Assembly: GCF_020524585.1 (NCBI RefSeq)
Contig: NZ_JAIVLK010000007.1
Span: 1-64,000, forward strand
Direction: 5' to 3'
Origin: Celeribacter naphthalenivorans
Lineage (GTDB): Bacteria > Pseudomonadota > Alphaproteobacteria > Rhodobacterales > Rhodobacteraceae
DNA: 64,000 nucleotides
This document shows positions 1 through 64,000 of this stretch, in pieces (position 1 is the stretch's first letter; every line of letters begins with the position of its first letter). A program made the translations under genes and the position numbers. A model generated the notes under the pieces. That model saw only the letters and a list, made by a program, of their open reading frames with translations, had not been told where the DNA came from and searched no databases.

Positions 1-206
1 AAAATTCGAACACGCGCCGTTTATCCGAGCAATTCAAGCCAAAGGAAAATTGCGAAAAATAAACATAGCAAAACACCTAATGAAAAAATCGAAACTGCAT
101 AGCCGGAAACATCTTGACTCACGACAATGAGCTACTTCCATCTCTTGGACAGCATCTGGCGTAAATTAAGCTACTCGCTACCCCTGCGGATCGGTTTTTT
201 CTTTTC
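1..206. other. Non-coding, AT-rich left edge
   Basis: I see no convincing gene, RNA or repeat in this stretch. It is more AT-rich than the rest of the window and lies next to decayed transposase sequence, so it is probably part of the same accessory segment. Confidence 0.4.
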
Positions 207-386
207 TCAGCCAATAAGCCACGGCTGGGGGGCAAGGGCAGAATGGGGACGTTTGCGGTTGTAGAAGGTGACCCACTTGTCGACACCGGTCCTCGCCTCT
301 GATCCTGTTTCCCAGGCGTATAGGTAGATGCATTCGTATTTTAGGCTCCGCCAGAGTCGTGCCACGAAAATGTTGTCGAGATGAAG
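207..386 (-). pseudogene. C-terminal remnant of IS3-family transposase (OrfB, rve core)
   Basis: Read on the minus strand, the frame gives LDNIFVARLWRSLKYE, then WVTFYNRKRPHSAL and a stop at 207-209. This is the classic end of the IS3-family OrfB integrase domain: the D-N...E catalytic segment followed by the YNxxRPHSAL motif. Only about 60 of the usual 270-300 residues are present. There is no start codon, no OrfA and no recognisable terminal repeat, so the piece cannot transpose. It differs from the two other IS remnants nearby (2502-3282 and 3921-3986), which shows repeated insertion and decay. Confidence 0.75.
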
Positions 387-507
387 AGGGACCGTCGCGC
401 CAGTGGTGCGGCGTAAGCCCTATGAATGCCCCTTGCCAACCATTGATATGCGCACACCCGATCGAAAGGTCGATCAGTGTTTGTGTCAAACCATCCGAGA
501 ACTGGTT

Positions 508-953
508 TTTTCTATCATATTACTGTCGGCGTTCATGCTCTCGGGCGGCCGGATTGGCAATGGCACTCTTTTGCTGGTTGTTCTGATCCTTGGCGCCACC
601 GGCTTGTTCTGGCAGGCGCATGCCCATCCGGGGATGAGTTGTTTGACGGCGATCGCAATGCCGATGGTCCTGACAGGCCTCGGGGACGGTTTTGCCCTTG
701 GACCAATGACCGTATCAGGTATGGCTGGTGTTCAGGCCCGAGATACCGGCGCTGTCGATCTCAGCCTGCTGGTCGTTGTCTTCGCCCAAAGCGGCAACGC
801 ATCGCTGACCGCGTGGGCCTGATGGCCCATCGCATCGATGCTGTGCTCATGACCGGTGCGCTCATGCTGGCTGCAGCCGCAATTGTCACGCCGGCCCTGA
901 TCATCCTGCCCAAGCGCTCGGTCCGGGAAGGTATTTGCTCAAACTGCGTATGA
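508..953 (+). pseudogene. Frameshifted C-terminal fragment of an MFS (DHA2/EmrB-like) exporter
   Basis: One frame (about 508-822) reads hydrophobic membrane segments and then GLGDGFALGPMTVSG, followed by AGVQARDTGAV. This resembles the conserved GLG.G...GP...AGV...AGAASG stretch of DHA2-type drug exporters. That frame stops at 822. The expected last transmembrane helix continues in another frame as AHRIDAVLMTGALML, then AAAAIVTPALIILP, ending near 953. The frame change near 785 and the missing N-terminal two thirds mark it as a relic. The family assignment rests on motif recognition. Confidence 0.6.
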
Positions 954-1404
954 TTAAGATTAATCATCGAACCGAATGCGAACGGCAGCTATCTTTAACT
1001 GCGGCAGCCACGGCGCTGCACCGCCGCATGTCCGCTTTCCTCAGAAAGTGACGGAAGGTCGCAATAGGCCCGTGGCTCGCGCAACGAATTCGGATGGTAA
1101 AGGTCGGCTCAGCGGACAAGGCGCCATTTCTTTCCCCCAATACCAACGCCGACTTTCAGGATTTAACGCTGTCAAAAGCCATCGTTTTTGATCGATCCCC
1201 TGACCCGCCAAAAGTGAACTTGATCGCTTTTTGGCGGTCGGCATGGGCTGAAGGGCGACCAATTACCGCCGGTGCCTCAGGAATTCGCTGTGGGGTTTGA
1301 TGACTAAAGCCTGTGCATCCTTCTCGCGCAGAACCTTGAAGACTCGCGGGCTAAGCGAGGATAGCAATGAAGAGAGGCCAAGCGCTGTAACCGACCTTGA
1401 AATC
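954..1404. other. Intergenic, no recognisable gene
   Basis: About 450 bases between the exporter relic and the toxin-antitoxin promoter. Short open frames exist on both strands, but none has a plausible ribosome binding site or a recognisable protein motif. I see no repeats or RNA gene. Confidence 0.4.
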
Positions 1405-1457
1405 ATATGCGTCATGTGTCATATATATTACGACATATGTCGCATTGAGGGAGTGAT
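1405..1457 (+). promoter_or_regulatory. Toxin-antitoxin promoter/operator with palindrome CGACATATGTCG
   Basis: A perfect 12-bp palindrome, CGACATATGTCG, lies at 1431-1442, 15 bases upstream of the antitoxin ATG. Related TGTC/GACA half-sites and an AT-rich stretch (ATATATATTA) lie just upstream. GAGGGAGTG before the ATG is a plausible ribosome binding site. Xre/RES and other type II modules usually autoregulate through such palindromes, so this is the likely operator. The assignment is inferred from position and symmetry. Confidence 0.5.
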
Positions 1458-1928
1458 ATGATCCAGACAGTATCAGTTGAACACGACATTGCTCGCACCT
1501 ATGCCTTGCTGGGTGGAAGGGAAACCATTCGGAAGCAGGTGCGCAACAACTTGGAAGCGCACGACATTCTGATGTTGGGATTGCCCTCGGCTGCCCTGCT
1601 GCATCTCACTTCCGAAGTCGCCTTGCTGGCCGCAGATTCCGTTCTGGAAAAGGCCATCGGGATCAGCGTGAGAACACTTCAGCGTCGCAAAAAAGATGCT
1701 CCGGACGCTGTGCTGAGCGTTGATCAGAGCAACCGGACCTGGAAATTCGCGGAGATTCTTGGTCGAGCTTCCGAGATTTTCGGCTCCAAGGCGGAGGCAG
1801 AGGCGTGGTTGAACACGCCTGCGATCGGTCTTGATCAGCGCCGGCCGATCGATCTGCTCAGCACGGCTGTCGGAGTGGAGGCCGTTGAGGACTATCTGAC
1901 GCGTATTGAGTACGGAGTTTATGCATGA
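1458..1928 (+). CDS. Xre/MbcA/ParS-type antitoxin (DUF2384) of a RES toxin-antitoxin pair
   Basis: A 156-residue protein. Residues about 60-95 (LEKAIGISVRTLQRRK) form the helix-turn-helix seen in Xre antitoxins of RES systems. The C-terminal half (about 95-156) has the DUF2384 toxin-binding pattern: an A..IFG...EA..WL core, then RRPIDLL and a closing YLTRIEYGVYA. In this family the antitoxin caps the RES active site and represses its own promoter. The stop overlaps the toxin start (ATGA at 1925-1928), implying translational coupling. The length is normal for the family and the frame is intact, although it sits among decayed IS sequence. Confidence 0.85.
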   Translation: MIQTVSVEHDIARTYALLGGRETIRKQVRNNLEAHDILMLGLPSAALLHLTSEVALLAADSVLEKAIGISVRTLQRRKKDAPDAVLSVDQSNRTWKFAEILGRASEIFGSKAEAEAWLNTPAIGLDQRRPIDLLSTAVGVEAVEDYLTRIEYGVYA

Positions 1929-2422
1929 CGCCACTGCCTCCCCCGCTGGGGACCGGGGAGATCCGCTTCTGGCGATTGGACGCTGAACGGCACGCCGCGA
2001 TCTGGAACACCGGAGAAGGGAGCTTCCGGGTGGGCGGCAGGTGGAATTCGCCCGGCACGCGAGCGATCTACGCGTCGATTGATCCATCCACCGCGACGCT
2101 GGAGGTCGCCGTGCATAAGGGGTTTCGTGTCCTTGATACGCAGCCGCATGTCTTGACGTCTGGCCGCATTGTCGACCCAAAGGGTATCCATATTGTGTGG
2201 CCGGATGATGTTCCCAACCCAAATTGGTTATACCCATGTACCCCAAATCAGAACCAACAGCAGTATGGGGATGAACTTCTGAGGGCCCACCGTTTCATCC
2301 TGATTCCAAGTGCCGTTTCGAAACAGAGCTGGAACCTGATTTTCGATGCGACAAAACCAGCGACTGACTACGATGATATAACCCAAGAACGCTTCGCTCT
2401 GGATCCACGTCTGCAGCCCTGA
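1925..2422 (+). CDS. RES-domain toxin (probable NAD+-degrading)
   Basis: A 165-residue RES family protein. It begins with the typical FWRLDAERHA, in which the conserved Arg is present. Next comes the RWNSPGTRAIYAS segment, which supplies the R-W-N/S-P-G residues that name the fold, then the STATLEVAVHKG helix with its conserved Glu, and a late Ser region (FILIPSAVSKQSWN). RES toxins fold like ADP-ribosyltransferases and deplete NAD+. The last residues (RFALDPRLQP) look complete. The decayed IS terminus begins only about 40 bases downstream, so the pair probably survived that insertion. Confidence 0.85.
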   Translation: MTPLPPPLGTGEIRFWRLDAERHAAIWNTGEGSFRVGGRWNSPGTRAIYASIDPSTATLEVAVHKGFRVLDTQPHVLTSGRIVDPKGIHIVWPDDVPNPNWLYPCTPNQNQQQYGDELLRAHRFILIPSAVSKQSWNLIFDATKPATDYDDITQERFALDPRLQP

Positions 2423-2461
2423 AACATTTATGATGAATGCCACTTTCCCAAATGCGGTAGT

Positions 2462-3285
2462 TTGAATCGCTCCGGGTTTGCCGGAGGCTGTTTGGTTTAA
2501 GTTACGCGACCATGATTTCAGTTTCCAGAGCTGCGTAGAAGTTTGCCTCTGCTTCCGCTGGCGGGATGTTCCCGATCGGCTCGAGGAGGCGGCGATTGTT
2601 GAACCAGTCGACCCATTCCAGCGTCGCTTATTCCACTGCGTCCAGACTGCGCCATGGGCCACGGCGATGGATGACCTCAGCCTTGAAGAGACCATTGATC
2701 GTTTCTGCCAAGGCATTGTCATACGAGTCGTCAACACTGCCAACCGAAGGCTCGATCCCAGCCTCGGCCAGGCGCTCAGTGTAGCAGGTCGACACATATT
2801 GGCTGCTCTGGTCGCTGTGATGGATGAGATCATCAACCGGTCGCCGCTCATAGAGCGCCTGTTCCAGGGCATCCAGCACGAACTGAGTCTGCGGTGATCG
2901 TGACGCTCGCCAGCCGACGATCCGGTTGGCGAAGGTTTCGATCACGATGTCCACATAGACGAATCCCTGCCAGGTCGACACGTATGTGAAGTCGCTGACC
3001 CAGAGCATGTTTGGGGCCGATGCACCGAACTGCCAGTTTACCTTGTCACGCGGGCCACATCAAAGCCTTCGCGGCGCATCTGGTGCCAGACCTTGCGTAC
3101 GCTGTAGACCTTGAAGTTCTGATCCCAGACAGGTTGCACCTCTCGGCGCAGAACCGCATCACGCTTAGCGCGATCCGACGTAAGATCCGGATCGCGGGCA
3201 ACGGCCAGATGTTCATGAGACAGGTCGAAGGGGCGATCGGCAAAACACGGCAGATCGGCTCGACACCAAATCTACCGGTCCGTTA
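2462..3285 (-). mobile_element. Degraded IS3-family insertion sequence
   Basis: The segment runs from a terminal-repeat-like stretch at 2462-2489 (beginning TGAATCGCTCCGGG) through a broken OrfB. OrfA is missing and I could not find the matching opposite terminal repeat near 3285, so the element is truncated at its 5-prime side. It is oriented leftward, and its left edge abuts the RES toxin. The boundary at 3285 is the point where OrfB similarity stops on the minus strand and an unrelated open frame begins on the plus strand. Confidence 0.6.
2502..3282 (-). pseudogene. IS3-family OrfB transposase, multiply disrupted
   Basis: The reading frame starts (minus strand) with RFGVEPICRVLPIAPST and shifts frame near 3200 to continue as SDRAKRDAVLRREVQ and VYSVRKVWHQMRREGF. 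At about 3040-3052 it loses roughly 30 codons, joining VAR directly to DKVNWQFGASAPN. It then reads through the rve core (LWVSDFTYVSTWQG, with the first catalytic Asp, and DSYDNALAETINGL with the last Glu). An in-frame TAA at 2628-2630 interrupts the end, after which WVDWFNNRRLLEPIGN and MVA-stop complete the protein at 2502. A frameshift, a deletion and a nonsense codon make it non-functional. Confidence 0.8.
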
Positions 3286-3312
3286 GAGCTTGAGGTTCTC
3301 GGTGCGAACACG

Positions 3313-3783
3313 TTGTGTATTGAGCCGCAGGGAACCGCAAATCTGGCCCCCTACACAGCGACAATGCGTATCCGCAACTCAGGTTCTGATCCGGTTAACG
3401 TGCACTATCAGCTCGACCCTATGCGTTCTTTCCGGTCCAGTGCCCTATGGCCCGCCGGTCATTCCAACCAATCCGTGGATTTTAATGATGTCAGCGGCGG
3501 CGCCAGTGTGCAGCAAAAGATGATCGGAGCAGGCGAGGAGGTGTTGATCAGTAGCTGGACAAGGCATACCGACGCAATTCATAGCCGTATCTTTTCAGGC
3601 CATGGCCAACTTGCAGAGACCGCACCGCAGGATTTCGTCGTCCGGTTCGATTTGGCTATATCCTATGACATTGGAGCAGGAGCGATCCCTGTGTCGGAAA
3701 TTTTGCCATTCCAATGCGGGCCGTACCGGTCATGCAATAGGAGGTCTAGAGTTCACATTATCGTCGCAGGTGAGACAGAATGA
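3313..3783 (+). CDS. Hypothetical protein, probably the 3-prime part of a gene cut by the IS
   Basis: A 156-codon frame beginning at a TTG, with no clear ribosome binding site. The frame stays open upstream to the IS boundary near 3285, which suggests that the 5-prime part of an older gene was removed. The product has several beta-rich stretches (ATMRIRNSGSDPVNVHYQLD) and ends in a basic, Cys-containing tail. I do not recognise a family. Base composition is lower in GC than the conserved modules to the right, in keeping with foreign or decaying DNA. It may not be expressed. Confidence 0.3.
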   Translation: MCIEPQGTANLAPYTATMRIRNSGSDPVNVHYQLDPMRSFRSSALWPAGHSNQSVDFNDVSGGASVQQKMIGAGEEVLISSWTRHTDAIHSRIFSGHGQLAETAPQDFVVRFDLAISYDIGAGAIPVSEILPFQCGPYRSCNRRSRVHIIVAGETE

Positions 3784-3920
3784 AATAACTGACGTCGTCG
3801 TTCCTAAATAGGTCACGTTTCATGATGGCAGAGCACGGCAACATACGCTCTCTTACATTCCTCGAAAATTTACTTTCGAGAGATGCCGGTAAGATAGAAA
3901 CTGACAGGCAGAGCCACGGC
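3784..3920. other. Short non-coding stretch with a hairpin
   Basis: No gene is supported here. A small inverted repeat, CTCGAAA (3861-3867) and TTTCGAG (3874-3880), could form a 7-bp stem with a 6-base loop. It is probably incidental or part of an IS end. Confidence 0.3.
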
Positions 3921-3986
3921 GAGAAGGTCGCCAAGGACATCCGTCGGCCTACCCGTAAACAGTAATCGGCCGAGGAGAAGATCAGG
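3921..3986 (+). pseudogene. N-terminal scrap of a third IS3-type OrfA
   Basis: The frame reads GEKVAKDIRRPTRKQ, a stop, then SAEEKIR. I recognise this as the start of an IS3-type OrfA (the family pattern is VKDIRRATRKQYSAEEKIRI), with the Tyr codon replaced by TAA. Similarity ends abruptly at 3986. It points rightward, opposite to the OrfB at 2502-3282, and appears to belong to another IS3 subgroup. The assignment rests on a 20-residue match and no database check was possible. Confidence 0.5.
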
Positions 3987-4054
3987 CTATGCCGACAATC
4001 GGCAAAGTTTGTGAGAGAATCTCTGAAGCGGTGCAGGGGACTGCGTTACACGGG

Positions 4055-4903
4055 TCAAATCGCGCTGTTGCGCAGCATGTGCGGGGTCAGGCCAAAGGCA
4101 TGACGAAAGGCCGTTGCGAAATTCTCAGGAGAAGCATACCCCGCAATATGCGCCGCTTGGGCCACGGTGAAACCGTCCTCCGACAAAGCGCGTCTGGCCT
4201 TTTCAAGCCGCTGCTGGCGCAGGAAATCGCTAATTGTTTGTCCGGTCCCTGCTTTGAAATGTCGCTGTATGGAGCGACGATTCATGCCCAGATCCAGCTC
4301 CATTCGCTCCAATGTCAAAGTCTGATCGAGATGCTTCAACATATAGAGACGGATCTTTTCCGCCACGGGGTCGGCACTGGCAACGCCATGCTGCGTGGGT
4401 GTGGTCGAGGCTTCCGCCAACACCCGACGGATCAGCTCCAGCCCGCGGGAAACTCTGAACAGTTCGGTTTGAACCGCAACCTGTAAAGGCGGTGGGTTTA
4501 GGATCTGCGTGCTCAGGCGCACAATTTGTTTTCCCGGCTGCCAGATATGCGTACTCAGCCCGGGGGTGGTGGTCTCAGACCATGGGGCTGTGGCTTCAGA
4601 GGACAATAAAGCCAGCCAGTCATGTGGTGTCGCCAATGCAATTTTGCGAAATGGCGTTCCATAGGCATGTAGAAATTGCAAATCGGCTCGACGCACGAGA
4701 CGCATCACAAAAGCGATCGGGGCTCGGCGCGCATCCATTTCAAAGATTTCACCATTGATGGCGAAGGACTGAAACCCGTCCAGCAAGACCATCAGCTGAA
4801 ATTTTGGGTCGAGGTCGGTGACCTGAGGGCGTTCGGGGTAATCGGCCAGCGCCAGATTCCTCACACCGATTCGGAAATTTCCAGGGAAGATACTAACGGC
4901 CAT
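4055..4903 (-). CDS. AraC/XylS-family regulator, PchR-like, of the siderophore receptor
   Basis: About 282 residues from the ATG at 4903. A TTG at 5002 would add 33 residues with no family character; neither start has a strong ribosome binding site. The N-terminal two thirds form the ligand-sensing domain. The last 100 residues are the paired helix-turn-helix of AraC proteins: LERMELDLGMNRRSIQRHFK, then TVAQAAHIAGYASPENF, ending FRHAFGLTPHMLR. It is divergent from a TonB-dependent receptor and an exported esterase. That is the standard position of PchR/AlcR-type activators, which switch on uptake when the ferric siderophore is present. Direct repeats between the two genes are the likely binding sites. 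Confidence 0.8.
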   Translation of the reverse strand: MAVSIFPGNFRIGVRNLALADYPERPQVTDLDPKFQLMVLLDGFQSFAINGEIFEMDARRAPIAFVMRLVRRADLQFLHAYGTPFRKIALATPHDWLALLSSEATAPWSETTTPGLSTHIWQPGKQIVRLSTQILNPPPLQVAVQTELFRVSRGLELIRRVLAEASTTPTQHGVASADPVAEKIRLYMLKHLDQTLTLERMELDLGMNRRSIQRHFKAGTGQTISDFLRQQRLEKARRALSEDGFTVAQAAHIAGYASPENFATAFRHAFGLTPHMLRNSAI

Positions 4904-5002
4904 TTCGATGCTTTGATGAGTCAGTGTGTCGCGTCTCCAAAGGCATGAGTCGCGCTGGCGCGGACCCCACGAATGGACGTCATGTTTCAGGCAAGTTATC
5001 AA

Positions 5003-5077
5003 ACCTGAGTGAAAAACTCAAGAATACGCGCGACGGAAACTCAGGCGAAATCATGCCTGTCCGTTAGGGGATGAAAC
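5003..5077. promoter_or_regulatory. Divergent siderophore promoter region with direct repeats
   Basis: The spacer between the regulator and the receptor carries GAAAAACTCA (5011-5020) and GGAAACTCA (5035-5043), in direct orientation and about 24 bases apart. AraC-family proteins bind direct repeats of this kind. The receptor ribosome binding site is TTAGGGGAT, just before the ATG at 5078. Fur control would be expected for the pathway, but I did not find a convincing Fur box. Confidence 0.45.
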
Positions 5078-7213
5078 ATGAAGAAAACAATGAAGAAACC
5101 CGGTGGTTGCCGGCAGCAGACGTGTGTCTGGATCGGCCTTATGGCGACAACGGCACTTGCGGGAATGGCACAGGCTCAGGAGATCATACACCTTGATCCG
5201 ATCTACGTCGAAGGCGAGGGCCTTGAGAGTGACGGTGAGGTCGAGGGCTATGTGGCCAATACATCCTCTGCCGCGACGATCGGTGGCATGTCGCGTGTAG
5301 AAACCCCGGTGTCCGTCTCTGTTGTCGGTGCCGATCAGATCGAGGATCAGGGGGCCACCTCTCTGGTCGAAGCGCTGCGCTACACGGCGGGGGTCTTTGG
5401 CGAATATCGCGGCACATCGAACCTGTCTGACGAAATCGTTCTGCGTGGCTTTGGGGATCGGGCCTTTGTGCCTAAAACTCTCGATGGGCTCTCCTTTGGC
5501 TCTGGCGGCCAGATTGATCCTTATTATTTCTCCCGTGTCGAAGTGGTCAAAGGTCCGAATTCCGTGGTGAGTGGTCAATCCACCCCCGGCGGGATGGTCG
5601 CCATGTCATCCAAACAACCGACGCAGGAGCAGGGCAATGAACTTCAGTTTGAATTCGGCTCTGATGACTATCGGCGTGTGAATGGCGATATTCAGGGCGA
5701 TCTGAGTGAGGACGGTTCCCTGTCGTATCGCCTGGTGACATCGGCCTGGCAGAAAAACCTGCAAGAGGAGTTCGACCAGAGCCGCTACCTTTTCGCGCCA
5801 ACGCTGCGTTGGGAGCTGTCTGAGGACACCACGCTCACGTTCAAAGCACTGTATCAGGACGAACCCGAGGCCGGTCAGCGCGGGTTCATGCCCAAAGGTG
5901 GCACTTTGATCCAAACGTCAAACGGCATCTGGATTGATGAGGATTTCCAATCCTATGCTCCGGACTACGATTACGTGGAGCGCACCACCAAATCGCTGGG
6001 GTATGAATTGGATCATACTTTCGGGAACGGCTGGACCCTTAAGCATAGCTTGAACTGGAGCCAGATCGACATGGATCAAAGCCAGGTGGGGCTGTGGACC
6101 TCCTCGAGTGACAGTGCGGGCAACTACGATCTGTATGTCTTCCGCGAAGCCTCTGAACGCGAAAGCCTTACCGGGAAAGCCGCCCTGAGCGGGACTGTGA
6201 TGACCGGCGCGTTGGAGCATGACATTGCGGTCGGCATGGATGTTTTGAAAAGGAAGACCACCGGGACCTATGACCGGTCCGGTGTCGTGTTCACCTATAA
6301 TTTCGCGGATGGCACATCGCCCACCTTGGCGGAGATTGAGGCGATTGCTCTTGATGCCTCGAACAGCGTCACGGACACAGAGCTGACCCAAACCGGCCTG
6401 TTCGTTCAGGATCATGTGAGCTATGGCAACTGGGATTTCCTTGCGGGCCTTCGCTATGACTGGACGGAAACCTCTGCTGAGGAAACCTATGACGCAGAGG
6501 CCCTGACCGGGCGTCTCGGCGTGTCCTACGGGTTCGGCAATGGGCTAACGACCTATCTGAGCTACTCCACCTCTTTCGAGCCGGTGACGGATACCGACGA
6601 TGACGGCAATGTTTACGACCCGACAACCGCGCGCCAATGGGAGCTTGGGGCCAAATGGCAATCTGTCGATGGCCGGATGTTTGTCTCCGCTGCCCTGTTC
6701 GACATTCAGAAAAAGAACATCCTCGAAAGTTACACCGAAGAGGGCGAGACCTATACGGATCAGATCGGTTCCGTGCGCTCCAAGGGTGTCGAGATCGAGG
6801 CACAGGCAGAGGTCAATGAGCGTCTCTCCCTCATCGCGGCCTATGGCTATAACGATGGCTATTATGAAACCGGCGAGAATAAGGGGAACAACTTTTACGC
6901 TGTGCCGGATCAGAATGCCTCGCTTTGGGTGAAATACGGGCTGACGGATGCGATCGACACCTCCTTTGGCATTCGTTACGTGGGATCGAGTTGGAACTCC
7001 TCGTCGAATGACTTCAAAGTGCCGTCCTATACGCTCTTTGATGCGGGGGTTTCTGCGGATATGGGCAAGCTGATCCCCTCGGCCCAAGGGGTCAAGGCGA
7101 AGCTGAGTGTGCAGAACCTGACGGATGAACGCTATGTCACGTCCTGTGTCCGCGAGTATTGCTGGCTCGGAGAGGGGCGCAACTGGGCGGCAACGCTGAC
7201 ATATGAGTGGTAA
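5078..7213 (+). CDS. TonB-dependent ferric-siderophore receptor
   Basis: A 711-residue outer-membrane receptor. Residues 1-32 are a signal peptide ending AGMAQAQE. The plug domain (about 55-165) shows SVSVVGADQIEDQGA, then EALRYTAGV, DEIVLRGFGDRAF and VEVVKGPNSVVSGQSTPGG, all hallmarks of siderophore-type receptors (FpvA/FhuA/FcuA group). The remainder is a barrel of alternating aromatic strands and ends ...WAATLTYEW, with the C-terminal aromatic residue that outer-membrane insertion requires. No signalling domain for an anti-sigma partner is present, so control is probably through the divergent AraC protein. The stop is directly followed by the esterase gene. The ligand is not readable from sequence, though the esterase suggests a catecholate ester. 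Confidence 0.9.
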   Translation: MKKTMKKPGGCRQQTCVWIGLMATTALAGMAQAQEIIHLDPIYVEGEGLESDGEVEGYVANTSSAATIGGMSRVETPVSVSVVGADQIEDQGATSLVEALRYTAGVFGEYRGTSNLSDEIVLRGFGDRAFVPKTLDGLSFGSGGQIDPYYFSRVEVVKGPNSVVSGQSTPGGMVAMSSKQPTQEQGNELQFEFGSDDYRRVNGDIQGDLSEDGSLSYRLVTSAWQKNLQEEFDQSRYLFAPTLRWELSEDTTLTFKALYQDEPEAGQRGFMPKGGTLIQTSNGIWIDEDFQSYAPDYDYVERTTKSLGYELDHTFGNGWTLKHSLNWSQIDMDQSQVGLWTSSSDSAGNYDLYVFREASERESLTGKAALSGTVMTGALEHDIAVGMDVLKRKTTGTYDRSGVVFTYNFADGTSPTLAEIEAIALDASNSVTDTELTQTGLFVQDHVSYGNWDFLAGLRYDWTETSAEETYDAEALTGRLGVSYGFGNGLTTYLSYSTSFEPVTDTDDDGNVYDPTTARQWELGAKWQSVDGRMFVSAALFDIQKKNILESYTEEGETYTDQIGSVRSKGVEIEAQAEVNERLSLIAAYGYNDGYYETGENKGNNFYAVPDQNASLWVKYGLTDAIDTSFGIRYVGSSWNSSSNDFKVPSYTLFDAGVSADMGKLIPSAQGVKAKLSVQNLTDERYVTSCVREYCWLGEGRNWAATLTYEW

Positions 7214-7215
7214 AC

Positions 7216-8829
7216 ATGACCTCTAAGCCATATCAGGCGGTCATCCCGACGCTCTTACTGAGCGCCGGGATTGGCTTTTGCCCCCCCGCCAACGCCGAAA
7301 ATCTCGGGTCTGTTCCGGACAGCCAAATCCTGCAAATTGCTGCGGGAGAAAGTCAGGCCCTATACTCGCAAGCCGCGGCAGGAACCTATTTGCGGCTGCG
7401 GCTGCACAGTGAGACACAGCCAATTGACCTGACCCTTGTCGACGCGGATGGCACGCCGCTGCGCCAGCTTCTGGACAATGCTTTGGGCGCGCCACAGATA
7501 CATGTCATCGTGCAGGACGGGGATTATTTCATGATCCGCAACGAAGGCTCAGAGGCAACGCAGATCACATGGGACATCGAACGCAGCGTCTCTCCCGAGG
7601 AGATGTCCGGACCTGCGCCGAGCTTTCTCAGCCCCACTTTGACTCGGCTCAACGATCAGATCGCGGAGGGCGGGGGAACAGAGGCGTTCTGGGCAGATCG
7701 CGCCCGCGATGGCACGCCGATGATCGAACCGTCTTCTCGGGACGGACATGTCATCGCCACCTTTCTGTGGCGGGGCGCGCAACACAATGTTCGCCTTTGG
7801 GGTGGCCCGACGTATGATCACACCTGGTTGACGCGGCTGGGGCAAAGCGATGTTTGGTATGCCTCGTTCGAAATGCCCGTGACCGCGCGGCTGTCCTACG
7901 GGTTTGCCCCCGATGTTCCCCAATTCGAAGGCAGCGCACGGGAAAACCGGGTTGCCTTGCTGGCCACGCTTCAGGCCGATCCGCTGAACAAACATCCGGT
8001 CTTTTCGCAAGCGTCGGATAGATTCGCACAGCGCTCCATGGTCGAAGGGTCCAAAGCGCCGGTTCAGCCCGGTCTTTCGAAGGTGACAGACCCGAATGCG
8101 CCCGCAGGCGCCCTCCGATCTTCGGTGCTTACAACGCCGGACGGGGCAAATCGGCGGGTGGATTACTACACGCCGGCGCATTTCGATCCTGACCGCTCCG
8201 ACACGGTGCTTTTGGTGCTGTTCGATGGGCCAAACTATCAGACCGACCGTGCGCCGATCCCCCGTATGCTGGACCGGCTGATCGCAGAGGGTCGCCTGCC
8301 ACAGGTCGTTGTTGTGCTGATCGACCCGGTGGATGGTGACCAGCGGGATGTCGATCTGACCTGCAACCCCGAGTTTGCGGATCTTCTCGCCGGTGATTGG
8401 ATGACACAGATCGAAGCCGCGCTCGGCATTGCCCCGGATGCGGCGCAGCGTGTTCTGGCGGGGTCGTCCTATGGCGGGCTTGCGAGTGCTTATATCGCCC
8501 ATCGTCACCCGGATGTTTTCGGCAACGGCATCGTTCTGTCCGGCAGTTTCTGGTGGGCTCCTGAGGGCTATGACGGGCAGGGGCGCCCGTACATGTCACA
8601 GCTCTGGATGGACAATGCGCCGGAGGTTCGGCTTTGGATGTCTGCCGGACTTTACGAGACCGGGCGCATCCCCGGAACCGTTTCCATCCTCGAAACCACG
8701 CGGCATCTGCGCGACATTCTGACATTGCAGGGAAAGGATGTGACCTATCGCGAATATGCGGGCGGGCATGACTATCTGGTCTGGCGCGGGGCATTGACCG
8801 AAGGGTTGCTCGACCTGTTCGGTCAATGA
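7216..8829 (+). CDS. Exported enterochelin-esterase-like hydrolase
   Basis: 537 residues from the ATG at 7216, two bases after the receptor stop. Residues 1-27 are a signal peptide ending NAENL, so the enzyme acts in the periplasm. An N-terminal beta-sandwich domain (to about 250) resembles the Ig-like domain of Fes/IroD enzymes. The alpha/beta-hydrolase half contains VLLVLFDGPNY, the nucleophile elbow GSSYGG (about residue 418) and the late His in EYAGGHDYLVW. Fes-type enzymes hydrolyse tri-catecholate siderophores to free the iron. Periplasmic location resembles IroE or the Campylobacter Cee type rather than cytoplasmic Fes. No inner-membrane siderophore permease is encoded nearby. Confidence 0.85.
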   Translation: MTSKPYQAVIPTLLLSAGIGFCPPANAENLGSVPDSQILQIAAGESQALYSQAAAGTYLRLRLHSETQPIDLTLVDADGTPLRQLLDNALGAPQIHVIVQDGDYFMIRNEGSEATQITWDIERSVSPEEMSGPAPSFLSPTLTRLNDQIAEGGGTEAFWADRARDGTPMIEPSSRDGHVIATFLWRGAQHNVRLWGGPTYDHTWLTRLGQSDVWYASFEMPVTARLSYGFAPDVPQFEGSARENRVALLATLQADPLNKHPVFSQASDRFAQRSMVEGSKAPVQPGLSKVTDPNAPAGALRSSVLTTPDGANRRVDYYTPAHFDPDRSDTVLLVLFDGPNYQTDRAPIPRMLDRLIAEGRLPQVVVVLIDPVDGDQRDVDLTCNPEFADLLAGDWMTQIEAALGIAPDAAQRVLAGSSYGGLASAYIAHRHPDVFGNGIVLSGSFWWAPEGYDGQGRPYMSQLWMDNAPEVRLWMSAGLYETGRIPGTVSILETTRHLRDILTLQGKDVTYREYAGGHDYLVWRGALTEGLLDLFGQ

Positions 8830-8892
8830 AGCAAGGCGGGCCTGCGCGGCGGGCCCGTCAGAATTCTCGACGCCCCGCCGATGTGGGCGTTC

Positions 8893-9990
8893 TTAGGCAG
8901 AAATCATGTGTTCTGGGTCAGAGTATCGGGGCGGGGCGGCGATGGATTGTCTGAGCACCAGCCGAGGCTCCACGAGGCTGTGAGAAATGCTGAGGTCATT
9001 CAGCTTGAGCCGGTGCAGAATCTGATGCGCGGCCTCCACGCCAATGACGTAGTTGTCGATTTCCGCGGTGGACAATGGTGGAGAGGTCATTTCGGACATC
9101 GCCGTGTTGTCGAAGCCGCTGATTGAGAAATCTTCGGGCACCTTGAGGCCCAGTTCCCGCGCGCGGGACAGGGCGCCAATCGCCTGTGTGTCGTTGCCGC
9201 AGATGATGGCTGTGGGGCGCTCCGCCAAGGGCAGGCGCATGAGAGCATCAAGGCTGTCGGCACCGTGTTTGAGGCTGCCGTCGCCGATCAGGATGTGGTC
9301 CGGGTCAAGGGCGATACCGGCCTCTGACAGGGCCAGTTTTACCCCTTCAAGACGTGCCGCGACGCGTGTGTTTCCCTCGACCTGCTGAAAGATCAGGCCA
9401 AATTTCTGATGCCCGGCATCCAGATGAACGCGAGTCAATGCGGCGAAAATTTCGTCGTGGCGAAAGCCGATACAGGGATGCGGCAGATCAGAGCCGTAGA
9501 TGTAGCTCAGAACATAGGGCGTCTTGTGGACTTTGAGCTGTTGAAAAAGCATGTCGGGATAGTCTTCGCCCACGAGCATCAGGCCCTCGACACCATGTTG
9601 CAGCATGGCGCCGACCTCAGCCAAAGCGTCCGCGCCGGAGTACCGCGAACAGCCGAGAAAGAGCCTGTATCCGTGCTGGGTGAGGACATCCTGCATCCCC
9701 AACACCTGACGGGCGAAGATTTCGTTGTCGAGCGTCGGGATGATCGCGCCGAGGATTCGGGTCCGGTTGGTCGCCAGGGCTCGCCCGGCGGCGCTCGGCA
9801 CCCAGTTCAAAAGCTCGGCCGCCGCGAAGATACGTGTCCTCACGGTTTCGCTCACGCGCTCCGGGTCATTGAAGGCGCGGCTGACTGTCGCAGTGGAGAC
9901 GCCGGCTTTTTCCGCGACCTGACTGAGACTTGCGCCTGTTTTGCGCGACCTGTTGCGGCGGCGTTTTGGTTGTGTGTCGTCGTTTTGCAC
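8893..9990 (-). CDS. LacI-family transcriptional regulator
   Basis: 365 residues, starting at a GTG preceded by GGAGGA. After a basic N-terminal tail (PKRRRNRSRK), the HTH reads SLSQVAEKAGVSTATVSRAF with the hinge-side NDPERVSETVR. The rest is a periplasmic-binding-protein-like effector domain with ILGAIIPTLDNEIFA and a late ISGFDNTAMSEM motif. It is close to GntR/GntH-type LacI members that sense sugar acids. It is transcribed away from the PfkB kinase gene. A perfect LacI-type palindrome lies in the shared promoter region at 10065-10082, so it most likely represses the rightward catabolic operon and itself. Confidence 0.88.
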   Translation of the reverse strand: MQNDDTQPKRRRNRSRKTGASLSQVAEKAGVSTATVSRAFNDPERVSETVRTRIFAAAELLNWVPSAAGRALATNRTRILGAIIPTLDNEIFARQVLGMQDVLTQHGYRLFLGCSRYSGADALAEVGAMLQHGVEGLMLVGEDYPDMLFQQLKVHKTPYVLSYIYGSDLPHPCIGFRHDEIFAALTRVHLDAGHQKFGLIFQQVEGNTRVAARLEGVKLALSEAGIALDPDHILIGDGSLKHGADSLDALMRLPLAERPTAIICGNDTQAIGALSRARELGLKVPEDFSISGFDNTAMSEMTSPPLSTAEIDNYVIGVEAAHQILHRLKLNDLSISHSLVEPRLVLRQSIAAPPRYSDPEHMISA

Positions 9991-10045
9991 GGGTCCTCCA
10001 GTCAGATGAGTATGTCAGGTTTCGATGTCCGGTGGAAGAAAGCGG

Positions 10046-10095
10046 TTGACCCATATTGGGCAGATATGTAAGCGCTTACATAGGAGGAGACAACT
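10046..10095 (+). promoter_or_regulatory. LacI operator TATGTAAGCGCTTACATA overlapping the catabolic promoter and RBS
   Basis: An 18-bp perfect palindrome with the central CG typical of LacI-family sites lies at 10065-10082. A TTGACC (10046-10051) sits where a -35 box would be, putting the palindrome over the -10 region. The following AGGAGGAG (10083-10088) is the kinase ribosome binding site. Binding here should block transcription of the rightward operon. The divergent LacI gene starts at 9990. Confidence 0.7.
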
Positions 10096-10995
10096 ATGCT
10101 CACGGTTTTCGGCTCGATCAATCTCGACCTGTTGTGCAGGGTGCCTCGTCTGCCGGACGAAGGTGAGACTCTCAGGATGACCGCATTGCAGACGATGCCG
10201 GGCGGCAAAGGCGCCAATCAGGCCGTCGCGGCGGCGCGTGCCGGTGCGAAAGTGCGCATGATCGGAGCTGTCGGCCAGGACGCGGCGGCGACAGAGGCGC
10301 TGTCGGGGCTCGTTGCGTCCGGGGTCGATCTGTCCGGTGTTGCAAGTATCGAAGATCAGCCCACGGGAACGGCCATCGTCCTCGTAGAGCCGGGCGGCGA
10401 CAATCGCATACTGATCGCTGCCGGGGCCAATGATCACGTGACCATGTCGGATGCCGATCAGGATGGTTGGCTGTTGCTTCAGATGGAAGTGCCGGTTGAA
10501 AGTCTTGTTCAGGCGATCGACAGCGCCACGGCCTCTGGCCAAAAGGTCATGCTCAACCTCGCACCTGCCGCGCCTTTTCCCCGCGCCAGCCTCGAAAAAC
10601 TCACGCTTCTGGTGGTGAACGAAGGCGAGGCCACGGAACTCAGCCTGCAACTCGGGTGTGCGGCAACGGCGGAGGCCCTGTCGGAGGCGCTTGGGATCAC
10701 TGTTTTGCGCACCCTTGGGGGCGCAGGAGCGGAATGTTGCGGCCCTATGACCTCCGGTGTGCTTCTGAAAGCGGCGGCGCCCTCCATCCGGCCTGTTGAT
10801 ACGACAGCGGCCGGGGACACGTTCATCGGCTTTCTCGCCGCCGCCCTCGATGCGGGCCAGCCTATCGGGACGGCCATGGAACGCGCGGTGCGGGCGGGTG
10901 CGCTCACCTGCCTGACACGGGGCAGTCAACAGTCCATTCCCGATGCTGCCGCGCTCGATGCGGCGACATTCGAACAGGAGAGCTTGGATGCGTAG
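10096..10995 (+). CDS. PfkB-family carbohydrate kinase (ribokinase-like)
   Basis: A 299-residue kinase of the ribokinase fold. It starts MLTVFGSINLDLLCRVPRLP and carries signature 1 (GGKGANQAVAAARAG, about 36-50). Signature 2 reads DTTAAGDTFIGFL (about 236-248), where the Asp of AAGD is the catalytic base. Substrates in the family include ribose, 2-keto-3-deoxygluconate and other sugars, and sequence alone does not decide. It is the first gene after the LacI operator, and its end overlaps a small ORF by 8 bases. In the pathway proposed here it might phosphorylate a pentose or 2-keto-3-deoxy acid intermediate. That role is inference. Confidence 0.85.
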   Translation: MLTVFGSINLDLLCRVPRLPDEGETLRMTALQTMPGGKGANQAVAAARAGAKVRMIGAVGQDAAATEALSGLVASGVDLSGVASIEDQPTGTAIVLVEPGGDNRILIAAGANDHVTMSDADQDGWLLLQMEVPVESLVQAIDSATASGQKVMLNLAPAAPFPRASLEKLTLLVVNEGEATELSLQLGCAATAEALSEALGITVLRTLGGAGAECCGPMTSGVLLKAAAPSIRPVDTTAAGDTFIGFLAAALDAGQPIGTAMERAVRAGALTCLTRGSQQSIPDAAALDAATFEQESLDA

Positions 10996-11149
10996 CGTCA
11001 AAGCCCTTCTGGTTCAGCAGCCCCGTGAGCCGCAGGTTCCGGGCGTGACCACGCGATACACGATCGCGCCTTTCTCTGGCCTGTCGGGTGACATCGACGG
11101 GCTGCATCCCTCTTTCGCCACCTCTCAGCTGTTTGGAGCTTCGGTATGA
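10988..11149 (+). CDS. Small coupled ORF (53 residues), function unknown
   Basis: The ATG at 10988 has a well-placed AGGAG (10977-10981) and overlaps the kinase stop by 8 bases. Its own stop overlaps the next gene start (ATGA at 11146-11149). This tight fit on both sides suggests real translation and coupling between the kinase and the first DapA-like enzyme. The product starts MRSVKALLVQQPREPQV and has no signal peptide, membrane helix or Cys motif that I can see. It could also be a translational relay with no stable product, or a relic of a longer gene. I do not recognise it. Confidence 0.5.
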   Translation: MRSVKALLVQQPREPQVPGVTTRYTIAPFSGLSGDIDGLHPSFATSQLFGASV

Positions 11150-12066
11150 CACGTTCTTTCTCGGGGATTATCCCCGTCATGATCACCCCCTTTCTCGACA
11201 CTGGCGAGATCGATGCCGAGGGGCTGACGCGGCTTGTCGATTGGTACATCGACCACGGGGTCGACGCCTTGTTCGCGGTGTGTCAGTCCAGTGAAATGCA
11301 ACATCTGTCGCTCGCTGAGCGGGTGCAGCTGGCCGAGCTGACGCTCAAGGCTGTGCGGGGCAGGGTGCCGGTGATCGCCTCGGGCCATGTCAGCGACGAC
11401 ATGGAGGCCCAGCTCGAAGAGTTGAAGGCCATCGCGGCGACCGGCATGGACGGGATGGTTCTTGTGACCAACCGGCTCGGGCTTGGCGAGGCGTCCTGGC
11501 AGGACGATCTCGATTGGCTTCTGGAGCGCCTGCCGGAAGACCTGCCGCTGGGGCTTTACGAATGCCCCGCGCCGTTCCGCCGTTTGCTGAGCGACGAAGA
11601 ACTGGCCTATTGCGCCGGGACCGGACGGTTTGGGGTGCTCAAGGATGTGTCCTGCGATCTGCCGACTGTGACGCGCCGGGTGGCGCTGACCGAGGGCACG
11701 CCGCTGCGCATCGTCAACGCCAATGCGGCGATTGCGGGTGCGGCGATGAAAGCTGGCGCGCGCGGCTTTTCGGGGGTGTTCACCAATTTCCACCCGGACC
11801 TCTACCGCTGGCTGATGACCGAGGGGGAGGCCCATCCGGAACTGGCCGAAGATCTGACGATCTTCCTCGCGCTCGCGGCCCAGACCGAACCGATGGGCTA
11901 TCCCAAGCTTGCCAAGCTGTATCATCAGCGTCTCGGCACATTTGACGGCATTTCGAGCCGGGCCGCCAATTTCGATATCGAAGAGCGGTTCTGGGCGCTG
12001 GTCCCGACGCTGGAGCATATCGAACGCGGCACCGAGAGTTTCCGCGCCCGGATCGCAGCGCTTTAA
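11146..12066 (+). CDS. DapA/NanA-family class I lyase, paralog 1
   Basis: A 306-residue TIM-barrel enzyme of the dihydrodipicolinate synthase/N-acetylneuraminate lyase superfamily. It starts GIIPVMITPF. The Schiff-base Lys is in GVLKDVSCD (about residue 168) and the conserved Tyr in LGLYECPAPF (about 138). Where most family members have GTTGE, it has CQSSEM (about 46-51), shared with the second paralog. In this family a carboxylate and keto group are bound at that site, so altered substrate choice is likely. Members cleave or condense pyruvate with aldehydes, or dehydrate sugar acids. Context suggests a 3-deoxy-2-ulosonate aldolase. Confidence 0.8.
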   Translation: MTRSFSGIIPVMITPFLDTGEIDAEGLTRLVDWYIDHGVDALFAVCQSSEMQHLSLAERVQLAELTLKAVRGRVPVIASGHVSDDMEAQLEELKAIAATGMDGMVLVTNRLGLGEASWQDDLDWLLERLPEDLPLGLYECPAPFRRLLSDEELAYCAGTGRFGVLKDVSCDLPTVTRRVALTEGTPLRIVNANAAIAGAAMKAGARGFSGVFTNFHPDLYRWLMTEGEAHPELAEDLTIFLALAAQTEPMGYPKLAKLYHQRLGTFDGISSRAANFDIEERFWALVPTLEHIERGTESFRARIAAL

Positions 12067-12363
12067 CCGACAGGGCAGAGACTGAACGCGTAGAAATCTG
12101 TCCGGCAGCTCATTTAAAACAACTTGATCTGCCGGATATGTCACATTAGTGTCGCCATGCTAACTCGAATTAGCAAAGAGATTCTTTGGGAGGAGATCAC
12201 GCAGGTGCAAGAGAAGGTTCTCGGGCTCTGCGAGGACACACCCCCAATTTGTGCCTGCGACCTGTGCGTAGGCATTTCACGGCAAAGCAGCGCAGTTCCA
12301 TGCCGCTCCTCTTGAATATGGGCGCGAACTGTTGGCTGGAGACTGATAAGAAGAGGATGGGTC
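12067..12363 (+). promoter_or_regulatory. Leader region with operator-like TGCTAACTCGAATTAGCA
   Basis: About 300 bases between the two lyase genes. An inverted repeat at 12158-12175 (TGCTAA and TTAGCA around a CG centre) has the size and CG core of a LacI-type operator, but its sequence differs from the site at 10065. The 190 bases from there to the next ATG are a long leader. It contains GGGAGGAG (12188-12195) and a short Cys-rich frame ending at 12315. The layout suggests an internal promoter under a second regulator, possibly the LacI protein at 20923. Confidence 0.4.
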
Positions 12364-13314
12364 ATGCAGAATTCTGACAAAGCCAAAATTGGCTCGCAAT
12401 ATGGGGTCTGGCCCGTCATGCTGACGCCATTCACCGAGAATTACGAAATCGATTGGGCCTCTTTGGAGCGATTGATCGACTGGTATATCGACGCCGGCGT
12501 GCAGGGGCTTTTTGCCAATTGCCAGTCCAGCGAAATGTTCTTTCTCGATGCGGCTGAGTCTCTCAAATTGACGCAGTTCGTGGTCGATTACACCGCAGGG
12601 CGTGTTCCGGTGATTTCATCCGGCCACACCGCTGGATCTGCGAGCCGTCAGATCGAACAGATTCAGGCCCATGCCGAAACCGGGATCGAAAGCCTGATCC
12701 TGATCAGCAACCGTCTTGCATCGCAGGATGAGGGCGATGATGTGTTCTTGCGCCGCCTCTCGGATATCACGGCACATATCCCGGAAACGGTGAGTGCGGG
12801 ACTTTATGAGTGCCCCTATCCGTACAAGCGTCTTTTGTCCGATGAGGCGGTCAAATGGTGCGCTGACTCCGGGCGTTTCAGCTTTCTCAAGGATACCTGC
12901 TGCGACCCTGAGATGCTGCGCCGCCGGGCCCAGCTGGTGCAGGGCAGTCAACTCCGGATCATGAACGCCAACGGCCAGACGGTTTTGGAAAGCCTGAAGG
13001 CGGGCTGCCATGGCTATAGCGGTGTCATGGCCAATTTCCACCCGCGTCTGTGGGTGTGGTTGGTCGAGAATTGGGACAAAGAGCCGGAAAAGGCGCAGAC
13101 CTTGTCGGATTATCTGTCGTCGGCGGCTATGCTCGAATATCTGGACTATCCGGTTTGTGCCAAAGACTATCAAAAGCGCATTGGCAATTTCACCACGGAT
13201 CTGAGCCGCACCCGCCCGATTGGCGGATACTATCAGGGCCATTTCCCGCACACTGTCACGCGCACCCTCGCATTGGGCGATCAGGTTGCTGACATGCTTG
13301 GCATTGAACTCTAA
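12364..13314 (+). CDS. DapA/NanA-family class I lyase, paralog 2
   Basis: A 316-residue relative of the lyase at 11146. It has GVWPVMLTPF at the start, CQSSEM (about residue 56) in place of GTTGE, Tyr in AGLYECPYPYKRLLSDE and the Schiff-base Lys in FLKDTCCD (about 179). The C-terminal part is longer and carries RTRPIGGYYQGHF. The two enzymes clearly share ancestry yet are diverged throughout, which argues for distinct substrates or steps (for example dehydration versus aldol cleavage) and not a recent duplication. A dehydrogenase follows after 13 bases. Confidence 0.8.
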   Translation: MQNSDKAKIGSQYGVWPVMLTPFTENYEIDWASLERLIDWYIDAGVQGLFANCQSSEMFFLDAAESLKLTQFVVDYTAGRVPVISSGHTAGSASRQIEQIQAHAETGIESLILISNRLASQDEGDDVFLRRLSDITAHIPETVSAGLYECPYPYKRLLSDEAVKWCADSGRFSFLKDTCCDPEMLRRRAQLVQGSQLRIMNANGQTVLESLKAGCHGYSGVMANFHPRLWVWLVENWDKEPEKAQTLSDYLSSAAMLEYLDYPVCAKDYQKRIGNFTTDLSRTRPIGGYYQGHFPHTVTRTLALGDQVADMLGIEL

Positions 13315-13327
13315 CGGAGGAAATCTC

Positions 13328-14281
13328 ATGACCTATCGAGTCCTCGTGACCGCAACGAACTTTTCGGAGCTCTGCAAGGAGGCGAAGGCCCTCTTGCTCG
13401 AGAATGGCTGCGACGTCATCGAGAATGACTTTGGCCGTCCGATGACATTTGACGAGCTCAAAGACCGCGTCGCCGATGTCGATGCCGTTGTGGCCGGTGT
13501 CGATGATTGGAATGAGGATGTGTTTAAAATCGCTCCGAACCTCAAAGCCATCGCGCGTTTTGGGGTCGGGGTGGATAACATCGACATCGAAACCGCACGC
13601 AAATACGGGATTTCCGTGACCAATGCGGCAGGCGGAAATTCCAACGCCGTGGCGGAACTGACCGTCGGTCTTATCATCTCTGCGATGCGCAGCGTGCCCC
13701 AGCTTCATGCGTCGACGCGCGAAGGCAAATGGGACCGCTTCGTGGGCGATGAGATCATCAATCGCAAGATCGGGATCCTTGGGTTCGGCAATATTGCGCA
13801 AAGCATCGCGAAGAAGCTTCAGGGCTTTGATGTAGACGTCATGGCCTATGACAAGTTTCCGAATATGGCAGCGGCAGAAAAGCTGGGCGTGACGATGGTG
13901 GATGCGGATACGGTTGTCGCAGAGGCCGATGTGCTGTGCATGATGCTGCCAAGCCTGAAGGAAACCCATCATTTCATGAATGCGGAGACTTTCGCGAAGA
14001 TGAAAGACGGGGCCTATTTCATCAATACCGCGCGTGGCGCTTTGGTGGATGAGGCGGCGCTGGCCGAGGCGCTGACCGGTGGCAAACTGCGCGCCGCTGC
14101 GATTGATGTTTATGAGACCGAACCGACCTCTGTCGACAACCCGCTGTTCTCAATCCCCAACATCCTGACCACGCCGCATACCGCCGCCGAGACCTATGAG
14201 ACCTATCACGGCGTCGGCCTGATCACAGCACAGGCTGTTCTGGACGTTCTGGCGGGCAAAACGCCGAAGAACCTTCTCTGA
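13328..14281 (+). CDS. D-isomer-specific 2-hydroxyacid dehydrogenase (phosphoglycerate-dehydrogenase-like)
   Basis: 317 residues from the ATG at 13328, which follows GGAGGAAATCTC; a longer in-frame extension would run into the upstream gene. The NAD-binding motif is ILGFGNIAQ (about 148). The catalytic triad is visible: Arg in NTARGALVDE (about 234), Glu in DVYETEP (about 263) and His in TPHTAAET (about 281). Family members interconvert 2-hydroxy and 2-oxo acids with NAD(P)H. In this operon it could reduce a 2-oxo acid released by the lyases or oxidise an imported 2-hydroxy acid. Substrate unknown. Confidence 0.85.
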   Translation: MTYRVLVTATNFSELCKEAKALLLENGCDVIENDFGRPMTFDELKDRVADVDAVVAGVDDWNEDVFKIAPNLKAIARFGVGVDNIDIETARKYGISVTNAAGGNSNAVAELTVGLIISAMRSVPQLHASTREGKWDRFVGDEIINRKIGILGFGNIAQSIAKKLQGFDVDVMAYDKFPNMAAAEKLGVTMVDADTVVAEADVLCMMLPSLKETHHFMNAETFAKMKDGAYFINTARGALVDEAALAEALTGGKLRAAAIDVYETEPTSVDNPLFSIPNILTTPHTAAETYETYHGVGLITAQAVLDVLAGKTPKNLL

Positions 14282-14301
14282 GAACGGTAAGGGAGGCGCT
14301 T

Positions 14302-14330
14302 CACTTGCCCGCAGACCCTGCGGGCAGGTG
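14302..14330 (+). other. Strong intercistronic hairpin
   Basis: CACTTGCCCGCA pairs with TGCGGGCAGGTG around a 5-base loop, with one T-G wobble. No T-run follows, so it is not a standard intrinsic terminator. It lies between the dehydrogenase and the TRAP genes and could protect the upstream mRNA or set the ratio of enzyme to transporter transcripts. Confidence 0.5.
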
Positions 14331-14356
14331 GCAAGAGTACGAAGGGAGGACTGACT

Positions 14357-14869
14357 GTGAAGTTTGTCAGATATCTGGATCGCAACCTTGAGCGGTCCTT
14401 GTTGACGGTGATCCTTGTGACGATCTCGATCACGTTGATCGCGCAGGTTTTCATGCGCTATTTCCTGGCCAGTCCTTTGGTATGGGCCGAGGAGCTTTCC
14501 CGCTTTTTGCTGGTCTGGTGCACCATGATCGGCAGCAGCTATGCCGTGAGAGAATCCCGACACATCATCGTCGATTTCGCACCCGTGATGTTCGGCAAGC
14601 GTTCCATTACGTTTTTCACCCTAGTTTCGCATCTTGGCGTGCTCGCCTTTTGCATCACGGCGCTTTATTACGGCGTCCCCTTCGTGGAACGCGTCAGGTC
14701 CATCGGGCAGCTGTCGCCGACGCTGAACCTGCCTATGTGGCTGGTGTATCTTGCCTTGCCGGTGGGCATGGCCGCGACCGCCCTTCGGACGTTGCAGGCG
14801 ATCTATCTTTTGCTGGTTCAGCCGACCCCGTCCGACGATCACGATGAAACCAACACAGAGGTGATGTGA
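14357..14869 (+). CDS. dctQ: TRAP transporter small membrane subunit (DctQ/SiaQ type)
   Basis: A 170-residue integral membrane protein starting at a GTG behind GGGAGG. Four hydrophobic helices are evident. The family signature FMRYFLASPLVWAEELSRFLLVW lies near residues 30-55, followed by MIGSSYAVRESRHIIVDF. DctQ subunits pair with the large DctM permease in sodium-driven, binding-protein-dependent import of carboxylates. The stop overlaps the start of the large subunit (TGATG), the usual coupling for these pairs. Confidence 0.88.
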   Translation: MKFVRYLDRNLERSLLTVILVTISITLIAQVFMRYFLASPLVWAEELSRFLLVWCTMIGSSYAVRESRHIIVDFAPVMFGKRSITFFTLVSHLGVLAFCITALYYGVPFVERVRSIGQLSPTLNLPMWLVYLALPVGMAATALRTLQAIYLLLVQPTPSDDHDETNTEVM

Positions 14870-16146
14870 TGTATCCGGTTTTTGCTCTGGCCTCTTTTGT
14901 CATCCTGTTGTTGGTGACGGTTCCAATCGCCATGTCTCTCGGGCTGGCGGCCTTTGTCCCCGGCTGGCTCGGGGCACCGATCAACCCCAGTCAGGTTATT
15001 CGGACGATCACCACGTCGATCGATTCCTTCCCGCTGCTCGCGGTGCCACTCTTTATGGTGGCTGGCGACATCATGACGACGGGTGGTCTTGCGCGCCGTT
15101 TGTTCAGCTTTGCCGATGCTCTGCTTGGCCGGATGAATGGCGGTCTGGCGGTTTCGACCGTGGTCGCCTGTATGTTGTTCGGCGCCATTTCCGGGTCCTC
15201 GCCGGCAACCGTGGCCGCGATCGGCGCAATGGCGATCCCTTTGCTGATCAAGAACGGCTATGACAAACGTTTCTCGACGGTGTTGGTGACGACGGCAGGG
15301 ACGCTGGGTGTCATCGTGCCGCCGAGCATTCCGATGATCATCTACGGCATGGCGGCCAATGTGTCGGTGAGCCAGCTGTTCATGGCGGGCATTTTCCCGG
15401 CACTGACCATCGGTACGCTGCTTTCGGGCTATGCCTTCTGGTATGGCACGAAGCACAAGGACAAGATCACGACGACAGCGGGTCAGGTGTCGATTGGCAA
15501 GGCGTTCCGTGAGAGCTTCTGGGCGTTGATGGCGCCGGTTGTGGTTCTGGGCGGGATCTATTCCGGCACTTTCACGCCGACAGAGGCGGCTGCCATTGCG
15601 GTGGCTTACAGCACCATCGTCTCGATCTTTATCTTCCGTGAAATGACCTTTGTTCAGTTGTTCAACACCATTGGCAAAACGACATTGATCATCGCGCCGA
15701 TCCTCGTGATCACGGCGACAGGTGCGGCCTTGGGGCGGGTTTTCAACCTGCTGCGTGTGCCGAGCATGATTGGCGAGATGATCAATGGTGTCGTCAGTGA
15801 ACCTTTGATGCTGTTGCTTTTGATCAACTTGATGCTGCTGGTCGTCGGGATGTTTTTGGAAACCTTGTCGGCGATCATCGTGCTGACGCCGATCCTTCTG
15901 CCGATCCTTGCGCCCTATGGCATCGATCCGTTGCACTTCGGTCTCATCATGACGACCAACCTCGCAATCGGATTTGTGACACCGCCGATCGGGGCCAACA
16001 TCTTTGTCGCGACGGGGCTCACGAAAGTCTCGGTGGTCGACATCTGCAAGGGGCTGCCCATCCCTTTGACGCTGCTTTTGATCGGCCTCGCGCTCATCAC
16101 CTATGTCCCCGGACTCTCACTGTGGCTCGTTGGGGTGATGAACTGA
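14869..16146 (+). CDS. dctM: TRAP transporter large permease (DctM/SiaM type)
   Basis: 425 residues, about twelve hydrophobic segments. Family landmarks are PLFMVAGDIMTTGGLARRL (about 55-75), the GAISGSSPATVAAIG loop (about 104-118) and GFVTPPIGANIFVATGL (about 365-381). The start at 14869 overlaps the small-subunit stop. DctM is the ion-coupled translocation unit and takes substrate from the periplasmic protein encoded 56 bases downstream. All known TRAP substrates carry a carboxylate, which fits a sugar acid or ulosonate. Confidence 0.9.
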   Translation: MYPVFALASFVILLLVTVPIAMSLGLAAFVPGWLGAPINPSQVIRTITTSIDSFPLLAVPLFMVAGDIMTTGGLARRLFSFADALLGRMNGGLAVSTVVACMLFGAISGSSPATVAAIGAMAIPLLIKNGYDKRFSTVLVTTAGTLGVIVPPSIPMIIYGMAANVSVSQLFMAGIFPALTIGTLLSGYAFWYGTKHKDKITTTAGQVSIGKAFRESFWALMAPVVVLGGIYSGTFTPTEAAAIAVAYSTIVSIFIFREMTFVQLFNTIGKTTLIIAPILVITATGAALGRVFNLLRVPSMIGEMINGVVSEPLMLLLLINLMLLVVGMFLETLSAIIVLTPILLPILAPYGIDPLHFGLIMTTNLAIGFVTPPIGANIFVATGLTKVSVVDICKGLPIPLTLLLIGLALITYVPGLSLWLVGVMN

Positions 16147-16202
16147 TCTCGCCAGCTGTCCTTTTCTCGAATTGACGATCTCATATCAAAGGAGGAGACC
16201 TT

Positions 16203-17207
16203 ATGAACTACGTCAAGAAATTGCTTTCCGGAGCGGCCGTTGCGGCGGCCACCTTCACCACCCCGGCGTGGGCTGCGGATTATACGATGATCATGGCGCA
16301 TACGCTGTCGGATAAAGAGCACCCGATCTATCAGGCGTTCCTTGAGCTGAAATCGCTGATCGAAGAGCGTTCCGAGGGCCGTATCGAAGTGCTCGACCAA
16401 GGCGGCGGTGCGCTTGGCGGCGACCGTGAAATCATGGAAGCGACCTTGTTTGGCGACATCCAGTTCGGTCCCATGTCCACCTCTGGCGCGACCCAGTTCA
16501 TTCCCGAACTGTCCGTGTTCGACATCCCCTACGTGATGCCCACCGATAGCGAAGCGCGTCGTGCGCTCGTCAATGACGGTGCGCTTGCCGAGGCGATTTC
16601 TGAAGCGCTCGACAAAAAAGGTCTGCGCTATGAAGGCATCATGAACGGTGGCTTCCGCAACCTCACGACGGCGGACACCGAAGTGCATACCCCGGCTGAT
16701 ATCGCGGAAGCCGGTCTGCGCATCCGGGTTCAGGAAAATCCGGTGCACGTGAAAATCTGGTCCGATCTGGGCGCCGCCCCGACGCCGATTTCCTTCCCTG
16801 AACTCTACGGTGCGCTCCAGCAGGGCGTCGTGGACGGGCAGGAAAACCCCTATGGTCACATCCTGTCTCAGCGCTTTTACGAAGTGCAGGGCTATCTGAC
16901 CAACACGAACCATATCTTCCTCGCGAACATCTCGATGATCAGCAAGGACTGGTACGAATCCCTGCCCGAAGATCTTCAGAAAGTCGTGGACGACAGCTTT
17001 AAGGACGCGACCGATTTCCAATGGGAATTGCAGGCGCAGCTTGAGGAAAGCCAGCGTGCGCAGCTTTCGGAACATATGACGATCGTGGATCTGTCCGAGG
17101 AAGAAATGCAGCAATTCCGCGAGAAAACAGCGGGCGTTGCGGACCTCGTGCGCGAACGCGCCGGTGATGAGATCGTCGACATTCTCATGACCGAAGTCGG
17201 CCAGTAA
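16203..17207 (+). CDS. dctP: TRAP periplasmic solute-binding protein (DctP family)
   Basis: 334 residues with a signal peptide ([10 protein letters not shown], cleavage about residue 24) and a very strong ribosome binding site (AAAGGAGGAGACC). The DctP hallmark is [17 protein letters not shown] (about 177), whose Arg forms the salt bridge to the substrate carboxylate. It is followed by [24 protein letters not shown] (about 196-220). The order Q-M-P with P last is common in Rhodobacteraceae. A clear intrinsic terminator follows at 17228, so the operon from the lyases may end here. The ligand is inferred to be the acid processed by the neighbouring lyases. Confidence 0.9.
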
Positions 17208-17227
17208 CAGGCGACCGAACATAAAGG

Positions 17228-17260
17228 AAAAGCCGCATCCAAACGTTTTGCGGCTTTTTT
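17228..17260 (+). terminator. Rho-independent terminator after the TRAP operon
   Basis: AAAAGCCGCA pairs with TGCGGCTTTT around an 11-base loop and runs into TTTTTT. It separates the TRAP genes from the isomerase gene. Confidence 0.85.
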
Positions 17261-17334
17261 CTCTCGCAGGATGCATTGCTGCATCCTCTCTCATCCGCGA
17301 GAAAATTCTCACAATCATTCATGAAGGTAGGCAT

Positions 17335-18960
17335 ATGAGCTCGTCCAAAAAGGTGTATCTCGTTGCAAGCGGCGATCTGCGCGAAAGTGCAAATGTCAAA
17401 TGTTGGCCCGCGCAACAGGAACTGGAAACCCAACTGACCGCAGAGATCGAACGTCTGGGCGGGCAGGTGGAGCGCGCGCATCCGTTTAAAGAACACCTCG
17501 GTCACGGATTTATCGCCAGCCAGAAAGAAGGCCTTGATGTTTTCGAACACATCGACCGCAAGGCGCCGCTGATCGTTGCCGAGGCCGTGTGGCAATATTC
17601 GCTTCATGTGCTGCCGGGGCTGATGGCGCATGAAGGCCCGATTTTGACGGTTGGCAACTGGTCGCCGACCTGGCCGGGTCTTGTTGGGCTTCTCAACCTG
17701 AACGGCTCTATGACCAAGGCAAATGTGAACTATTCCTCGCTTTGGACCGTTGATTTCAAAGACGAATGGTTCCTGAGCCGTCTCGCGCAATGGCTGCGCG
17801 ATGGCGAGGTGAGCCAAGACACCTCCCACGTCGCCCCCTACAAGCCGAGTGCTGCGCAAGACACCCTGGCTCAGGCCAAGGCCATCGCAGAGGACCTGCG
17901 CCACCGGCGGTCGATCATGGGGGTCTTCGACGAGGGATGTATGGGCATGTACAACGCCATTATCCCCGATGAATTGCTCTTCCCGCTGGGGGTCTTCAAA
18001 GAGCGTCTGTCGCAATCTGCTCTCTATTTCGAAACGACGCAGGTGTCAGACGCCGAGGCGCAAGAGGTGTTCGACTGGCTGGTCGAAAAGGGTCTGACCT
18101 TCCATTTCGGTGACAACGGCGCCGAAGATCTCACCCCTGAGCAGGTGCTGGTCCAGTGTAAGATGTATATCGCCGTGGTGCGCATGGCGGAGAGCTACGG
18201 CTGTGAAACCGTCGGCATTCAGTATCAACAGGGGCTCAAAGACCTGTTGCCTGCGTCCGATCTCGTCGAGGGGCTGCTCAACAATGCCGAACGGCCTCCG
18301 GTTAAAGGCGCAAAAGGCGAGATCATCCGGGATGGCGAGCCGATTGTGCATTTCAATGAGGTGGATGAATGTGCCGGGCTTGACGCGCTCTTGATCAACC
18401 GCGTTCACAACGCCTTGGGCCAGCCGCTCGAAACCACGTTGCATGACATTCGCTGGGGCGATTTCGACCCGACCGGGACGACGGAGGACTATGTCTGGAC
18501 CTTCGAAATCTCCGGCGCAGCTCCGGCGGCCCACCACGAAGGTGGCTATGCGGGATCGTCCTCGATGCGTCAGCCGGCCATGTTCTTCCCGTTCGGCGGC
18601 GGCACGCTGCGCGGCATTGCCAAACCGGGTGAAATCATCTGGTCCCGGATTTTCGTCGAAGGTGGCGCGCTGCATATGGACATCGGACGCGGCAAGGCGA
18701 TTTCCCTGCCCGAAGAGGAAACGGAACGCCGCTGGACCTCGACCGACTATGCGTGGCCGATGATGCACAGCGTGCTTTACGGTGTGTCCCGCGACCAAAT
18801 GATGGCGCGGCACAAATCGAACCACATTCAGGTGGTCTACGCCACGGATGCCGCAAAGGCCGATGAGGCAATGCGCGTGCGGGCCGCTCTGGCGCATGAG
18901 CTTGGTATTCAGGTCAATTTCTGCGGCACCGCCGCCGATGGCCGCGAGTTTGTAAGCTAA
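17335..18960 (+). CDS. L-fucose/D-arabinose isomerase-like protein
   Basis: 541 residues from the ATG at 17335 (AAGGTAGG upstream; longer in-frame starts cross the terminator). It resembles the FucI-like family. There is a Rossmann-like N-terminal half ([19 protein letters not shown]), then [15 protein letters not shown] (about 202-216), GIQYQQGL (about 300) and a probable metal-site segment [13 protein letters not shown] (about 340), with a beta-rich C-terminal domain. FucI enzymes isomerise L-fucose and also D-arabinose, the latter to D-ribulose. A D-ribulokinase gene is next, which favours D-arabinose as the relevant substrate. I place it in the superfamily with fair confidence; the substrate is inference. 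Confidence 0.7.
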
Positions 18961-18968
18961 AGCGCCCG

Positions 18969-19045
18969 GCACATCACAAGGGGCGCGCGAGAGGGGCGGG
19001 GCGTATCAGGTGCGCCCCACTCCATAGCCCGGCGGGGTGATGTGC
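18969..19045 (+). repeat. Inverted repeat GCACATCAC/GTGATGTGC enclosing a GC hairpin
   Basis: Perfect 9-bp arms lie at 18969-18977 and 19037-19045. Between them GGGGCG (18998-19003) can pair with CGCCCC (19013-19018). The structure fills the gap between the isomerase and the kinase. It may be an mRNA element or a diffuse operator. The motif GGGGCGTATC recurs after the kinase at 20833. Confidence 0.4.
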
Positions 19046-19072
19046 ACTGACAGGCAAGAAAGGAATTGACGC

Positions 19073-20698
19073 ATGAGCGAGTATTTCATCGGGGTTGATG
19101 TGGGCACCGGCAGCGCCCGCGCAGGGGTGTTCGATGCGGACGGACGCCTTTTGGGGGTGGCAAAGAAGGACCTCCACATCTGGAAGAGCGCCGGCGGTCA
19201 TGTCGAACAATCTTCCGAGGATATTTGGCAGGCGATCTGTTTTTGCACACGCGAGGCGGTGAAACAGTCCGGTGTCGATGCCTCCGCCGTCGTCGGTCTT
19301 GGGTTTGATGCCACCTGTTCTCTGGTGGTGCTCGATCCGCAGGGGACACCGCTTGCGGTGGGAGACTCGGAAGACCCCGCGCGCAATGTCGTCGTCTGGA
19401 TGGATCACCGTGCCACGGAGCAAGCGCGCCGGATCAATGAGACCGGGCATGAGGTCCTTCGCTATGTGGGCGGGCGCATCTCCCCCGAGATGGAAACGCC
19501 AAAGTTGCTTTGGCTGAAAGAGAACCGCGCCGATATCTATGAGCAGGCAGGACATTTTTTTGATCTGGCCGATTTCTTGTCGTGGAAAGCCACCGGCTCG
19601 ACCGTGCGGTCCGTGTGTACGGTGACGTGCAAATGGACCTATCTCGCGCATGAAAAGCGCTGGGACGAGAGCTATTTCGAGGCCATCGGCCTTGGGGATC
19701 TCGCCCGTGACGGGTTCCGGCGTATCGGCACGGAGATTGCCGATATTGCAACGCCGCTCGCGCAGGGGCTGACCGCCGAGGCTGCGGGCGAATTGGGATT
19801 GGCGCAGGGGACCGCCGTGGGCGCCTCGTCGATCGACGCGCATTGTGGTGGCGTGGGCACGTTTGCCTGTCGCGGCCCTGAGGGCGAAGACCTGCCGCCG
19901 GAAACCCAAATGGCGCTGATCATGGGCACCTCTGCCTGTGCGATGACCTTGTCGCGTGATCCGAATTTCGTCGATGGCGTTTGGGGTCCCTACTATGGGG
20001 CGATGATCCCCGGCTGGTGGCTGTTGGAGGGCGGACAATCCGCCTATGGCGCGGCGCTCGATCATTTGCTCAGCCTGCATCCCGCTTATCCTGACATGAT
20101 GCGCAAAGCCGCGGAGGCGTCTCAGGCGTTGCCGGTGTATCTCGAATGCCGGGTCTTGGCGGAGGGTCTGACGGTGGAGACCGCCGCAGATTTGGCGCAG
20201 GCTCTGCATGTCGTGCCGGAGTTTCTCGGCAACCGTGCGCCCTATGCCGATCCCAATGCGACCGCCGTGATCAGCGGGCTGACGCTGGATGCTTCCGAAA
20301 CGAGTTTGTTGCAGCTCTACGTGGCCGGTTTGTGCGGCCTGTGTTATGGCACGCGTCAGATCATTGAGGCGGAAAAGGACAAAGGTCTGCCGATCGAGAC
20401 GCTGGTCGTGAGCGGGGGAGCCGCGCAAAGCGCGCTTTTGCGCCGGATTTTGGCGGATGCCACCGGGATGAAGGTGGCTCTGCCCCGGACGCAGGAGCCG
20501 GTGTTGCTGGGCGGCGCGATTGTGGGGGCGGTGGCCTCTGGTCGCGCGCCGGATCTGCAAAGCGGTGCGACACAGATGTCTGCAATTCAGGAAATCACAG
20601 TGCCGAACCCGGCGTCTGCCGCACTGCACCAGCGCAAATACGAGGCATTTTGTCTGTTGCAGGACGCGGATCGTCAAATCCGGGCGCTGTCATTGTGA
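19073..20698 (+). CDS. FGGY-family D-ribulokinase
   Basis: A 541-residue sugar kinase. It begins YFIGVDVGTGSARAGVFD (phosphate 1). It has WMDHRA (about 107), VTCKWTYLAHEKRWDESYF (about 184-202), SSIDAHCGGVG with the catalytic Asp (about 253) and DPNFVDGVWGPYYGAMIPG. Near the C-terminus it has LVVSGGAAQSALLRRILAD. These are the features of the D-ribulokinase branch (human FGGY, yeast Ydr109c) rather than xylulokinase or AraB. It would convert D-ribulose to D-ribulose 5-phosphate for the pentose phosphate pathway. With the isomerase just upstream it forms a D-arabinose-to-D-ribulose-5-P pair. Confidence 0.85.
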   Translation: MSEYFIGVDVGTGSARAGVFDADGRLLGVAKKDLHIWKSAGGHVEQSSEDIWQAICFCTREAVKQSGVDASAVVGLGFDATCSLVVLDPQGTPLAVGDSEDPARNVVVWMDHRATEQARRINETGHEVLRYVGGRISPEMETPKLLWLKENRADIYEQAGHFFDLADFLSWKATGSTVRSVCTVTCKWTYLAHEKRWDESYFEAIGLGDLARDGFRRIGTEIADIATPLAQGLTAEAAGELGLAQGTAVGASSIDAHCGGVGTFACRGPEGEDLPPETQMALIMGTSACAMTLSRDPNFVDGVWGPYYGAMIPGWWLLEGGQSAYGAALDHLLSLHPAYPDMMRKAAEASQALPVYLECRVLAEGLTVETAADLAQALHVVPEFLGNRAPYADPNATAVISGLTLDASETSLLQLYVAGLCGLCYGTRQIIEAEKDKGLPIETLVVSGGAAQSALLRRILADATGMKVALPRTQEPVLLGGAIVGAVASGRAPDLQSGATQMSAIQEITVPNPASAALHQRKYEAFCLLQDADRQIRALSL

Positions 20699-20832
20699 GC
20701 GCGGCCGCCCGCGACACAGGTGTTGAGAACCTGAGGGCGTCGGTGGTGTGAAAGATTGCGGCGACGGAAGTTTGTGCTAGGGAGACATGCCAAGTAAACA
20801 GGTTTCACACTGGGCCTGACCGGCATGTGCCC

Positions 20833-20847
20833 GGGGCGTATCGCCCC
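20833..20847 (+). terminator. GC-rich hairpin upstream of the second LacI gene
   Basis: GGGGCG-TAT-CGCCCC is a perfect 6-bp stem with a 3-base loop, followed by ATTTATAT. It could end the kinase transcript, although the T-run is imperfect. GTGTGAAA (20746-20753) and TTTCACAC (20803-20810) form a separate wide inverted repeat just before it. Confidence 0.4.
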
Positions 20848-20922
20848 ATTTATATCTGGTGGTTGCGGCTTGTGGTCTCAATGAGGCTGACAGGCCGCTG
20901 ATCTGTGTAAGGACCTGTGAGC

Positions 20923-21933
20923 ATGGCAAAAACGATCTCGGAGATTTCAGAGGCCACAGGGTATTCGCGGACGACGATCACGATGGTGCTCAATGGGCGG
21001 GCAGAGCAATATCGGATCAGCAAACGCGCCCAGAAAATCATCACAGACTATGTGGCGAAACACGGGGTCACGATCAACCAAACGGCGCGCAATCTGAAGA
21101 CCAGCCGCAGCCGCACCGTCGGATTTATTGCTCCCGATCTGGCCAACACCTTCTTTGCCCGCATCATGGCGCGTCTTGAGGAATACTGTCGCGCCGAAGA
21201 TCTGGTTTTGATCACGACCTCCAGCCGGGAGAGCCCGCAGCTCGAACAAAAGGCGTTGCGCAGTTTGCTTGAGCGTGGCGTGGACGGGCTTGTCGTTGCG
21301 CCATGTTCGCCGCTTCAGGCGCAGGCCGCGCAAAGGTCCGCAAAGGCGGTTCCGCTTGTGCTGATCGACCGCGATTATGACGTCCGCAGCTTTCCGGTCG
21401 TGTCCAGCGACCACGAGGCCAGCGCACGTCAGCTCACCCGCGAAATGATCGCATCTGGCGTCGCGAATATCGCGTTTCTCTGTGGACACCCGGATATTCC
21501 CAGTGTTCAGGCCCGGATGAACGGGTTTCGGGCCGCCATCGCAGAGGCGCAGTTCGGCGTCGACGACACACAGCTCTTGTCCGATGAGGAGGACAGTGTC
21601 GAGGCCGGGCAGCGGATGATGCAGGCTTTGCTGCAGGACCCGCAAAAGAGGCCGGCGGCCATTCTCTGTTCATCGTTGCTGGTGCTTGAAGGGGCGCTCT
21701 ATCAGCTGAAACTCACCACGGGTTCGATCCCGTCTGAGATGATGATCGGGGCATTTGACTATGACGGGATGCTGCATTCTCTGCCCAATCCTGTGGTGAT
21801 TGCGCGGCAGGATGAAGACGCTTTGGCCAAATCGGCTTTCCAGCTTTTGTTCCAGCAGATGCAAAGCGACGCGCCGATTGGCAACAGCAGGGAGGTGTTT
21901 CCTGCTGAGATGATGCGCCTCGACACGCCGTGA
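20923..21933 (+). CDS. LacI-family transcriptional regulator (second)
   Basis: 336 residues. The HTH is at the extreme N-terminus (MAKTISEISEATGYSRTTITMVLNGR), with TTITMVLNG in place of the usual TTVSRVLNG. The effector domain opens with RTVGFIAPDLANTFFARIM and includes GVDGLVVAPCSP and VLIDRDYD. I chose the ATG at 20923; a GTG six bases upstream is possible (AAGGA at 20909-20913). It differs strongly from the regulator at 8893, so the cluster seems to respond to two inducers. Likely targets are the isomerase/kinase unit and perhaps the internal site at 12158. This assignment is inferred. Confidence 0.85.
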   Translation: MAKTISEISEATGYSRTTITMVLNGRAEQYRISKRAQKIITDYVAKHGVTINQTARNLKTSRSRTVGFIAPDLANTFFARIMARLEEYCRAEDLVLITTSSRESPQLEQKALRSLLERGVDGLVVAPCSPLQAQAAQRSAKAVPLVLIDRDYDVRSFPVVSSDHEASARQLTREMIASGVANIAFLCGHPDIPSVQARMNGFRAAIAEAQFGVDDTQLLSDEEDSVEAGQRMMQALLQDPQKRPAAILCSSLLVLEGALYQLKLTTGSIPSEMMIGAFDYDGMLHSLPNPVVIARQDEDALAKSAFQLLFQQMQSDAPIGNSREVFPAEMMRLDTP

Positions 21934-21978
21934 TCCCTCCTGTGCGGCCCGTGTGCACAAAACGGTCGGGCGCCTCAT

Positions 21979-22656
21979 TCACGTGAGGGGCGGGCAGGGC
22001 TCCGCAGGGTTGTGATTCCAACACAGCGCCTTGCCAGCCTCGATCACACAGAAATGCCCGGTCAGCACCTTCGCCTGACGGGGGGCAATCCCGTATTGTT
22101 CTGCGATCAGTCGCAAAATGCCATTGCTGGTCACAATCACCGCCGTGGCGTCGGGACCATGCGTTGCCTCAATCTGGCCGATCATCTCCGCCCAGGCCTG
22201 CGCGATATGATCCGGTTTCGGATGCCAGTCAAACCCATCGGGCCAGATGCTGTCCTTTTGCCATCGGGTGATCTCATCCGGGCCAAATTGGGCAATGATC
22301 TCGTCGTTCGATTTGCCTTCCCACACACCGTAATCAATTTCGCGCAGCGCCTCTGAGGACTGGCGAGGCACGCTTTGCCACCCCGCATGATCGGCCAGAA
22401 TCTCTGCGGTTTCTGTGGTGCGCTGCAATGGGCCATAGATCAGCGTATCCGGTTTGATCCGGGAGGCTGCGAAGGCTTTGCCCAATTGCTGCGCCTGATC
22501 TTTCCCTTTGTGCACCAAAGGCATATCGCTGCGCGCGCCCACCCAGACCACGCGATCTTCGGGGCCAAAGGTGTTGCCGTGGCGGACCAGAACCAATGTC
22601 AGCCCAGTCTTGGCCTCCAAACGGGATGTGTCGCAGGTCTCAGTCAACAAGCTCAC
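21979..22656 (-). CDS. Histidine phosphatase family protein (phosphoglycerate-mutase-like)
   Basis: 225 residues from a GTG at 22656 that overlaps the end of the KdsB-like gene by 17 bases. A longer frame would run through that gene. The active-site motif is LVLVRHGNTF (about residue 20), the second Arg is in YGPLQRTTETAEIL, and the proton-donor Glu is in REIDYGVWEGKSNDEI. The second catalytic His is less obvious, with VIVTSNGILRLI where SHG..IR is usual (His to Asn). That substitution could lower activity or change its role. Coupling to kdsB suggests action on a phosphorylated ulosonate or nucleotide, which I cannot prove. Confidence 0.75.
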   Translation of the reverse strand: MSLLTETCDTSRLEAKTGLTLVLVRHGNTFGPEDRVVWVGARSDMPLVHKGKDQAQQLGKAFAASRIKPDTLIYGPLQRTTETAEILADHAGWQSVPRQSSEALREIDYGVWEGKSNDEIIAQFGPDEITRWQKDSIWPDGFDWHPKPDHIAQAWAEMIGQIEATHGPDATAVIVTSNGILRLIAEQYGIAPRQAKVLTGHFCVIEAGKALCWNHNPAEPCPPLT

Positions 22657-23422
22657 CCTCGCGCCGGATGATGTCTTCGACGATGGCGATATCCTCTTTG
22701 GCATCGACAGAGGCATGGGTGCGACCGTGGTAGTCGACAATGACAGTGCGCACTGTCATGCCGTTTTCCAAGGCCCGCAACTGTTCAAGCCCCTCTGTGA
22801 GTTCCAGAGGCGAGGGCTCAAGGTTGACATATGTGCGCAAGGCTTCCGGGCGATAGCCGTACAGACCGATATGGCGATAGGTCTGCGTGTGTCCGGGCGA
22901 TCTCACATAGGGCATGATGAGTTTGGAGAAATAGAGCGCATTTCGCTGTTTGTCGAAGACGGCGGTGGTGCCGCTTGCGGGGGTGACTTCCTTACTTTTG
23001 CGCAGATCACGCAGCATCGCATCGTCCAGCGCGGTGACGGGGGTCACAATGTCAAAGGCGTTGTCGGGTTGGTCAAATTCGTCGATCATTGCCTGAAGCA
23101 CCCAAGGCGGGGTCAAAACCGCATCGCCCTGAAAATTCAAGACGGCGCTCTCTGTCGCCCCAAGCGCTTCGAGCGTGGCGTAACAGCGCTCTGTGCCGTT
23201 GCGACATTGCACATCGGTCAGTATGGCCTCGGCGCCAAAACTCTGGGCGTGATCGACAATGCGCTGATCTTCGGTGCTGATCACCACTCGCGAGTTGCCG
23301 CGCGTCGCTTTCGCGATGTTCCAAACCCGCTCCAGCATGCTGACACCTGCGATGTCGAACATGGGTTTTCCGGGCAATCTGCTTGACCCATAGCGAGCGG
23401 GGATGACGATTAAAACGGACAT
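22640..23422 (-). CDS. kdsB: KdsB-like CMP-ulosonate (Kdo) cytidylyltransferase
   Basis: A 260-residue nucleotidyltransferase. The CTP-binding start is VIPARYGSSRLPGKPM. Other KdsB landmarks are CRNGTERCYATLE (SGTERxAE in typical KdsB), VLNFQGDAVLTPP (the usual VNxQGDEP, with Glu to Ala), RHIGLYGYRPEALRTYV and PSPLELTEGLEQLRALENG. The metal-site region near the end reads ASVDAKEDI, where KdsB has GVDTPED. It is clearly KdsB-like but diverged from housekeeping enzymes, so it could activate Kdo or a related 3-deoxy-ulosonate. Its place beside putative ulosonate catabolism genes is notable. It is probably in addition to a housekeeping copy elsewhere. Confidence 0.8.
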   Translation of the reverse strand: MSVLIVIPARYGSSRLPGKPMFDIAGVSMLERVWNIAKATRGNSRVVISTEDQRIVDHAQSFGAEAILTDVQCRNGTERCYATLEALGATESAVLNFQGDAVLTPPWVLQAMIDEFDQPDNAFDIVTPVTALDDAMLRDLRKSKEVTPASGTTAVFDKQRNALYFSKLIMPYVRSPGHTQTYRHIGLYGYRPEALRTYVNLEPSPLELTEGLEQLRALENGMTVRTVIVDYHGRTHASVDAKEDIAIVEDIIRREGELVD

Positions 23423-23831
23423 TGCGACCTTTCCGAAACCTTTGCGTACTCTTTAAAGGCAGATACCGCCTTTTCGAAAGGCATTCAATTTATCGGGCCC
23501 GCTTTTATGCGGTCCGACGTGCTGCAGCTCTGTCTAAGGCAGAGCCGGGCGGGACAGGTCCTGCGTTGAATGACATGCCATATCTCCCCGAAAGCCGTCA
23601 CCTTGGAAACAGATAGGCGGAGGGATTGAAGCTGTGGCGAAGAATGTTTCTTGACAGCTGATATTATATAAATAACATTTATGAAATAAATAACATCCAA
23701 AGACTCGCGCTGGGGAGAGGAGCCCCGGCGAGAGGCGCGCATATCCGGCGCGGGATTGGAGTTGGTTTCTCTGGAGGAGAGGGGCCTGAAACTGAGCATG
23801 CGTGGAGGCATGCTCGCAATGGGAGGAAACT
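23423..23831 (+). promoter_or_regulatory. Promoter region of the sugar ABC operon
   Basis: This gap of about 400 bases has no gene. TTGACA (23651-23656) with TAACAT 16 bases later (23673-23678) is a plausible promoter. Around it is an AT-rich block with ATAAAT-AAC-ATTTAT symmetry (23668-23682) and a repeat of AATAACAT. TGATATTA here also occurs in the divergent promoter near 32310. GGGAGGAA precedes the ATG at 23832. Confidence 0.5.
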
Positions 23832-24812
23832 ATGAGAAAACTTATGCGCGGTCTTTCGGCCGCAGCCTGTGGTATTGTGTTTGGCACAACGTTGGGCGCA
23901 ACAAGCGTATCGGCTCAGGACGCAGTTCCTGAGATCAAGGACGAATATCGCTTTGTGATGATCCCGATCTTGGCGCAGGCGTGGTTCGACATCGTTCACG
24001 ACGCGGCGGCGGACTCCGCGGAACAGCTGAGCGCCCAGCTCGGCACCAAGATCACCATCGATTACCAAGCCCCGGCGCAGGCCGATCTGGTCGAACAAAA
24101 CACGCTTTTGGAGCGTGCCATCGCGACCAAACCCGACGGCATCGCCATCGATGCCATCGACGTGAATGCCAGCATGCCGATCCTCAATGAAGCCCGTGAT
24201 CGCGGCATCCCGGTCGTGCTTTTTGTCTCGACCGCGCCGCAGGGCTCTCAATTCACCTATATCTCCAATGATTTCTACGATCAGGGGCGGATTTTAGGCG
24301 AGGAACTTTTGAAGCGGATCGACAACAAGGGCAAGATCGCGATCCTGCACGGTGTGCCGACCAACTCCGCCCATGCGGACCGTTACAAGGCGCTGACGGA
24401 CCTGTTCGCGCAATACCCGGATGTCGAGATCGTCGACGAGGGCTTTGATTATGACGATGTGCAAAAGGCCCAGACAGAAGCCTCGCGCATGTTGGCTGCC
24501 AATGCCGATCTCGATGCCATCGCCGTGGTGGATGCCGCCGGTCCCGTTGGTGTGGGGCTCGCGCTGCGCGAAGCGGGGCGTGTCGGCGAGGTGCAATTCG
24601 TCGGCATCGACGATGTGCCGCAGCTTCAGGAACTGATGCGTGACGGGGTGCTCGATCTGTCGATTGCCACCCGCCCGCGCATGATCGGCGAATGGTCCAC
24701 GGTGGCGCTGATGCTTCAGAACATGGGCGTGGAAACGCCGTCCTGGATCGACACGGGCATCGGCTACATGACGCCTGACATGGTGGCCGAAGGCAATATC
24801 GACGGCTTCTAA
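23832..24812 (+). CDS. Sugar ABC transporter substrate-binding protein (RbsB-like)
   Basis: 326 residues. The signal peptide ends TSVSAQDAVPE (about residue 31). The mature part is a type I periplasmic binding fold: FVMIPILAQAWFDIVHDAA at the start, KPDGIAIDAIDVNAS, NEARDRGIPVVLF, then VDAAGPVGVGLALREAG and VGIDDVPQLQELM. This is the pattern of ribose/xylose/autoinducer-type sugar receptors. It is the first gene of a receptor, ATPase, permease, VOC operon. The sugar is unknown; the neighbouring pentulose enzymes make a pentose or sugar acid plausible. Confidence 0.88.
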   Translation: MRKLMRGLSAAACGIVFGTTLGATSVSAQDAVPEIKDEYRFVMIPILAQAWFDIVHDAAADSAEQLSAQLGTKITIDYQAPAQADLVEQNTLLERAIATKPDGIAIDAIDVNASMPILNEARDRGIPVVLFVSTAPQGSQFTYISNDFYDQGRILGEELLKRIDNKGKIAILHGVPTNSAHADRYKALTDLFAQYPDVEIVDEGFDYDDVQKAQTEASRMLAANADLDAIAVVDAAGPVGVGLALREAGRVGEVQFVGIDDVPQLQELMRDGVLDLSIATRPRMIGEWSTVALMLQNMGVETPSWIDTGIGYMTPDMVAEGNIDGF

Positions 24813-24892
24813 GATCCGGTTTCAGAACATCGACCGGGCGCATCCCTGCGATGCCCCGGTCTCCTTCTCAGGCCAATCTCAGGGAGATCGAT

Positions 24893-26389
24893 ATGAGTCT
24901 TTTGGAAGCCCGTGGCATCACCAAGCGCTTTCCCGGCGTGATCGCGCTGGATGCGGTGGATTTGCGGTTCGAACGCGGCGAAGTGCATTGCATCGTCGGC
25001 GAAAATGGCGCGGGGAAAAGCACGCTGGTCAAGGTGCTGACCGGCATCTACCGACCCGATGAGGGCGATTTGCACCACGATGGGGAGGCACCTCCGGCGA
25101 TCGGTTATGTGCCGCAGGAGTTGAATCTCTTCGATCACATGACAGTCGCGGAAAACATGTTCCTGCCGCTGGAAAATGGCGCGCTGTTTCGGCGCAAGGC
25201 GCTTGAAGAGGCGGCGCGGCCCTTTCTCGATGATTTGAAAATGACCTGTGCGCCGGAGGATCTGGTGCGGGACATTTCGGTGGCTGAAAAGCAGCTTTTG
25301 CAAATCGCCCGCGCGCTGGCGAGCCGCCGATCTGATATTCTCATCCTCGATGAGCCGACCGCCTCTCTGACCGCGACCGAGATTGAGCGGCTCTTTGCGA
25401 TTGTCGAAGAGTTGCAGGCCCGCGGCACGGCGATTGTCTTTATCACCCATCGGCTCGACGAGGTGATGCGGCTGCATTCCGTGGTCTCCGTTCTGCGCAA
25501 CGGCTGTGTGGTCGGCAATTCCGATGGCGAGGAGGTCTCAGAGGCCTGGATCGTCTCCAAGATGACCGGCAAGGAGATGGACCTGAGCACGCTCTACCGT
25601 CCGCGCACCCCGCGTGGCGCCCCTGTGTTCCGGGTTGAGGGGTTGTCTGGCGATGGCTTCGAAGAGATTTCTTTCGATCTTCACGCGGGTGAGGTTCTGG
25701 GGTTTGCCGGGCTGGTGGGCGCCGGGCGTTCCGAAGTGCTGCAAACGCTCTTCGGGATGCGCACACCGACGGCAGGGCAAGCGTGGTTCGACGGTGAGCC
25801 ATGGGTGTTCAACAAACCGGCCCGCGCGATTTCCAAAGGGGTGATGTATCTCTCTGAGGAACGCAAGGCGCATGGGATTTTCCCGCATATGTCTGTGCGC
25901 CAGAACGTCGGCGCAGGTCTGTTGCGGGACGTGGCGCGACTGGGTGTGGTGTCCAATGCGCGCGAGGCAGAGGCCACAGCCAAGATCATCGGCGACTATC
26001 GGGTCAAAACCGCTTCATCCGAGACCAAGATCATGAACCTTAGCGGCGGCAATCAGCAAAAGGTGCTGATCGGGCGCGGCCTCATGGCCAACCCGCGGGT
26101 GATGATCTTTGACGAACCGACGCGCGGCATCGACGTCAACGCCAAGGACGAAATCTACCGCCTGATGCAACAGGTTGCCGAGGATCAACAGATCGCCGTG
26201 GTGCTGATCTCCTCGGAAATCGAAGAGCTGTTGAAATGCAGCAACCGGGTTCTGAGCCTTTATGACGGGCGGATCAATGCAGAGATCGCGGCGGAGGAGC
26301 TGAGCGAAGAGCGCTTGCTGTCCTCGATTATCAACACGGGCGGCGCCTCTGATGCGACGGCCGCAAACAGGGAGGATGCCCATGTCTGA
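24893..26389 (+). CDS. Sugar ABC transporter ATPase, tandem domains (RbsA/MglA-like)
   Basis: 498 residues from the ATG at 24893. The first nucleotide-binding domain has Walker A GENGAGKSTLVK (about 38), a degenerate signature (DISVAEKQLLQ) and Walker B ILILDEPTASL. The second has a degenerate Walker A (GLVGAGRSEVLQ, about 282), an intact LSGGNQQKVLIGRGL signature (about 383) and MIFDEPTRGID. This mix is normal for RbsA-type proteins. It overlaps the permease gene by 8 bases. Confidence 0.92.
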   Translation: MSLLEARGITKRFPGVIALDAVDLRFERGEVHCIVGENGAGKSTLVKVLTGIYRPDEGDLHHDGEAPPAIGYVPQELNLFDHMTVAENMFLPLENGALFRRKALEEAARPFLDDLKMTCAPEDLVRDISVAEKQLLQIARALASRRSDILILDEPTASLTATEIERLFAIVEELQARGTAIVFITHRLDEVMRLHSVVSVLRNGCVVGNSDGEEVSEAWIVSKMTGKEMDLSTLYRPRTPRGAPVFRVEGLSGDGFEEISFDLHAGEVLGFAGLVGAGRSEVLQTLFGMRTPTAGQAWFDGEPWVFNKPARAISKGVMYLSEERKAHGIFPHMSVRQNVGAGLLRDVARLGVVSNAREAEATAKIIGDYRVKTASSETKIMNLSGGNQQKVLIGRGLMANPRVMIFDEPTRGIDVNAKDEIYRLMQQVAEDQQIAVVLISSEIEELLKCSNRVLSLYDGRINAEIAAEELSEERLLSSIINTGGASDATAANREDAHV

Positions 26390-27362
26390 CGGGCTGGTGA
26401 ACATGACGCAGAGACGAGGTTTCAATCTGAAAGGCGGCGGCCAGATCGTCGGGGTTCTGATCGCTTTTGTGGTGATCTGTGTGGTTGCGTCTCTGGTCGC
26501 GCCGCAATTCCTGACAAGCTACAACATGACGATCATTTCCCGCGATCTCGCCTTTATCGGCATCGTGGCCATCGCGCAGGGCCTGTTGCTTTTGCTCGGT
26601 GACATTGACGTCTCCATCGGCGCAATCGCGGGGCTGTGTGGCATCGTCTGCACCAAGCTTTTGGTCGATGCGCAGCTCGATCCGGCGCTCGCCATTTCGG
26701 CGGGGTTGGCGGTCGGGGCCATTGCCGGCGCAGTGAACGGCGCGATCATCACCATGTTCAACCTGAACTCACTGGTGGTGACCATCGGCATGCTCAGTGT
26801 CTATTCGGGTCTCAATCTCTGGATCACCAAGGGCCGCACCATCGTGGGGCTGCCGAAAGAGGTGACGGTTCTGGGCGGCGGCACGCTCATGGGGGTGCCG
26901 GTGCCGGTCTATATCATGGCGGGCGTGTTTCTCGTGATCCTGTTCCTGACCACGAAAACGGTCTACGGGCGCCGCCTTTATGCCGTGGGCAACAGTCGCG
27001 AGGCCGCCAAGATCATCGGCATCCACGAACAACGTGTCCGCATCACCGCCTATGCCGTGGCGGGTGCATTGGCCGGGCTGGCGGGGATGCTGTTGTGCTT
27101 TCGCCTTGTGTCGGCGCAGGCCTCGATGGGGCAATCCTGGCTTTTGCCGTCGATTGCCGCGCCTGTCATCGGCGGGATCGCCACCACGGGCGGCATCGGC
27201 ACGATCTGGGGCGCTCTTCTGGGCGCGGCCATCATCGCGGTGATCGGCAATGTGATCGTGCTGGGCGGTGTCGACGTCTACCTGCAACAGGTGGTCACGG
27301 GTGCGATCGTGGTGATCGCCGTCGCTCTCGACGCCATCACACGCAAAATGGGCCGGGGGTAA
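26382..27362 (+). CDS. Sugar ABC transporter permease (RbsC-like)
   Basis: 326 residues with 8-10 hydrophobic helices. Motifs are the DIDVSIGAIAGLCGI loop (about 77-92), GAVNGAIITMFNLNSLVVTIGML and GRRLYAVGNSREAAKIIGI (about 197-215), the cytoplasmic loop that meets the ATPase, followed by GGIATTGGIGTIWGALLGA. I chose the ATG at 26382 behind GGGAGGATG; it overlaps the ATPase stop by 8 bases. It would form the channel of the importer. Confidence 0.9.
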   Translation: MSDGLVNMTQRRGFNLKGGGQIVGVLIAFVVICVVASLVAPQFLTSYNMTIISRDLAFIGIVAIAQGLLLLLGDIDVSIGAIAGLCGIVCTKLLVDAQLDPALAISAGLAVGAIAGAVNGAIITMFNLNSLVVTIGMLSVYSGLNLWITKGRTIVGLPKEVTVLGGGTLMGVPVPVYIMAGVFLVILFLTTKTVYGRRLYAVGNSREAAKIIGIHEQRVRITAYAVAGALAGLAGMLLCFRLVSAQASMGQSWLLPSIAAPVIGGIATTGGIGTIWGALLGAAIIAVIGNVIVLGGVDVYLQQVVTGAIVVIAVALDAITRKMGRG

Positions 27363-27401
27363 TCCCCCGCCCGCAAATTCATTCCAAAGGAGGAGATAGG
27401 A

Positions 27402-27890
27402 ATGTCCGAGGAAACCAAAATCACTCAGATCGGTGTCGTCGTGCGCGATCTCGATGCGACGATGAAAATGTATCACCAGCTTCTGGGTTGGGGGCCGTGG
27501 AATGTTTACGAACATACTGCTCCCGTGCTGCATGACACCCATCTGCACGGCAAGCCGGCCACCTATTCGATGCTTTGCGCCGAGGTGATGGTGGGTGACA
27601 TGTGTTACGAGCTGATCCAGCCGCTTGAGGGCGACTCGATCTACAAGGAATGGCTCGAAGAACATGGCGAGGGCCTGCACCACGTTGCCGTGATGAAACA
27701 CGGCCAGAACGCGGCCGATCAGTTCAAGAAGGACATGGATGCAGCGGGTGCGAAGATGCTTATGGGGGGGCGCATCGGTGAGACCATCGAGTTCTATTAC
27801 CTCGACAGCGAGCCGCAACTAAAGGTGATCCTCGAATCCGGCACTGGCCATGCCATCGACCTGAAGCCGATCCGCACATACCCTGAGTGA
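27402..27890 (+). CDS. VOC-superfamily protein (glyoxalase/epimerase-like)
   Basis: 162 residues with two beta-alpha-beta modules. The likely metal ligands are spaced as in methylmalonyl-CoA epimerase/glyoxalase relatives: Gln/His position in ITQIGVVVRD, Glu in CYELIQPLEG (about 72), His in GLHHVAV (about 92) and Glu in KVILESGTG (about 148). It has its own AAAGGAGGAGATAGG ribosome binding site and is the last gene before a strong terminator. In a sugar ABC operon it may epimerise or dehydrate an intermediate. Such roles are inferred and the substrate is unknown. Confidence 0.75.
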   Translation: MSEETKITQIGVVVRDLDATMKMYHQLLGWGPWNVYEHTAPVLHDTHLHGKPATYSMLCAEVMVGDMCYELIQPLEGDSIYKEWLEEHGEGLHHVAVMKHGQNAADQFKKDMDAAGAKMLMGGRIGETIEFYYLDSEPQLKVILESGTGHAIDLKPIRTYPE

Positions 27891-27909
27891 ACGATCCCGG
27901 TCCCAAGAC

Positions 27910-27937
27910 AAAGCCCCCGCATTGCGGGGGCTTTTTT
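27910..27937 (+). terminator. Rho-independent terminator between convergent operons
   Basis: AAAGCCCCCGC pairs with GCGGGGGCTTT around a short loop and ends in a T-run. It lies between the rightward VOC gene and the leftward ABC ATPase gene and can serve both directions. Confidence 0.9.
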
Positions 27938-27957
27938 AGGTCTCGCTTTGTGGCGCT

Positions 27958-29007
27958 TTAGGCCGCGATGCGCTGATCGTCCTTGTCAAAGACCATGATA
28001 TGTTCGGGCCGAATGCCAAGCGCGAGGGTCGCAGGGCGCTCTGTGTCGCTGCCTTGCCGGATCACCTCGATCTCACCGTCGCCAAGAGTGGCGAAATAGC
28101 TCGTCGAGGTGCCAACGACCTGTTGAGTGGTGACATCGAGTGTCAGCCGGTTGGCCTCGGAGGTGCCATCGAGGAAATGTTCAGGTCGGATGCCAAGGGT
28201 GACCGCGCCTGTCGCGGCGGTGGCGCTGGTCAGAACCGTGCCGTCGCTCAGTGTCATCTGATGCCCGTCAGCCTGCGCGGTGACAAAGCTCATCTGCGGC
28301 GAGCCGATGAACCCCGCGACAAAGCGGGTTCTCGGCGCAGTATAAAGCTCGGCCGGGCTGCCGACCTGTTCGATCCGCCCGTCCTTCATCACCACGATAC
28401 GGTCCCCCATGGTCATCGCCTCGACCTGATCGTGGGTCACGTAGATCGAGGTCACGCCGATCCGCTGTTGCAGGGCGCGGATTTCCTTGCGCATCTGGAC
28501 GCGGAGCTGGGCGTCGAGGTTCGACAGCGGTTCGTCGAACAGGAAGGCGTTGGAATGTTTGACCATGGCGCGGCCCATGGCCACCCGTTGACGTTGCCCG
28601 CCTGACAAGGCGCGCGGGCGGCGGTCGAGATAGGGGGTGATCGCCAGAATGTCGGCAGCCCATTTCACCCGCTTTTCGATCTCTTCGGCGGAGGTCTTGC
28701 GCACCTTGAGACCGAAGGCGAGATTTTGCGCCACCGTCAGATGCGGGTAGAGCGCATAGTTTTGAAACACCATCGACAGATCGCGCTCCTGCGGCGGCAG
28801 GTGGCCGACCGGCGTGCCGTCGAACAGAATGTCGCCGCCCGAGATCGGGTTCAGCCCGGCCACACAGCGCAGCAAGGTCGACTTGCCACAGCCCGAGGGG
28901 CCGACGAGCACGATGAATTCGCCATCGTCGATCTCAAGGTTCAGCCCGTGAAGTGCCTTCACCTTGCCGTAGTGTTTTTCGAGGTTCTGGATGTTGATTG
29001 AGACCAT
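27958..29007 (-). CDS. Carbohydrate ABC transporter ATPase (UgpC/MalK type)
   Basis: 349 residues. I place the start at the ATG at 29007, which follows GGGAGGAGAACCC. Walker A is GPSGCGKSTLLR (about 37), signature LSGGQRQRVAMGRA (about 135), Walker B AFLFDEPLSNLDAQLR and the switch His in YVTHDQVEAMTMGD. The C-terminal regulatory domain (from about 235) has two RPEH motifs, as in MalK/UgpC. It energises the permease pair encoded upstream in the same leftward operon. Confidence 0.93.
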   Translation of the reverse strand: MVSINIQNLEKHYGKVKALHGLNLEIDDGEFIVLVGPSGCGKSTLLRCVAGLNPISGGDILFDGTPVGHLPPQERDLSMVFQNYALYPHLTVAQNLAFGLKVRKTSAEEIEKRVKWAADILAITPYLDRRPRALSGGQRQRVAMGRAMVKHSNAFLFDEPLSNLDAQLRVQMRKEIRALQQRIGVTSIYVTHDQVEAMTMGDRIVVMKDGRIEQVGSPAELYTAPRTRFVAGFIGSPQMSFVTAQADGHQMTLSDGTVLTSATAATGAVTLGIRPEHFLDGTSEANRLTLDVTTQQVVGTSTSYFATLGDGEIEVIRQGSDTERPATLALGIRPEHIMVFDKDDQRIAA

Positions 29008-29047
29008 GGGTTCTCCTCCCAAGAATGGTGGCGTCGCAGGGCGCGCG

Positions 29048-29878
29048 CTATTTGATGCTGCCCTGTGTCAGGCCGCCGACGAGATGTTTCTGAAACAGGA
29101 ATGCGATGAGATAGATCGGCACCATGCCGGTGAAGGAGGCCGCCGCCATCTGTCCGAAATTCACCAGTCGCTCGCCCTGAAAGAGCGACATGCCGACCGT
29201 GATCGTGCGGCTCGCTTCGCTGAATGTCAGGGCCGAGGCAAAAAGAAACTCGTTGTAAGACAGGATGATACAGATCAGCGCGGTGGCCAGAATGCCGGGA
29301 AAAATCAGCGGCAGGATCACCGCGAAGAGCGTGTGCCAATAGCCCGCGCCGTCGATCCAGGCGGCTTCGTCGATCTCTGCCGGGATGTCGCTGACAAAAC
29401 TCTTGAGCAACCAAAAAGCGACGGGCAGGTTCATCAGACCGTGAACCAGCGCAAGGCCCGGAATGCTGTCCATCAGCTGTGCGGTTTGCAACAGATAGAA
29501 CAGCGGGATCAACGCGATGATCGGTGGCGCGGCATAAGAGGCCAGCGTGATGTTGGGGACGGTCCTGCGAAAAGCCCCGAGTTTGATCGTGGCATAGGTC
29601 GCAGGCACCGCGATCACCAGCGTGATCACCCCGCTCAAAAGCGCCACGGCGACCGAGTTCCAAATCATGCGCAGAACCGGGACATGCGCGAAGGCATTGG
29701 GGTAATTCTTGAGCGTTGCGGCCTCTGGCAGGAGCCGACCTTGCAACACATCGTCGGGCGTTTTGAACGAGGTCGAGAATAGGTAGACGATGGGCAGCGC
29801 GAAAAAGATCAGCATCGCGGCCAGAAAGCCGAACCGGATCAGGCGATCCGTGCGGGTGTCCTGAACAGAGGCGGTCAT
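29048..29878 (-). CDS. Carbohydrate ABC transporter permease (MalG/UgpE type)
   Basis: 276 residues from the ATG at 29878, which overlaps the preceding permease stop (ATGA). Six hydrophobic helices are visible. The EAA-type loop is EIDEAAWIDGAGYWHTLFAVILP (about 177-199). The start FGFLAAMLIFFALPIVYLFSTSFKTPDD is typical of MalG-like subunits. Confidence 0.9.
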   Translation of the reverse strand: MTASVQDTRTDRLIRFGFLAAMLIFFALPIVYLFSTSFKTPDDVLQGRLLPEAATLKNYPNAFAHVPVLRMIWNSVAVALLSGVITLVIAVPATYATIKLGAFRRTVPNITLASYAAPPIIALIPLFYLLQTAQLMDSIPGLALVHGLMNLPVAFWLLKSFVSDIPAEIDEAAWIDGAGYWHTLFAVILPLIFPGILATALICIILSYNEFLFASALTFSEASRTITVGMSLFQGERLVNFGQMAAASFTGMVPIYLIAFLFQKHLVGGLTQGSIK

Positions 29879-30792
29879 CGACGTTTCTCCAGATGATTGT
29901 GCAGCAAAACGATGGGCAGGGTGACGACAGAAACGGTGATCGCGAACATCAGCGTCTGGGCCGCGGCGAGGCCGGCATCGAATTCCCGCAGCGCGGTTTT
30001 CCAAATCTCGAATGTGGCGATGTTGGTGGCATTGCCGGGGCCGCCGAAAGTGAGCGTATAGACGAGATCGAAGGTCTTGAGCGCCATGATCACCCGCAGC
30101 AGGTAGACGGAGAGCAGCGCAGGCGCGATCATCGGCAGGGTGACAGTCCAGAAAATCCGTTTCGGATAGGCGCCATCGAGGGCGGCGGCCTCTTCGACGT
30201 CATGCGGCACGCCTTGCAGGATCGCAAAGCACAGGATCACGATCAGCGGTGTCCATTGCCATGTGTCCGCCAGCATGATTGCTGGAAAGGCGAGGTCATG
30301 GTTGCCGAAAAACGAAATCGGAGCGTCGATCAGCCCGGTGCGTAGCAAGATGCCGTTTAGCCAGCCGCCTGACGGGTTGAGGATCAGCTTCCACGCGATC
30401 CCGACCATCACCGGCGGTGTCATCAGCGGCAAAAGCACGATGGTCCGAAGCCACCGCCCGCCACGCACGATCTTGCTCAGGATCACCGCAAGGTAGAGCC
30501 CAAGCGCCAGTTGCACCAAGGATACGATCAGCGCAAACAGGATGGCATGGCCCACGGAGCCCGAAAAATTCGTGCCGCTGAGCGCCCAATCGAAATTTTC
30601 GAGGCCCACAAAGCCCTGAAACTGTTGACCGAGATCGGAGCGGGAAAAGGCCAGAAGCACGAGGTACACCAAAGGGTAGCCCGCGAAAATCGCAAGCCCA
30701 GCCATCAAGGGCAGGGTCATGCTCCATTCCGCACGCTTGCGCTGGTTTGCGCCGCGATCTGATCCGAAAGAAGCTGCCGGTGGCGTCGCCAT
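29875..30792 (-). CDS. Carbohydrate ABC transporter permease (MalF/UgpA type)
   Basis: 305 residues, start ATG behind GGAGG. It has six helices and the EAA loop VEEAAALDGAYPKRIFWTVTLP (about 198-219). A Lys/Arg-rich N-terminus precedes the first helix. It is the first permease after the binding-protein gene and overlaps the second permease by 4 bases. Confidence 0.9.
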   Translation of the reverse strand: MATPPAASFGSDRGANQRKRAEWSMTLPLMAGLAIFAGYPLVYLVLLAFSRSDLGQQFQGFVGLENFDWALSGTNFSGSVGHAILFALIVSLVQLALGLYLAVILSKIVRGGRWLRTIVLLPLMTPPVMVGIAWKLILNPSGGWLNGILLRTGLIDAPISFFGNHDLAFPAIMLADTWQWTPLIVILCFAILQGVPHDVEEAAALDGAYPKRIFWTVTLPMIAPALLSVYLLRVIMALKTFDLVYTLTFGGPGNATNIATFEIWKTALREFDAGLAAAQTLMFAITVSVVTLPIVLLHNHLEKRR

Positions 30793-30889
30793 CGTGGGGC
30801 CTCCTCTGTGTTGTCATTCATGAAATTACACCCCTTGGGCGCGGCATCCGCGATGCGCGTCCAAGAGGCAGGCCCTGTCCGCAGGGGGC

Positions 30890-32239
30890 TTAACGCAGCA
30901 GGCGTTCCCAGCTTTTCTGCGCCAGCTCCATCGCCTCTTCGGGCGTGCTTTCGCCGGAGATCATGATGGCGAGCTGTTCGGACAGGCTTTCGAGCATGCG
31001 CGGTGCTTGCGGTCCGGTGGGCCAGGCCATCGCCCCATTGAGCGAGGCGCTCGCGGCCCGTTGGCTTCGGGCGTTGAAGGCCTCGTACTCCGGGCTGGTC
31101 AGAGCGGAGATGCGGGTCGGATCGATGCCGGAGCCGGTGGTGGTCAGCAAATCGAGATGCATCTTCGCCGACGACGCCAGTTTGATGAACTCCCAGGCAA
31201 GATCTTTCTTGCTGCCATAGGCCGCGATGCCAAGCGCCCATCCCGCGTTGAGCGGCGCGCGGCTTTCGGTCTGGCTGCCGCCGACCGGCAATTGCACCAC
31301 GTCCCATTTTCCGGCGATCTTCGAGGTCTCATTGTCTTCGGAATAGGCGCCGAGGTCGATCCAGCCTTCGGTCATTGCGGCGCGTCCGCCGACAAAGGCG
31401 GTGAGCGCCTGATCAAAGCCGGTTTCCGCGGGTGTCGGCAAAGCCGAGGGCACCGTGGCGACAAGGTTCTGGGCCGCCATGAGCGCGGCGTCGCTGTCGA
31501 GCGCCGGGCGCCCATCCGCATCGAGAAACTCGCCGCCATAGTTGGCAAGGCGGTTGGCAAAGACGGAAATGTTCTGAAGCGGGGCGCGAATGCCCATCAA
31601 GGCCATGCCATAGATGCCATTGGCGCTTTCGGCCTTGGTGATGGCCTCGGATGTGGTGATGACCTCATCCCATGTTTTCGGCGGCGTCAGACCGTTACGC
31701 TCGAAAATCTCGGTGTTGTAGAACAGCGCATGGGTGTCGCCATCGAAGGGCAGGGCGTAACGACGGTCATTATAGAGGCTGTAGGGATCGTAGACGGTCG
31801 CGATGAAATCCTCCGGCATGATTTCGTCCGCGTCGGCCTCAATCCGGTCGGTGATGTCCTCAAGAACGCCGGTTTCGACCAGCGAGCCTTTCGAGATGTA
31901 CCAATAGTCAAAGGCGTCGAATCGTTTCGCGCCGGATTGCAGGTCGAGGGTGAGTTGCTGCTGAATCTGGTCGAGCGGCACGGGGACGATCTCCACCTTC
32001 ACGCCGGTTTCCGCCTCGAAAGCGGCGGCGACAATGCGAGCACCGCCCACTTGAGGCTGGGACATCAGCACGGTGATGGTCTCGCCCGCCTGCGCATAGG
32101 CCCGCGCCGATAGCACGCCACTGCCCAAAGCGGCGCCGACGGCCACGCCCATACCACCGCCCAAAACCTGGCGCCGCGACAGCGCGGTCCCCGTGCTTTT
32201 CGGTTTGGTCCGATTATTCGTCTGAGTTTTGCTGTTCAT
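30890..32239 (-). CDS. Extracellular sugar-binding protein of an ABC importer, Tat-type signal
   Basis: 449 residues, cluster-1 (MalE-like) solute-binding fold. The N-terminus has the twin-arginine pattern LSRRQVLGGGMGVAVG and ends ARAYAQAGE, so export is probably by Tat in the folded state. Other features are FEAETGVKVEIVPVP (about 78) and YALPFDGDTHALFYNTEIF (about 168). It heads a leftward operon with two permeases and an ATPase. The ligand is unknown; the divergent genes encode a sugar kinase, an aldolase and a dehydrogenase. Confidence 0.9.
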   Translation of the reverse strand: MNSKTQTNNRTKPKSTGTALSRRQVLGGGMGVAVGAALGSGVLSARAYAQAGETITVLMSQPQVGGARIVAAAFEAETGVKVEIVPVPLDQIQQQLTLDLQSGAKRFDAFDYWYISKGSLVETGVLEDITDRIEADADEIMPEDFIATVYDPYSLYNDRRYALPFDGDTHALFYNTEIFERNGLTPPKTWDEVITTSEAITKAESANGIYGMALMGIRAPLQNISVFANRLANYGGEFLDADGRPALDSDAALMAAQNLVATVPSALPTPAETGFDQALTAFVGGRAAMTEGWIDLGAYSEDNETSKIAGKWDVVQLPVGGSQTESRAPLNAGWALGIAAYGSKKDLAWEFIKLASSAKMHLDLLTTTGSGIDPTRISALTSPEYEAFNARSQRAASASLNGAMAWPTGPQAPRMLESLSEQLAIMISGESTPEEAMELAQKSWERLLR

Positions 32240-32300
32240 ATTTTCCTCCCTTTGGGCTGGGCCCTGTTTCCTCCCGGACCGGCAGCCGCATAAATGACCT

Positions 32301-32323
32301 TGACATGAAATTAATATCAGTCA
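32301..32323. promoter_or_regulatory. Inverted-repeat operator candidate in the divergent promoter
   Basis: The core TGAAATTAATATCA (32306-32319) is palindromic apart from one central pair of positions. It is flanked by TGAC (left) and GTCA (right). It lies midway between the binding-protein gene (start 32239) and the dehydrogenase gene (start 32366), where one regulator could control both directions. The SorC-type regulator at 36337-37293 is the obvious candidate. Confidence 0.5.
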
Positions 32324-32365
32324 AGTTATTTATAACATGTGGAAGACATGGAATGGGAGGACGAC

Positions 32366-33409
32366 ATGGAAAAACTCAAGATTGCCGCCATCGGCGATCA
32401 ATTCATCACCTCGGCGGTTTTTGAGACTGCGGTGCGCGATGCGATTGGCGCGGACTGCGAGGTGGTCACGCGCGATCTGCAATGGCCCGAGGTGCCGTTC
32501 TTTGCGCATGACGGACCGGCGGGAACGGAAATCAAGGAATACAGTGGCAACCCCAAAGACCTCGAAGCCATGCTGGCGGAGGCAGAGGTTCTGGTGACGC
32601 ATCTGGCGCCTGTGACCGCAGAGCTTTTGGAAAAAGCGCCGCGCCTGAAATTCATCGGTGTGTCGCGCGGTGGCCCGACCAATATCAACATGGAGGCGGC
32701 CCGCACCCGCAATGTGACCGTGTGCAATGTCCCCGGTCGCAACGCCTCCGCCGTGGCGGAGTTTACCGTCGGGGCGATCCTCGCCAATGTGCGCCGCATC
32801 ACCCTTGGCCATGCCGGGCTGTCCCAAGGCATCTGGCGCGGCGATCTCTACCGCTATGACCGCACCGGCGACGAGCTGTCCGATCTGACGGTCGGGCTTT
32901 TGGGGTACAGCCATATCGGACAGCGGGTGGTGCGTCTGCTCAAACCCTTCGGCTGCCGGATCTTGATCTGCGATCCCTATGCGAAACTGACCGTGCAGGA
33001 TGGCATTGACGGCGTCGAACAGGTCGAAATCGACGATCTGATTGCGCAATCCGATATTCTGAGCCTCCATGCTCGGGTGACGCCAGAGACGATGGGGATC
33101 ATCTCGGAGGAGCGGATCGCGAAGATGAAAAAAGGCGCGGTTCTGGTGAACTCGGCGCGGGGTGAACTGGTCGACCAACCAGCGCTTTGCGAGGCTTTGC
33201 TCAGCGGACATCTCGGCGGCGCGGCGCTTGATACTTTCGAGGTGGAGCCGCCTAAAAAAGACGATGAATTGTTGCGATTGCCCAATGTCACGCTGACCCC
33301 TCATATTGCCGGTGCATCGCGTCGCGTGGCGACATTCGCTGCCGAACAGATCGCAGAAGATCTGGCGCGCTTTCTGAAAGGGGAAAAACTCAGAAACCCA
33401 TGTAACTGA
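32366..33409 (+). CDS. D-isomer-specific 2-hydroxyacid dehydrogenase (second)
   Basis: 347 residues from the ATG at 32366 (GGGAGGACGAC upstream). The catalytic Arg is in NSARGELVDQ (about 268), Glu in DTFEVEPPKKD (about 295) and His in LTPHIAGASRR (about 314). The dinucleotide loop reads LLGYSHIGQRV, with Ser where most members have Gly in GxGxxG. It is distant from the dehydrogenase at 13328. It is first in a rightward dehydrogenase, kinase, aldolase unit, and may process the two- or three-carbon product of the aldolase. Confidence 0.85.
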   Translation: MEKLKIAAIGDQFITSAVFETAVRDAIGADCEVVTRDLQWPEVPFFAHDGPAGTEIKEYSGNPKDLEAMLAEAEVLVTHLAPVTAELLEKAPRLKFIGVSRGGPTNINMEAARTRNVTVCNVPGRNASAVAEFTVGAILANVRRITLGHAGLSQGIWRGDLYRYDRTGDELSDLTVGLLGYSHIGQRVVRLLKPFGCRILICDPYAKLTVQDGIDGVEQVEIDDLIAQSDILSLHARVTPETMGIISEERIAKMKKGAVLVNSARGELVDQPALCEALLSGHLGGAALDTFEVEPPKKDDELLRLPNVTLTPHIAGASRRVATFAAEQIAEDLARFLKGEKLRNPCN

Positions 33410-33464
33410 GGTAGAATGCGAGACATTCGAGACGGTGCGGGGAGGCATCGTCAGGGAGGACATG

Positions 33465-35033
33465 ATGAAGACAGCCTATGTGATGGCGGTCGATGCCGGC
33501 ACTGGCAGCGGGCGCGCGATTATTTACAACACGCGAGGTGAGATTGTCGGAAGCGCCCAGGAGGAATGGGGGCATCCGGCGGTGGAGGGTGTCCCCGGCG
33601 GTCTGGATTTCACGACTGGGCCAAATGGTGCGCTGATTGACCGGGTGATTGCCCGGGCGATTGCCGCCGCTGAGATCTCCGCCGGGGAGATCGCCGCTGT
33701 GTCGACGACCTCGATGCGTGAAGGGATCGTGCTTTACGACGATGCGGGCGAGGTGCTTTGGGCCTGTCCGAATGTCGATGGGCGCGCGCAGGTTCAGGCC
33801 GAGGCGCTGACCGAGGCGGGCATTTCGGATGAGATTTACCGGCGCGGTGGCGATTGGGTGTCGATCACGGCGCCTGCGCGGTTGCATTGGCTGCGTGACA
33901 ATCGGCCGGATGTGTTCGCGCGTGTGCATCGCCTCGGGATGATTTCCGACTGGATGGCGACTCGGCTGACCGGCGCCTATGTGACTGAACCCACGGCGGG
34001 CTCGTCGAGTGCGCTTTTCGATCTCTCTCAGCGCGGCTGGTCCGAAGAGTTGCTCGAATTGATCGGGCTCTCGCCAGAGATCGTGCCGCCGGTGGTCGAG
34101 GCCGGGACCAAGATTGGTGAAGTCACCGCAGAGGCCGCCGCGCGCTGCGGTTTGGCCCCCGGTACGCCGGTGGTCGCGGGCGGCGGCGACACGCAGCTTG
34201 CGCTTCTGGGGCTGGGCCGTCGGGCCGGTCAGGCGACTTTGGTGGGCGGAAGCTTTTGGCAGATGACGATCCTGTCGGATCAGCCGCTGGTCGATCCGGC
34301 GTTCGGGCCGCGCACGCTGTGCCACGCGCGCCCGGAAGAATGGATGGTCGAAGGGATCGGATTTCTGAGCGGCTTTGCGCTGCGCTGGGTTCGGGACGCG
34401 TTTTTTGAGCCTTTGTTAAAGCTTTCTGGCGGCGAGGGTGACGCCTTCGATCTGATCGAAAAGCTGGCGCAAGACACGCCTGCGGGCTCCGCTGGGGCGA
34501 TTGCCGCCACGGCCTGTCCGATGCAGTCGGATGCGTGGAAACAGCCGCCGCTGAGTTTTCTGGGCCTCGATCTGAATGCGCCGGGACTGGCGCTTGGACA
34601 GGTGGCGCGCTCTGTGATGGAGGCGGGGGCCTTCCTGGCCAATCACCACCTTGAGACGCTCGAAGCTCTGTCGGGGCAGCGTTATGACACGCTGCAATTC
34701 ACGGGTGGATCGAGTCAGGGCAGGCTTTGGCCGCAGATCATTGCGGATGTGACGGGTCGGGACATTGAGATCCCGGTGGTCAAGGAAACCACCGCGCTGG
34801 GGTGCGCCATGTTGGCGGCTGTGGGGGCGGGATTGTTTGCGACGCTGGACGAGGCGGTCGCGGCAATGGCCAGCCCGATCGAACGCCGCGTGGTGCCCGA
34901 TCCGGACAATATGGCGCTCTATGCGCCGTTGAAAGCGCGTTGGTCTGAGGTGACTGACGGTGTGCGCGATCTTGGTGAGGCCTCCGGGTTGGAGCCAATC
35001 TGGCGTCCGGCGGGGGCGCGTGTGAAACAGTAA
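33465..35033 (+). CDS. FGGY-family kinase closest to autoinducer-2 kinase LsrK
   Basis: 522 residues from the ATG at 33465 (an ATG three bases upstream is possible). It matches the LsrK pattern throughout: YVMAVDAGTGSGRAIIY, VSTTSMREGIVLYDD (about 75-90), CPNVDGRAQ, GMISDWMATRLTG, GGGDTQLALLGLG with the catalytic Asp (about 242), GGSFWQMTIL, ALRWVRDAFFEPL, GGSSQGRLWPQIIADV and VVKETTALGCAMLA. LsrK phosphorylates the AI-2 precursor DPD; related enzymes act on other ketoses. The neighbours lack LsrB/C/D/F/G, so the true substrate may be a different ketose. Confidence 0.8.
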   Translation: MKTAYVMAVDAGTGSGRAIIYNTRGEIVGSAQEEWGHPAVEGVPGGLDFTTGPNGALIDRVIARAIAAAEISAGEIAAVSTTSMREGIVLYDDAGEVLWACPNVDGRAQVQAEALTEAGISDEIYRRGGDWVSITAPARLHWLRDNRPDVFARVHRLGMISDWMATRLTGAYVTEPTAGSSSALFDLSQRGWSEELLELIGLSPEIVPPVVEAGTKIGEVTAEAAARCGLAPGTPVVAGGGDTQLALLGLGRRAGQATLVGGSFWQMTILSDQPLVDPAFGPRTLCHARPEEWMVEGIGFLSGFALRWVRDAFFEPLLKLSGGEGDAFDLIEKLAQDTPAGSAGAIAATACPMQSDAWKQPPLSFLGLDLNAPGLALGQVARSVMEAGAFLANHHLETLEALSGQRYDTLQFTGGSSQGRLWPQIIADVTGRDIEIPVVKETTALGCAMLAAVGAGLFATLDEAVAAMASPIERRVVPDPDNMALYAPLKARWSEVTDGVRDLGEASGLEPIWRPAGARVKQ

Positions 35034-35055
35034 TTATGGAAAAGGACATGTGATT

Positions 35056-36327
35056 ATGAAGTCTCTTTGGGACGAAGCGGAAGCGGAGCGTTTGCGTCGC
35101 GCGGCGGGGGATGATCCGGCGGAACAGGATCTTGCGATGCGGGTCTATACGTCGCAGCTGATCGGGCAGGAGCCGGATCTGGTGCTGCATGGTGGGGGCA
35201 ACACCTCGGTCAAAACCCGGCGGCGCGACGAGAGCGGCGCGGAGCACGATGTCATCCATGTGAAGGGCTCCGGCTGGGATTTGGCGACCATCGAGGGGCC
35301 GGGTCTGCCCGCGATGTGGCTCGATCCGCTGTTGGAGGCCCGCAAGACGGCGACGATGTCGGACGAAGAGATGGTCGCTTTCCTGCGCCGCGAGATGTTG
35401 GACCAAAGCGGGCCGAACCCGTCGGTGGAGGCCTTGCTGCACGCATTCTTGCCGGCGAAATTCGTCGACCACACCCATTCCTGTGCGGCGCTGGCCATTG
35501 CCAATCAACCGGACGCCGCCGAGCGCGCCCGTGAGATTTTCGGCGATAAGCTGAGCATCGTGCCCTATGTCATGCCCGGTTTCAAACTCTCGCACGCGGC
35601 GGATCAAATCCATGTCCAAGAGGGCGCGGGAACGTCGGGGCAGTTTCTGGTGAACCACGGCCTGTTCTCCTTTGGCGACGATGCCCGCACCTCTTACGAG
35701 CGCATTCTGCGCTATACGACGATGTGCGAAGAGTATCTTGCCGCGAAAGGCGCGGCTTTGTTGCCTGAAGAGGTCGGCACGAAGGCGCAGGACCCGGAGG
35801 CGCATCCCTCGGTTGCGGCGCTGCGGGATGCCTTGAAAGAATGGGGATTTTTTGCGGACAATCTGGCGCTCGATTTGCGTCTCAGCGATGCGAATGATCG
35901 TTTTCTGGCGCTGGAGGGATTGGCGGAGATCACCGGGCGCGGCACCGCGACGCCGGATCACGTCATCCGCATCAAGCCCCGTCCGGTCATCGGCGAGGCG
36001 ACATTCGGCGTCGAAGACTGGCGCGCGGCGATCAAAGATTTTGCGGCATGGTATGAGGCCTATTTCAACCGCAATGCGCCCCATGCCGACGAGCCGAAAA
36101 CGATGCTCGATCCGTTGCCGCGTGTGGCGCTGATCCGGGGGCTTGGGATTGTCGGCATCGGGCGGACGCCCAAAGAGGCCGGTGTGGCCGCCGATCTGGC
36201 CGAACAAACCGCGCGGATCGTTTTGGCCGCAGAAGGGATCGGGCGTTTCACGCCGCTCAACGAGCGTGATCTGTTCGATATGGAATATTGGTCGCTGGAA
36301 CAGGCCAAGCTCAAGCCGAAAGCCTAA
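35056..36327 (+). CDS. Class II aldolase (RhaD/adducin-like), stand-alone
   Basis: 423 residues from the ATG at 35056 (AAAGGA 9 bases before). It resembles the N-terminal aldolase half of the long RhaD-type aldolase/dehydrogenase fusions: SLWDEAEAERLR, then VYTSQLIGQEPDLVLHGGGNTSVK, HVKGSGWDLATIEGPG, the metal-binding HTHSCAAL (about 139) and NHGLFSFGDD (about 200). The dehydrogenase half of the fusion is absent. It would split a ketose 1-phosphate (made by the kinase just upstream) into DHAP and an aldehyde. Gap to the kinase gene is 22 bases. Confidence 0.85.
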   Translation: MKSLWDEAEAERLRRAAGDDPAEQDLAMRVYTSQLIGQEPDLVLHGGGNTSVKTRRRDESGAEHDVIHVKGSGWDLATIEGPGLPAMWLDPLLEARKTATMSDEEMVAFLRREMLDQSGPNPSVEALLHAFLPAKFVDHTHSCAALAIANQPDAAERAREIFGDKLSIVPYVMPGFKLSHAADQIHVQEGAGTSGQFLVNHGLFSFGDDARTSYERILRYTTMCEEYLAAKGAALLPEEVGTKAQDPEAHPSVAALRDALKEWGFFADNLALDLRLSDANDRFLALEGLAEITGRGTATPDHVIRIKPRPVIGEATFGVEDWRAAIKDFAAWYEAYFNRNAPHADEPKTMLDPLPRVALIRGLGIVGIGRTPKEAGVAADLAEQTARIVLAAEGIGRFTPLNERDLFDMEYWSLEQAKLKPKA

Positions 36328-36336
36328 AAGAGGCCG

Positions 36337-37293
36337 CTACTCGGCGTCGAGAATACGCTGGGCCACGCTATAGGATGAAATGAAGCCATTGAGCAGGCCC
36401 GAGCGCAGCGCCGCACGGGCCGCTTGCCATTTCTCGATCCCGGCGCAGACGGCGACGATTTCGCGGTCATGCATCAGGTCGCGCTCCATCCCCAACATGC
36501 GTTTTGCGATGCCGCTGTCGATAAAGGCGCCTGTATCGTCGATCAAATTGCCCGCAAGGTCGGCGGCCACGCCCTGGCGGATCATGTCGCCCTGTTCGGC
36601 ATCGGTGATCAGACCGAAAGAGCGAAAAAACGAGCCGGGGCCGACATGTCCGACGCCGATCATGATCATGGAGGCGTCGCGCAACCGATCAAAGGAGTCC
36701 CGGATACTGCGTTGACGCAGGAACAGGGTGCGGTCCGCTTCGCTGTCGACGATCAAGGGTGCGGTAAAGGCGTACCCCTTGCCTTCGGTCTTGTCGATCA
36801 GGGCGTGAATGACTTCGAAGGGGTTGGCGTCACTCAGGGCCGCGAAATCGCCAGTGACAGAAATGAACTCCGCTTTCTTGCGTTTGATCGCGGGCATGGC
36901 TTTGACAATCGCGGACATGGTGCGCCCTGACCCGATGCCGAGGATCATCTGGTCCGTGTTTTCCAACCGGCCATGCAGGAACCGCGCCCCGGCACTGGCG
37001 ACGGCGGGCATCGAAATATCCATGGTCTGGAGTTCGTTCACATCCGGGACGATGGTACAGCTCGACAGACCGTAATCCTCGATCAGGCGGCTTTCGAGCT
37101 CCATGCAATTCGTCGGGACATTGTTCACGAAAATCTTGACCAGCCCCTGTTCATGGGCGGCTTGCACGAAGCGATGGACTTTCATCTTGCTCAGACCGCG
37201 ACGCGTGGCGATTTGCGCCTGAGTCAGGCCGCCAACGTAATGCATCCATGCGATTTCGCGTATCTGGTCTTGCGTGTCAGAGTTCGATCCCAT
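36337..37293 (-). CDS. SorC/DeoR-type sugar-binding regulator (LsrR-like)
   Basis: 318 residues. The HTH near the N-terminus reads LTQAQIATRRGLSKMKVHRF (about 23-42). The remainder is the SorC effector domain: GIGSGRTMSAIVKAMP (about 119), VTGDFA, APLIVDSEADRTLFLRQ and MIMIGVGHVGPGSFFR (about 208). SorC regulators bind phosphorylated sugars, LsrR binds phospho-AI-2. It is convergent with the aldolase gene, only 9 bases away. The pairing of an LsrK-like kinase with an LsrR-like regulator suggests that the kinase product is the inducer. Confidence 0.88.
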   Translation of the reverse strand: MGSNSDTQDQIREIAWMHYVGGLTQAQIATRRGLSKMKVHRFVQAAHEQGLVKIFVNNVPTNCMELESRLIEDYGLSSCTIVPDVNELQTMDISMPAVASAGARFLHGRLENTDQMILGIGSGRTMSAIVKAMPAIKRKKAEFISVTGDFAALSDANPFEVIHALIDKTEGKGYAFTAPLIVDSEADRTLFLRQRSIRDSFDRLRDASMIMIGVGHVGPGSFFRSFGLITDAEQGDMIRQGVAADLAGNLIDDTGAFIDSGIAKRMLGMERDLMHDREIVAVCAGIEKWQAARAALRSGLLNGFISSYSVAQRILDAE

Positions 37294-38194
37294 GCGCTTT
37301 ATGTCTTTATTCCGAAATATACTGTCAGGTGTCGCGTATGATAGTCATGTGATGGTGCGTCGCAATAGCTGTCTATGATGTGCAACTCTGGAGTGGCCAT
37401 CACGGCTGAGACCTGTCGTCTCATCCGCGTGCCAGCAAGGCGTCACGCATACACGTCGTGCCGAGTTTTTCACAGGTCCGCATCGCGACCTCGAGTATGA
37501 GACGCCGAGGAAACTTCAGAGGCAAGGCGTCTCGCTATTCAATCGATAGAGTATAGGAGCGCATCGGCTCATCGAGCGGAGCCAATGCTGTGGTCCGAAT
37601 TGAAGTCGCGCATCTGAATATCGCTTAAGACTACAGTGTAATCTCTTTCTTTATACTGAGGCGCTTTTCCGCGTCGCTCTCTGCGCAAGGTAGAGAATTT
37701 CATCTGATATTTCATTTGATTACCCACAGGCCCACTGCTGGCTATGAAGAAAAACCGTTGTGAGTGCGGATTCATACAGGGCAGCTGTAGTTGATTTACG
37801 GGGGGCGGTATGTGCGGTCGAGATATCCGCAAATTTGAGATTGGGAGTGGTATGTGTAAGCTTTAAGAGGCTTTGAAGGCTGTTGTCCTTCTGCATATCA
37901 GGTCAACCTTTTGCAGAACGTTTTGGTTTTCGTCGTGTTGCGACAGGCCAGATTGTTCTGAGTTATGTTTTTACAGATCGATTTTGACATACCTCGGACA
38001 GAGCGTTTTCATGGCAAAAGAGAATGTCACATACGGACATTCGCGACAGCCACATTCCCGACATTTATATAGACATGAATGCCCGGAAAGGGCGTGTCAG
38101 ATGTCACATCTCAGACGGATTCTCTTAGCACTGCCACTCTCATCTTGAAGCGACTGGTTTGCAGGCCGGTCGCGGGCGAGCGGAGAGCGCAGAT
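37294..38194. other. Long intergenic region upstream of the surface-protein operon
   Basis: About 900 bases with lower GC than its surroundings and no convincing gene on either strand. A TTGACA at 37984-37989 with TTTCAT 17 bases later is a weak promoter candidate for the rightward giant gene. The short plus frame around 37873-38148 starts at TTG, has no ribosome binding site and no recognisable motif. A regulatory RNA or a long leader cannot be excluded. Confidence 0.4.
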
Positions 38195-41100
38195 ATGAAC
38201 ACGGGGCTTAAACCCACGGCATCTTTTGACCTCAAGGGGCAAAAGGCAACGTCGCTGCGCGCGGCGGCGAAATCCATCCTGACTTTTGCGATGTTGTCTC
38301 TGGGTGTAGGCGCCCTGGCTCCGGCAAGTGCCAGTGCGCAAAGCTACGACTGGGTGGTCAACGTGAACGATGCCGGTTCGGATCCGACAGTTGCCGGCGG
38401 TGATGTGACGTATAACATCACGGTCAACAACAACGTCTCCGTCACCGGTGCCGGTGAAGCTCCTGAAACCGTAATCGATCTGGATATTCCGGCGGGTGGC
38501 ATCCTGAAGGATGTGACCAATACGACCTGTGACCCTGCTCTTCCGATCACGGGGCCCGCGGCGGTCTCCTGTGTGATCCCGGCGCTGGCTGAGGACGAAA
38601 CCTTTGCGCTTTCCGCAATTGTCACCTCGACAGAATCCGGCACCATCACCCTGACAGGCGGCGTTCCGAGCACCAATGATGCCGCGCCTGCCAACAATAT
38701 CTTCAGCGAAACAACGACTATTCTCAGCGGTGCCGATGTCGCCCTTGAGGTGAATGGCCCGACGGAAGCGAATTCCGGCGAGGTGGTCACCTATACGTAT
38801 ACGCTCGACAACAATGGCCCTGACACAGTGACCGAAGCTGTCGTCGAAATTCCGGCAATCACCGGTCTGACGGTCACTTCGGTGCCATCCTATTGTAGTG
38901 CCAGCGGCGGCGGGTATCTCTGTACAATCCCGACCGATATTCCGGATGGCGGTACATTTTCTTTCGATTTGACAGGGCAAGTGACAGCGGCGGGCACAGG
39001 ATCGTCCTTGATCGTCTCCGGGACGGCTGACATCTCCGCGCCTCAGGACCCTCTCACCGATGACAACAGCGCCTCCCTGACCACGCAAATCAGCGACGGC
39101 AGCGATGTGCGTTTGACGAAAAGCAACTCAGCACCGGGAACGGTTCTGGTCGGCGATCCGGTTATCTTTACGCTCTCCCCGAGCTTCACGGGCGGTGTGC
39201 CCTATGGCCTTGAGATCGCGGACAGTGTGCCCTCTGCCTATCAGATCGACTCTGTCGATGTGTTGTCCGGCGGCTGGAACTGTACGGTGAGTGGTCAGGA
39301 CCTGAATTGTACGCGTCCGTCCGACGGGCTTGTGGCGGGCACCAATGTGCCGCTTGGCGACATCTTGATCAATGCCACGGCCATCGCGCCGGGCTCTGTC
39401 AGCAACAGCGCGACAGTGACTTCTTCTGGCCCCGTAGATACAAATCTCGGCAACAACACCGACACCGATGGCGGTCGCACCATCGAAAACCCGGTGGTTG
39501 ACCTTTCCGTGTCCAAAACCGGCCCCAGCCCCGCGCTGGTCGTGGTTGGCAATGAGTATGAGTTCAATCTGCGCACGCAGAACACTGGCAATGCCGATTT
39601 CTACGGTACACTTTACATGACCGACAGCCTGCCGGCCGGGATGACCTTTACGGGGTACGATGGCAATGGCTGGACCTGTTCGCCGGCGGCCCCGCAGGCT
39701 GGCCCAGTCGATGTGGTGTGTGAGCTTGTCTATACCGCAGGTGTGACCGGACCTCTGGCGCCTGGCGCCAATACACCCATCGCGGTGATCCGGACTGAGG
39801 CCACCCAATCCGGGAACCTGACCAATACGGCCAGCGTGTCGTCGCCGGAGTACCCGGGCGTTGGGGATTCCGACAGCTACGATGTGGACAGCAGCGCCGA
39901 CAGCGCCTCTGCCGACATCACTGTGAACAAAACCGTGGCGGCCTCCGCGGTCACCGTGGGCGACATTCAGACCTATTACATCGAGGTGGTGAACGCGGGC
40001 CCTGCGGCATCGGCGGATGTCACCGTGACAGATCCCTTGTTGAGCCTGATCAACAATCAGGTTGGCGCAACGGACGCGGGTCTCGTCAGCATCACCGCAC
40101 CCGCAGGCGCCACCTGTGGCAGCACGGCGCGGTGGCGGGGCAGAGATCTGAGCTGTACCTTCGATACCTTGCCGGTCTGTACCGCAGGAAGCACTTGCCC
40201 GGTGATCGAAGTTCAGGTGCGCCCCGGCGGCAATGCCGGACAGCGGAGCAACACGGTTCAAGTCTTGTCGTCGAGCGTGGCCGACCCCGATCTGACCAAC
40301 AACGATGATACCGTGACCTTCGACATCGAAGCGCGCACGGATGTGACCGTGACCAAAACGGCGACGCCTGTGACGGCCATCGTTGGTCAGCACCTCAGCT
40401 ACGTCGTCACGGCGCTCAACCCGTCGACAGAGTTCTTCCTCAGCAGTGCGCCGGATACGACGATTACGGATGTGTTGCCGGATGGGCTGATCTTTGTTTC
40501 CGCAACGCCGACGACGGGAAGCTGTTCAACCTTGCCAACTGTCGGAAGTGAGACGGCACCGGGCAACAATCAGGTAGTCTGTAATCTCGGGACGGTGACG
40601 TCCGGCGGTCAACAAGCCGTCGAAATCGTGGTGCAACCGACCGAGGCGCTGGTTGGCTCTGTGATGGAAAACATCGCGACCGTGAGCACCAGCCTCGATG
40701 AAACCGACGACACCAACAACAGTGCCTCGGTGCAGACGACCGTCGCGGCGCCCAGCTATGATCTTCAGGTCAACAAGGTCGATAGCATCGACCCGGTGGC
40801 AGTCGGTGAGGAGGTGACTTACACGGTCACGATCCGCAACAACGGGCCTTCCGCGGCAGAGAACGTCACGATGAATGATCTCATGCCCGCACAATATCTG
40901 AACTATCAATCGCATAATGCGGGGACAGGTGTTTGTGGCACAGTGCCGAGCGTTGGCCAGGTCGGCGGAACGTTGAGCTGTAGTTTCGACCGCATCGAAG
41001 CGGGTGGATCGCGCGTGGTGACCATCTTGGCTCAGGGCGTGCAAAAAGGCACCGCGACCAATACGGCGAACCTGACGTCTCCGGGGATCACCAATGGCTA

Positions 41101-44100
41101 CGATCCGCTTCCGGCGAACAACGAAGTGACCGAAAACACCACCGTGCGCACCCGCGCCGATGTCGAGGTTGTCAGCAAGGTTGCAAGCAAATCTTCGGTC
41201 GAACTTCTTGAGACCTTCGATTTCGTTATCACCGTACGCAACAACACCGGTTCCGATGGGGGCGTTGTGCTGGCCGAGGCCGATGGCGTCGAAGTGACGG
41301 ACAGCCTGCCGGCCAATATGGTGCTGGCGGGGATGCCGTCGGTCAATGTGACCTCTGGCTTCGCAACGCTGCAAAGCTGTGATGGGGCCGCAGGCGGCAC
41401 CAGTTTCACCTGTGAGCTTGGCACGTTCTCAAGCGGGGCTACGGCGGAAATCACGGTTCCCGTTAAAATTACCAGTGTGACCTCCGATCCGCAGAGCTTT
41501 ACCAACACGGCAGAGATCACAACGACCTCGCTCGACGTCGATCCGAACAACAACGAAAACTCCGGCCCGGTCGAGGTTGTGTCTTCTGCACTCTCCGGGA
41601 CCGTGTTCCGTGATTTCGATGACAACGGCGATCTGGATGCCGACGACAGCGGCGTGGCTGGCGTGACGGTGACACTGACCGGGACGGCCTTTGATGGCAC
41701 ACCCGTCTCTGTGTCTGCGACGACGGACGCGAATGGGAACTACTCCATCGCGAACCTGCCGCGTGGCACCTATACGGTGACACGTGGGGCCGTCAGCGAG
41801 ACCTATGTCGGGGATGGGCAAGCCGTGGGCGGCTCTGAAGGCGGGAACCCGACGGGCGCCACCGAGATTGCCACGATCAATCTGCCTTCCGAAACGGATG
41901 CCACCGATTACGATTTCACCCTCGTGCCGCAAGCGCGGATCGGGATTGCGAAACGTGTCAGCTCCGGCCCGACTTCTGCGGCGGATGGCTCCTTCACTGT
42001 TGGCTTCAGCTTTGTCGTTGAGAACTTCAGCCTTGAGCCGCTTGACACAGTGGTCGTGACGGATGCCCTGTCGGGAGCCGCGCCGCTGTTTGGCAGCTAC
42101 GCGAGCCTGTCCAATCCGGCGACGGATGATATGGTGCGCGGCACCTACACGATCCTCTCCGCTCCGGGCGGCTCCTGTGGTGCACTGAACGCCGGGTTCA
42201 ACGGTGAAAGCAATCAGACATTGGTTTCGGGGACGACGCTTGCGGTGGGGGCAACCTGTGAGATTTCTCTCTCGCTGCGCGTGCGCCCCGAGGTGCCGCT
42301 GCCGAACCCGCAGGCCTCTGGCGGTGTCTATGAAAACCAGGCGAATGTGACGGGCAATGGTACGTGGACCGGGCAAACGCCGGGTGACAACCCGATGCTG
42401 ACAGATCTCTCCGACGACGGCACAGATCCCGATCCGAATGGCAACGGCCGCGCCGATGAGCCGGGCGAAAACGACCCGACACCGGTGACGCCAATCTATG
42501 AACCTGCCATCGCGCTGGTGAAATCTGCGACCACGGCGTTCTCCGATCCGCCGGTACCGGGGGAGGAGATCACCTACAGCTTTGCGATCACCAACACCGG
42601 CTCGCAGACCCTGACCGATGTGACGCTCACGGATGCGATGCTTGAAGGTGTGGGTGTTCTGACCGGAAACCCAATTGCGTCGCTGGCGCCGGGTGCCACA
42701 GACGACACCACCTATTCTGCCGTCTATGAATTGACGCAGGAGGACATCGATCGCGGGTATGTGGAAAATACCGCGCTTGTGACCGGCACTGATCCGTTTG
42801 ACGAGGAGGTGACCGACACCTCCGGCACGTCGCAGGACAACGATACGCCGACCACAACGCCTCTGACGCGCAACGCGGCGATTGAGCTGATCAAAACCGC
42901 AGATGCGAGCAATGTGAGCGATCCCTCCGAGGTGGGCCAGATTGTGACCTACAGCTTTACGGTGACCAACACGGGCAACGTGACGCTGACCGATGTGACG
43001 CTTGCGGACATCCTTCCGGGGATCGTCTGGGAGACACCGGACGCCAGCATTGCCGAGATGGCGCCGGGGGCTGTCGATACCGACACGTTCAAGGCGAGCT
43101 ATGCTCTCACGCAGGCCGATCTGGACGCAGGCCAACTGGTGAACGAGGCGACAGTCACAGCGGACTCGGTTGTGGGCGAGGTTTCGGACACGGACGATGA
43201 AACCGTGCCGCTCGGTCAATCGCCGTCGATCGAACTGGAGAAAACCGTCGACAATTCGGGTCTGACGCAAACCATAGGTCTGGTGGGCGAGGAGCTTGAA
43301 TATACCTTCAAGGTCACGAACACGGGCACCGTCACTTTGACGAATGTCACGATCACCGACCCGCTTTTGGGCGCCAATCAGATCAGCGAGGTTATCCCGT
43401 CTCTTGCTCCCGGCGAAGAGTACACCTTCACGGAAAAAGGCATCTATGCGATCACTCAGGCTGATATTGACGCGGGTGAAGTGATCAACACTGCGACTGC
43501 GACCGGCACCTATGGTGAGGATGGCAATGGCGGCGACCTGACGGTCGATGACGAAGACGACGCGGTGGCGGAAACCGTCTTCATCGAAGCCATTCCTGAG
43601 ACGCCATGGGAGTTTGACACCGACGGTGGCATCACGACCTCGATGCTGGCCTCCGACATGATCGGTCAGGAGCAGGCGACGCTTGACAATGTGACGATCA
43701 CGGTCGTGGACAGCGATCCGGCTCTGACGCTCGATCCCTCCACGGGTCTCATCACCCTGTCTGAAGGCAATCCGGCGGGCACCTATGAGGTGACCTATGA
43801 GATCTGTCGCATCGACAATCCTTTGGTGTGCGATCAGGCGACGGAAACGGTGATCCAACGTCCGATCAGCGCGATTGAGGCGGTGAAGACGCAGGAGCTG
43901 ACCGACAACGGCGACGGTGTCGATGGGGTTGGCGATCTGATGACCTACACGATCACGGTCGAGAACATCGGCAACACCACGGTGAATGACGTGGCGCTCG
44001 AGGACACCTTCCTGACGCTGACCACCGGCCAGACGCTGGCCCTCGACAGCGGTCCGACCTTTGTGTCCGCGAGCGAAGGCTCTTCGGAAGGCAGCTTGGT

Positions 44101-45403
44101 GATGGGCGAGACCGCCACCTATACGGCGACCTATGAGCTGACCATCGAAGCCGTGGACGCAGGCGGCCTGTCGAACCAGGTTCTGGCGACGGCGATGCCG
44201 GAGTATCCGGACGAGTTCCCGGAGGAGCCGACCGAGGTGAGCGATCTCTCCGATGACGGCGACGATGGCGATGGCAATACCGTGGACGATCCGACGGAGT
44301 ATCCGCTTGAGCCTCTGCTCTATGACAGCGGTCTGGTGCTGCGCAAAACAACGCCGCGTGGCGTCGTGGAGCGCGGGTCCGTGGTGCCCTATTCGATCAC
44401 GGTGACCAATGAGAACCCGCGCACCAGTGGCACGATGGATCTCATGGACGTGCTGCCTGCCGACTTCGTTTATGTCGAGGGCACGGCGACCTGGGACGGG
44501 GAACCGATCGAGGTCACGGTGCAGGGCAAGGTTGTGACCTGGCCCAGCGTCACCGTGCCGCCGCTCACCACCATCGAGGCGACGCTTTCGGCGCGGGTTT
44601 TGACCAGCGCGGATGTGGGCGATCACGTGAACCGGGCGCGCCTGCGCGACTCGACCACGCGGGAACCGCTGTCGCCGGAGGCGACGGCCACGGTCTCGAT
44701 CTTCCCGGAACCGGTGTTCGATTGTGGCGATGTCTACGGCAAGGTGTTCAACGACCTGAACCGGGACGGCTATCAAAACGGTCCGATCAGCCGGATCGTC
44801 GATGAGGATGCGATCTTCAGCGGCAAATACAGCGGCAAGGGCGATGCGCCCGTGGAGCTGGACCGCGAGATCGTCGAGAACGGCATCCCCGCTGTGCGCC
44901 TGACCGGTGTCGATGGCACGGTGATCACCACCGACCAATACGGTCGCTTCCATGTGCCCTGTGCAATGCTGCCGGAAGATCGCGGTTCGAACTTTATCCT
45001 GAAGCTCGACACCCGCTCGCTGCCGACCGGCTATCGCCTGACCACGGAGAACCCGCGTGTCGTGCGTCTCACGCCCGGTAAAATGACCGAGCTGAACTTC
45101 GGAGCGGCGCTGACCCGTGTGGTGCGTGTGGATGTGAATGCGCAGGGTTTCGCGCAAACCGCCTCCGGTCCGAAGATGACGTCTGCGCTCGAAACGGCGC
45201 TTGCAGGTCTGGTGCAGCAAATCGCTGGCGAACCCGTGCATCTGCGCATCGCCTATCACCTGCCGGATGAGGCGGGATCTGCGGAGAAACGTCTGGCGCG
45301 GCAATCCATGCGGCAGGTCGAGAGAGAGCTGCGGGATCTTTGGAGAGAGCCGGGCCGTGTGAAACTGACCATCGAGAAAACCATCGTGAGGGTGGAGCAA
45401 TGA
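38195..45403 (+). CDS. Giant DUF11-repeat secreted/surface protein
   Basis: 2402 residues from the ATG at 38195 (GGAGAG upstream). The signal segment (about 28-48) ends APASASAQS. About 14 DUF11-like beta-sandwich repeats follow (residues about 49-2170), each with a V.K....VG..V.Y.....N.G pattern and a VTDxLP-type turn. An SdrD B-like domain (SGTVFRDFDDNGDLD, about 1131-1198) and a putative-Ig segment (about 1800-1890) interrupt them. The C-terminal portion (from about 2174) has a second SdrD-like stretch, VYGKVFNDLNRDGYQ, and ITTDQYGRFHVPC. It ends in a Lys/Arg-rich helical tail. The repeats are acidic and Thr-rich, likely a fibrous surface or matrix protein. It overlaps the barrel gene by 4 bases. 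Confidence 0.88.
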   Translation: MNTGLKPTASFDLKGQKATSLRAAAKSILTFAMLSLGVGALAPASASAQSYDWVVNVNDAGSDPTVAGGDVTYNITVNNNVSVTGAGEAPETVIDLDIPAGGILKDVTNTTCDPALPITGPAAVSCVIPALAEDETFALSAIVTSTESGTITLTGGVPSTNDAAPANNIFSETTTILSGADVALEVNGPTEANSGEVVTYTYTLDNNGPDTVTEAVVEIPAITGLTVTSVPSYCSASGGGYLCTIPTDIPDGGTFSFDLTGQVTAAGTGSSLIVSGTADISAPQDPLTDDNSASLTTQISDGSDVRLTKSNSAPGTVLVGDPVIFTLSPSFTGGVPYGLEIADSVPSAYQIDSVDVLSGGWNCTVSGQDLNCTRPSDGLVAGTNVPLGDILINATAIAPGSVSNSATVTSSGPVDTNLGNNTDTDGGRTIENPVVDLSVSKTGPSPALVVVGNEYEFNLRTQNTGNADFYGTLYMTDSLPAGMTFTGYDGNGWTCSPAAPQAGPVDVVCELVYTAGVTGPLAPGANTPIAVIRTEATQSGNLTNTASVSSPEYPGVGDSDSYDVDSSADSASADITVNKTVAASAVTVGDIQTYYIEVVNAGPAASADVTVTDPLLSLINNQVGATDAGLVSITAPAGATCGSTARWRGRDLSCTFDTLPVCTAGSTCPVIEVQVRPGGNAGQRSNTVQVLSSSVADPDLTNNDDTVTFDIEARTDVTVTKTATPVTAIVGQHLSYVVTALNPSTEFFLSSAPDTTITDVLPDGLIFVSATPTTGSCSTLPTVGSETAPGNNQVVCNLGTVTSGGQQAVEIVVQPTEALVGSVMENIATVSTSLDETDDTNNSASVQTTVAAPSYDLQVNKVDSIDPVAVGEEVTYTVTIRNNGPSAAENVTMNDLMPAQYLNYQSHNAGTGVCGTVPSVGQVGGTLSCSFDRIEAGGSRVVTILAQGVQKGTATNTANLTSPGITNGYDPLPANNEVTENTTVRTRADVEVVSKVASKSSVELLETFDFVITVRNNTGSDGGVVLAEADGVEVTDSLPANMVLAGMPSVNVTSGFATLQSCDGAAGGTSFTCELGTFSSGATAEITVPVKITSVTSDPQSFTNTAEITTTSLDVDPNNNENSGPVEVVSSALSGTVFRDFDDNGDLDADDSGVAGVTVTLTGTAFDGTPVSVSATTDANGNYSIANLPRGTYTVTRGAVSETYVGDGQAVGGSEGGNPTGATEIATINLPSETDATDYDFTLVPQARIGIAKRVSSGPTSAADGSFTVGFSFVVENFSLEPLDTVVVTDALSGAAPLFGSYASLSNPATDDMVRGTYTILSAPGGSCGALNAGFNGESNQTLVSGTTLAVGATCEISLSLRVRPEVPLPNPQASGGVYENQANVTGNGTWTGQTPGDNPMLTDLSDDGTDPDPNGNGRADEPGENDPTPVTPIYEPAIALVKSATTAFSDPPVPGEEITYSFAITNTGSQTLTDVTLTDAMLEGVGVLTGNPIASLAPGATDDTTYSAVYELTQEDIDRGYVENTALVTGTDPFDEEVTDTSGTSQDNDTPTTTPLTRNAAIELIKTADASNVSDPSEVGQIVTYSFTVTNTGNVTLTDVTLADILPGIVWETPDASIAEMAPGAVDTDTFKASYALTQADLDAGQLVNEATVTADSVVGEVSDTDDETVPLGQSPSIELEKTVDNSGLTQTIGLVGEELEYTFKVTNTGTVTLTNVTITDPLLGANQISEVIPSLAPGEEYTFTEKGIYAITQADIDAGEVINTATATGTYGEDGNGGDLTVDDEDDAVAETVFIEAIPETPWEFDTDGGITTSMLASDMIGQEQATLDNVTITVVDSDPALTLDPSTGLITLSEGNPAGTYEVTYEICRIDNPLVCDQATETVIQRPISAIEAVKTQELTDNGDGVDGVGDLMTYTITVENIGNTTVNDVALEDTFLTLTTGQTLALDSGPTFVSASEGSSEGSLVMGETATYTATYELTIEAVDAGGLSNQVLATAMPEYPDEFPEEPTEVSDLSDDGDDGDGNTVDDPTEYPLEPLLYDSGLVLRKTTPRGVVERGSVVPYSITVTNENPRTSGTMDLMDVLPADFVYVEGTATWDGEPIEVTVQGKVVTWPSVTVPPLTTIEATLSARVLTSADVGDHVNRARLRDSTTREPLSPEATATVSIFPEPVFDCGDVYGKVFNDLNRDGYQNGPISRIVDEDAIFSGKYSGKGDAPVELDREIVENGIPAVRLTGVDGTVITTDQYGRFHVPCAMLPEDRGSNFILKLDTRSLPTGYRLTTENPRVVRLTPGKMTELNFGAALTRVVRVDVNAQGFAQTASGPKMTSALETALAGLVQQIAGEPVHLRIAYHLPDEAGSAEKRLARQSMRQVERELRDLWREPGRVKLTIEKTIVRVEQ

Positions 45404-48400
45404 GGACGCTTGGTATGAGCAGCAAACAGAAAACCTTCACGCGGATTTTGTGCGGTGGATCGGTGATCGCAATCAGTGCCGTACTTCTGGCGGGCGAGGC
45501 GCGGGCGGAAACGCTCTGTGCCGAGGCGCTGGCGCCGCAGCCTGAAGGCTGTGAACGGTCCAATTCCGACGTGGTCGTGACCATGCCGGTGGGCAAGAAC
45601 ACCGAAATGGTGAAGGAAGTGATGGGATCGGATTTCGAAGCTCAGGGCTTTTCGATCTCCATCGACCAAACGCCGGTGGCGGGGGCCATGCCGCCCCCCG
45701 ATCCGCGCCGTCCGGCCGACATCGTGGCGGACAGGGCGGATGTCGACATTCGTTTCGACGGGCTGACGCCGCGCCGTTTGCTCAATGTCTCGACCGACGA
45801 TCTTCGGGCGACCTATCGGGCGGGCGAGGCGGTGCGGTTCCGCGCCTCGACCAACTACCCGGCCTATATTGCCCGCGCCGAAGTGCGGGTGATCGACACC
45901 ACGGGCCGCACCCCGCGCACGGTGGCGACCCTGCCGGTGGCGCCCAATGGCACGGTCAATTGGACCATGCCGGAGGATGCCCCGGAGGAGATGGTCTATG
46001 TGGTGCGCGTCTATGACGCCAAGGGGCGCTACGATGAAACCTGGCCGCTGGAGCTGAACCGCAGCGAAGGCCATTTCGACACGCATGAGACCTCCGGCGC
46101 GCCATTGACGGCGGCGGGCGAGGGCGAAGATCGCACCCGCCAACGCGCCATTCCCATCGCGGGCGGCATGGTCACCGTTTCGGGCCGCGCCGATGCCGGT
46201 CAGCCGGTGCGCGTCATGGGCGAGACGGTTCCGGTAACGCCCTCCGGTGAGTTTCTCGTGAGCCGGATCGTGCCGGCGGGCGATCGCGCGGTGGATGTGG
46301 AGTTCAACCGCTTCGGGCAACCGCAACAAATCACCCGCAGGCTCGAAATTCCGGCGAGCGATTGGCACTATGTGGCCATTGCCGATCTGACCTTCGGGCA
46401 TCGGATCAAGGACACGGAATCCGAGGCCGACCCGGATTACGAACGCAACTACGCCGAGGGGCGTTTGGCCTACTATGCCTCGGGGATCACCCGCAACGGC
46501 TGGTCGGTGACCTCGTCTTTGGATACGGGCGAGGGCGATTTGGAAGACATCTTCCGCCGCCTCGACGAAAAGGATCCGCGCTCGGTGATCGAACGCCTGG
46601 ACCCGGAGGACCTCTATCCGACCTATGGCGACGACTCGACGAGCTATGACGACACACCGACTTCGGGCCGGGTGTATCTGCGGCTGGAGAAAGACGACAC
46701 GCGCCTGACCTGGGGCGATTTCAAGGCCGATGTGTCTGGTGGCGAGTTGTTGTCCAACACACGTTCGCTTTACGGCGCGGAGCTGCGCAGCGCGACGAGT
46801 GCCCGCACGGAAGACGGCGAAGCGCGGGTGCAGGGGGTGCTTTATGGCGCCCAGCCCGACACTCTGCCGCAGCGCGACATCCTGCGCGGTACCGGCGGGT
46901 CGGTCTATTTCCTGACCCGTCAGGATTTGAACGGCGGTTCAGAGACGGTGCGCGTTCAGGTGGTGGACCCCGACACAGGGCGGGTAATCTCGACCGAAAG
47001 CCTTCAGGCCGGTGTCGATTACGAGATCGACTACATGCAGGGTGTGATCACGCTGACCCAACCTCTGGGCTCGTCGAGTTCCGATGGCGGTCTCGTGGGC
47101 TCCGGCACGGGCGCCTATGACGTCAATCTGGTGGTGCAATACGAATACACCCCGACCGTCGAGGATGTGGACGGCTTCTCCTACGGCGGACGTATCGAAG
47201 CCTGGGCGACCAACGATTTGCGCCTCGGCTTCACGGCGATGAACGAGACCACGGGCGTGGCCGATCAACGTATGGCGGCGGTGGATGCCTATTACAAATT
47301 CGGCAAATCGAGTTTCCTCGAGGTCGAAGTGGCCGGCACTGATGGGCCGGGGTTCAGCCGCAGCCTGTCGTCGGATGGCGGTCTGACCATCACCGAAGAT
47401 GGCGTCGCGGGCCTTGAGGATGCGATGGCGTATCGCTTCGACAGCCATGTCGATTTTGCCGATCTGGGCCTGTCCACCGGCGGCTATGCCGAACTTTATT
47501 ATGAGCGCAAAGAGGCCGGGTTCTCGACCCTCAATGAGGACATCACCGAGGATCAGACCCTGATCGGTTTGCGCAGCGAGATCGAGGTCTCCGACCGGCT
47601 CAGCTTTGGCGTGCGGATCGAGGATTTCGACCGCGATGGTGGCGACAGCAAGGCCGAGGGCGAGCTGGGCGTGGCCTATGATCTGACGGACGCCTGGACC
47701 ATCGAGGCGGCGCTTGGCTATCTCGACCAGACCACGATTGGCGATCCGACGGAAACCGGGGATCGCACCGATCTGGCAGCGCGTTTGAGCTATGCGTTCA
47801 GCGATGACACCAAGGTCTGGGTCTTGGGGCAGGCGACAGTGGACCGCTCCGGCGGGCTGGACCGCGACGACCGTCTGGGCTTTGGTGCGGCCACGCGTCT
47901 GGGTGAAAAGGTCAAAGTCTCGGGCGAGGCCTCCGACGGCACCGCAGGCTTTGCGGCCAACGCGCGTCTGGCCTATTCGCCGACCGCCGACAATGAGCTC
48001 TATCTCGGCTACACGCTGGACCCGACGCGGACCAATGGCGGTTATGAGCTTGTCGGCGAAGATCGCGGCAAGGTGGTGATGGGCGGGCGCTATCGCCATT
48101 CCCAAACCTTCTCGAGCTTTGCCGAAACCTCGATGGATTTCTTTGGCGAACGTCATGCCATGACAGACGCTTATGGGATCACATATACGCCCAATGCGCG
48201 CTGGTCTTTCAGTGGCGCGATGGAAAGCGGCACGGTGCGCGACAAGATCAATGGCGACATCGAGCGCGATGCCTATTCCTTCGGGGTGGCCTATACGGCT
48301 GAGGATCGCCTGCGTGCGCGTGGTCGGTTGGAATACCGCACTGAAAGCGGCGATGGCGTGTCGCAGGATGCCGACACCTGGGCCTTTGCGGGCGGGTTCG

Positions 48401-49005
48401 AATACCATGTCAGCGAAAGCGCGCGGTGGCTCGGCAATGTCGATGCTCTGATCTCCGACAACGATGACGACAGTTTCCGTGACGGGGAATATGTCGAGGC
48501 CAGCCTCGGCTACGGCTTCCGCCCGATCGACAACGAGCGTCTGAACGTGCTGTTCAAATACACCTATCTTTACGACCTTCCGGGTGCGGATCAGGTGACG
48601 GCGAATGGCGACACCGAGGGGGATGCGCAGAAAAGCCACGTCTTGTCGATTGATGCCGATTACGATCTGAACCAGCACTTCACGCTGGGCGGCAAATACG
48701 GCTATCGCCGGTCCGAGGTCGCCCCGCGCGGCACGGAGGACTTTAGCGACTCGACGGCGCATCTCGGGATTATGCGTCTCGACTGGCACGTCGTTCACAA
48801 TTGGGATGCGATGGCCGAGGGGCGCGTGATGTTTACGGAAGACAGCGAAACCTATGATACGGGCGCTCTGCTCGGGGTGTACCGCCATGTTGGCAACAAC
48901 GCCAAAGTCGGTGTCGGCTACGAATGGGGTCAGGTGTCCGAGGACATGACCGATCTCGATTACGAAAGCTCCGGGGTCTTTTTGAACCTGATTGCCAAGT
49001 TCTGA
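45400..49005 (+). CDS. Putative outer-membrane beta-barrel partner of the DUF11 protein
   Basis: 1201 residues from the ATG at 45400 (ATGA overlap with the giant gene). The signal segment ends LLAGEARAETLC (about residue 37). Residues 100-330 hold beta-sandwich domains (LRATYRAGEAVRFRASTNYP; MVTVSGRADAGQPVRVMG). From about 330 to the end there are many amphipathic strands rich in Tyr, Asp and Gly, closing with SSGVFLNLIAKF. A terminal Phe is the outer-membrane insertion signal. VDYEIDYMQGVITLTQPL (about 542-560) resembles connecting segments of SprA-like surface proteins. It could anchor or export the giant partner. The barrel call rests on strand pattern; the export role is inference. Confidence 0.75.
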   Translation: MRTLGMSSKQKTFTRILCGGSVIAISAVLLAGEARAETLCAEALAPQPEGCERSNSDVVVTMPVGKNTEMVKEVMGSDFEAQGFSISIDQTPVAGAMPPPDPRRPADIVADRADVDIRFDGLTPRRLLNVSTDDLRATYRAGEAVRFRASTNYPAYIARAEVRVIDTTGRTPRTVATLPVAPNGTVNWTMPEDAPEEMVYVVRVYDAKGRYDETWPLELNRSEGHFDTHETSGAPLTAAGEGEDRTRQRAIPIAGGMVTVSGRADAGQPVRVMGETVPVTPSGEFLVSRIVPAGDRAVDVEFNRFGQPQQITRRLEIPASDWHYVAIADLTFGHRIKDTESEADPDYERNYAEGRLAYYASGITRNGWSVTSSLDTGEGDLEDIFRRLDEKDPRSVIERLDPEDLYPTYGDDSTSYDDTPTSGRVYLRLEKDDTRLTWGDFKADVSGGELLSNTRSLYGAELRSATSARTEDGEARVQGVLYGAQPDTLPQRDILRGTGGSVYFLTRQDLNGGSETVRVQVVDPDTGRVISTESLQAGVDYEIDYMQGVITLTQPLGSSSSDGGLVGSGTGAYDVNLVVQYEYTPTVEDVDGFSYGGRIEAWATNDLRLGFTAMNETTGVADQRMAAVDAYYKFGKSSFLEVEVAGTDGPGFSRSLSSDGGLTITEDGVAGLEDAMAYRFDSHVDFADLGLSTGGYAELYYERKEAGFSTLNEDITEDQTLIGLRSEIEVSDRLSFGVRIEDFDRDGGDSKAEGELGVAYDLTDAWTIEAALGYLDQTTIGDPTETGDRTDLAARLSYAFSDDTKVWVLGQATVDRSGGLDRDDRLGFGAATRLGEKVKVSGEASDGTAGFAANARLAYSPTADNELYLGYTLDPTRTNGGYELVGEDRGKVVMGGRYRHSQTFSSFAETSMDFFGERHAMTDAYGITYTPNARWSFSGAMESGTVRDKINGDIERDAYSFGVAYTAEDRLRARGRLEYRTESGDGVSQDADTWAFAGGFEYHVSESARWLGNVDALISDNDDDSFRDGEYVEASLGYGFRPIDNERLNVLFKYTYLYDLPGADQVTANGDTEGDAQKSHVLSIDADYDLNQHFTLGGKYGYRRSEVAPRGTEDFSDSTAHLGIMRLDWHVVHNWDAMAEGRVMFTEDSETYDTGALLGVYRHVGNNAKVGVGYEWGQVSEDMTDLDYESSGVFLNLIAKF

Positions 49006-49030
49006 GACAAATCTGAGACGGACTATAAAA

Positions 49031-49052
49031 AGAGGGGGCCTAGGCCCCCTCT
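49031..49052. terminator. Bidirectional terminator, perfect palindrome
   Basis: Ten-base arms AGAGGGGGCC and GGCCCCCTCT flank a central TA. The plus side is followed by TCTTTTAT, the minus side by TTTTTATA. It sits between the convergent barrel and XRE genes and can stop both transcripts. Confidence 0.9.
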
Positions 49053-49056
49053 TCTT

Positions 49057-49860
49057 TTATGCGGCGTATGTCTGCGGGCTGAAATGCTCCCGCACGCAGG
49101 GCGGCAGATGCGGGCTTTCAAGCGGCCAGGCGCCACAATGTTCGCGATAGAGCTCCAGGATGTTGCCGGTGACCTTTTGAAAGACAACCTGTGATGGAAC
49201 GATCGTACCCGGCTTGCTGAGGCTCGTCGTCAGTGTATGACCAAAGAGATATTTCTCTGATTTCAGACGCGGTAAGGTCAGGATTGCCAGACCCAAATCG
49301 GTATCCCCGATATTCAAATCGGACATGCGCAGGATATGGAGACATCCGGAGTTCTGGAACACCAATGAGCCATGCTTGTAGGTTCTGATGCCAGTTCGCG
49401 GCTGACCGTTCTGACGCAGGGCCATCAGGGACTTTGCAAAGGTCTTTTGGTTTTCCTGATAGATGCGGATCAAACTGATATGCACATTGTGGTCTGACAT
49501 CGCAGTCCTGTGATAGAACAAGTAGTCTCCACAATATGTGGCCAAAGTCTGTCTTTCCCGGACATTACGCTCCATCGCCAGTTTGTATGTGGCGTTCATC
49601 TGAACTTCGACCGGGGTCGACAGATCCAGCATTTCTGAGGACACACGGTCGAATTTATCCGGGTCCGCAAACAGCATGTCCAGTTCGACATCAAGCGCTT
49701 TGGCGATGCGACCGAGCGTGTGCGCGGAGGGAAAGCTGCTGCCGTTCAGGTATTTGTTCAGCTGCTGTCGGTTTATGCCGATGTGATGTGCGCCTTCGGC
49801 CAGAGAATTGTATTTGCCCAGTAGAAGTCGGAGATTGCGCGGCAGGTTCTGGGATTTCAT
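49057..49860 (-). CDS. XRE-family transcriptional regulator
   Basis: 267 residues. The HTH is N-terminal: LRLLLGKYNSLAEGAHHIGI, then NRQQLNKYLNGSSFPSAHTLGRIAKALDVELD (about 10-60). The C-terminal 200 residues are not a known sensor to me; they are rich in beta-strands and include LVFQNSGCLHILRMSDLN. It converges on the surface-protein operon and may regulate it or an unrelated target. The gene is separated from that operon by a perfect bidirectional terminator. Confidence 0.8.
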   Translation of the reverse strand: MKSQNLPRNLRLLLGKYNSLAEGAHHIGINRQQLNKYLNGSSFPSAHTLGRIAKALDVELDMLFADPDKFDRVSSEMLDLSTPVEVQMNATYKLAMERNVRERQTLATYCGDYLFYHRTAMSDHNVHISLIRIYQENQKTFAKSLMALRQNGQPRTGIRTYKHGSLVFQNSGCLHILRMSDLNIGDTDLGLAILTLPRLKSEKYLFGHTLTTSLSKPGTIVPSQVVFQKVTGNILELYREHCGAWPLESPHLPPCVREHFSPQTYAA

Positions 49861-50192
49861 TTTTCTCTTTTCCTAACGCGACTTGTGCTGAAAAATTAAA
49901 CCGGAATGGAGACAATATTGATGTGCTTTAGGTTGTGCAAGGGCGATGGTGCGCCATGGAGTGAACGCGTCTAAAAATGGCAGGTTGCGTCTGGCTTTTA
50001 CGTGTCTTTGAACTGTTTTTTGTATTGGTGAAGAGCCTTTTGAGGTGCCCCTAAAATTGCAGACGCCTGGCTTTGGATGACAGTGGTCAGGTCTATCATA
50101 CCGCAAGTTGCACGATGATCTCTGCAATATTGGTGAAGACACTATACACCAATTGACCTCCCAATGCATTGGGCTATCGCCCACCAACGCGG
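49861..50192. other. Intergenic, promoter side of the XRE gene
   Basis: No gene is supported. The sequence is relatively AT-rich and likely contains the XRE promoter. The last part leads into a fragment of a 4-hydroxy-2-oxovalerate aldolase gene. Confidence 0.4.
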
Positions 50193-50309
50193 GAAACCGG
50201 TGTCCGGGTGGACCGCTACGGCATCCCGGCGCGCGAATTGCTTATGGAATTGGGCAAGCGTGGCATGGTCGGAGGTCAGGAGGGGATGATCGATGATCTC
50301 GCACTGACG
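50193..50309 (+). pseudogene. C-terminal remnant of 4-hydroxy-2-oxovalerate aldolase (DmpG/BphI/MhpE type)
   Basis: The plus frame reads [17 protein letters not shown], then [14 protein letters not shown]. This matches the well-known end of the meta-cleavage aldolase (pattern YGVxARDILVELGRRxMVGGQEDMI.DVALDL). Only about 40 of roughly 340 residues remain, and the conserved QED is QEG. There is no aldehyde dehydrogenase (acylating) partner nearby. It is a fossil of an aromatic-degradation operon deleted from this spot. Confidence 0.6.
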
Positions 50310-50337
50310 TGCTTGTGTCCATTGAACAGGGTGGCCG

Positions 50338-51846
50338 TCAGCTCTCCGTTTCAACCGCATCCGTGGAGCGCCGACGCAGGACCTGTACCACGGCCATCAC
50401 GATGAGTGCGCCGGCGGCGAGGATAAAGGCCGCGGCGATCGGGCGTTGCAGGAAGACCATCGGATCGCCCCGTCCAATCAGAAGGGCGCGTCGCAGGTTG
50501 GTTTCGATGAGAGGTCCCAAAACGAATCCCAGCAACAACAGCGCCGGGTTGAACCGTGCCAGCGACAGCGCGTAGCCGATGACACCGATCAGGGCGACGG
50601 CGAAGATGTCAAAGCTCGACCCGCGCACCGAATAGACGCCGAGGCTGACAAAGATCAGGATGGCAGGGTAGAGCCAGCGGAACGGGATGCGCAGCATCGA
50701 CACCCAGATGCCGATCAGGGGCAGGTTAAGCACCAAGAGCAACAGGTTGCCGATGCCGAAGCTCGCGATCAGGCCCCAGAACATGTCGGGGCGCGCGTCG
50801 AGCATCATGGGGCCGGGCTGTACGCCGTGAATGACCAAGGCGCCCAGCATAAGGGCCATGATCGGATCGCCCGGAATGCCAAGCGAGAGCGTGGGGACGA
50901 AGGCGCTGATCGCGGCGGCGTTGTTGGCCGCCTCGGGCCCTGCGATGCCTTCGATCGCGCCCTTGCCGAATTGCTCTGAGCGGCGCGAGATGCGGCGTTC
51001 GGTGGCATAGGCGAGAAAAGACGAAATTGTCGATCCGGTGCCGGGGAGCGCACCGAAAAAACTGCCGAGACTGGCACCGCGCAGGGCCGGGAAGGGGATA
51101 CGGCGCAGCTCTGCCCGGCTGGGCAGAAAATCGCGCAATGCGACGCGCGGCGGCACGCCGGTGCGTTCGGCGACACGAATGTTGGAGATCACCTCCGCCA
51201 CGCCAAACAGGCCCATCGCCAGCGCCACGAGGTTGATGCCATCCATCAGCTCGGTCTGGCCAAAGATAAAACGCTGTTCGCCGGAATTCACATCCGTCCC
51301 GACACAGCCGAGGATCAGCCCCAGCACGACCATAGCCATGCTTTTCGCCGGGTGTTTCGCGCCGACCGTCGAGGCGGCGACAAGGCCGAGGATCATCATC
51401 GCGGCATATTCGGCCGCTCCAAAGGCAATTGCCGCCTGAGCCAAAGCGCCCGACAGCAGGATCAGCACGAGAATTCCAATCATAGAGCCTGCAAAGCTCG
51501 AGATCATCGAGGTGAACAGGGCCACGCCAGCGCGCCCCTGCTGGGCCAGCGGATAGCCGTCGAGCGTGGTGATTGCGGACTGCGGCGTGCCGGGCAGACG
51601 CAGAAGGATGGAGGCCACAGCCCCGCCATATTGCGAGCCGTAATAGACGCCAGCGAGCATCACCAGAGCCGCCTCTGGGGACAGGTAATAGGTGATAGGC
51701 AACAACAGAGAAATCGTGGCCATCGCTCCGATGCCGGGCAAAACGCCGACGAAGGTGCCCAAAAGCACGCCGAGCACACAATAGATCAACACGCCGGGCT
51801 GTGTCGCGACGCTCAGCCCGTGCAGAAATCCGTCCCACCCATTCAT
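50338..51846 (-). CDS. tctA: Tripartite tricarboxylate transporter, large permease (TctA)
   Basis: 502 residues, about 12 hydrophobic helices. TctA landmarks are [20 protein letters not shown] (about 22-41), [24 protein letters not shown] (about 58-81) and [21 protein letters not shown] (about 249-269), the two inverted PGIG/PGTG motifs of the family. It is the last gene of a C-B-A operon and uses the substrate delivered by the periplasmic TctC. Members import citrate or other carboxylates. Confidence 0.93.
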
Positions 51847-51859
51847 CGTCTTACGCCTC

Positions 51860-52303
51860 TCATCGTCCCGGCCAGAGCGGGACGGTCATTTTCAATCCGA
51901 AGGAAAACACCGCGACCGACAGCGCGGTGACCACGAGGGCCAACACGATGCGCCAGCCGATCCGCCGATCCGGGGCCGCGAGCGACGCGATCAGCACACT
52001 TGTCAATGACACCAGAACAAGCCCCAAGCGGTCGAGACCGGCGGCGAAGATCAGGATCGCCGCCAGCACGGCGAGGCCTTCTTTCCACGCGATGTGGATT
52101 GCCTCACCCTGCCGGGCCAAGGCAGGAAGCGCGACCATCCCCCCCAGAAGCGCCAAGGCTGCGCCAAGCACGGTCGGAAAGAACCCCGGCCCCATCCGGC
52201 GCAGGGAGCCAATCTCGTAGTGCGCCAGCGTGTAGAAGACGACGAAGAGGCCGATGGCGGCCAGAAGGACGCCACCAACGAGATCAGGAATGTCGCGCTT
52301 CAT
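51860..52303 (-). CDS. tctB: Tripartite tricarboxylate transporter, small subunit (TctB)
   Basis: 147 residues with four hydrophobic helices. The family start is LVGGVLLAAIGLFVVFYTLAHYEIGSLRRMGPGFFPTVLG, where MGPGFFP is the hallmark. It sits 13 bases upstream of the large permease and 3 bases after the binding-protein stop. Confidence 0.9.
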   Translation of the reverse strand: MKRDIPDLVGGVLLAAIGLFVVFYTLAHYEIGSLRRMGPGFFPTVLGAALALLGGMVALPALARQGEAIHIAWKEGLAVLAAILIFAAGLDRLGLVLVSLTSVLIASLAAPDRRIGWRIVLALVVTALSVAVFSFGLKMTVPLWPGR

Positions 52304-52306
52304 CGG

Positions 52307-53287
52307 TTACTCTTTCGCGTCGATCCGGTCGAGCACGGCACCCCAGACCTTGGTGTCTTCTGCGATACGCTGTTGCAACTCTTCGGCGGAGCCGCCGGCC
52401 GCTTGCCAGCCCATGTCGAGCAACCGCTTTTGCACAGCCTCATCCGCAAGGATGGCATTGATATGGGTGCTCAGCGTGTCGACAGTCGCCGCTTCCGTTC
52501 CGGCGGGCGCGATGAAGGCGTTCCATAGCTCGGCGCGGAAATCATCGGGCAATCCGGCCTGACCGGCCATGACCGGCACGCCGGGGGCCTGTGCGAAAGG
52601 TGTCGCGGAGGTGATGCCGAGGATTTTCACCTTGCCCGCCTCGACATATTGCATGGCCGCAGAAGGGGCCATGAAGCCGCAATCGATTTCATGACCAATG
52701 ATCGCGGTCGTGACTTCGGCATAGGAGGTGAAGGGGATGTGGAGCATCTCCACACCGGCACGGTCAGAGAACAGCTCGGCCGTCAGATGCGCGCCCGAGC
52801 CTTTGCCGACGGATCCATAGGCGAGGGCCTCTGGTTCTTTGCCCGCAGCTTGGACAAAATCCGCGAGGTCTTCGGCGGGGAAATCGGCGGCGACGACAAG
52901 CACCAGCGGCGAGGTCGCGATCAGGGTCACCGGAACAATATCTTCGGCGACGTCATAGCCAAGGCTCGGCGTCAGGCGCGGCGCCGTGGTGAGCGGTCCG
53001 TTGATGGTGGTGGCAAAGGTGTTCTTTTGATCCTGAGCGTTCAGCATCTGCTGAATGCCGATCACGCCACCGGCGCCGGGTTTGTTTTCGATCACGATCG
53101 GCTGACCCAGTTTCTCGGCCAGCGGTTCGGTCACGATGCGGGCCAGAAGATCAGGGGAGGAGCCTGCGGGGAAGCCCACATAGACATGCTGAGGCTGGCT
53201 CGGCCAGGTGGCGTCCTGTGCCAGAGCGGGTTTGCAAAGCGTCATGGCGGCGGCACCCAAAAGGGCCGCGCGGCGCGAAATGATCAT
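52307..53287 (-). CDS. tctC: Tripartite tricarboxylate transporter, binding protein (TctC/Bug)
   Basis: 326 residues from the ATG at 53287 (GGGAGGCTCTACC upstream). A longer frame lacks family character. The N-terminus MIISRRAALLGAAAM resembles a Tat signal and ends CKPALAQD. Bug-family features are VYVGFPAGSSPDLLARIV (about 36), IENKPGAGGVIGIQQM (about 68) and the aspartate-type loop HIPFTSYAEVTTAIIGHEIDCGFMAPSA. Ligand carboxylates are unknown. Confidence 0.92.
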   Translation of the reverse strand: MIISRRAALLGAAAMTLCKPALAQDATWPSQPQHVYVGFPAGSSPDLLARIVTEPLAEKLGQPIVIENKPGAGGVIGIQQMLNAQDQKNTFATTINGPLTTAPRLTPSLGYDVAEDIVPVTLIATSPLVLVVAADFPAEDLADFVQAAGKEPEALAYGSVGKGSGAHLTAELFSDRAGVEMLHIPFTSYAEVTTAIIGHEIDCGFMAPSAAMQYVEAGKVKILGITSATPFAQAPGVPVMAGQAGLPDDFRAELWNAFIAPAGTEAATVDTLSTHINAILADEAVQKRLLDMGWQAAGGSAEELQQRIAEDTKVWGAVLDRIDAKE

Positions 53288-53418
53288 GGTAGAGCCTCCC
53301 GGGGTCATATGTGGCGTAACAGCCGTAAATCGCGCGCAAGATTGCGGAAAGCGCGGGATTCGGCAAGGCGTCGTCAGGATTAACTTTCGCGGCAGTGGCG
53401 TGCGCTTTTGGCCTCGGA
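53288..53418. other. Short gap between the Tct and glycerol loci
   Basis: Contains the likely promoter of the tct operon. I see no hairpin with a T-run after the alcohol dehydrogenase gene, so read-through from the glycerol locus is possible. Confidence 0.3.
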
Positions 53419-54575
53419 TCAGGCGGAGAGCTTTAGAATTTGCTGCACCTCGGCGAGACTGAGCGGCACAGGGTTGGCCTGTGTGGAAGAGGCCGAGAGG
53501 GCATGTCGCGCGGTTTCCTCCCAAAGCGGCGGGCCGCAGTGCAGCTCGGCGAGAGAGGCCAGCCCATGCCTGTCAATGAAAGCGCGCAGGGGCAGTCCAA
53601 GCCCGTCTTGCACCCACCGTTCGATCTCTTCGCAGCGCGCGGTGGGCTTGCCTGCTTGCGTCAGCGCGGCATGATTGACCGTCAGTGCAGCAGGAAGCAG
53701 ACGCCCGCAGATCGCGCCATGGGCGCCCCCGCGACTGCCGATGACGGCGGCGAGGCCATGCACAATCCCAAGCCCGGAATTGGCCAGCGCCAGACCGCTC
53801 AGATAGCTGGCTTGGGCCAAAGTGTCGCGCGCGGTTTCATCCTCATGTGTCATGAGTGTCTGAAGTGCTGCGGCCGCAGGCCCGATCATGCCGCGGGCGA
53901 GGGCATCGGTGACCGGATTGGCGCGGTTCGACAGGTAGCTCTCGATCAACTGTGTCAGCGCATCCAACCCGGTCGACAGGGTCAGGGATTTGGGCAGACC
54001 ATCGGTCAGGGAAGCATCAACCACCGCAAGGTCCGGCACGAGACGTGGATCGCGCAGGCTGATTTTGAGCCCTTGTTCCGGTACACCGATCACCGCGTTG
54101 CGGGTGGCCTCTGCGCCGGTGCCTGCGGTGGTCGGGATCGCCACGAAGGGCAGCGGGGCGTTGAGTTTGGGCGCGGGATTTGACCCGAGACCGAGATGAT
54201 CCATGACATCGCCCTCGGAGACACATAGCCCCGACACCGCCTTGCCCAGATCAATCACCGCACCGCCGCCAATGGCGACGATACACTCGGCGGCGGACGC
54301 ACGGGCGCGGGCCACCGCGTCGCGGACCTGATCAACGGTCGGCTCGCCTCGGGCGGTAAGGGATGTGACCTGTGCCCCAAGAGTGTCGAGTTCTTCGATC
54401 AGCACATCGGCCCAAGGCACCGAGGCGCTGCGCAAGATGAGGATTTTTTGCCCCTTCTCGCGCACCAAAACTGCGACCTGATCCTTTGCGCCACGTCCGA
54501 TCAGACAGCGTGCGGGCGCGGTAAAGGCGAGATCCGCGACCGGATTGGACGCGAGGCTGTCGGCGAGACCCGGCA

Positions 54576-54576
<1 letters not shown>
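53419..54576 (-). CDS. Iron-containing alcohol dehydrogenase
   Basis: 385 residues. The NAD-binding motif is IVAIGGGAVIDLGKAV (about 97). Further features are FVAIPTTAGTGAEATRNAVIG (about 144) and the metal ligands Asp in LVPDLAVVDASL, His in LGIVHGLAAVIGSRGGAHGAICGRLLPA (His at about 274 and 285). The expected third metal His corresponds to one of these. The start overlaps the glycerol kinase stop by one base (TGATG), so the two are coupled. Possible roles are oxidising glycerol-derived alcohols or reducing aldehydes. It is not a usual member of glp operons. Confidence 0.85.
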
Positions 54577-56066
<1,490 letters not shown>

Positions 56067-56131
56067 CTCCTTGGTGGTCTCTGCTCGGTCCAAGGCTATG
56101 CCACCAGCGCTGGACGGAAAAGAGGGGGGTA

Positions 56132-56158
56132 AAAGAGGGCGGTGATCCCGCCCTCTTT
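56132..56158 (-). terminator. Hairpin between glpV and glpK (attenuator or terminator)
   Basis: AAAGAGGGCGG and CCGCCCTCTTT form a perfect 11-bp stem with a 5-base loop. On the transcribed minus strand it is followed by TTACCCCCC, with few T residues, so termination should be partial. It would set kinase output below that of the abundant binding protein. Confidence 0.6.
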
Positions 56159-56164
56159 CTGAAC

Positions 56165-57871
56165 TTACTGCCAGGAGGCGACGAGTTCGTCGTAGGAGAC
56201 GGTTTGCGGCTCCTCGCGTTCGTTCTCGATGGCCGGTTTCGGCGCGCCTTCCATGGCGAGCCATTCGGCGGCGTCTTTCTCGTCGTTCATGACCGGACCA
56301 AGATCGCCTTGGATCCCCGCACGTTCGAGACGCTCCATCACGCGTTCCATGTCAGAGCAAAGGCTGTCGAGTGCATCCTGTGCGGATTTCGCGCCGGACA
56401 TCGCGTCGCCGATGTTCTGCCACCACAGCTGGGCGAGCTTCGGGTAATCCGGAACGTTGGTGCCGGTGGGCGACCAGCGCACGCGGTCGGGCGAGCGGTA
56501 GAACTCGACGAGACCGCCAAGTTTCGGCGCACGATCGGAGAAGCTCTCATGCTGGATGGTGGATTCGCGGGTAAAGGTCAGACCGACATGGGATTTCTTC
56601 ACGTCGACGGTCTTGGAGCCCACGAATTGTGCGTAGAGCCAAGCGGCTTTGGCGCGATCATCCGGCGTGGATTTCATCAGCGTCCAGGACCCCACGTCCT
56701 GATAGCCGACCTTCATGCCGTCTTCCCAGTAGACGCCATGCGGGCTGGGGGCGAGACGCCATTTCGGGGTGCCATCCTCGTTCATCACCGCCGGGCTGTC
56801 GACCAGAGGCGCGACGAAGGTGGTGTACATGAACATCTGTTGCGCGATGTTGCCCTGACCCGGAACCGGACCGGCCTCCGAGAAGGTCATGCCCATGGCG
56901 GAGGGCGGCGAGTATTTGTTCAGCCAGTCGATGGCTTTCTCCACCGCATAGACCGCCGCCGGAGAGTTCGCCGCGCCGCCGCGTGCCATACAGGCGCCGA
57001 CAGGTTGCGAGTTCTCGTTCACGCGGATGCCCCATTCATCGACCGGAAGGCCGTTAGGTTCGCCCTTGTCGCCCATCCCGGCCATGGACATCCATGCGTC
57101 GGTGTAGCGCCAGCCCAAGGACGGGTCTTTCTTGCCGTAGTCCATCGAGCCATAGACCTCGACGCCGTCGATATTGCGACCGGTGAAGAATTCGGCAATG
57201 TCCTCATAGGCCGACCAGTTGACCGGAACACCGAGATCGTAGCCGTATTTCTCTTTGAACTCAGCCATGATTGCGGGATCGGTGAACCAATCGTAGCGGA
57301 ACCAGTAAAGGTTCGCGAATTGCTGGTCGGGCAGCTGATAGAGTTTGCCATCGGGTGCGGTGGTGAATTGCGTGCCGATGTAGTCGTCGAGATCGAGACC
57401 CGGGTTGGTCACATCCGCGCCTTCGTTCGCCATCCAGTCGGTGAGGTTGCGCACCTGTTGATAGCGCCAGTGGGTGCCGATCAGGTCGCTGTCGTTGACA
57501 TAGGCGTCATAGATGTTTTCGCCCGACTGCATCTGAGTTTGCAGTTTCTCGACCACATCGCCTTCGCCGATCAGGTCGTGGGTGATTTTGATGCCGGTGA
57601 TGGCCTCGAACGCGGGGGCGAGCACCTGAGATTCATATTCGTGCGTGGTGATGGTCTCGGAGACCACTTTGATCTCCATGCCCGCAAAGGGCTGGGCCGC
57701 GTCGATGAACCACTGCATTTCGGCTTCTTGATCGGCGCGGGACAGCGCCGACTGATCGCCGATTTCCGCATCGAGGAAGGCCTTGGCCGCATCCATATCG
57801 GCGAAAGCGGGCACCGACAAAAGGCCGAGGCCTAACGCCAGTGCGGTGGTTGTCTTGAGACGATGGTTCAT
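56165..57871 (-). CDS. glpV: Glycerol ABC transporter binding protein (GlpV)
   Basis: 568 residues, larger than usual MalE-type receptors and typical of GlpV. The signal peptide ends [11 protein letters not shown] (about residue 24). The mature protein opens [17 protein letters not shown] and includes [40 protein letters not shown] and [21 protein letters not shown]. The order S-T-P-Q-U-V matches the rhizobial glycerol importer. It has a strong GGAGGAAACC ribosome binding site and follows glpU. Confidence 0.9.
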
Positions 57872-57928
57872 TGGTTTCCTCCCTATGTGAACCTTTGTTT
57901 TTAGGTGTCGATCCGTCGCGGGGCCTCC

Positions 57929-58201
57929 TCAGACCCAGCGAAAGACGATGGCTGCAAAGATCAGGCAAACGGCAAGCGCGAGCGCTTGGTTGGCGCCGAC
58001 TAGACCGAGCCATGCAAGATTGATGAAGGCCGAGCCCAGAAGGGTGATGAACAAACGATCCCCCCGCGTGGTCTCGATGCCCAAGACGCCAACGCGCGGC
58101 GTTTCGGGAAATTTGATCGCCAGAATGGTGAAGATCACCAAAAGCGTTGCAATCGTTCCGAAAAAGGCGGCGGTCGGCCATGTCCATGCCATCCAGTCCA
58201 T
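57929..58201 (-). CDS. glpU: Small membrane protein of the glycerol importer (GlpU, DUF2160)
   Basis: 90 residues with three hydrophobic helices: WPTAAFFGTIATLLVIFTILAI, FITLLGSAFINLAWLGLVGA and LALAVCLIFAAIVFRWV. It begins MDWMAWTWP. DUF2160 proteins occur between the permease and receptor genes of glycerol ABC operons; their role is not known to me. It is preceded by GAGGAGGAA and lies 15 bases after glpQ. Confidence 0.85.
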   Translation of the reverse strand: MDWMAWTWPTAAFFGTIATLLVIFTILAIKFPETPRVGVLGIETTRGDRLFITLLGSAFINLAWLGLVGANQALALAVCLIFAAIVFRWV

Positions 58202-58216
58202 GTCGAATTCCTCCTC

Positions 58217-59068
58217 TTAGACCCGACCGAGGGCAAAGCCCTTGGCGATGTAATTGCGCACGAAGTAGATCACGAGCGCGCCCGGCACGATGGTGAGCAC
58301 CCCTGCGGCGGCCAGCACGCCCCAGTCGACGCCTGCCGCACCCACGGTGCGGGTCATTGTGGCGGCGATGGGTTTGGCGTCCACCGAGGTCAGCGTGCGC
58401 GAGAGCAGCAGTTCGACCCAAGAAAACATGAAGCAGAAGAACGCAGCCACACCGATGCCCGAGGCGATGAGCGGCATGAAGATCTTTACGAAGAAGCGCC
58501 CAAAGCCGTAGCCGTCGATATAGGCGGTCTCGTCGATTTCCTTCGGCACTCCGCGCATGAAGCCTTCGAGGATCCAGACGGCGAGCGGCACGTTAAAGAG
58601 ACAATGCGCCAGAGCCACGGCGATATGCGTGTCGAACAGCCCGATCGAGGAATAGAGCTGAAAGAAGGGCAGGGCGAAGACGGCCGGCGGCGCCATGCGG
58701 TTCGTCAAAAGCCAGAAGAACAGGTGTTTGTCGCCCAGGAAATTGTAGCGCGAAAACGCATAGGCGGCGGGCAGCGCGACAGCGAGCGAGATCACCGTGT
58801 TCATCACCACATAGATCATCGAGTTGACGTAGCCCATATACCACGCCTCGTCGGTGAGGATCGTGACGTAGTTCTCGAACGTCAGGTTTTGTGGCCAGAG
58901 CGAGAAGCTGCCAAGAATTTCCGTGTTGGTCTTCAGGCTCATGTTCAACAGCCAGTAGATCGGCAACATGAGAAACAGAAGATAGAGCGTCATCACCACG
59001 GCGCGGCCCTTCACCTTGGGGAGGCTGCGCGCGCGGGTGGCGGGTGTGAGTGCGGTTGCGTCCGTCAT
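58217..59068 (-). CDS. glpQ: Glycerol ABC transporter permease (GlpQ)
   Basis: 283 residues, six hydrophobic helices. The N-terminal region has VVMTLYLLFLMLPIYWLLNMSLKTNTEILG and the EAA loop EIDETAYIDGYGFGRFFVKIFMP (about 178-200). It begins one base after the glpP stop. In rhizobia this permease pairs with GlpP. Confidence 0.9.
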   Translation of the reverse strand: MTDATALTPATRARSLPKVKGRAVVMTLYLLFLMLPIYWLLNMSLKTNTEILGSFSLWPQNLTFENYVTILTDEAWYMGYVNSMIYVVMNTVISLAVALPAAYAFSRYNFLGDKHLFFWLLTNRMAPPAVFALPFFQLYSSIGLFDTHIAVALAHCLFNVPLAVWILEGFMRGVPKEIDETAYIDGYGFGRFFVKIFMPLIASGIGVAAFFCFMFSWVELLLSRTLTSVDAKPIAATMTRTVGAAGVDWGVLAAAGVLTIVPGALVIYFVRNYIAKGFALGRV

Positions 59069-59069
59069 C

Positions 59070-59941
<872 letters not shown>

Positions 59942-59945
<4 letters not shown>

Positions 59946-61027
59946 GCGGCCTCCCCGCCTTGCGGCGCCACACGCCAGTCGTTTGCGTAGACATTCACGC
60001 GCGCCGGATCGAAGGTGACGCGGGTCATGTCCGCGCGCACGGGATCGTCCTCGCCTGCGATGATGTTGATGTCTTGGCCAAAGAATTCGGCACGGATGAT
60101 CTTGTGACGCCCGGCATCCTCGACGCGGCGCACTTTCACGGGCAGGCCTTCGCTTTCGCTCAACCGCGCGAACTCGGGCCGCACGCCGATCTCCACCTTG
60201 CCGCTCACCGGCGCATAACCCGCGCCGAGCGCAATTTCCGAGCCGTTGATATAGGCTTTCGTGCCCTCGACCTTGGCGGGGATCACGTTCATGCCCGGCG
60301 AGCCGATGAAATAGCCCACAAAGGTATGCGCGGGCCGTTCGAACAACTCCTCAGGCGTGCCGATCTGAACCACGCGTCCGTCATACATCACCACCACCTT
60401 ATCGGCGAAGGTCAGCGCCTCCGTCTGGTCGTGGGTCACATAGATCATCGTATGGCCGAAGTCGTGGTGCAGCTTTTTGAGCTGGGTTCTGAGTTCCCAT
60501 TTCATATGCGGGTCGATCACGGTCAGGGGTTCGTCGAACAAAAGCGCATTCACGTCCTTGCGCACCATGCCACGCCCAAGAGAGATCTTTTGCTTGGCAT
60601 CCGCACCAAGGCCCCGCGCCTTTTTGCGCAGCATGTCTTCCATGCCGATCATACGCGCGATTTCCTGAACGCGCTCGGCCACATAGGTCTCGTCGCGGCC
60701 CCGGTTGCGGAGCGGAAAGGCCAGATTGTCGTGCACGGTCATCGTGTCGTAGACCACCGGGAATTGGAACACCTGCGCGATGTTGCGTTCCGCCGTGGGG
60801 GCGCGGGTGACGTCTTTGCCGTCGAACAGGATGCGCCCCTGCGAGGGCATCAACAGCCCCGAGATGATATTGAGCAACGTGGACTTGCCACAGCCTGACG
60901 AGCCCAAAAGCGCATAGGCCTCGCCGTCTTCCCAGTCGTAATTCAGTTCCTTGAGCGCATAGTCGTCCTGCGACGCAGGCGTCGGATTGTAAGAATGCGC
61001 AAGGTTGTCGAGTGTAATTCTAGCCAT
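59942..61027 (-). CDS. glpT: Glycerol ABC transporter ATPase (GlpT)
   Basis: 361 residues. Walker A is LLGSSGCGKSTLLN (about 40). The signature region reads ADAKQKISLGRGMVRKD where most members have LSGGQ...RA, a degenerate form typical of GlpS/GlpT-type proteins. Walker B is NALLFDEPLTVIDPHMKWEL and the switch His is IYVTHDQTEALTFAD. The C-terminal regulatory domain contains EIGVRPEFARL. Not the same as E. coli GlpT, the glycerol-3-phosphate antiporter. Confidence 0.88.
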
Positions 61028-61039
61028 GATCGCGCCTCC

Positions 61040-62128
61040 TCACGCTGCCATCGCATAGGCGGCGGGCGCAACCAGCCCCCCGTCTTCGCCGAACACATAG
61101 ACATGACGCGGATCGAGCCAGACATCGAGCGCGGCGCCAATCTCGAGATCGTGCACGCCGTGGATCAACCCGACCCAACGCGCGCCATGGTGATCGAGGT
61201 GGACAAAAGTTTCCGACCCGGTCAGCTCCGTCACATGCAAGTTCGTTGTGAATTTCATTGCGTTTTCAGCGTGCTGCGTGATTTCGAGATGGTTCGGACG
61301 GAACCCGGCGGTGTAGCGCCCATCCGCCAGATCGGCGAGCTTGCCGGTCGCCTGCGCGCTTTGTCCCTCACCGAACATCAACCGATCGCCGGTCTTGGAG
61401 ATTTGCAGGAAATTCATCGGCGGATCGGAGAACACCCGCGCCGTCGTGGCGTCCACCGGCTGGCGATAGACCTCGGGCGTCGGCCCGAATTGCGTCACGC
61501 GGCCCTCCCAGAGCGTCGCGGTATTGCCGCCGAGCAAAAGCGCCTCTTCGGGCTCCGTCGTGGCATAGACAAAGATCGAGCCGGAGGCCTCAAAGATCTT
61601 CGGAATCTCGACGCGCAACTCCTCGCGCAGTTTGTAATCGAGGTTCGCAAGCGGCTCATCCAGCAGCACAAGGCCCGCGTTTTTCACCAACGCCCGCGCC
61701 AGAGCACAGCGTTGTTGTTGCCCGCCTGACAGTTCCAGAGGTTTGCGGTCCAGCATCGGCGTCAGCTTCATCAGCTCCGCCGTTTCCCGCACACGCGCGT
61801 CGATCTCCGCCTTGTCCACGCCCATCAGCTTCATCGGCGAGGCGATGTTGTCGTAAACGCTCATCGAGGGGTAGTTGATGAATTGCTGATACACCATCGC
61901 AACCTTGCGATCCTGCACCCGCATGCCGGTGACGTCTTGGCCGTCCCAGAAAATTTTCCCGGCGCTCGGTTGATCGAGCCCGGCCATCAGACGCATCAGC
62001 GAGGTCTTCCCCGAGAGGGTCGGCCCCAGCAGAACGTTCATCGTTCCTTTTTCGAGCGTCAGATCGGTCGCGGCAATATGCATTTGCCCCTCGACGATCT
62101 TCGATACGCCCTTCAGTTCCAGCGTCAT
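61040..62128 (-). CDS. glpS: Glycerol ABC transporter ATPase (GlpS)
   Basis: 362 residues. Walker A LLGPTLSGKTSLMR (about 33) has Leu and Ser in place of the usual Gly/Cys-Gly. The signature is intact (LSGGQQQRCALARAL, about 134) and Walker B reads LVLLDEPLANLDYKLR. The switch position has Thr-Thr-Glu (FVYATTEPEEALLLGG) where His is usual. Thus GlpS has the intact signature but lacks the switch His, while GlpT has the His but a weak signature: an asymmetric heterodimer. It follows glpD by 42 bases. Confidence 0.88.
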   Translation of the reverse strand: MTLELKGVSKIVEGQMHIAATDLTLEKGTMNVLLGPTLSGKTSLMRLMAGLDQPSAGKIFWDGQDVTGMRVQDRKVAMVYQQFINYPSMSVYDNIASPMKLMGVDKAEIDARVRETAELMKLTPMLDRKPLELSGGQQQRCALARALVKNAGLVLLDEPLANLDYKLREELRVEIPKIFEASGSIFVYATTEPEEALLLGGNTATLWEGRVTQFGPTPEVYRQPVDATTARVFSDPPMNFLQISKTGDRLMFGEGQSAQATGKLADLADGRYTAGFRPNHLEITQHAENAMKFTTNLHVTELTGSETFVHLDHHGARWVGLIHGVHDLEIGAALDVWLDPRHVYVFGEDGGLVAPAAYAMAA

Positions 62129-62170
62129 TAGGTCCTCCTCCCCGCGCCTTATTGTCTTTGGCCTTTGGCT

Positions 62171-63781
62171 CTATTCAGCTGCGGCACGCCCCGCACGGTG
62201 GGTCTTCATCCAGTCATCCAGATCATGGATCTGCGTTTCATCCAGACGCAGCCCAAGTTTCGAGCGGCGCCAAACAATATCCTCGGCCGTGCGCGCATAT
62301 TCGCGCTCCATCAGCCATGTCACTTCGGTCTCGGTCAGGGTCGCGCCGAAATCACGTCCGAGCGCTTCGGCATTCTCTGCGTCTCCCAGCATGTCACGCG
62401 CTTCGGTGCCGTAGGCGCGCACCAGACGTCGCGCCCAGAACGGCGTCAGAAACCCGAATTGCGCACGAAGTTCGGAGACGAGCCGGTCAAACCCGTCGAC
62501 CGGGAAATCCCCGCCTGCGAGCGGCACACCTGCCGTCCAGCGTCCTTTTGCATTCGGCCCCTTTGCGTTCGGCAGGTGTTCCGAGATTTTCTCAAGCGCG
62601 CTTTCCGCCAGCCGCCGATAGGTCGTGATTTTCCCCCCGAAGATGTTGAGCACCGGCGCACCGCCCTCTGCATCGACCTTGAGCGTATAGTCCCGCGTTG
62701 CCGCTGTCGCCGATGACGCTCCGTCATCGTAGAGCGGGCGGACGCCGGAATAGCTCCAGACCACATCCTCGGCGCTGATCGGCGCTTTGAAATATTTGTT
62801 GGCAAAGGCGATCAGATAGTCGCGCTCTTCTTCGGTACAGGTAGGTTTGAGTGACGGATCGCTGTGCTCGGCGTCCGTGGTGCCGATCAGGGTGAAATCC
62901 GTCTCATAGGGAATGGCGAAAATGATCCGCCCGTCGGTGCCCTGAAAGAAATAGCATTTGTCGTGATCGTAGAGCTTGCGGGTCACGATATGGCTGCCGC
63001 GCACAAGTCGCACGCCCTCTTTCGACGGCAGGTCGATTTTGTCGTGAATCACGTCGCCGACCCAAGGCCCGCCCGCATTCACCAGCATTTTGGCGTAATG
63101 GGTGGCGGTGCGGCCATGTTCCATATCTTTCGTTTCGACACGCCAGAGATCGCCTTCGCGCGTCGCACGGGTCACTTTGGTGCGGGTCAGAATCGCCGCG
63201 CCGCGTGCCGCTGCGTCGCGGGCATTGAGGATCACAAGGCGGGAATCCTCGACCCAGCAATCGGAATATTCATAGGCTTTGGCAAAGCGTTCCTGCAGCG
63301 GCGCGCCCTCGGGCGTTCCCGTCAGGCCGATGGTTTCCGTGCCCGGCAGGATTTTGCGCCCGCCCAGATGATCATAGAGAAACAGGCCAAGCCGGATCAG
63401 CCATGCCGGACGACGCCCCTTCATCCAAGGCATCACGACAGACAAAAGTTTCGAGGTCGGCGTTTCGGATTCGAAGCGCATATCCTTATGATAAGGAAGG
63501 ACAAAACGCATTGGCCAACTGATGTGCGGCATGGCCCGCAGGAGAATTTCGCGCTCGATCAAAGCCTCACGGACCAGTCGAAACTCGAAATATTCGAGAT
63601 AGCGTAGCCCACCGTGGAAGAGTTTTGTGGAGGAAGACGAGGTCGCAGAGGCCAGATCACTCATCTCCGCGAGCGTCACGGAAAATCCCCGTCCCGCCGC
63701 GTCGCGCGCAATGCCACAGCCATTGATGCCGCCGCCGATCACAAAGAGATCGACGGGATGTGTGCTGTCATTCCCCTGCAC
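62171..63781 (-). CDS. glpD: Glycerol-3-phosphate dehydrogenase (GlpD)
   Basis: 536 residues from the GTG at 63781, which follows GGGAGGAAAGCCT; a TTG five codons upstream is less likely as it lies within that binding site. The FAD motif is DLFVIGGGINGCGIARDAAGRG (about 12-33), followed by SSSTKLFHGGLRYLE (about 50) and later VNAGGPWVGDV and FSGVRPL-type YSGVRPLYDDG. A basic C-terminal domain closes it. The enzyme oxidises glycerol 3-phosphate at the inner membrane, feeding electrons to quinone and DHAP to glycolysis. It heads the leftward operon. No glpR was found to the left; it may be just outside the right edge. Confidence 0.95.
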   Translation of the reverse strand: MQGNDSTHPVDLFVIGGGINGCGIARDAAGRGFSVTLAEMSDLASATSSSSTKLFHGGLRYLEYFEFRLVREALIEREILLRAMPHISWPMRFVLPYHKDMRFESETPTSKLLSVVMPWMKGRRPAWLIRLGLFLYDHLGGRKILPGTETIGLTGTPEGAPLQERFAKAYEYSDCWVEDSRLVILNARDAAARGAAILTRTKVTRATREGDLWRVETKDMEHGRTATHYAKMLVNAGGPWVGDVIHDKIDLPSKEGVRLVRGSHIVTRKLYDHDKCYFFQGTDGRIIFAIPYETDFTLIGTTDAEHSDPSLKPTCTEEERDYLIAFANKYFKAPISAEDVVWSYSGVRPLYDDGASSATAATRDYTLKVDAEGGAPVLNIFGGKITTYRRLAESALEKISEHLPNAKGPNAKGRWTAGVPLAGGDFPVDGFDRLVSELRAQFGFLTPFWARRLVRAYGTEARDMLGDAENAEALGRDFGATLTETEVTWLMEREYARTAEDIVWRRSKLGLRLDETQIHDLDDWMKTHRAGRAAAE

Positions 63782-63841
63782 AGGCTTTCCTCCCAAGTTC
63801 TGGCGCTAACGTTGGGTCGAAAAGGTCAAAAACGCAAGGTA

Positions 63842-63861
63842 TTTGTTTTCGTTTTTGTTCG
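63842..63861. promoter_or_regulatory. Candidate GlpR operator: 10-bp direct repeats upstream of glpD
   Basis: TTTGTTTTCG (63842-63851) and TTTTTGTTCG (63852-63861) are adjacent and alike at most positions. They lie about 60-80 bases before the glpD start. DeoR-type regulators such as GlpR often bind short repeated TTTCG-like motifs in alphaproteobacteria. The assignment is tentative. Confidence 0.35.
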
Positions 63862-64000
63862 ATTGAGGAAAATCAACGGGTTAGGATAGATATTTCTGCA
63901 ACTGCGAAGAAAAGATAAGAGAATCTACGCGGGTGCGGCAATGAATTGACTGGATTCGCATCGGGTTTTCGCGTCTTTTTCCCATGACGCCACAGAAACG
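63862..64000. other. Right edge, no gene recognised
   Basis: Probably the rest of the glp promoter region. It is AT-rich and no complete gene is visible before the window ends. Confidence 0.4.

Follow-up and report, generated by a model that had tools for sequence, protein, structure and literature searches.

A two-module locus of Celeribacter naphthalenivorans with a candidate operon for the catabolism of Kdo or a related 3-deoxy-octulosonate

Sialic acid catabolism (nan/sia systems) relies on an importer, the NanA lyase, an anomerase and a sugar kinase, and in Escherichia coli the isomerase step of D-arabinose utilization is carried out by FucI. Kdo is part of most Gram-negative LPS and is also found in pectin RG-II, and therefore represents an abundant carbon source. 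A search of the open-licence literature, outside which most subscription papers and preprints lie, returned no dedicated Kdo catabolic operon. D-arabinose utilization by E. coli is described as involving the D-ribulokinase DarK and the fucose locus (PMC12307932), and a KDO aldolase that converts KDO into D-arabinose and pyruvate is mentioned in PMC4412817; a survey published in 2007 (PMC1940265) ranks EC 4.1.2.23 'difficult' among its validated orphan activities (Table 5).

We analysed a 64,000-nucleotide stretch of the C. naphthalenivorans genome (the window). Open reading frame (ORF) calls and profile searches recovered, with matching coordinates, every gene named in a preliminary description of this DNA, including those of a carboxylate TRAP importer, a FucI-like isomerase, KdsB and a phosphatase, as well as two lyases of the DapA/NanA type, both members of PF00701. 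The description had placed the two lyases in one cluster; both are present, but they are split between two modules (DHDPS1 and DHDPS2). Its text omits a ribokinase-like gene, a D-2-hydroxyacid dehydrogenase gene and two LacI-family regulators. Judging from the sequence, the locus is composed of two catabolic modules and a bystander KdsB/phosphatase pair, a grouping that is more than chance because relatives of each module are found repeatedly in other genomes, together with shared operators.

In module 1, the gene of the LacI-family regulator LacI1 (8893..9990, − strand; Pfam LacI and Peripla_BP_3) and those of a ribokinase-like PfkB kinase (RbsK; 10096..10995, + strand; PF00294) and of DHDPS1, of the class I pyruvate-lyase family (11146..12066, + strand; PF00701), stand in this order on either side of a perfect 18-bp palindrome, TATGTAAGCGCTTACATA (10065..10082, strand not assigned). 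This palindrome is probably the LacI1 operator; its core recurs in Azospirillum, Burkholderia and G454, either unchanged or with a single base difference. LacI1 is 47-49% identical to the LacI genes located beside ribokinase-DHDPS1 in 3 out of 15 DHDPS1 loci, and NanQ-like genes adjoin DHDPS1 relatives in two loci. The kinase scores 240.7 bits with the ribokinase equivalog TIGR02152, below the cut-off of 299.65. Module 1 would provide a further ulosonate-type lyase under its own regulation, along with a kinase acting on the released aldose.

Module 2 begins with the putative LacI2 operator TGCTAACTCGAATTAGCA (12158..12175, strand not assigned), which, like that of LacI1, is predicted from sequence and lies 5' of DHDPS2. 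Then come, all on the + strand, the genes for DHDPS2, the candidate Kdo aldolase (12364..13314; PF00701), a D-2-hydroxyacid dehydrogenase (13328..14281, the start being set from the RBS-like GGAGGAAA and the length of a homologue), the TRAP small permease DctQ (14357..14869; PF04290), the large permease DctM (14866..16146; PF06808) and the solute-binding protein DctP (16203..17207; PF03480), a FucI-type aldose–ketose isomerase (17335..18960, in an ORF open from 17248), an FGGY pentulose kinase (19073..20698; TIGR01315) and LacI2 (20917..21933), a FruR-like LacI-family regulator recognized by profile searches, Pfam matching its sugar-binding part only. The TRAP, DHDPS2 and FGGY genes form a single run of + strand genes, a plan similar to that of sialate operons (a likeness, not membership), and the module 2 genes would form one transcript. 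A terminator-like hairpin 3' of the kinase gene (20833..20847, + strand) is a consensus match only, the whole stretch containing 17 such hairpins for 13.4 expected. The solved chains closest to DctP are 7bbr, 8t9t (isethionate-binding) and others. The dehydrogenase is 66% identical to the product of a gene adjoining DHDPS1 in Agrobacterium fabrum; it has no place in the Kdo route proposed below and counts against Kdo.

The two lyases belong to the DHDPS/NAL superfamily (92.7 and 66.7 bits with PF00701, cut-off 22.1) and retain the Lys and Tyr residues of class I aldolases: Y148 and K176 are invariant in all ten aligned rows and align with the Y and K of solved DHDPS, the catalytic tyrosine and the Schiff-base lysine, respectively. 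In the tree, DHDPS2 falls into a clade of 7 rows with a support of 98/100. Both lyases score far under the cut-offs of the nanA, dapA and kdgD models, the values for the NanA equivalog TIGR00683 being 31.4 bits (DHDPS1) and 27.3 bits (DHDPS2) for a cut-off of 382. N-acetylneuraminate lyases are reported to use D-arabinose at 1-1.5% of the best substrate (PMC4016182), so that family membership alone is little guide to Kdo. If the Kdo reading is right, DHDPS2 would be a gene candidate for EC 4.1.2.23.

The isomerase has the catalytic fold of FucI/D-arabinose isomerases, the good structural match being confined to residues 172-541; the whole-chain superposition on FucI by Foldseek was poor (TM 0.54/0.50, rmsd 23), which speaks against the Kdo reading. 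The metal ligands of E. coli FucI, which we take to be E337, D361 and H528, served as a reference. Two of their counterparts, E342 and H497, are aligned in 42 out of 42 rows, and the third, D371, was placed by eye, the automatic alignment being gapped there. Fold and metal site suit the predicted conversion of D-arabinose into D-ribulose. The kinase reaches 675 bits with TIGR01315 (subfamily cut-off 408.7), and its nearest PDB entry is 3gg4 (E 1.5e-157), which its depositors call a glycerol kinase / xylulose kinase. The 'D-ribulokinase' of the preliminary description is indeed an FGGY pentulose kinase, specificity for D-ribulose being narrower than the name of TIGR01315; we infer that it acts on D-ribulose.

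Six other DHDPS2 loci, all outside the window, were fetched for comparison. In five of them, the kinase, isomerase and DHDPS2 genes are adjacent and accompanied by a LacI2 relative, and in four of the six loci, as in the window, the operon is preceded by the operator TGCTAACTCGnnTTAGCA with at most one mismatch. The lyase, isomerase and pentulose kinase of the Kdo-type cluster put forward earlier thus constitute a recurring unit, to which KdsB and the phosphatase do not belong (0/6). The site at 12158..12175, probably the LacI2 operator, is the sole one with at most two mismatches in the 4.36 Mb genome of the host. Of the 60 N-terminal residues of LacI2, 28-32 are identical in the relatives' regulators.

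Several observations run counter to the Kdo reading. G340 is devoid of the LacI2 operator, and in Martelella, where it is present only at 3 mismatches, the arrangement is DHDPS2-BNR_2-TctCBA with no isomerase or kinase nearby, nor was the isomerase found on the plasmid bearing DHDPS2. A sialidase-fold (BNR_2) gene follows DHDPS2 in all six loci; none was found in the window by tblastn, and elsewhere there is only a distant one (24% identity). The relatives have an anomerase or sialidase-fold gene adjoining the lyase, as in sialate-type loci, and the window does not; YhcH was not found either among the 30 window ORFs scanned with Pfam. None of the best 80 isomerase loci, 20 of which are shorter than 12 kb, contains a DHDPS2-clade gene (best identity 25%). 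Finally, the set of kinase, isomerase, LacI2 and operator also occurs on two plasmids of Klebsiella, there accompanied by another DHDPS, a member of the enolase family and an SDR, and LacI2 may therefore sense a pentose step rather than Kdo.

With moderate confidence, we propose that module 2 (12158-20698, with LacI2) degrades Kdo or a very close 3-deoxy-octulosonate, module 1 comprising a second ulosonate-type lyase. The route that fits best leads from Kdo, the simplest substrate, to pyruvate and D-arabinose, then to D-ribulose and D-ribulose 5-phosphate: the TRAP importer would bring the acid in, the lysine of DHDPS2 would form a Schiff base with it and cleave it to pyruvate and D-arabinose, and the isomerase and the FGGY kinase would convert the latter into D-ribulose and D-ribulose 5-phosphate, respectively, while LacI2, acting at the 12158 operator, would repress module 2. 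The tool-based part of this explanation comprises the genes present, their recurrence, the sequences of the operators, the fold and the catalytic residues; the substrate would presumably be Kdo and the steps would occur in this order. An unlikely alternative, favored by the breadth of the DHDPS family, the low nanA, dapA and kdgD scores and the absence of any match to BNR_2 in the PDB (phmmer) or in NCBIfam that could indicate its specificity, is that DHDPS2 cleaves or dehydrates another 2-keto-3-deoxy acid (a Kdo epimer or a C5–C7 keto-deoxy acid), the isomerase–kinase pair handling the released aldose or a companion sugar. However, a FucI-type isomerase and a pentulose kinase indicate D-arabinose, for which Kdo is the source among the common natural keto-deoxy acids. 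We consider it improbable that the core (isomerase, kinase, LacI2) is a pathway for D-arabinose or an L-fucose-like sugar and that the lyases serve an unrelated TRAP-imported acid: the isomerase and an FGGY kinase do occur without DHDPS2 in 11 of the best 80 isomerase loci and on annotated plasmids, and both Klebsiella plasmids add an AraE-like carrier, but in the window DHDPS2 is located after the operator and before the isomerase, in five of the six other loci it follows the isomerase directly, and none of the window's module 2 genes was identified as a sugar symporter by Pfam.

The KdsB/phosphatase pair consists of a histidine phosphatase (21979..22740, − strand; PF00300; true start probably later) and a second, divergent KdsB (22640..23422, − strand; TIGR00466), which exceeds the cut-off of the equivalog TIGR00466 (160.1 bits, cut-off 155.2), stays under that of NF003948 (190.1 vs 281) and is 39% identical to the ordinary KdsB at C3. 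This KdsB, encoded about 2 kb from module 2 in a genome that encodes Capsule_synth family (PF05159) proteins elsewhere, might activate imported Kdo to CMP-Kdo, destined for capsule or LPS, the phosphatase assisting and the lyases only clearing the excess. Such a salvage function seems highly improbable, as both genes are missing from all six other DHDPS2 loci and lie on the opposite strand, and as Novosphingobium has a like pair in the company of kdsA, kpsF and a capsule gene; a phosphatase gene adjoins kdsB in Hirschia too. The inclusion of the pair in a Kdo operon, as in the preliminary description, is not supported, on account of this absence and of its likeness to capsule-type pairs.

If module 2 does degrade Kdo, it would provide aldolases usable in Kdo synthesis, as well as a regulator related to Kdo whose operator is known; with a regulated operon that includes a gene candidate for an orphan EC number, Kdo breakdown becomes directly testable. 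A more far-reaching reading, which we find doubtful, is that the window holds two complete routes for free ulosonates, each under its own regulation, and that the BNR_2 partner is a new Kdo enzyme. The DHDPS2 route would then take Kdo via D-arabinose and D-ribulose; that of DHDPS1 and the ribokinase-like kinase would take Kdo or its epimer via a pentose 5-phosphate, which, in the case of D-arabinose, would be arabinose 5-phosphate, i.e. Kdo synthesis in reverse; the cytosolic sialidase-fold partner of DHDPS2 in the enteric relatives would act on Kdo as a novel ketosidase or anomerase, and the whole would constitute the first genetic system for nutrient Kdo, spread via plasmids and reaching enteric bacteria.

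Compared with known systems, the KdsB/phosphatase pair resembles the pairs of Novosphingobium and Hirschia plasmids and, unlike capsule-type kdsA-kpsF-kdsB-phosphatase clusters, has no adjacent kdsA or kpsF as judged with Pfam, which also holds for the Hirschia pair. Module 2 shares with nan/sia systems carboxylate TRAP import, the class I pyruvate lyase family and phosphorylation of the released sugar; it differs in its later steps (isomerase and pentulose kinase), in lyases far under the NanA equivalog cut-off, and in that no amino-sugar enzyme was matched among the window ORFs scanned. With the E. coli D-arabinose route it shares a FucI-type isomerase and an FGGY kinase leading to D-ribulose 5-phosphate, to which it adds a pyruvate lyase, a carboxylate importer and its own LacI regulator. 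The reaction predicted for DHDPS2 is that of KDO aldolase, EC 4.1.2.23.

Gene calls and domain searches of the window bore out the genes listed in the preliminary description, which had proposed a Kdo catabolic cluster ending in D-ribulose 5-phosphate. LacI1 (8893–9990, minus strand) is the first gene in cluster order, followed by a ribokinase-like PfkB kinase, the DHDPS-family lyases DHDPS1 and DHDPS2, a D-2-hydroxyacid dehydrogenase (probable start 13328, downstream of GGAGGAAA), a TRAP carrier (Q-M-P), a FucI-type isomerase (probable start 17335), an FGGY pentulose kinase and LacI2; beyond LacI2, KdsB and a histidine phosphatase lie on the minus strand. The window is the beginning of contig C7 of the 4.36-Mb genome. 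It also holds a likely siderophore pair at 5078–8829, in which the gene of a TonB-dependent receptor precedes that of an enterochelin-esterase-like protein, an Rbs-type sugar ABC importer adjoining KdsB (23802–27362; binding protein, ATPase, permease), a second sugar cluster (27958–37293; MalK-type ABC importer, D-2-hydroxyacid dehydrogenase, FGGY kinase, class II aldolase and Sugar-bind (PF04198) regulator) and, at 38159–49005, two overlapping ORFs of 2414 and 1221 aa, the shorter of which matches an outer-membrane beta-barrel in its C-terminal part.

The two lyases, which share 46% identity and differ in their neighbours, belong to two separate modules. Outside the window, 15 DHDPS1 loci were compared: nine on plasmids (L010, L011, L015, L156–L161), selected from 426 matching records, and six in genomes (L108–L113). 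A PfkB kinase matching the window's adjoins DHDPS1 or lies one gene off in nine of the 15, a hydroxyacid dehydrogenase is present in two (66% and 36%), and a LacI1 relative (47–49%) in three, all of which carry TGTAAGCGCTTACA in the kinase-side gap, either identical to the window's or differing from it in a single base. A YhcH-type gene adjoins DHDPS1 in the two loci that were searched for one; both genes pass TIGR00022 and, at 84.2 and 116.2 bits, stay under the 160 bits that the equivalog model for N-acetylneuraminate anomerase requires.

DHDPS2 is rarer. At E 1e-95 it was matched in 3/345 genomes of the order of genome G340 and in 1/385 of the window's class, the latter being the window's own, and at E 1e-40 only the own genome matched among 20 of the genus; because of this rarity, the cluster was probably acquired by its host. 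Six loci besides the window were retained, one near-copy record (a second Proteus) being left out: a Klebsiella plasmid (L009), Proteus mirabilis (L012), G340 (L107), two genomes of one genus (G775, L152; G802, L153) and a Martelella plasmid (L105, continued in L106 across the record's start). Their DHDPS2 proteins form a single clade with the window's (support 98/100). Kinase, isomerase and DHDPS2 stand side by side in five of the six (40–42%, 41–45% and 52–57% identity to the window), and a LacI2 relative (33–38%) is nearby in these five. The proposed association of lyase with isomerase and kinase was thus conserved; that of lyase with KdsB and phosphatase was not, none of the six loci having a match to either gene at E 1e-5. 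P. mirabilis, G340 and Martelella have a TctCBA-type carrier and the other three an MFS carrier, as identified from annotation in L009 and L105 and by eye elsewhere. In all six, DHDPS2 is followed by a sialidase-fold BNR_2 protein, in which no signal peptide was seen by eye. A distant BNR_2 protein, likewise with no signal peptide visible by eye, is encoded elsewhere in the own genome (L154:5552–6769).

A candidate operator, the 18-bp near-palindrome TGCTAACTCGAATTAGCA, lies at 12158 inside the 297-bp gap upstream of DHDPS2. Upstream of the operon, TGCTAACTCGnnTTAGCA occurs without mismatch in L009, L152 and L153 and with one in L012; the Martelella site has three, and G340 showed none under four. 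One mismatch was also found in two Klebsiella plasmids (L013, L014) that carry a kinase–isomerase–LacI2 set with a different DHDPS, and no further locus outside the window had a site at ≤2 mismatches among 172 loci, 2.1 Mb in all, which include those derived from the window. Within the own genome, ≤2 mismatches are reached at 12158 alone; at three, the backwards control gave 16 matches vs 6 for the pattern, and sites at three mismatches are therefore noise. LacI2, which the Pfam LacI HTH model did not report, is better conserved relative to six relatives in its N-terminal 60 residues (28–32 identical) than in the remainder (78–93 of 267–275), and we infer that it would bind the operator.

The window isomerase is closer to 33 sequences from other contexts (59–68%) than to its counterparts at the five DHDPS2 loci (41–45%). 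The gap is smaller for the kinase (40–42% at the DHDPS2 loci vs 42–56% at alphaproteobacterial loci with a TIGR01315-like match); in L085 and L092 the FGGY match reaches only 28–30%. That like function sets stand under a like operator although their isomerases, judged by pairwise identity, come from different lineages speaks for a functional connection. The same parts occur elsewhere. Members of the isomerase family are frequent in Verrucomicrobiota and Planctomycetota, where their neighbourhoods lack DHDPS2 (L016–L095). The set in L013 and L014 is accompanied by an AraE-like carrier, an enolase-family protein and an SDR besides the other DHDPS, and seems to serve the use of D-arabinose or L-fucose along two routes. 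Isomerase–kinase pairs lie close to RraA-family and SDR genes in L004 and L006, the latter also with a citrate-lyase-family aldolase; other pyruvate aldolases perhaps replace DHDPS there. A Deinococcus ficus plasmid (L007) combines such parts in yet another way: an ABC importer, another DHDPS-family gene, a ribokinase, the isomerase (58%) and, as a distant match, an FGGY kinase (26%) follow one another in a row.

In the proposed route, a class I pyruvate lyase, for which DHDPS2 is the candidate, would cleave Kdo to give D-arabinose, which the FucI-type isomerase would convert to D-ribulose and a D-ribulokinase to D-ribulose 5-phosphate. In the sources cited here, the products of KDO aldolase are D-arabinose and pyruvate (PMC4412817); N-acetylneuraminate lyases make KDO from these two, using D-arabinose at only 1–1.5% of the best substrate (PMC4016182); D-ribulokinases are reported, including DarK for D-arabinose (PMC12307932); EC 4.1.2.23 appears in a table of validated orphan activities, ranked ‘difficult’ (PMC1940265); and Kdo hydrolase activity is listed under GH33 (PMC9120202). 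The BNR_2 partner may act as a ketosidase or anomerase. Searches of an open-licence literature library showed no paper on a dedicated Kdo catabolic operon.

KdsB was matched at E 1e-30 in 147 of 149 genomes of the window's order, with two copies in the own genome and one in each of the remaining 146. Compared with the 29 of these 146 that best match the window copy, the KdsB on own contig C3 is 57–79% identical and the window KdsB 41–44% (39% to the C3 copy); the own KdsA is on contig C2. A KdsB–histidine phosphatase pair occurs in Hirschia and, where it is joined by kdsA, kpsF and a capsule gene, in Novosphingobium; a Salipiger kdsB is accompanied by kdsA and by no phosphatase. Since the window KdsB is a divergent second copy and the phosphatase pairing occurs in Novosphingobium and Hirschia, the two genes are an extra, capsule-like pair, whose closeness to the DHDPS2 module may be due to chance.
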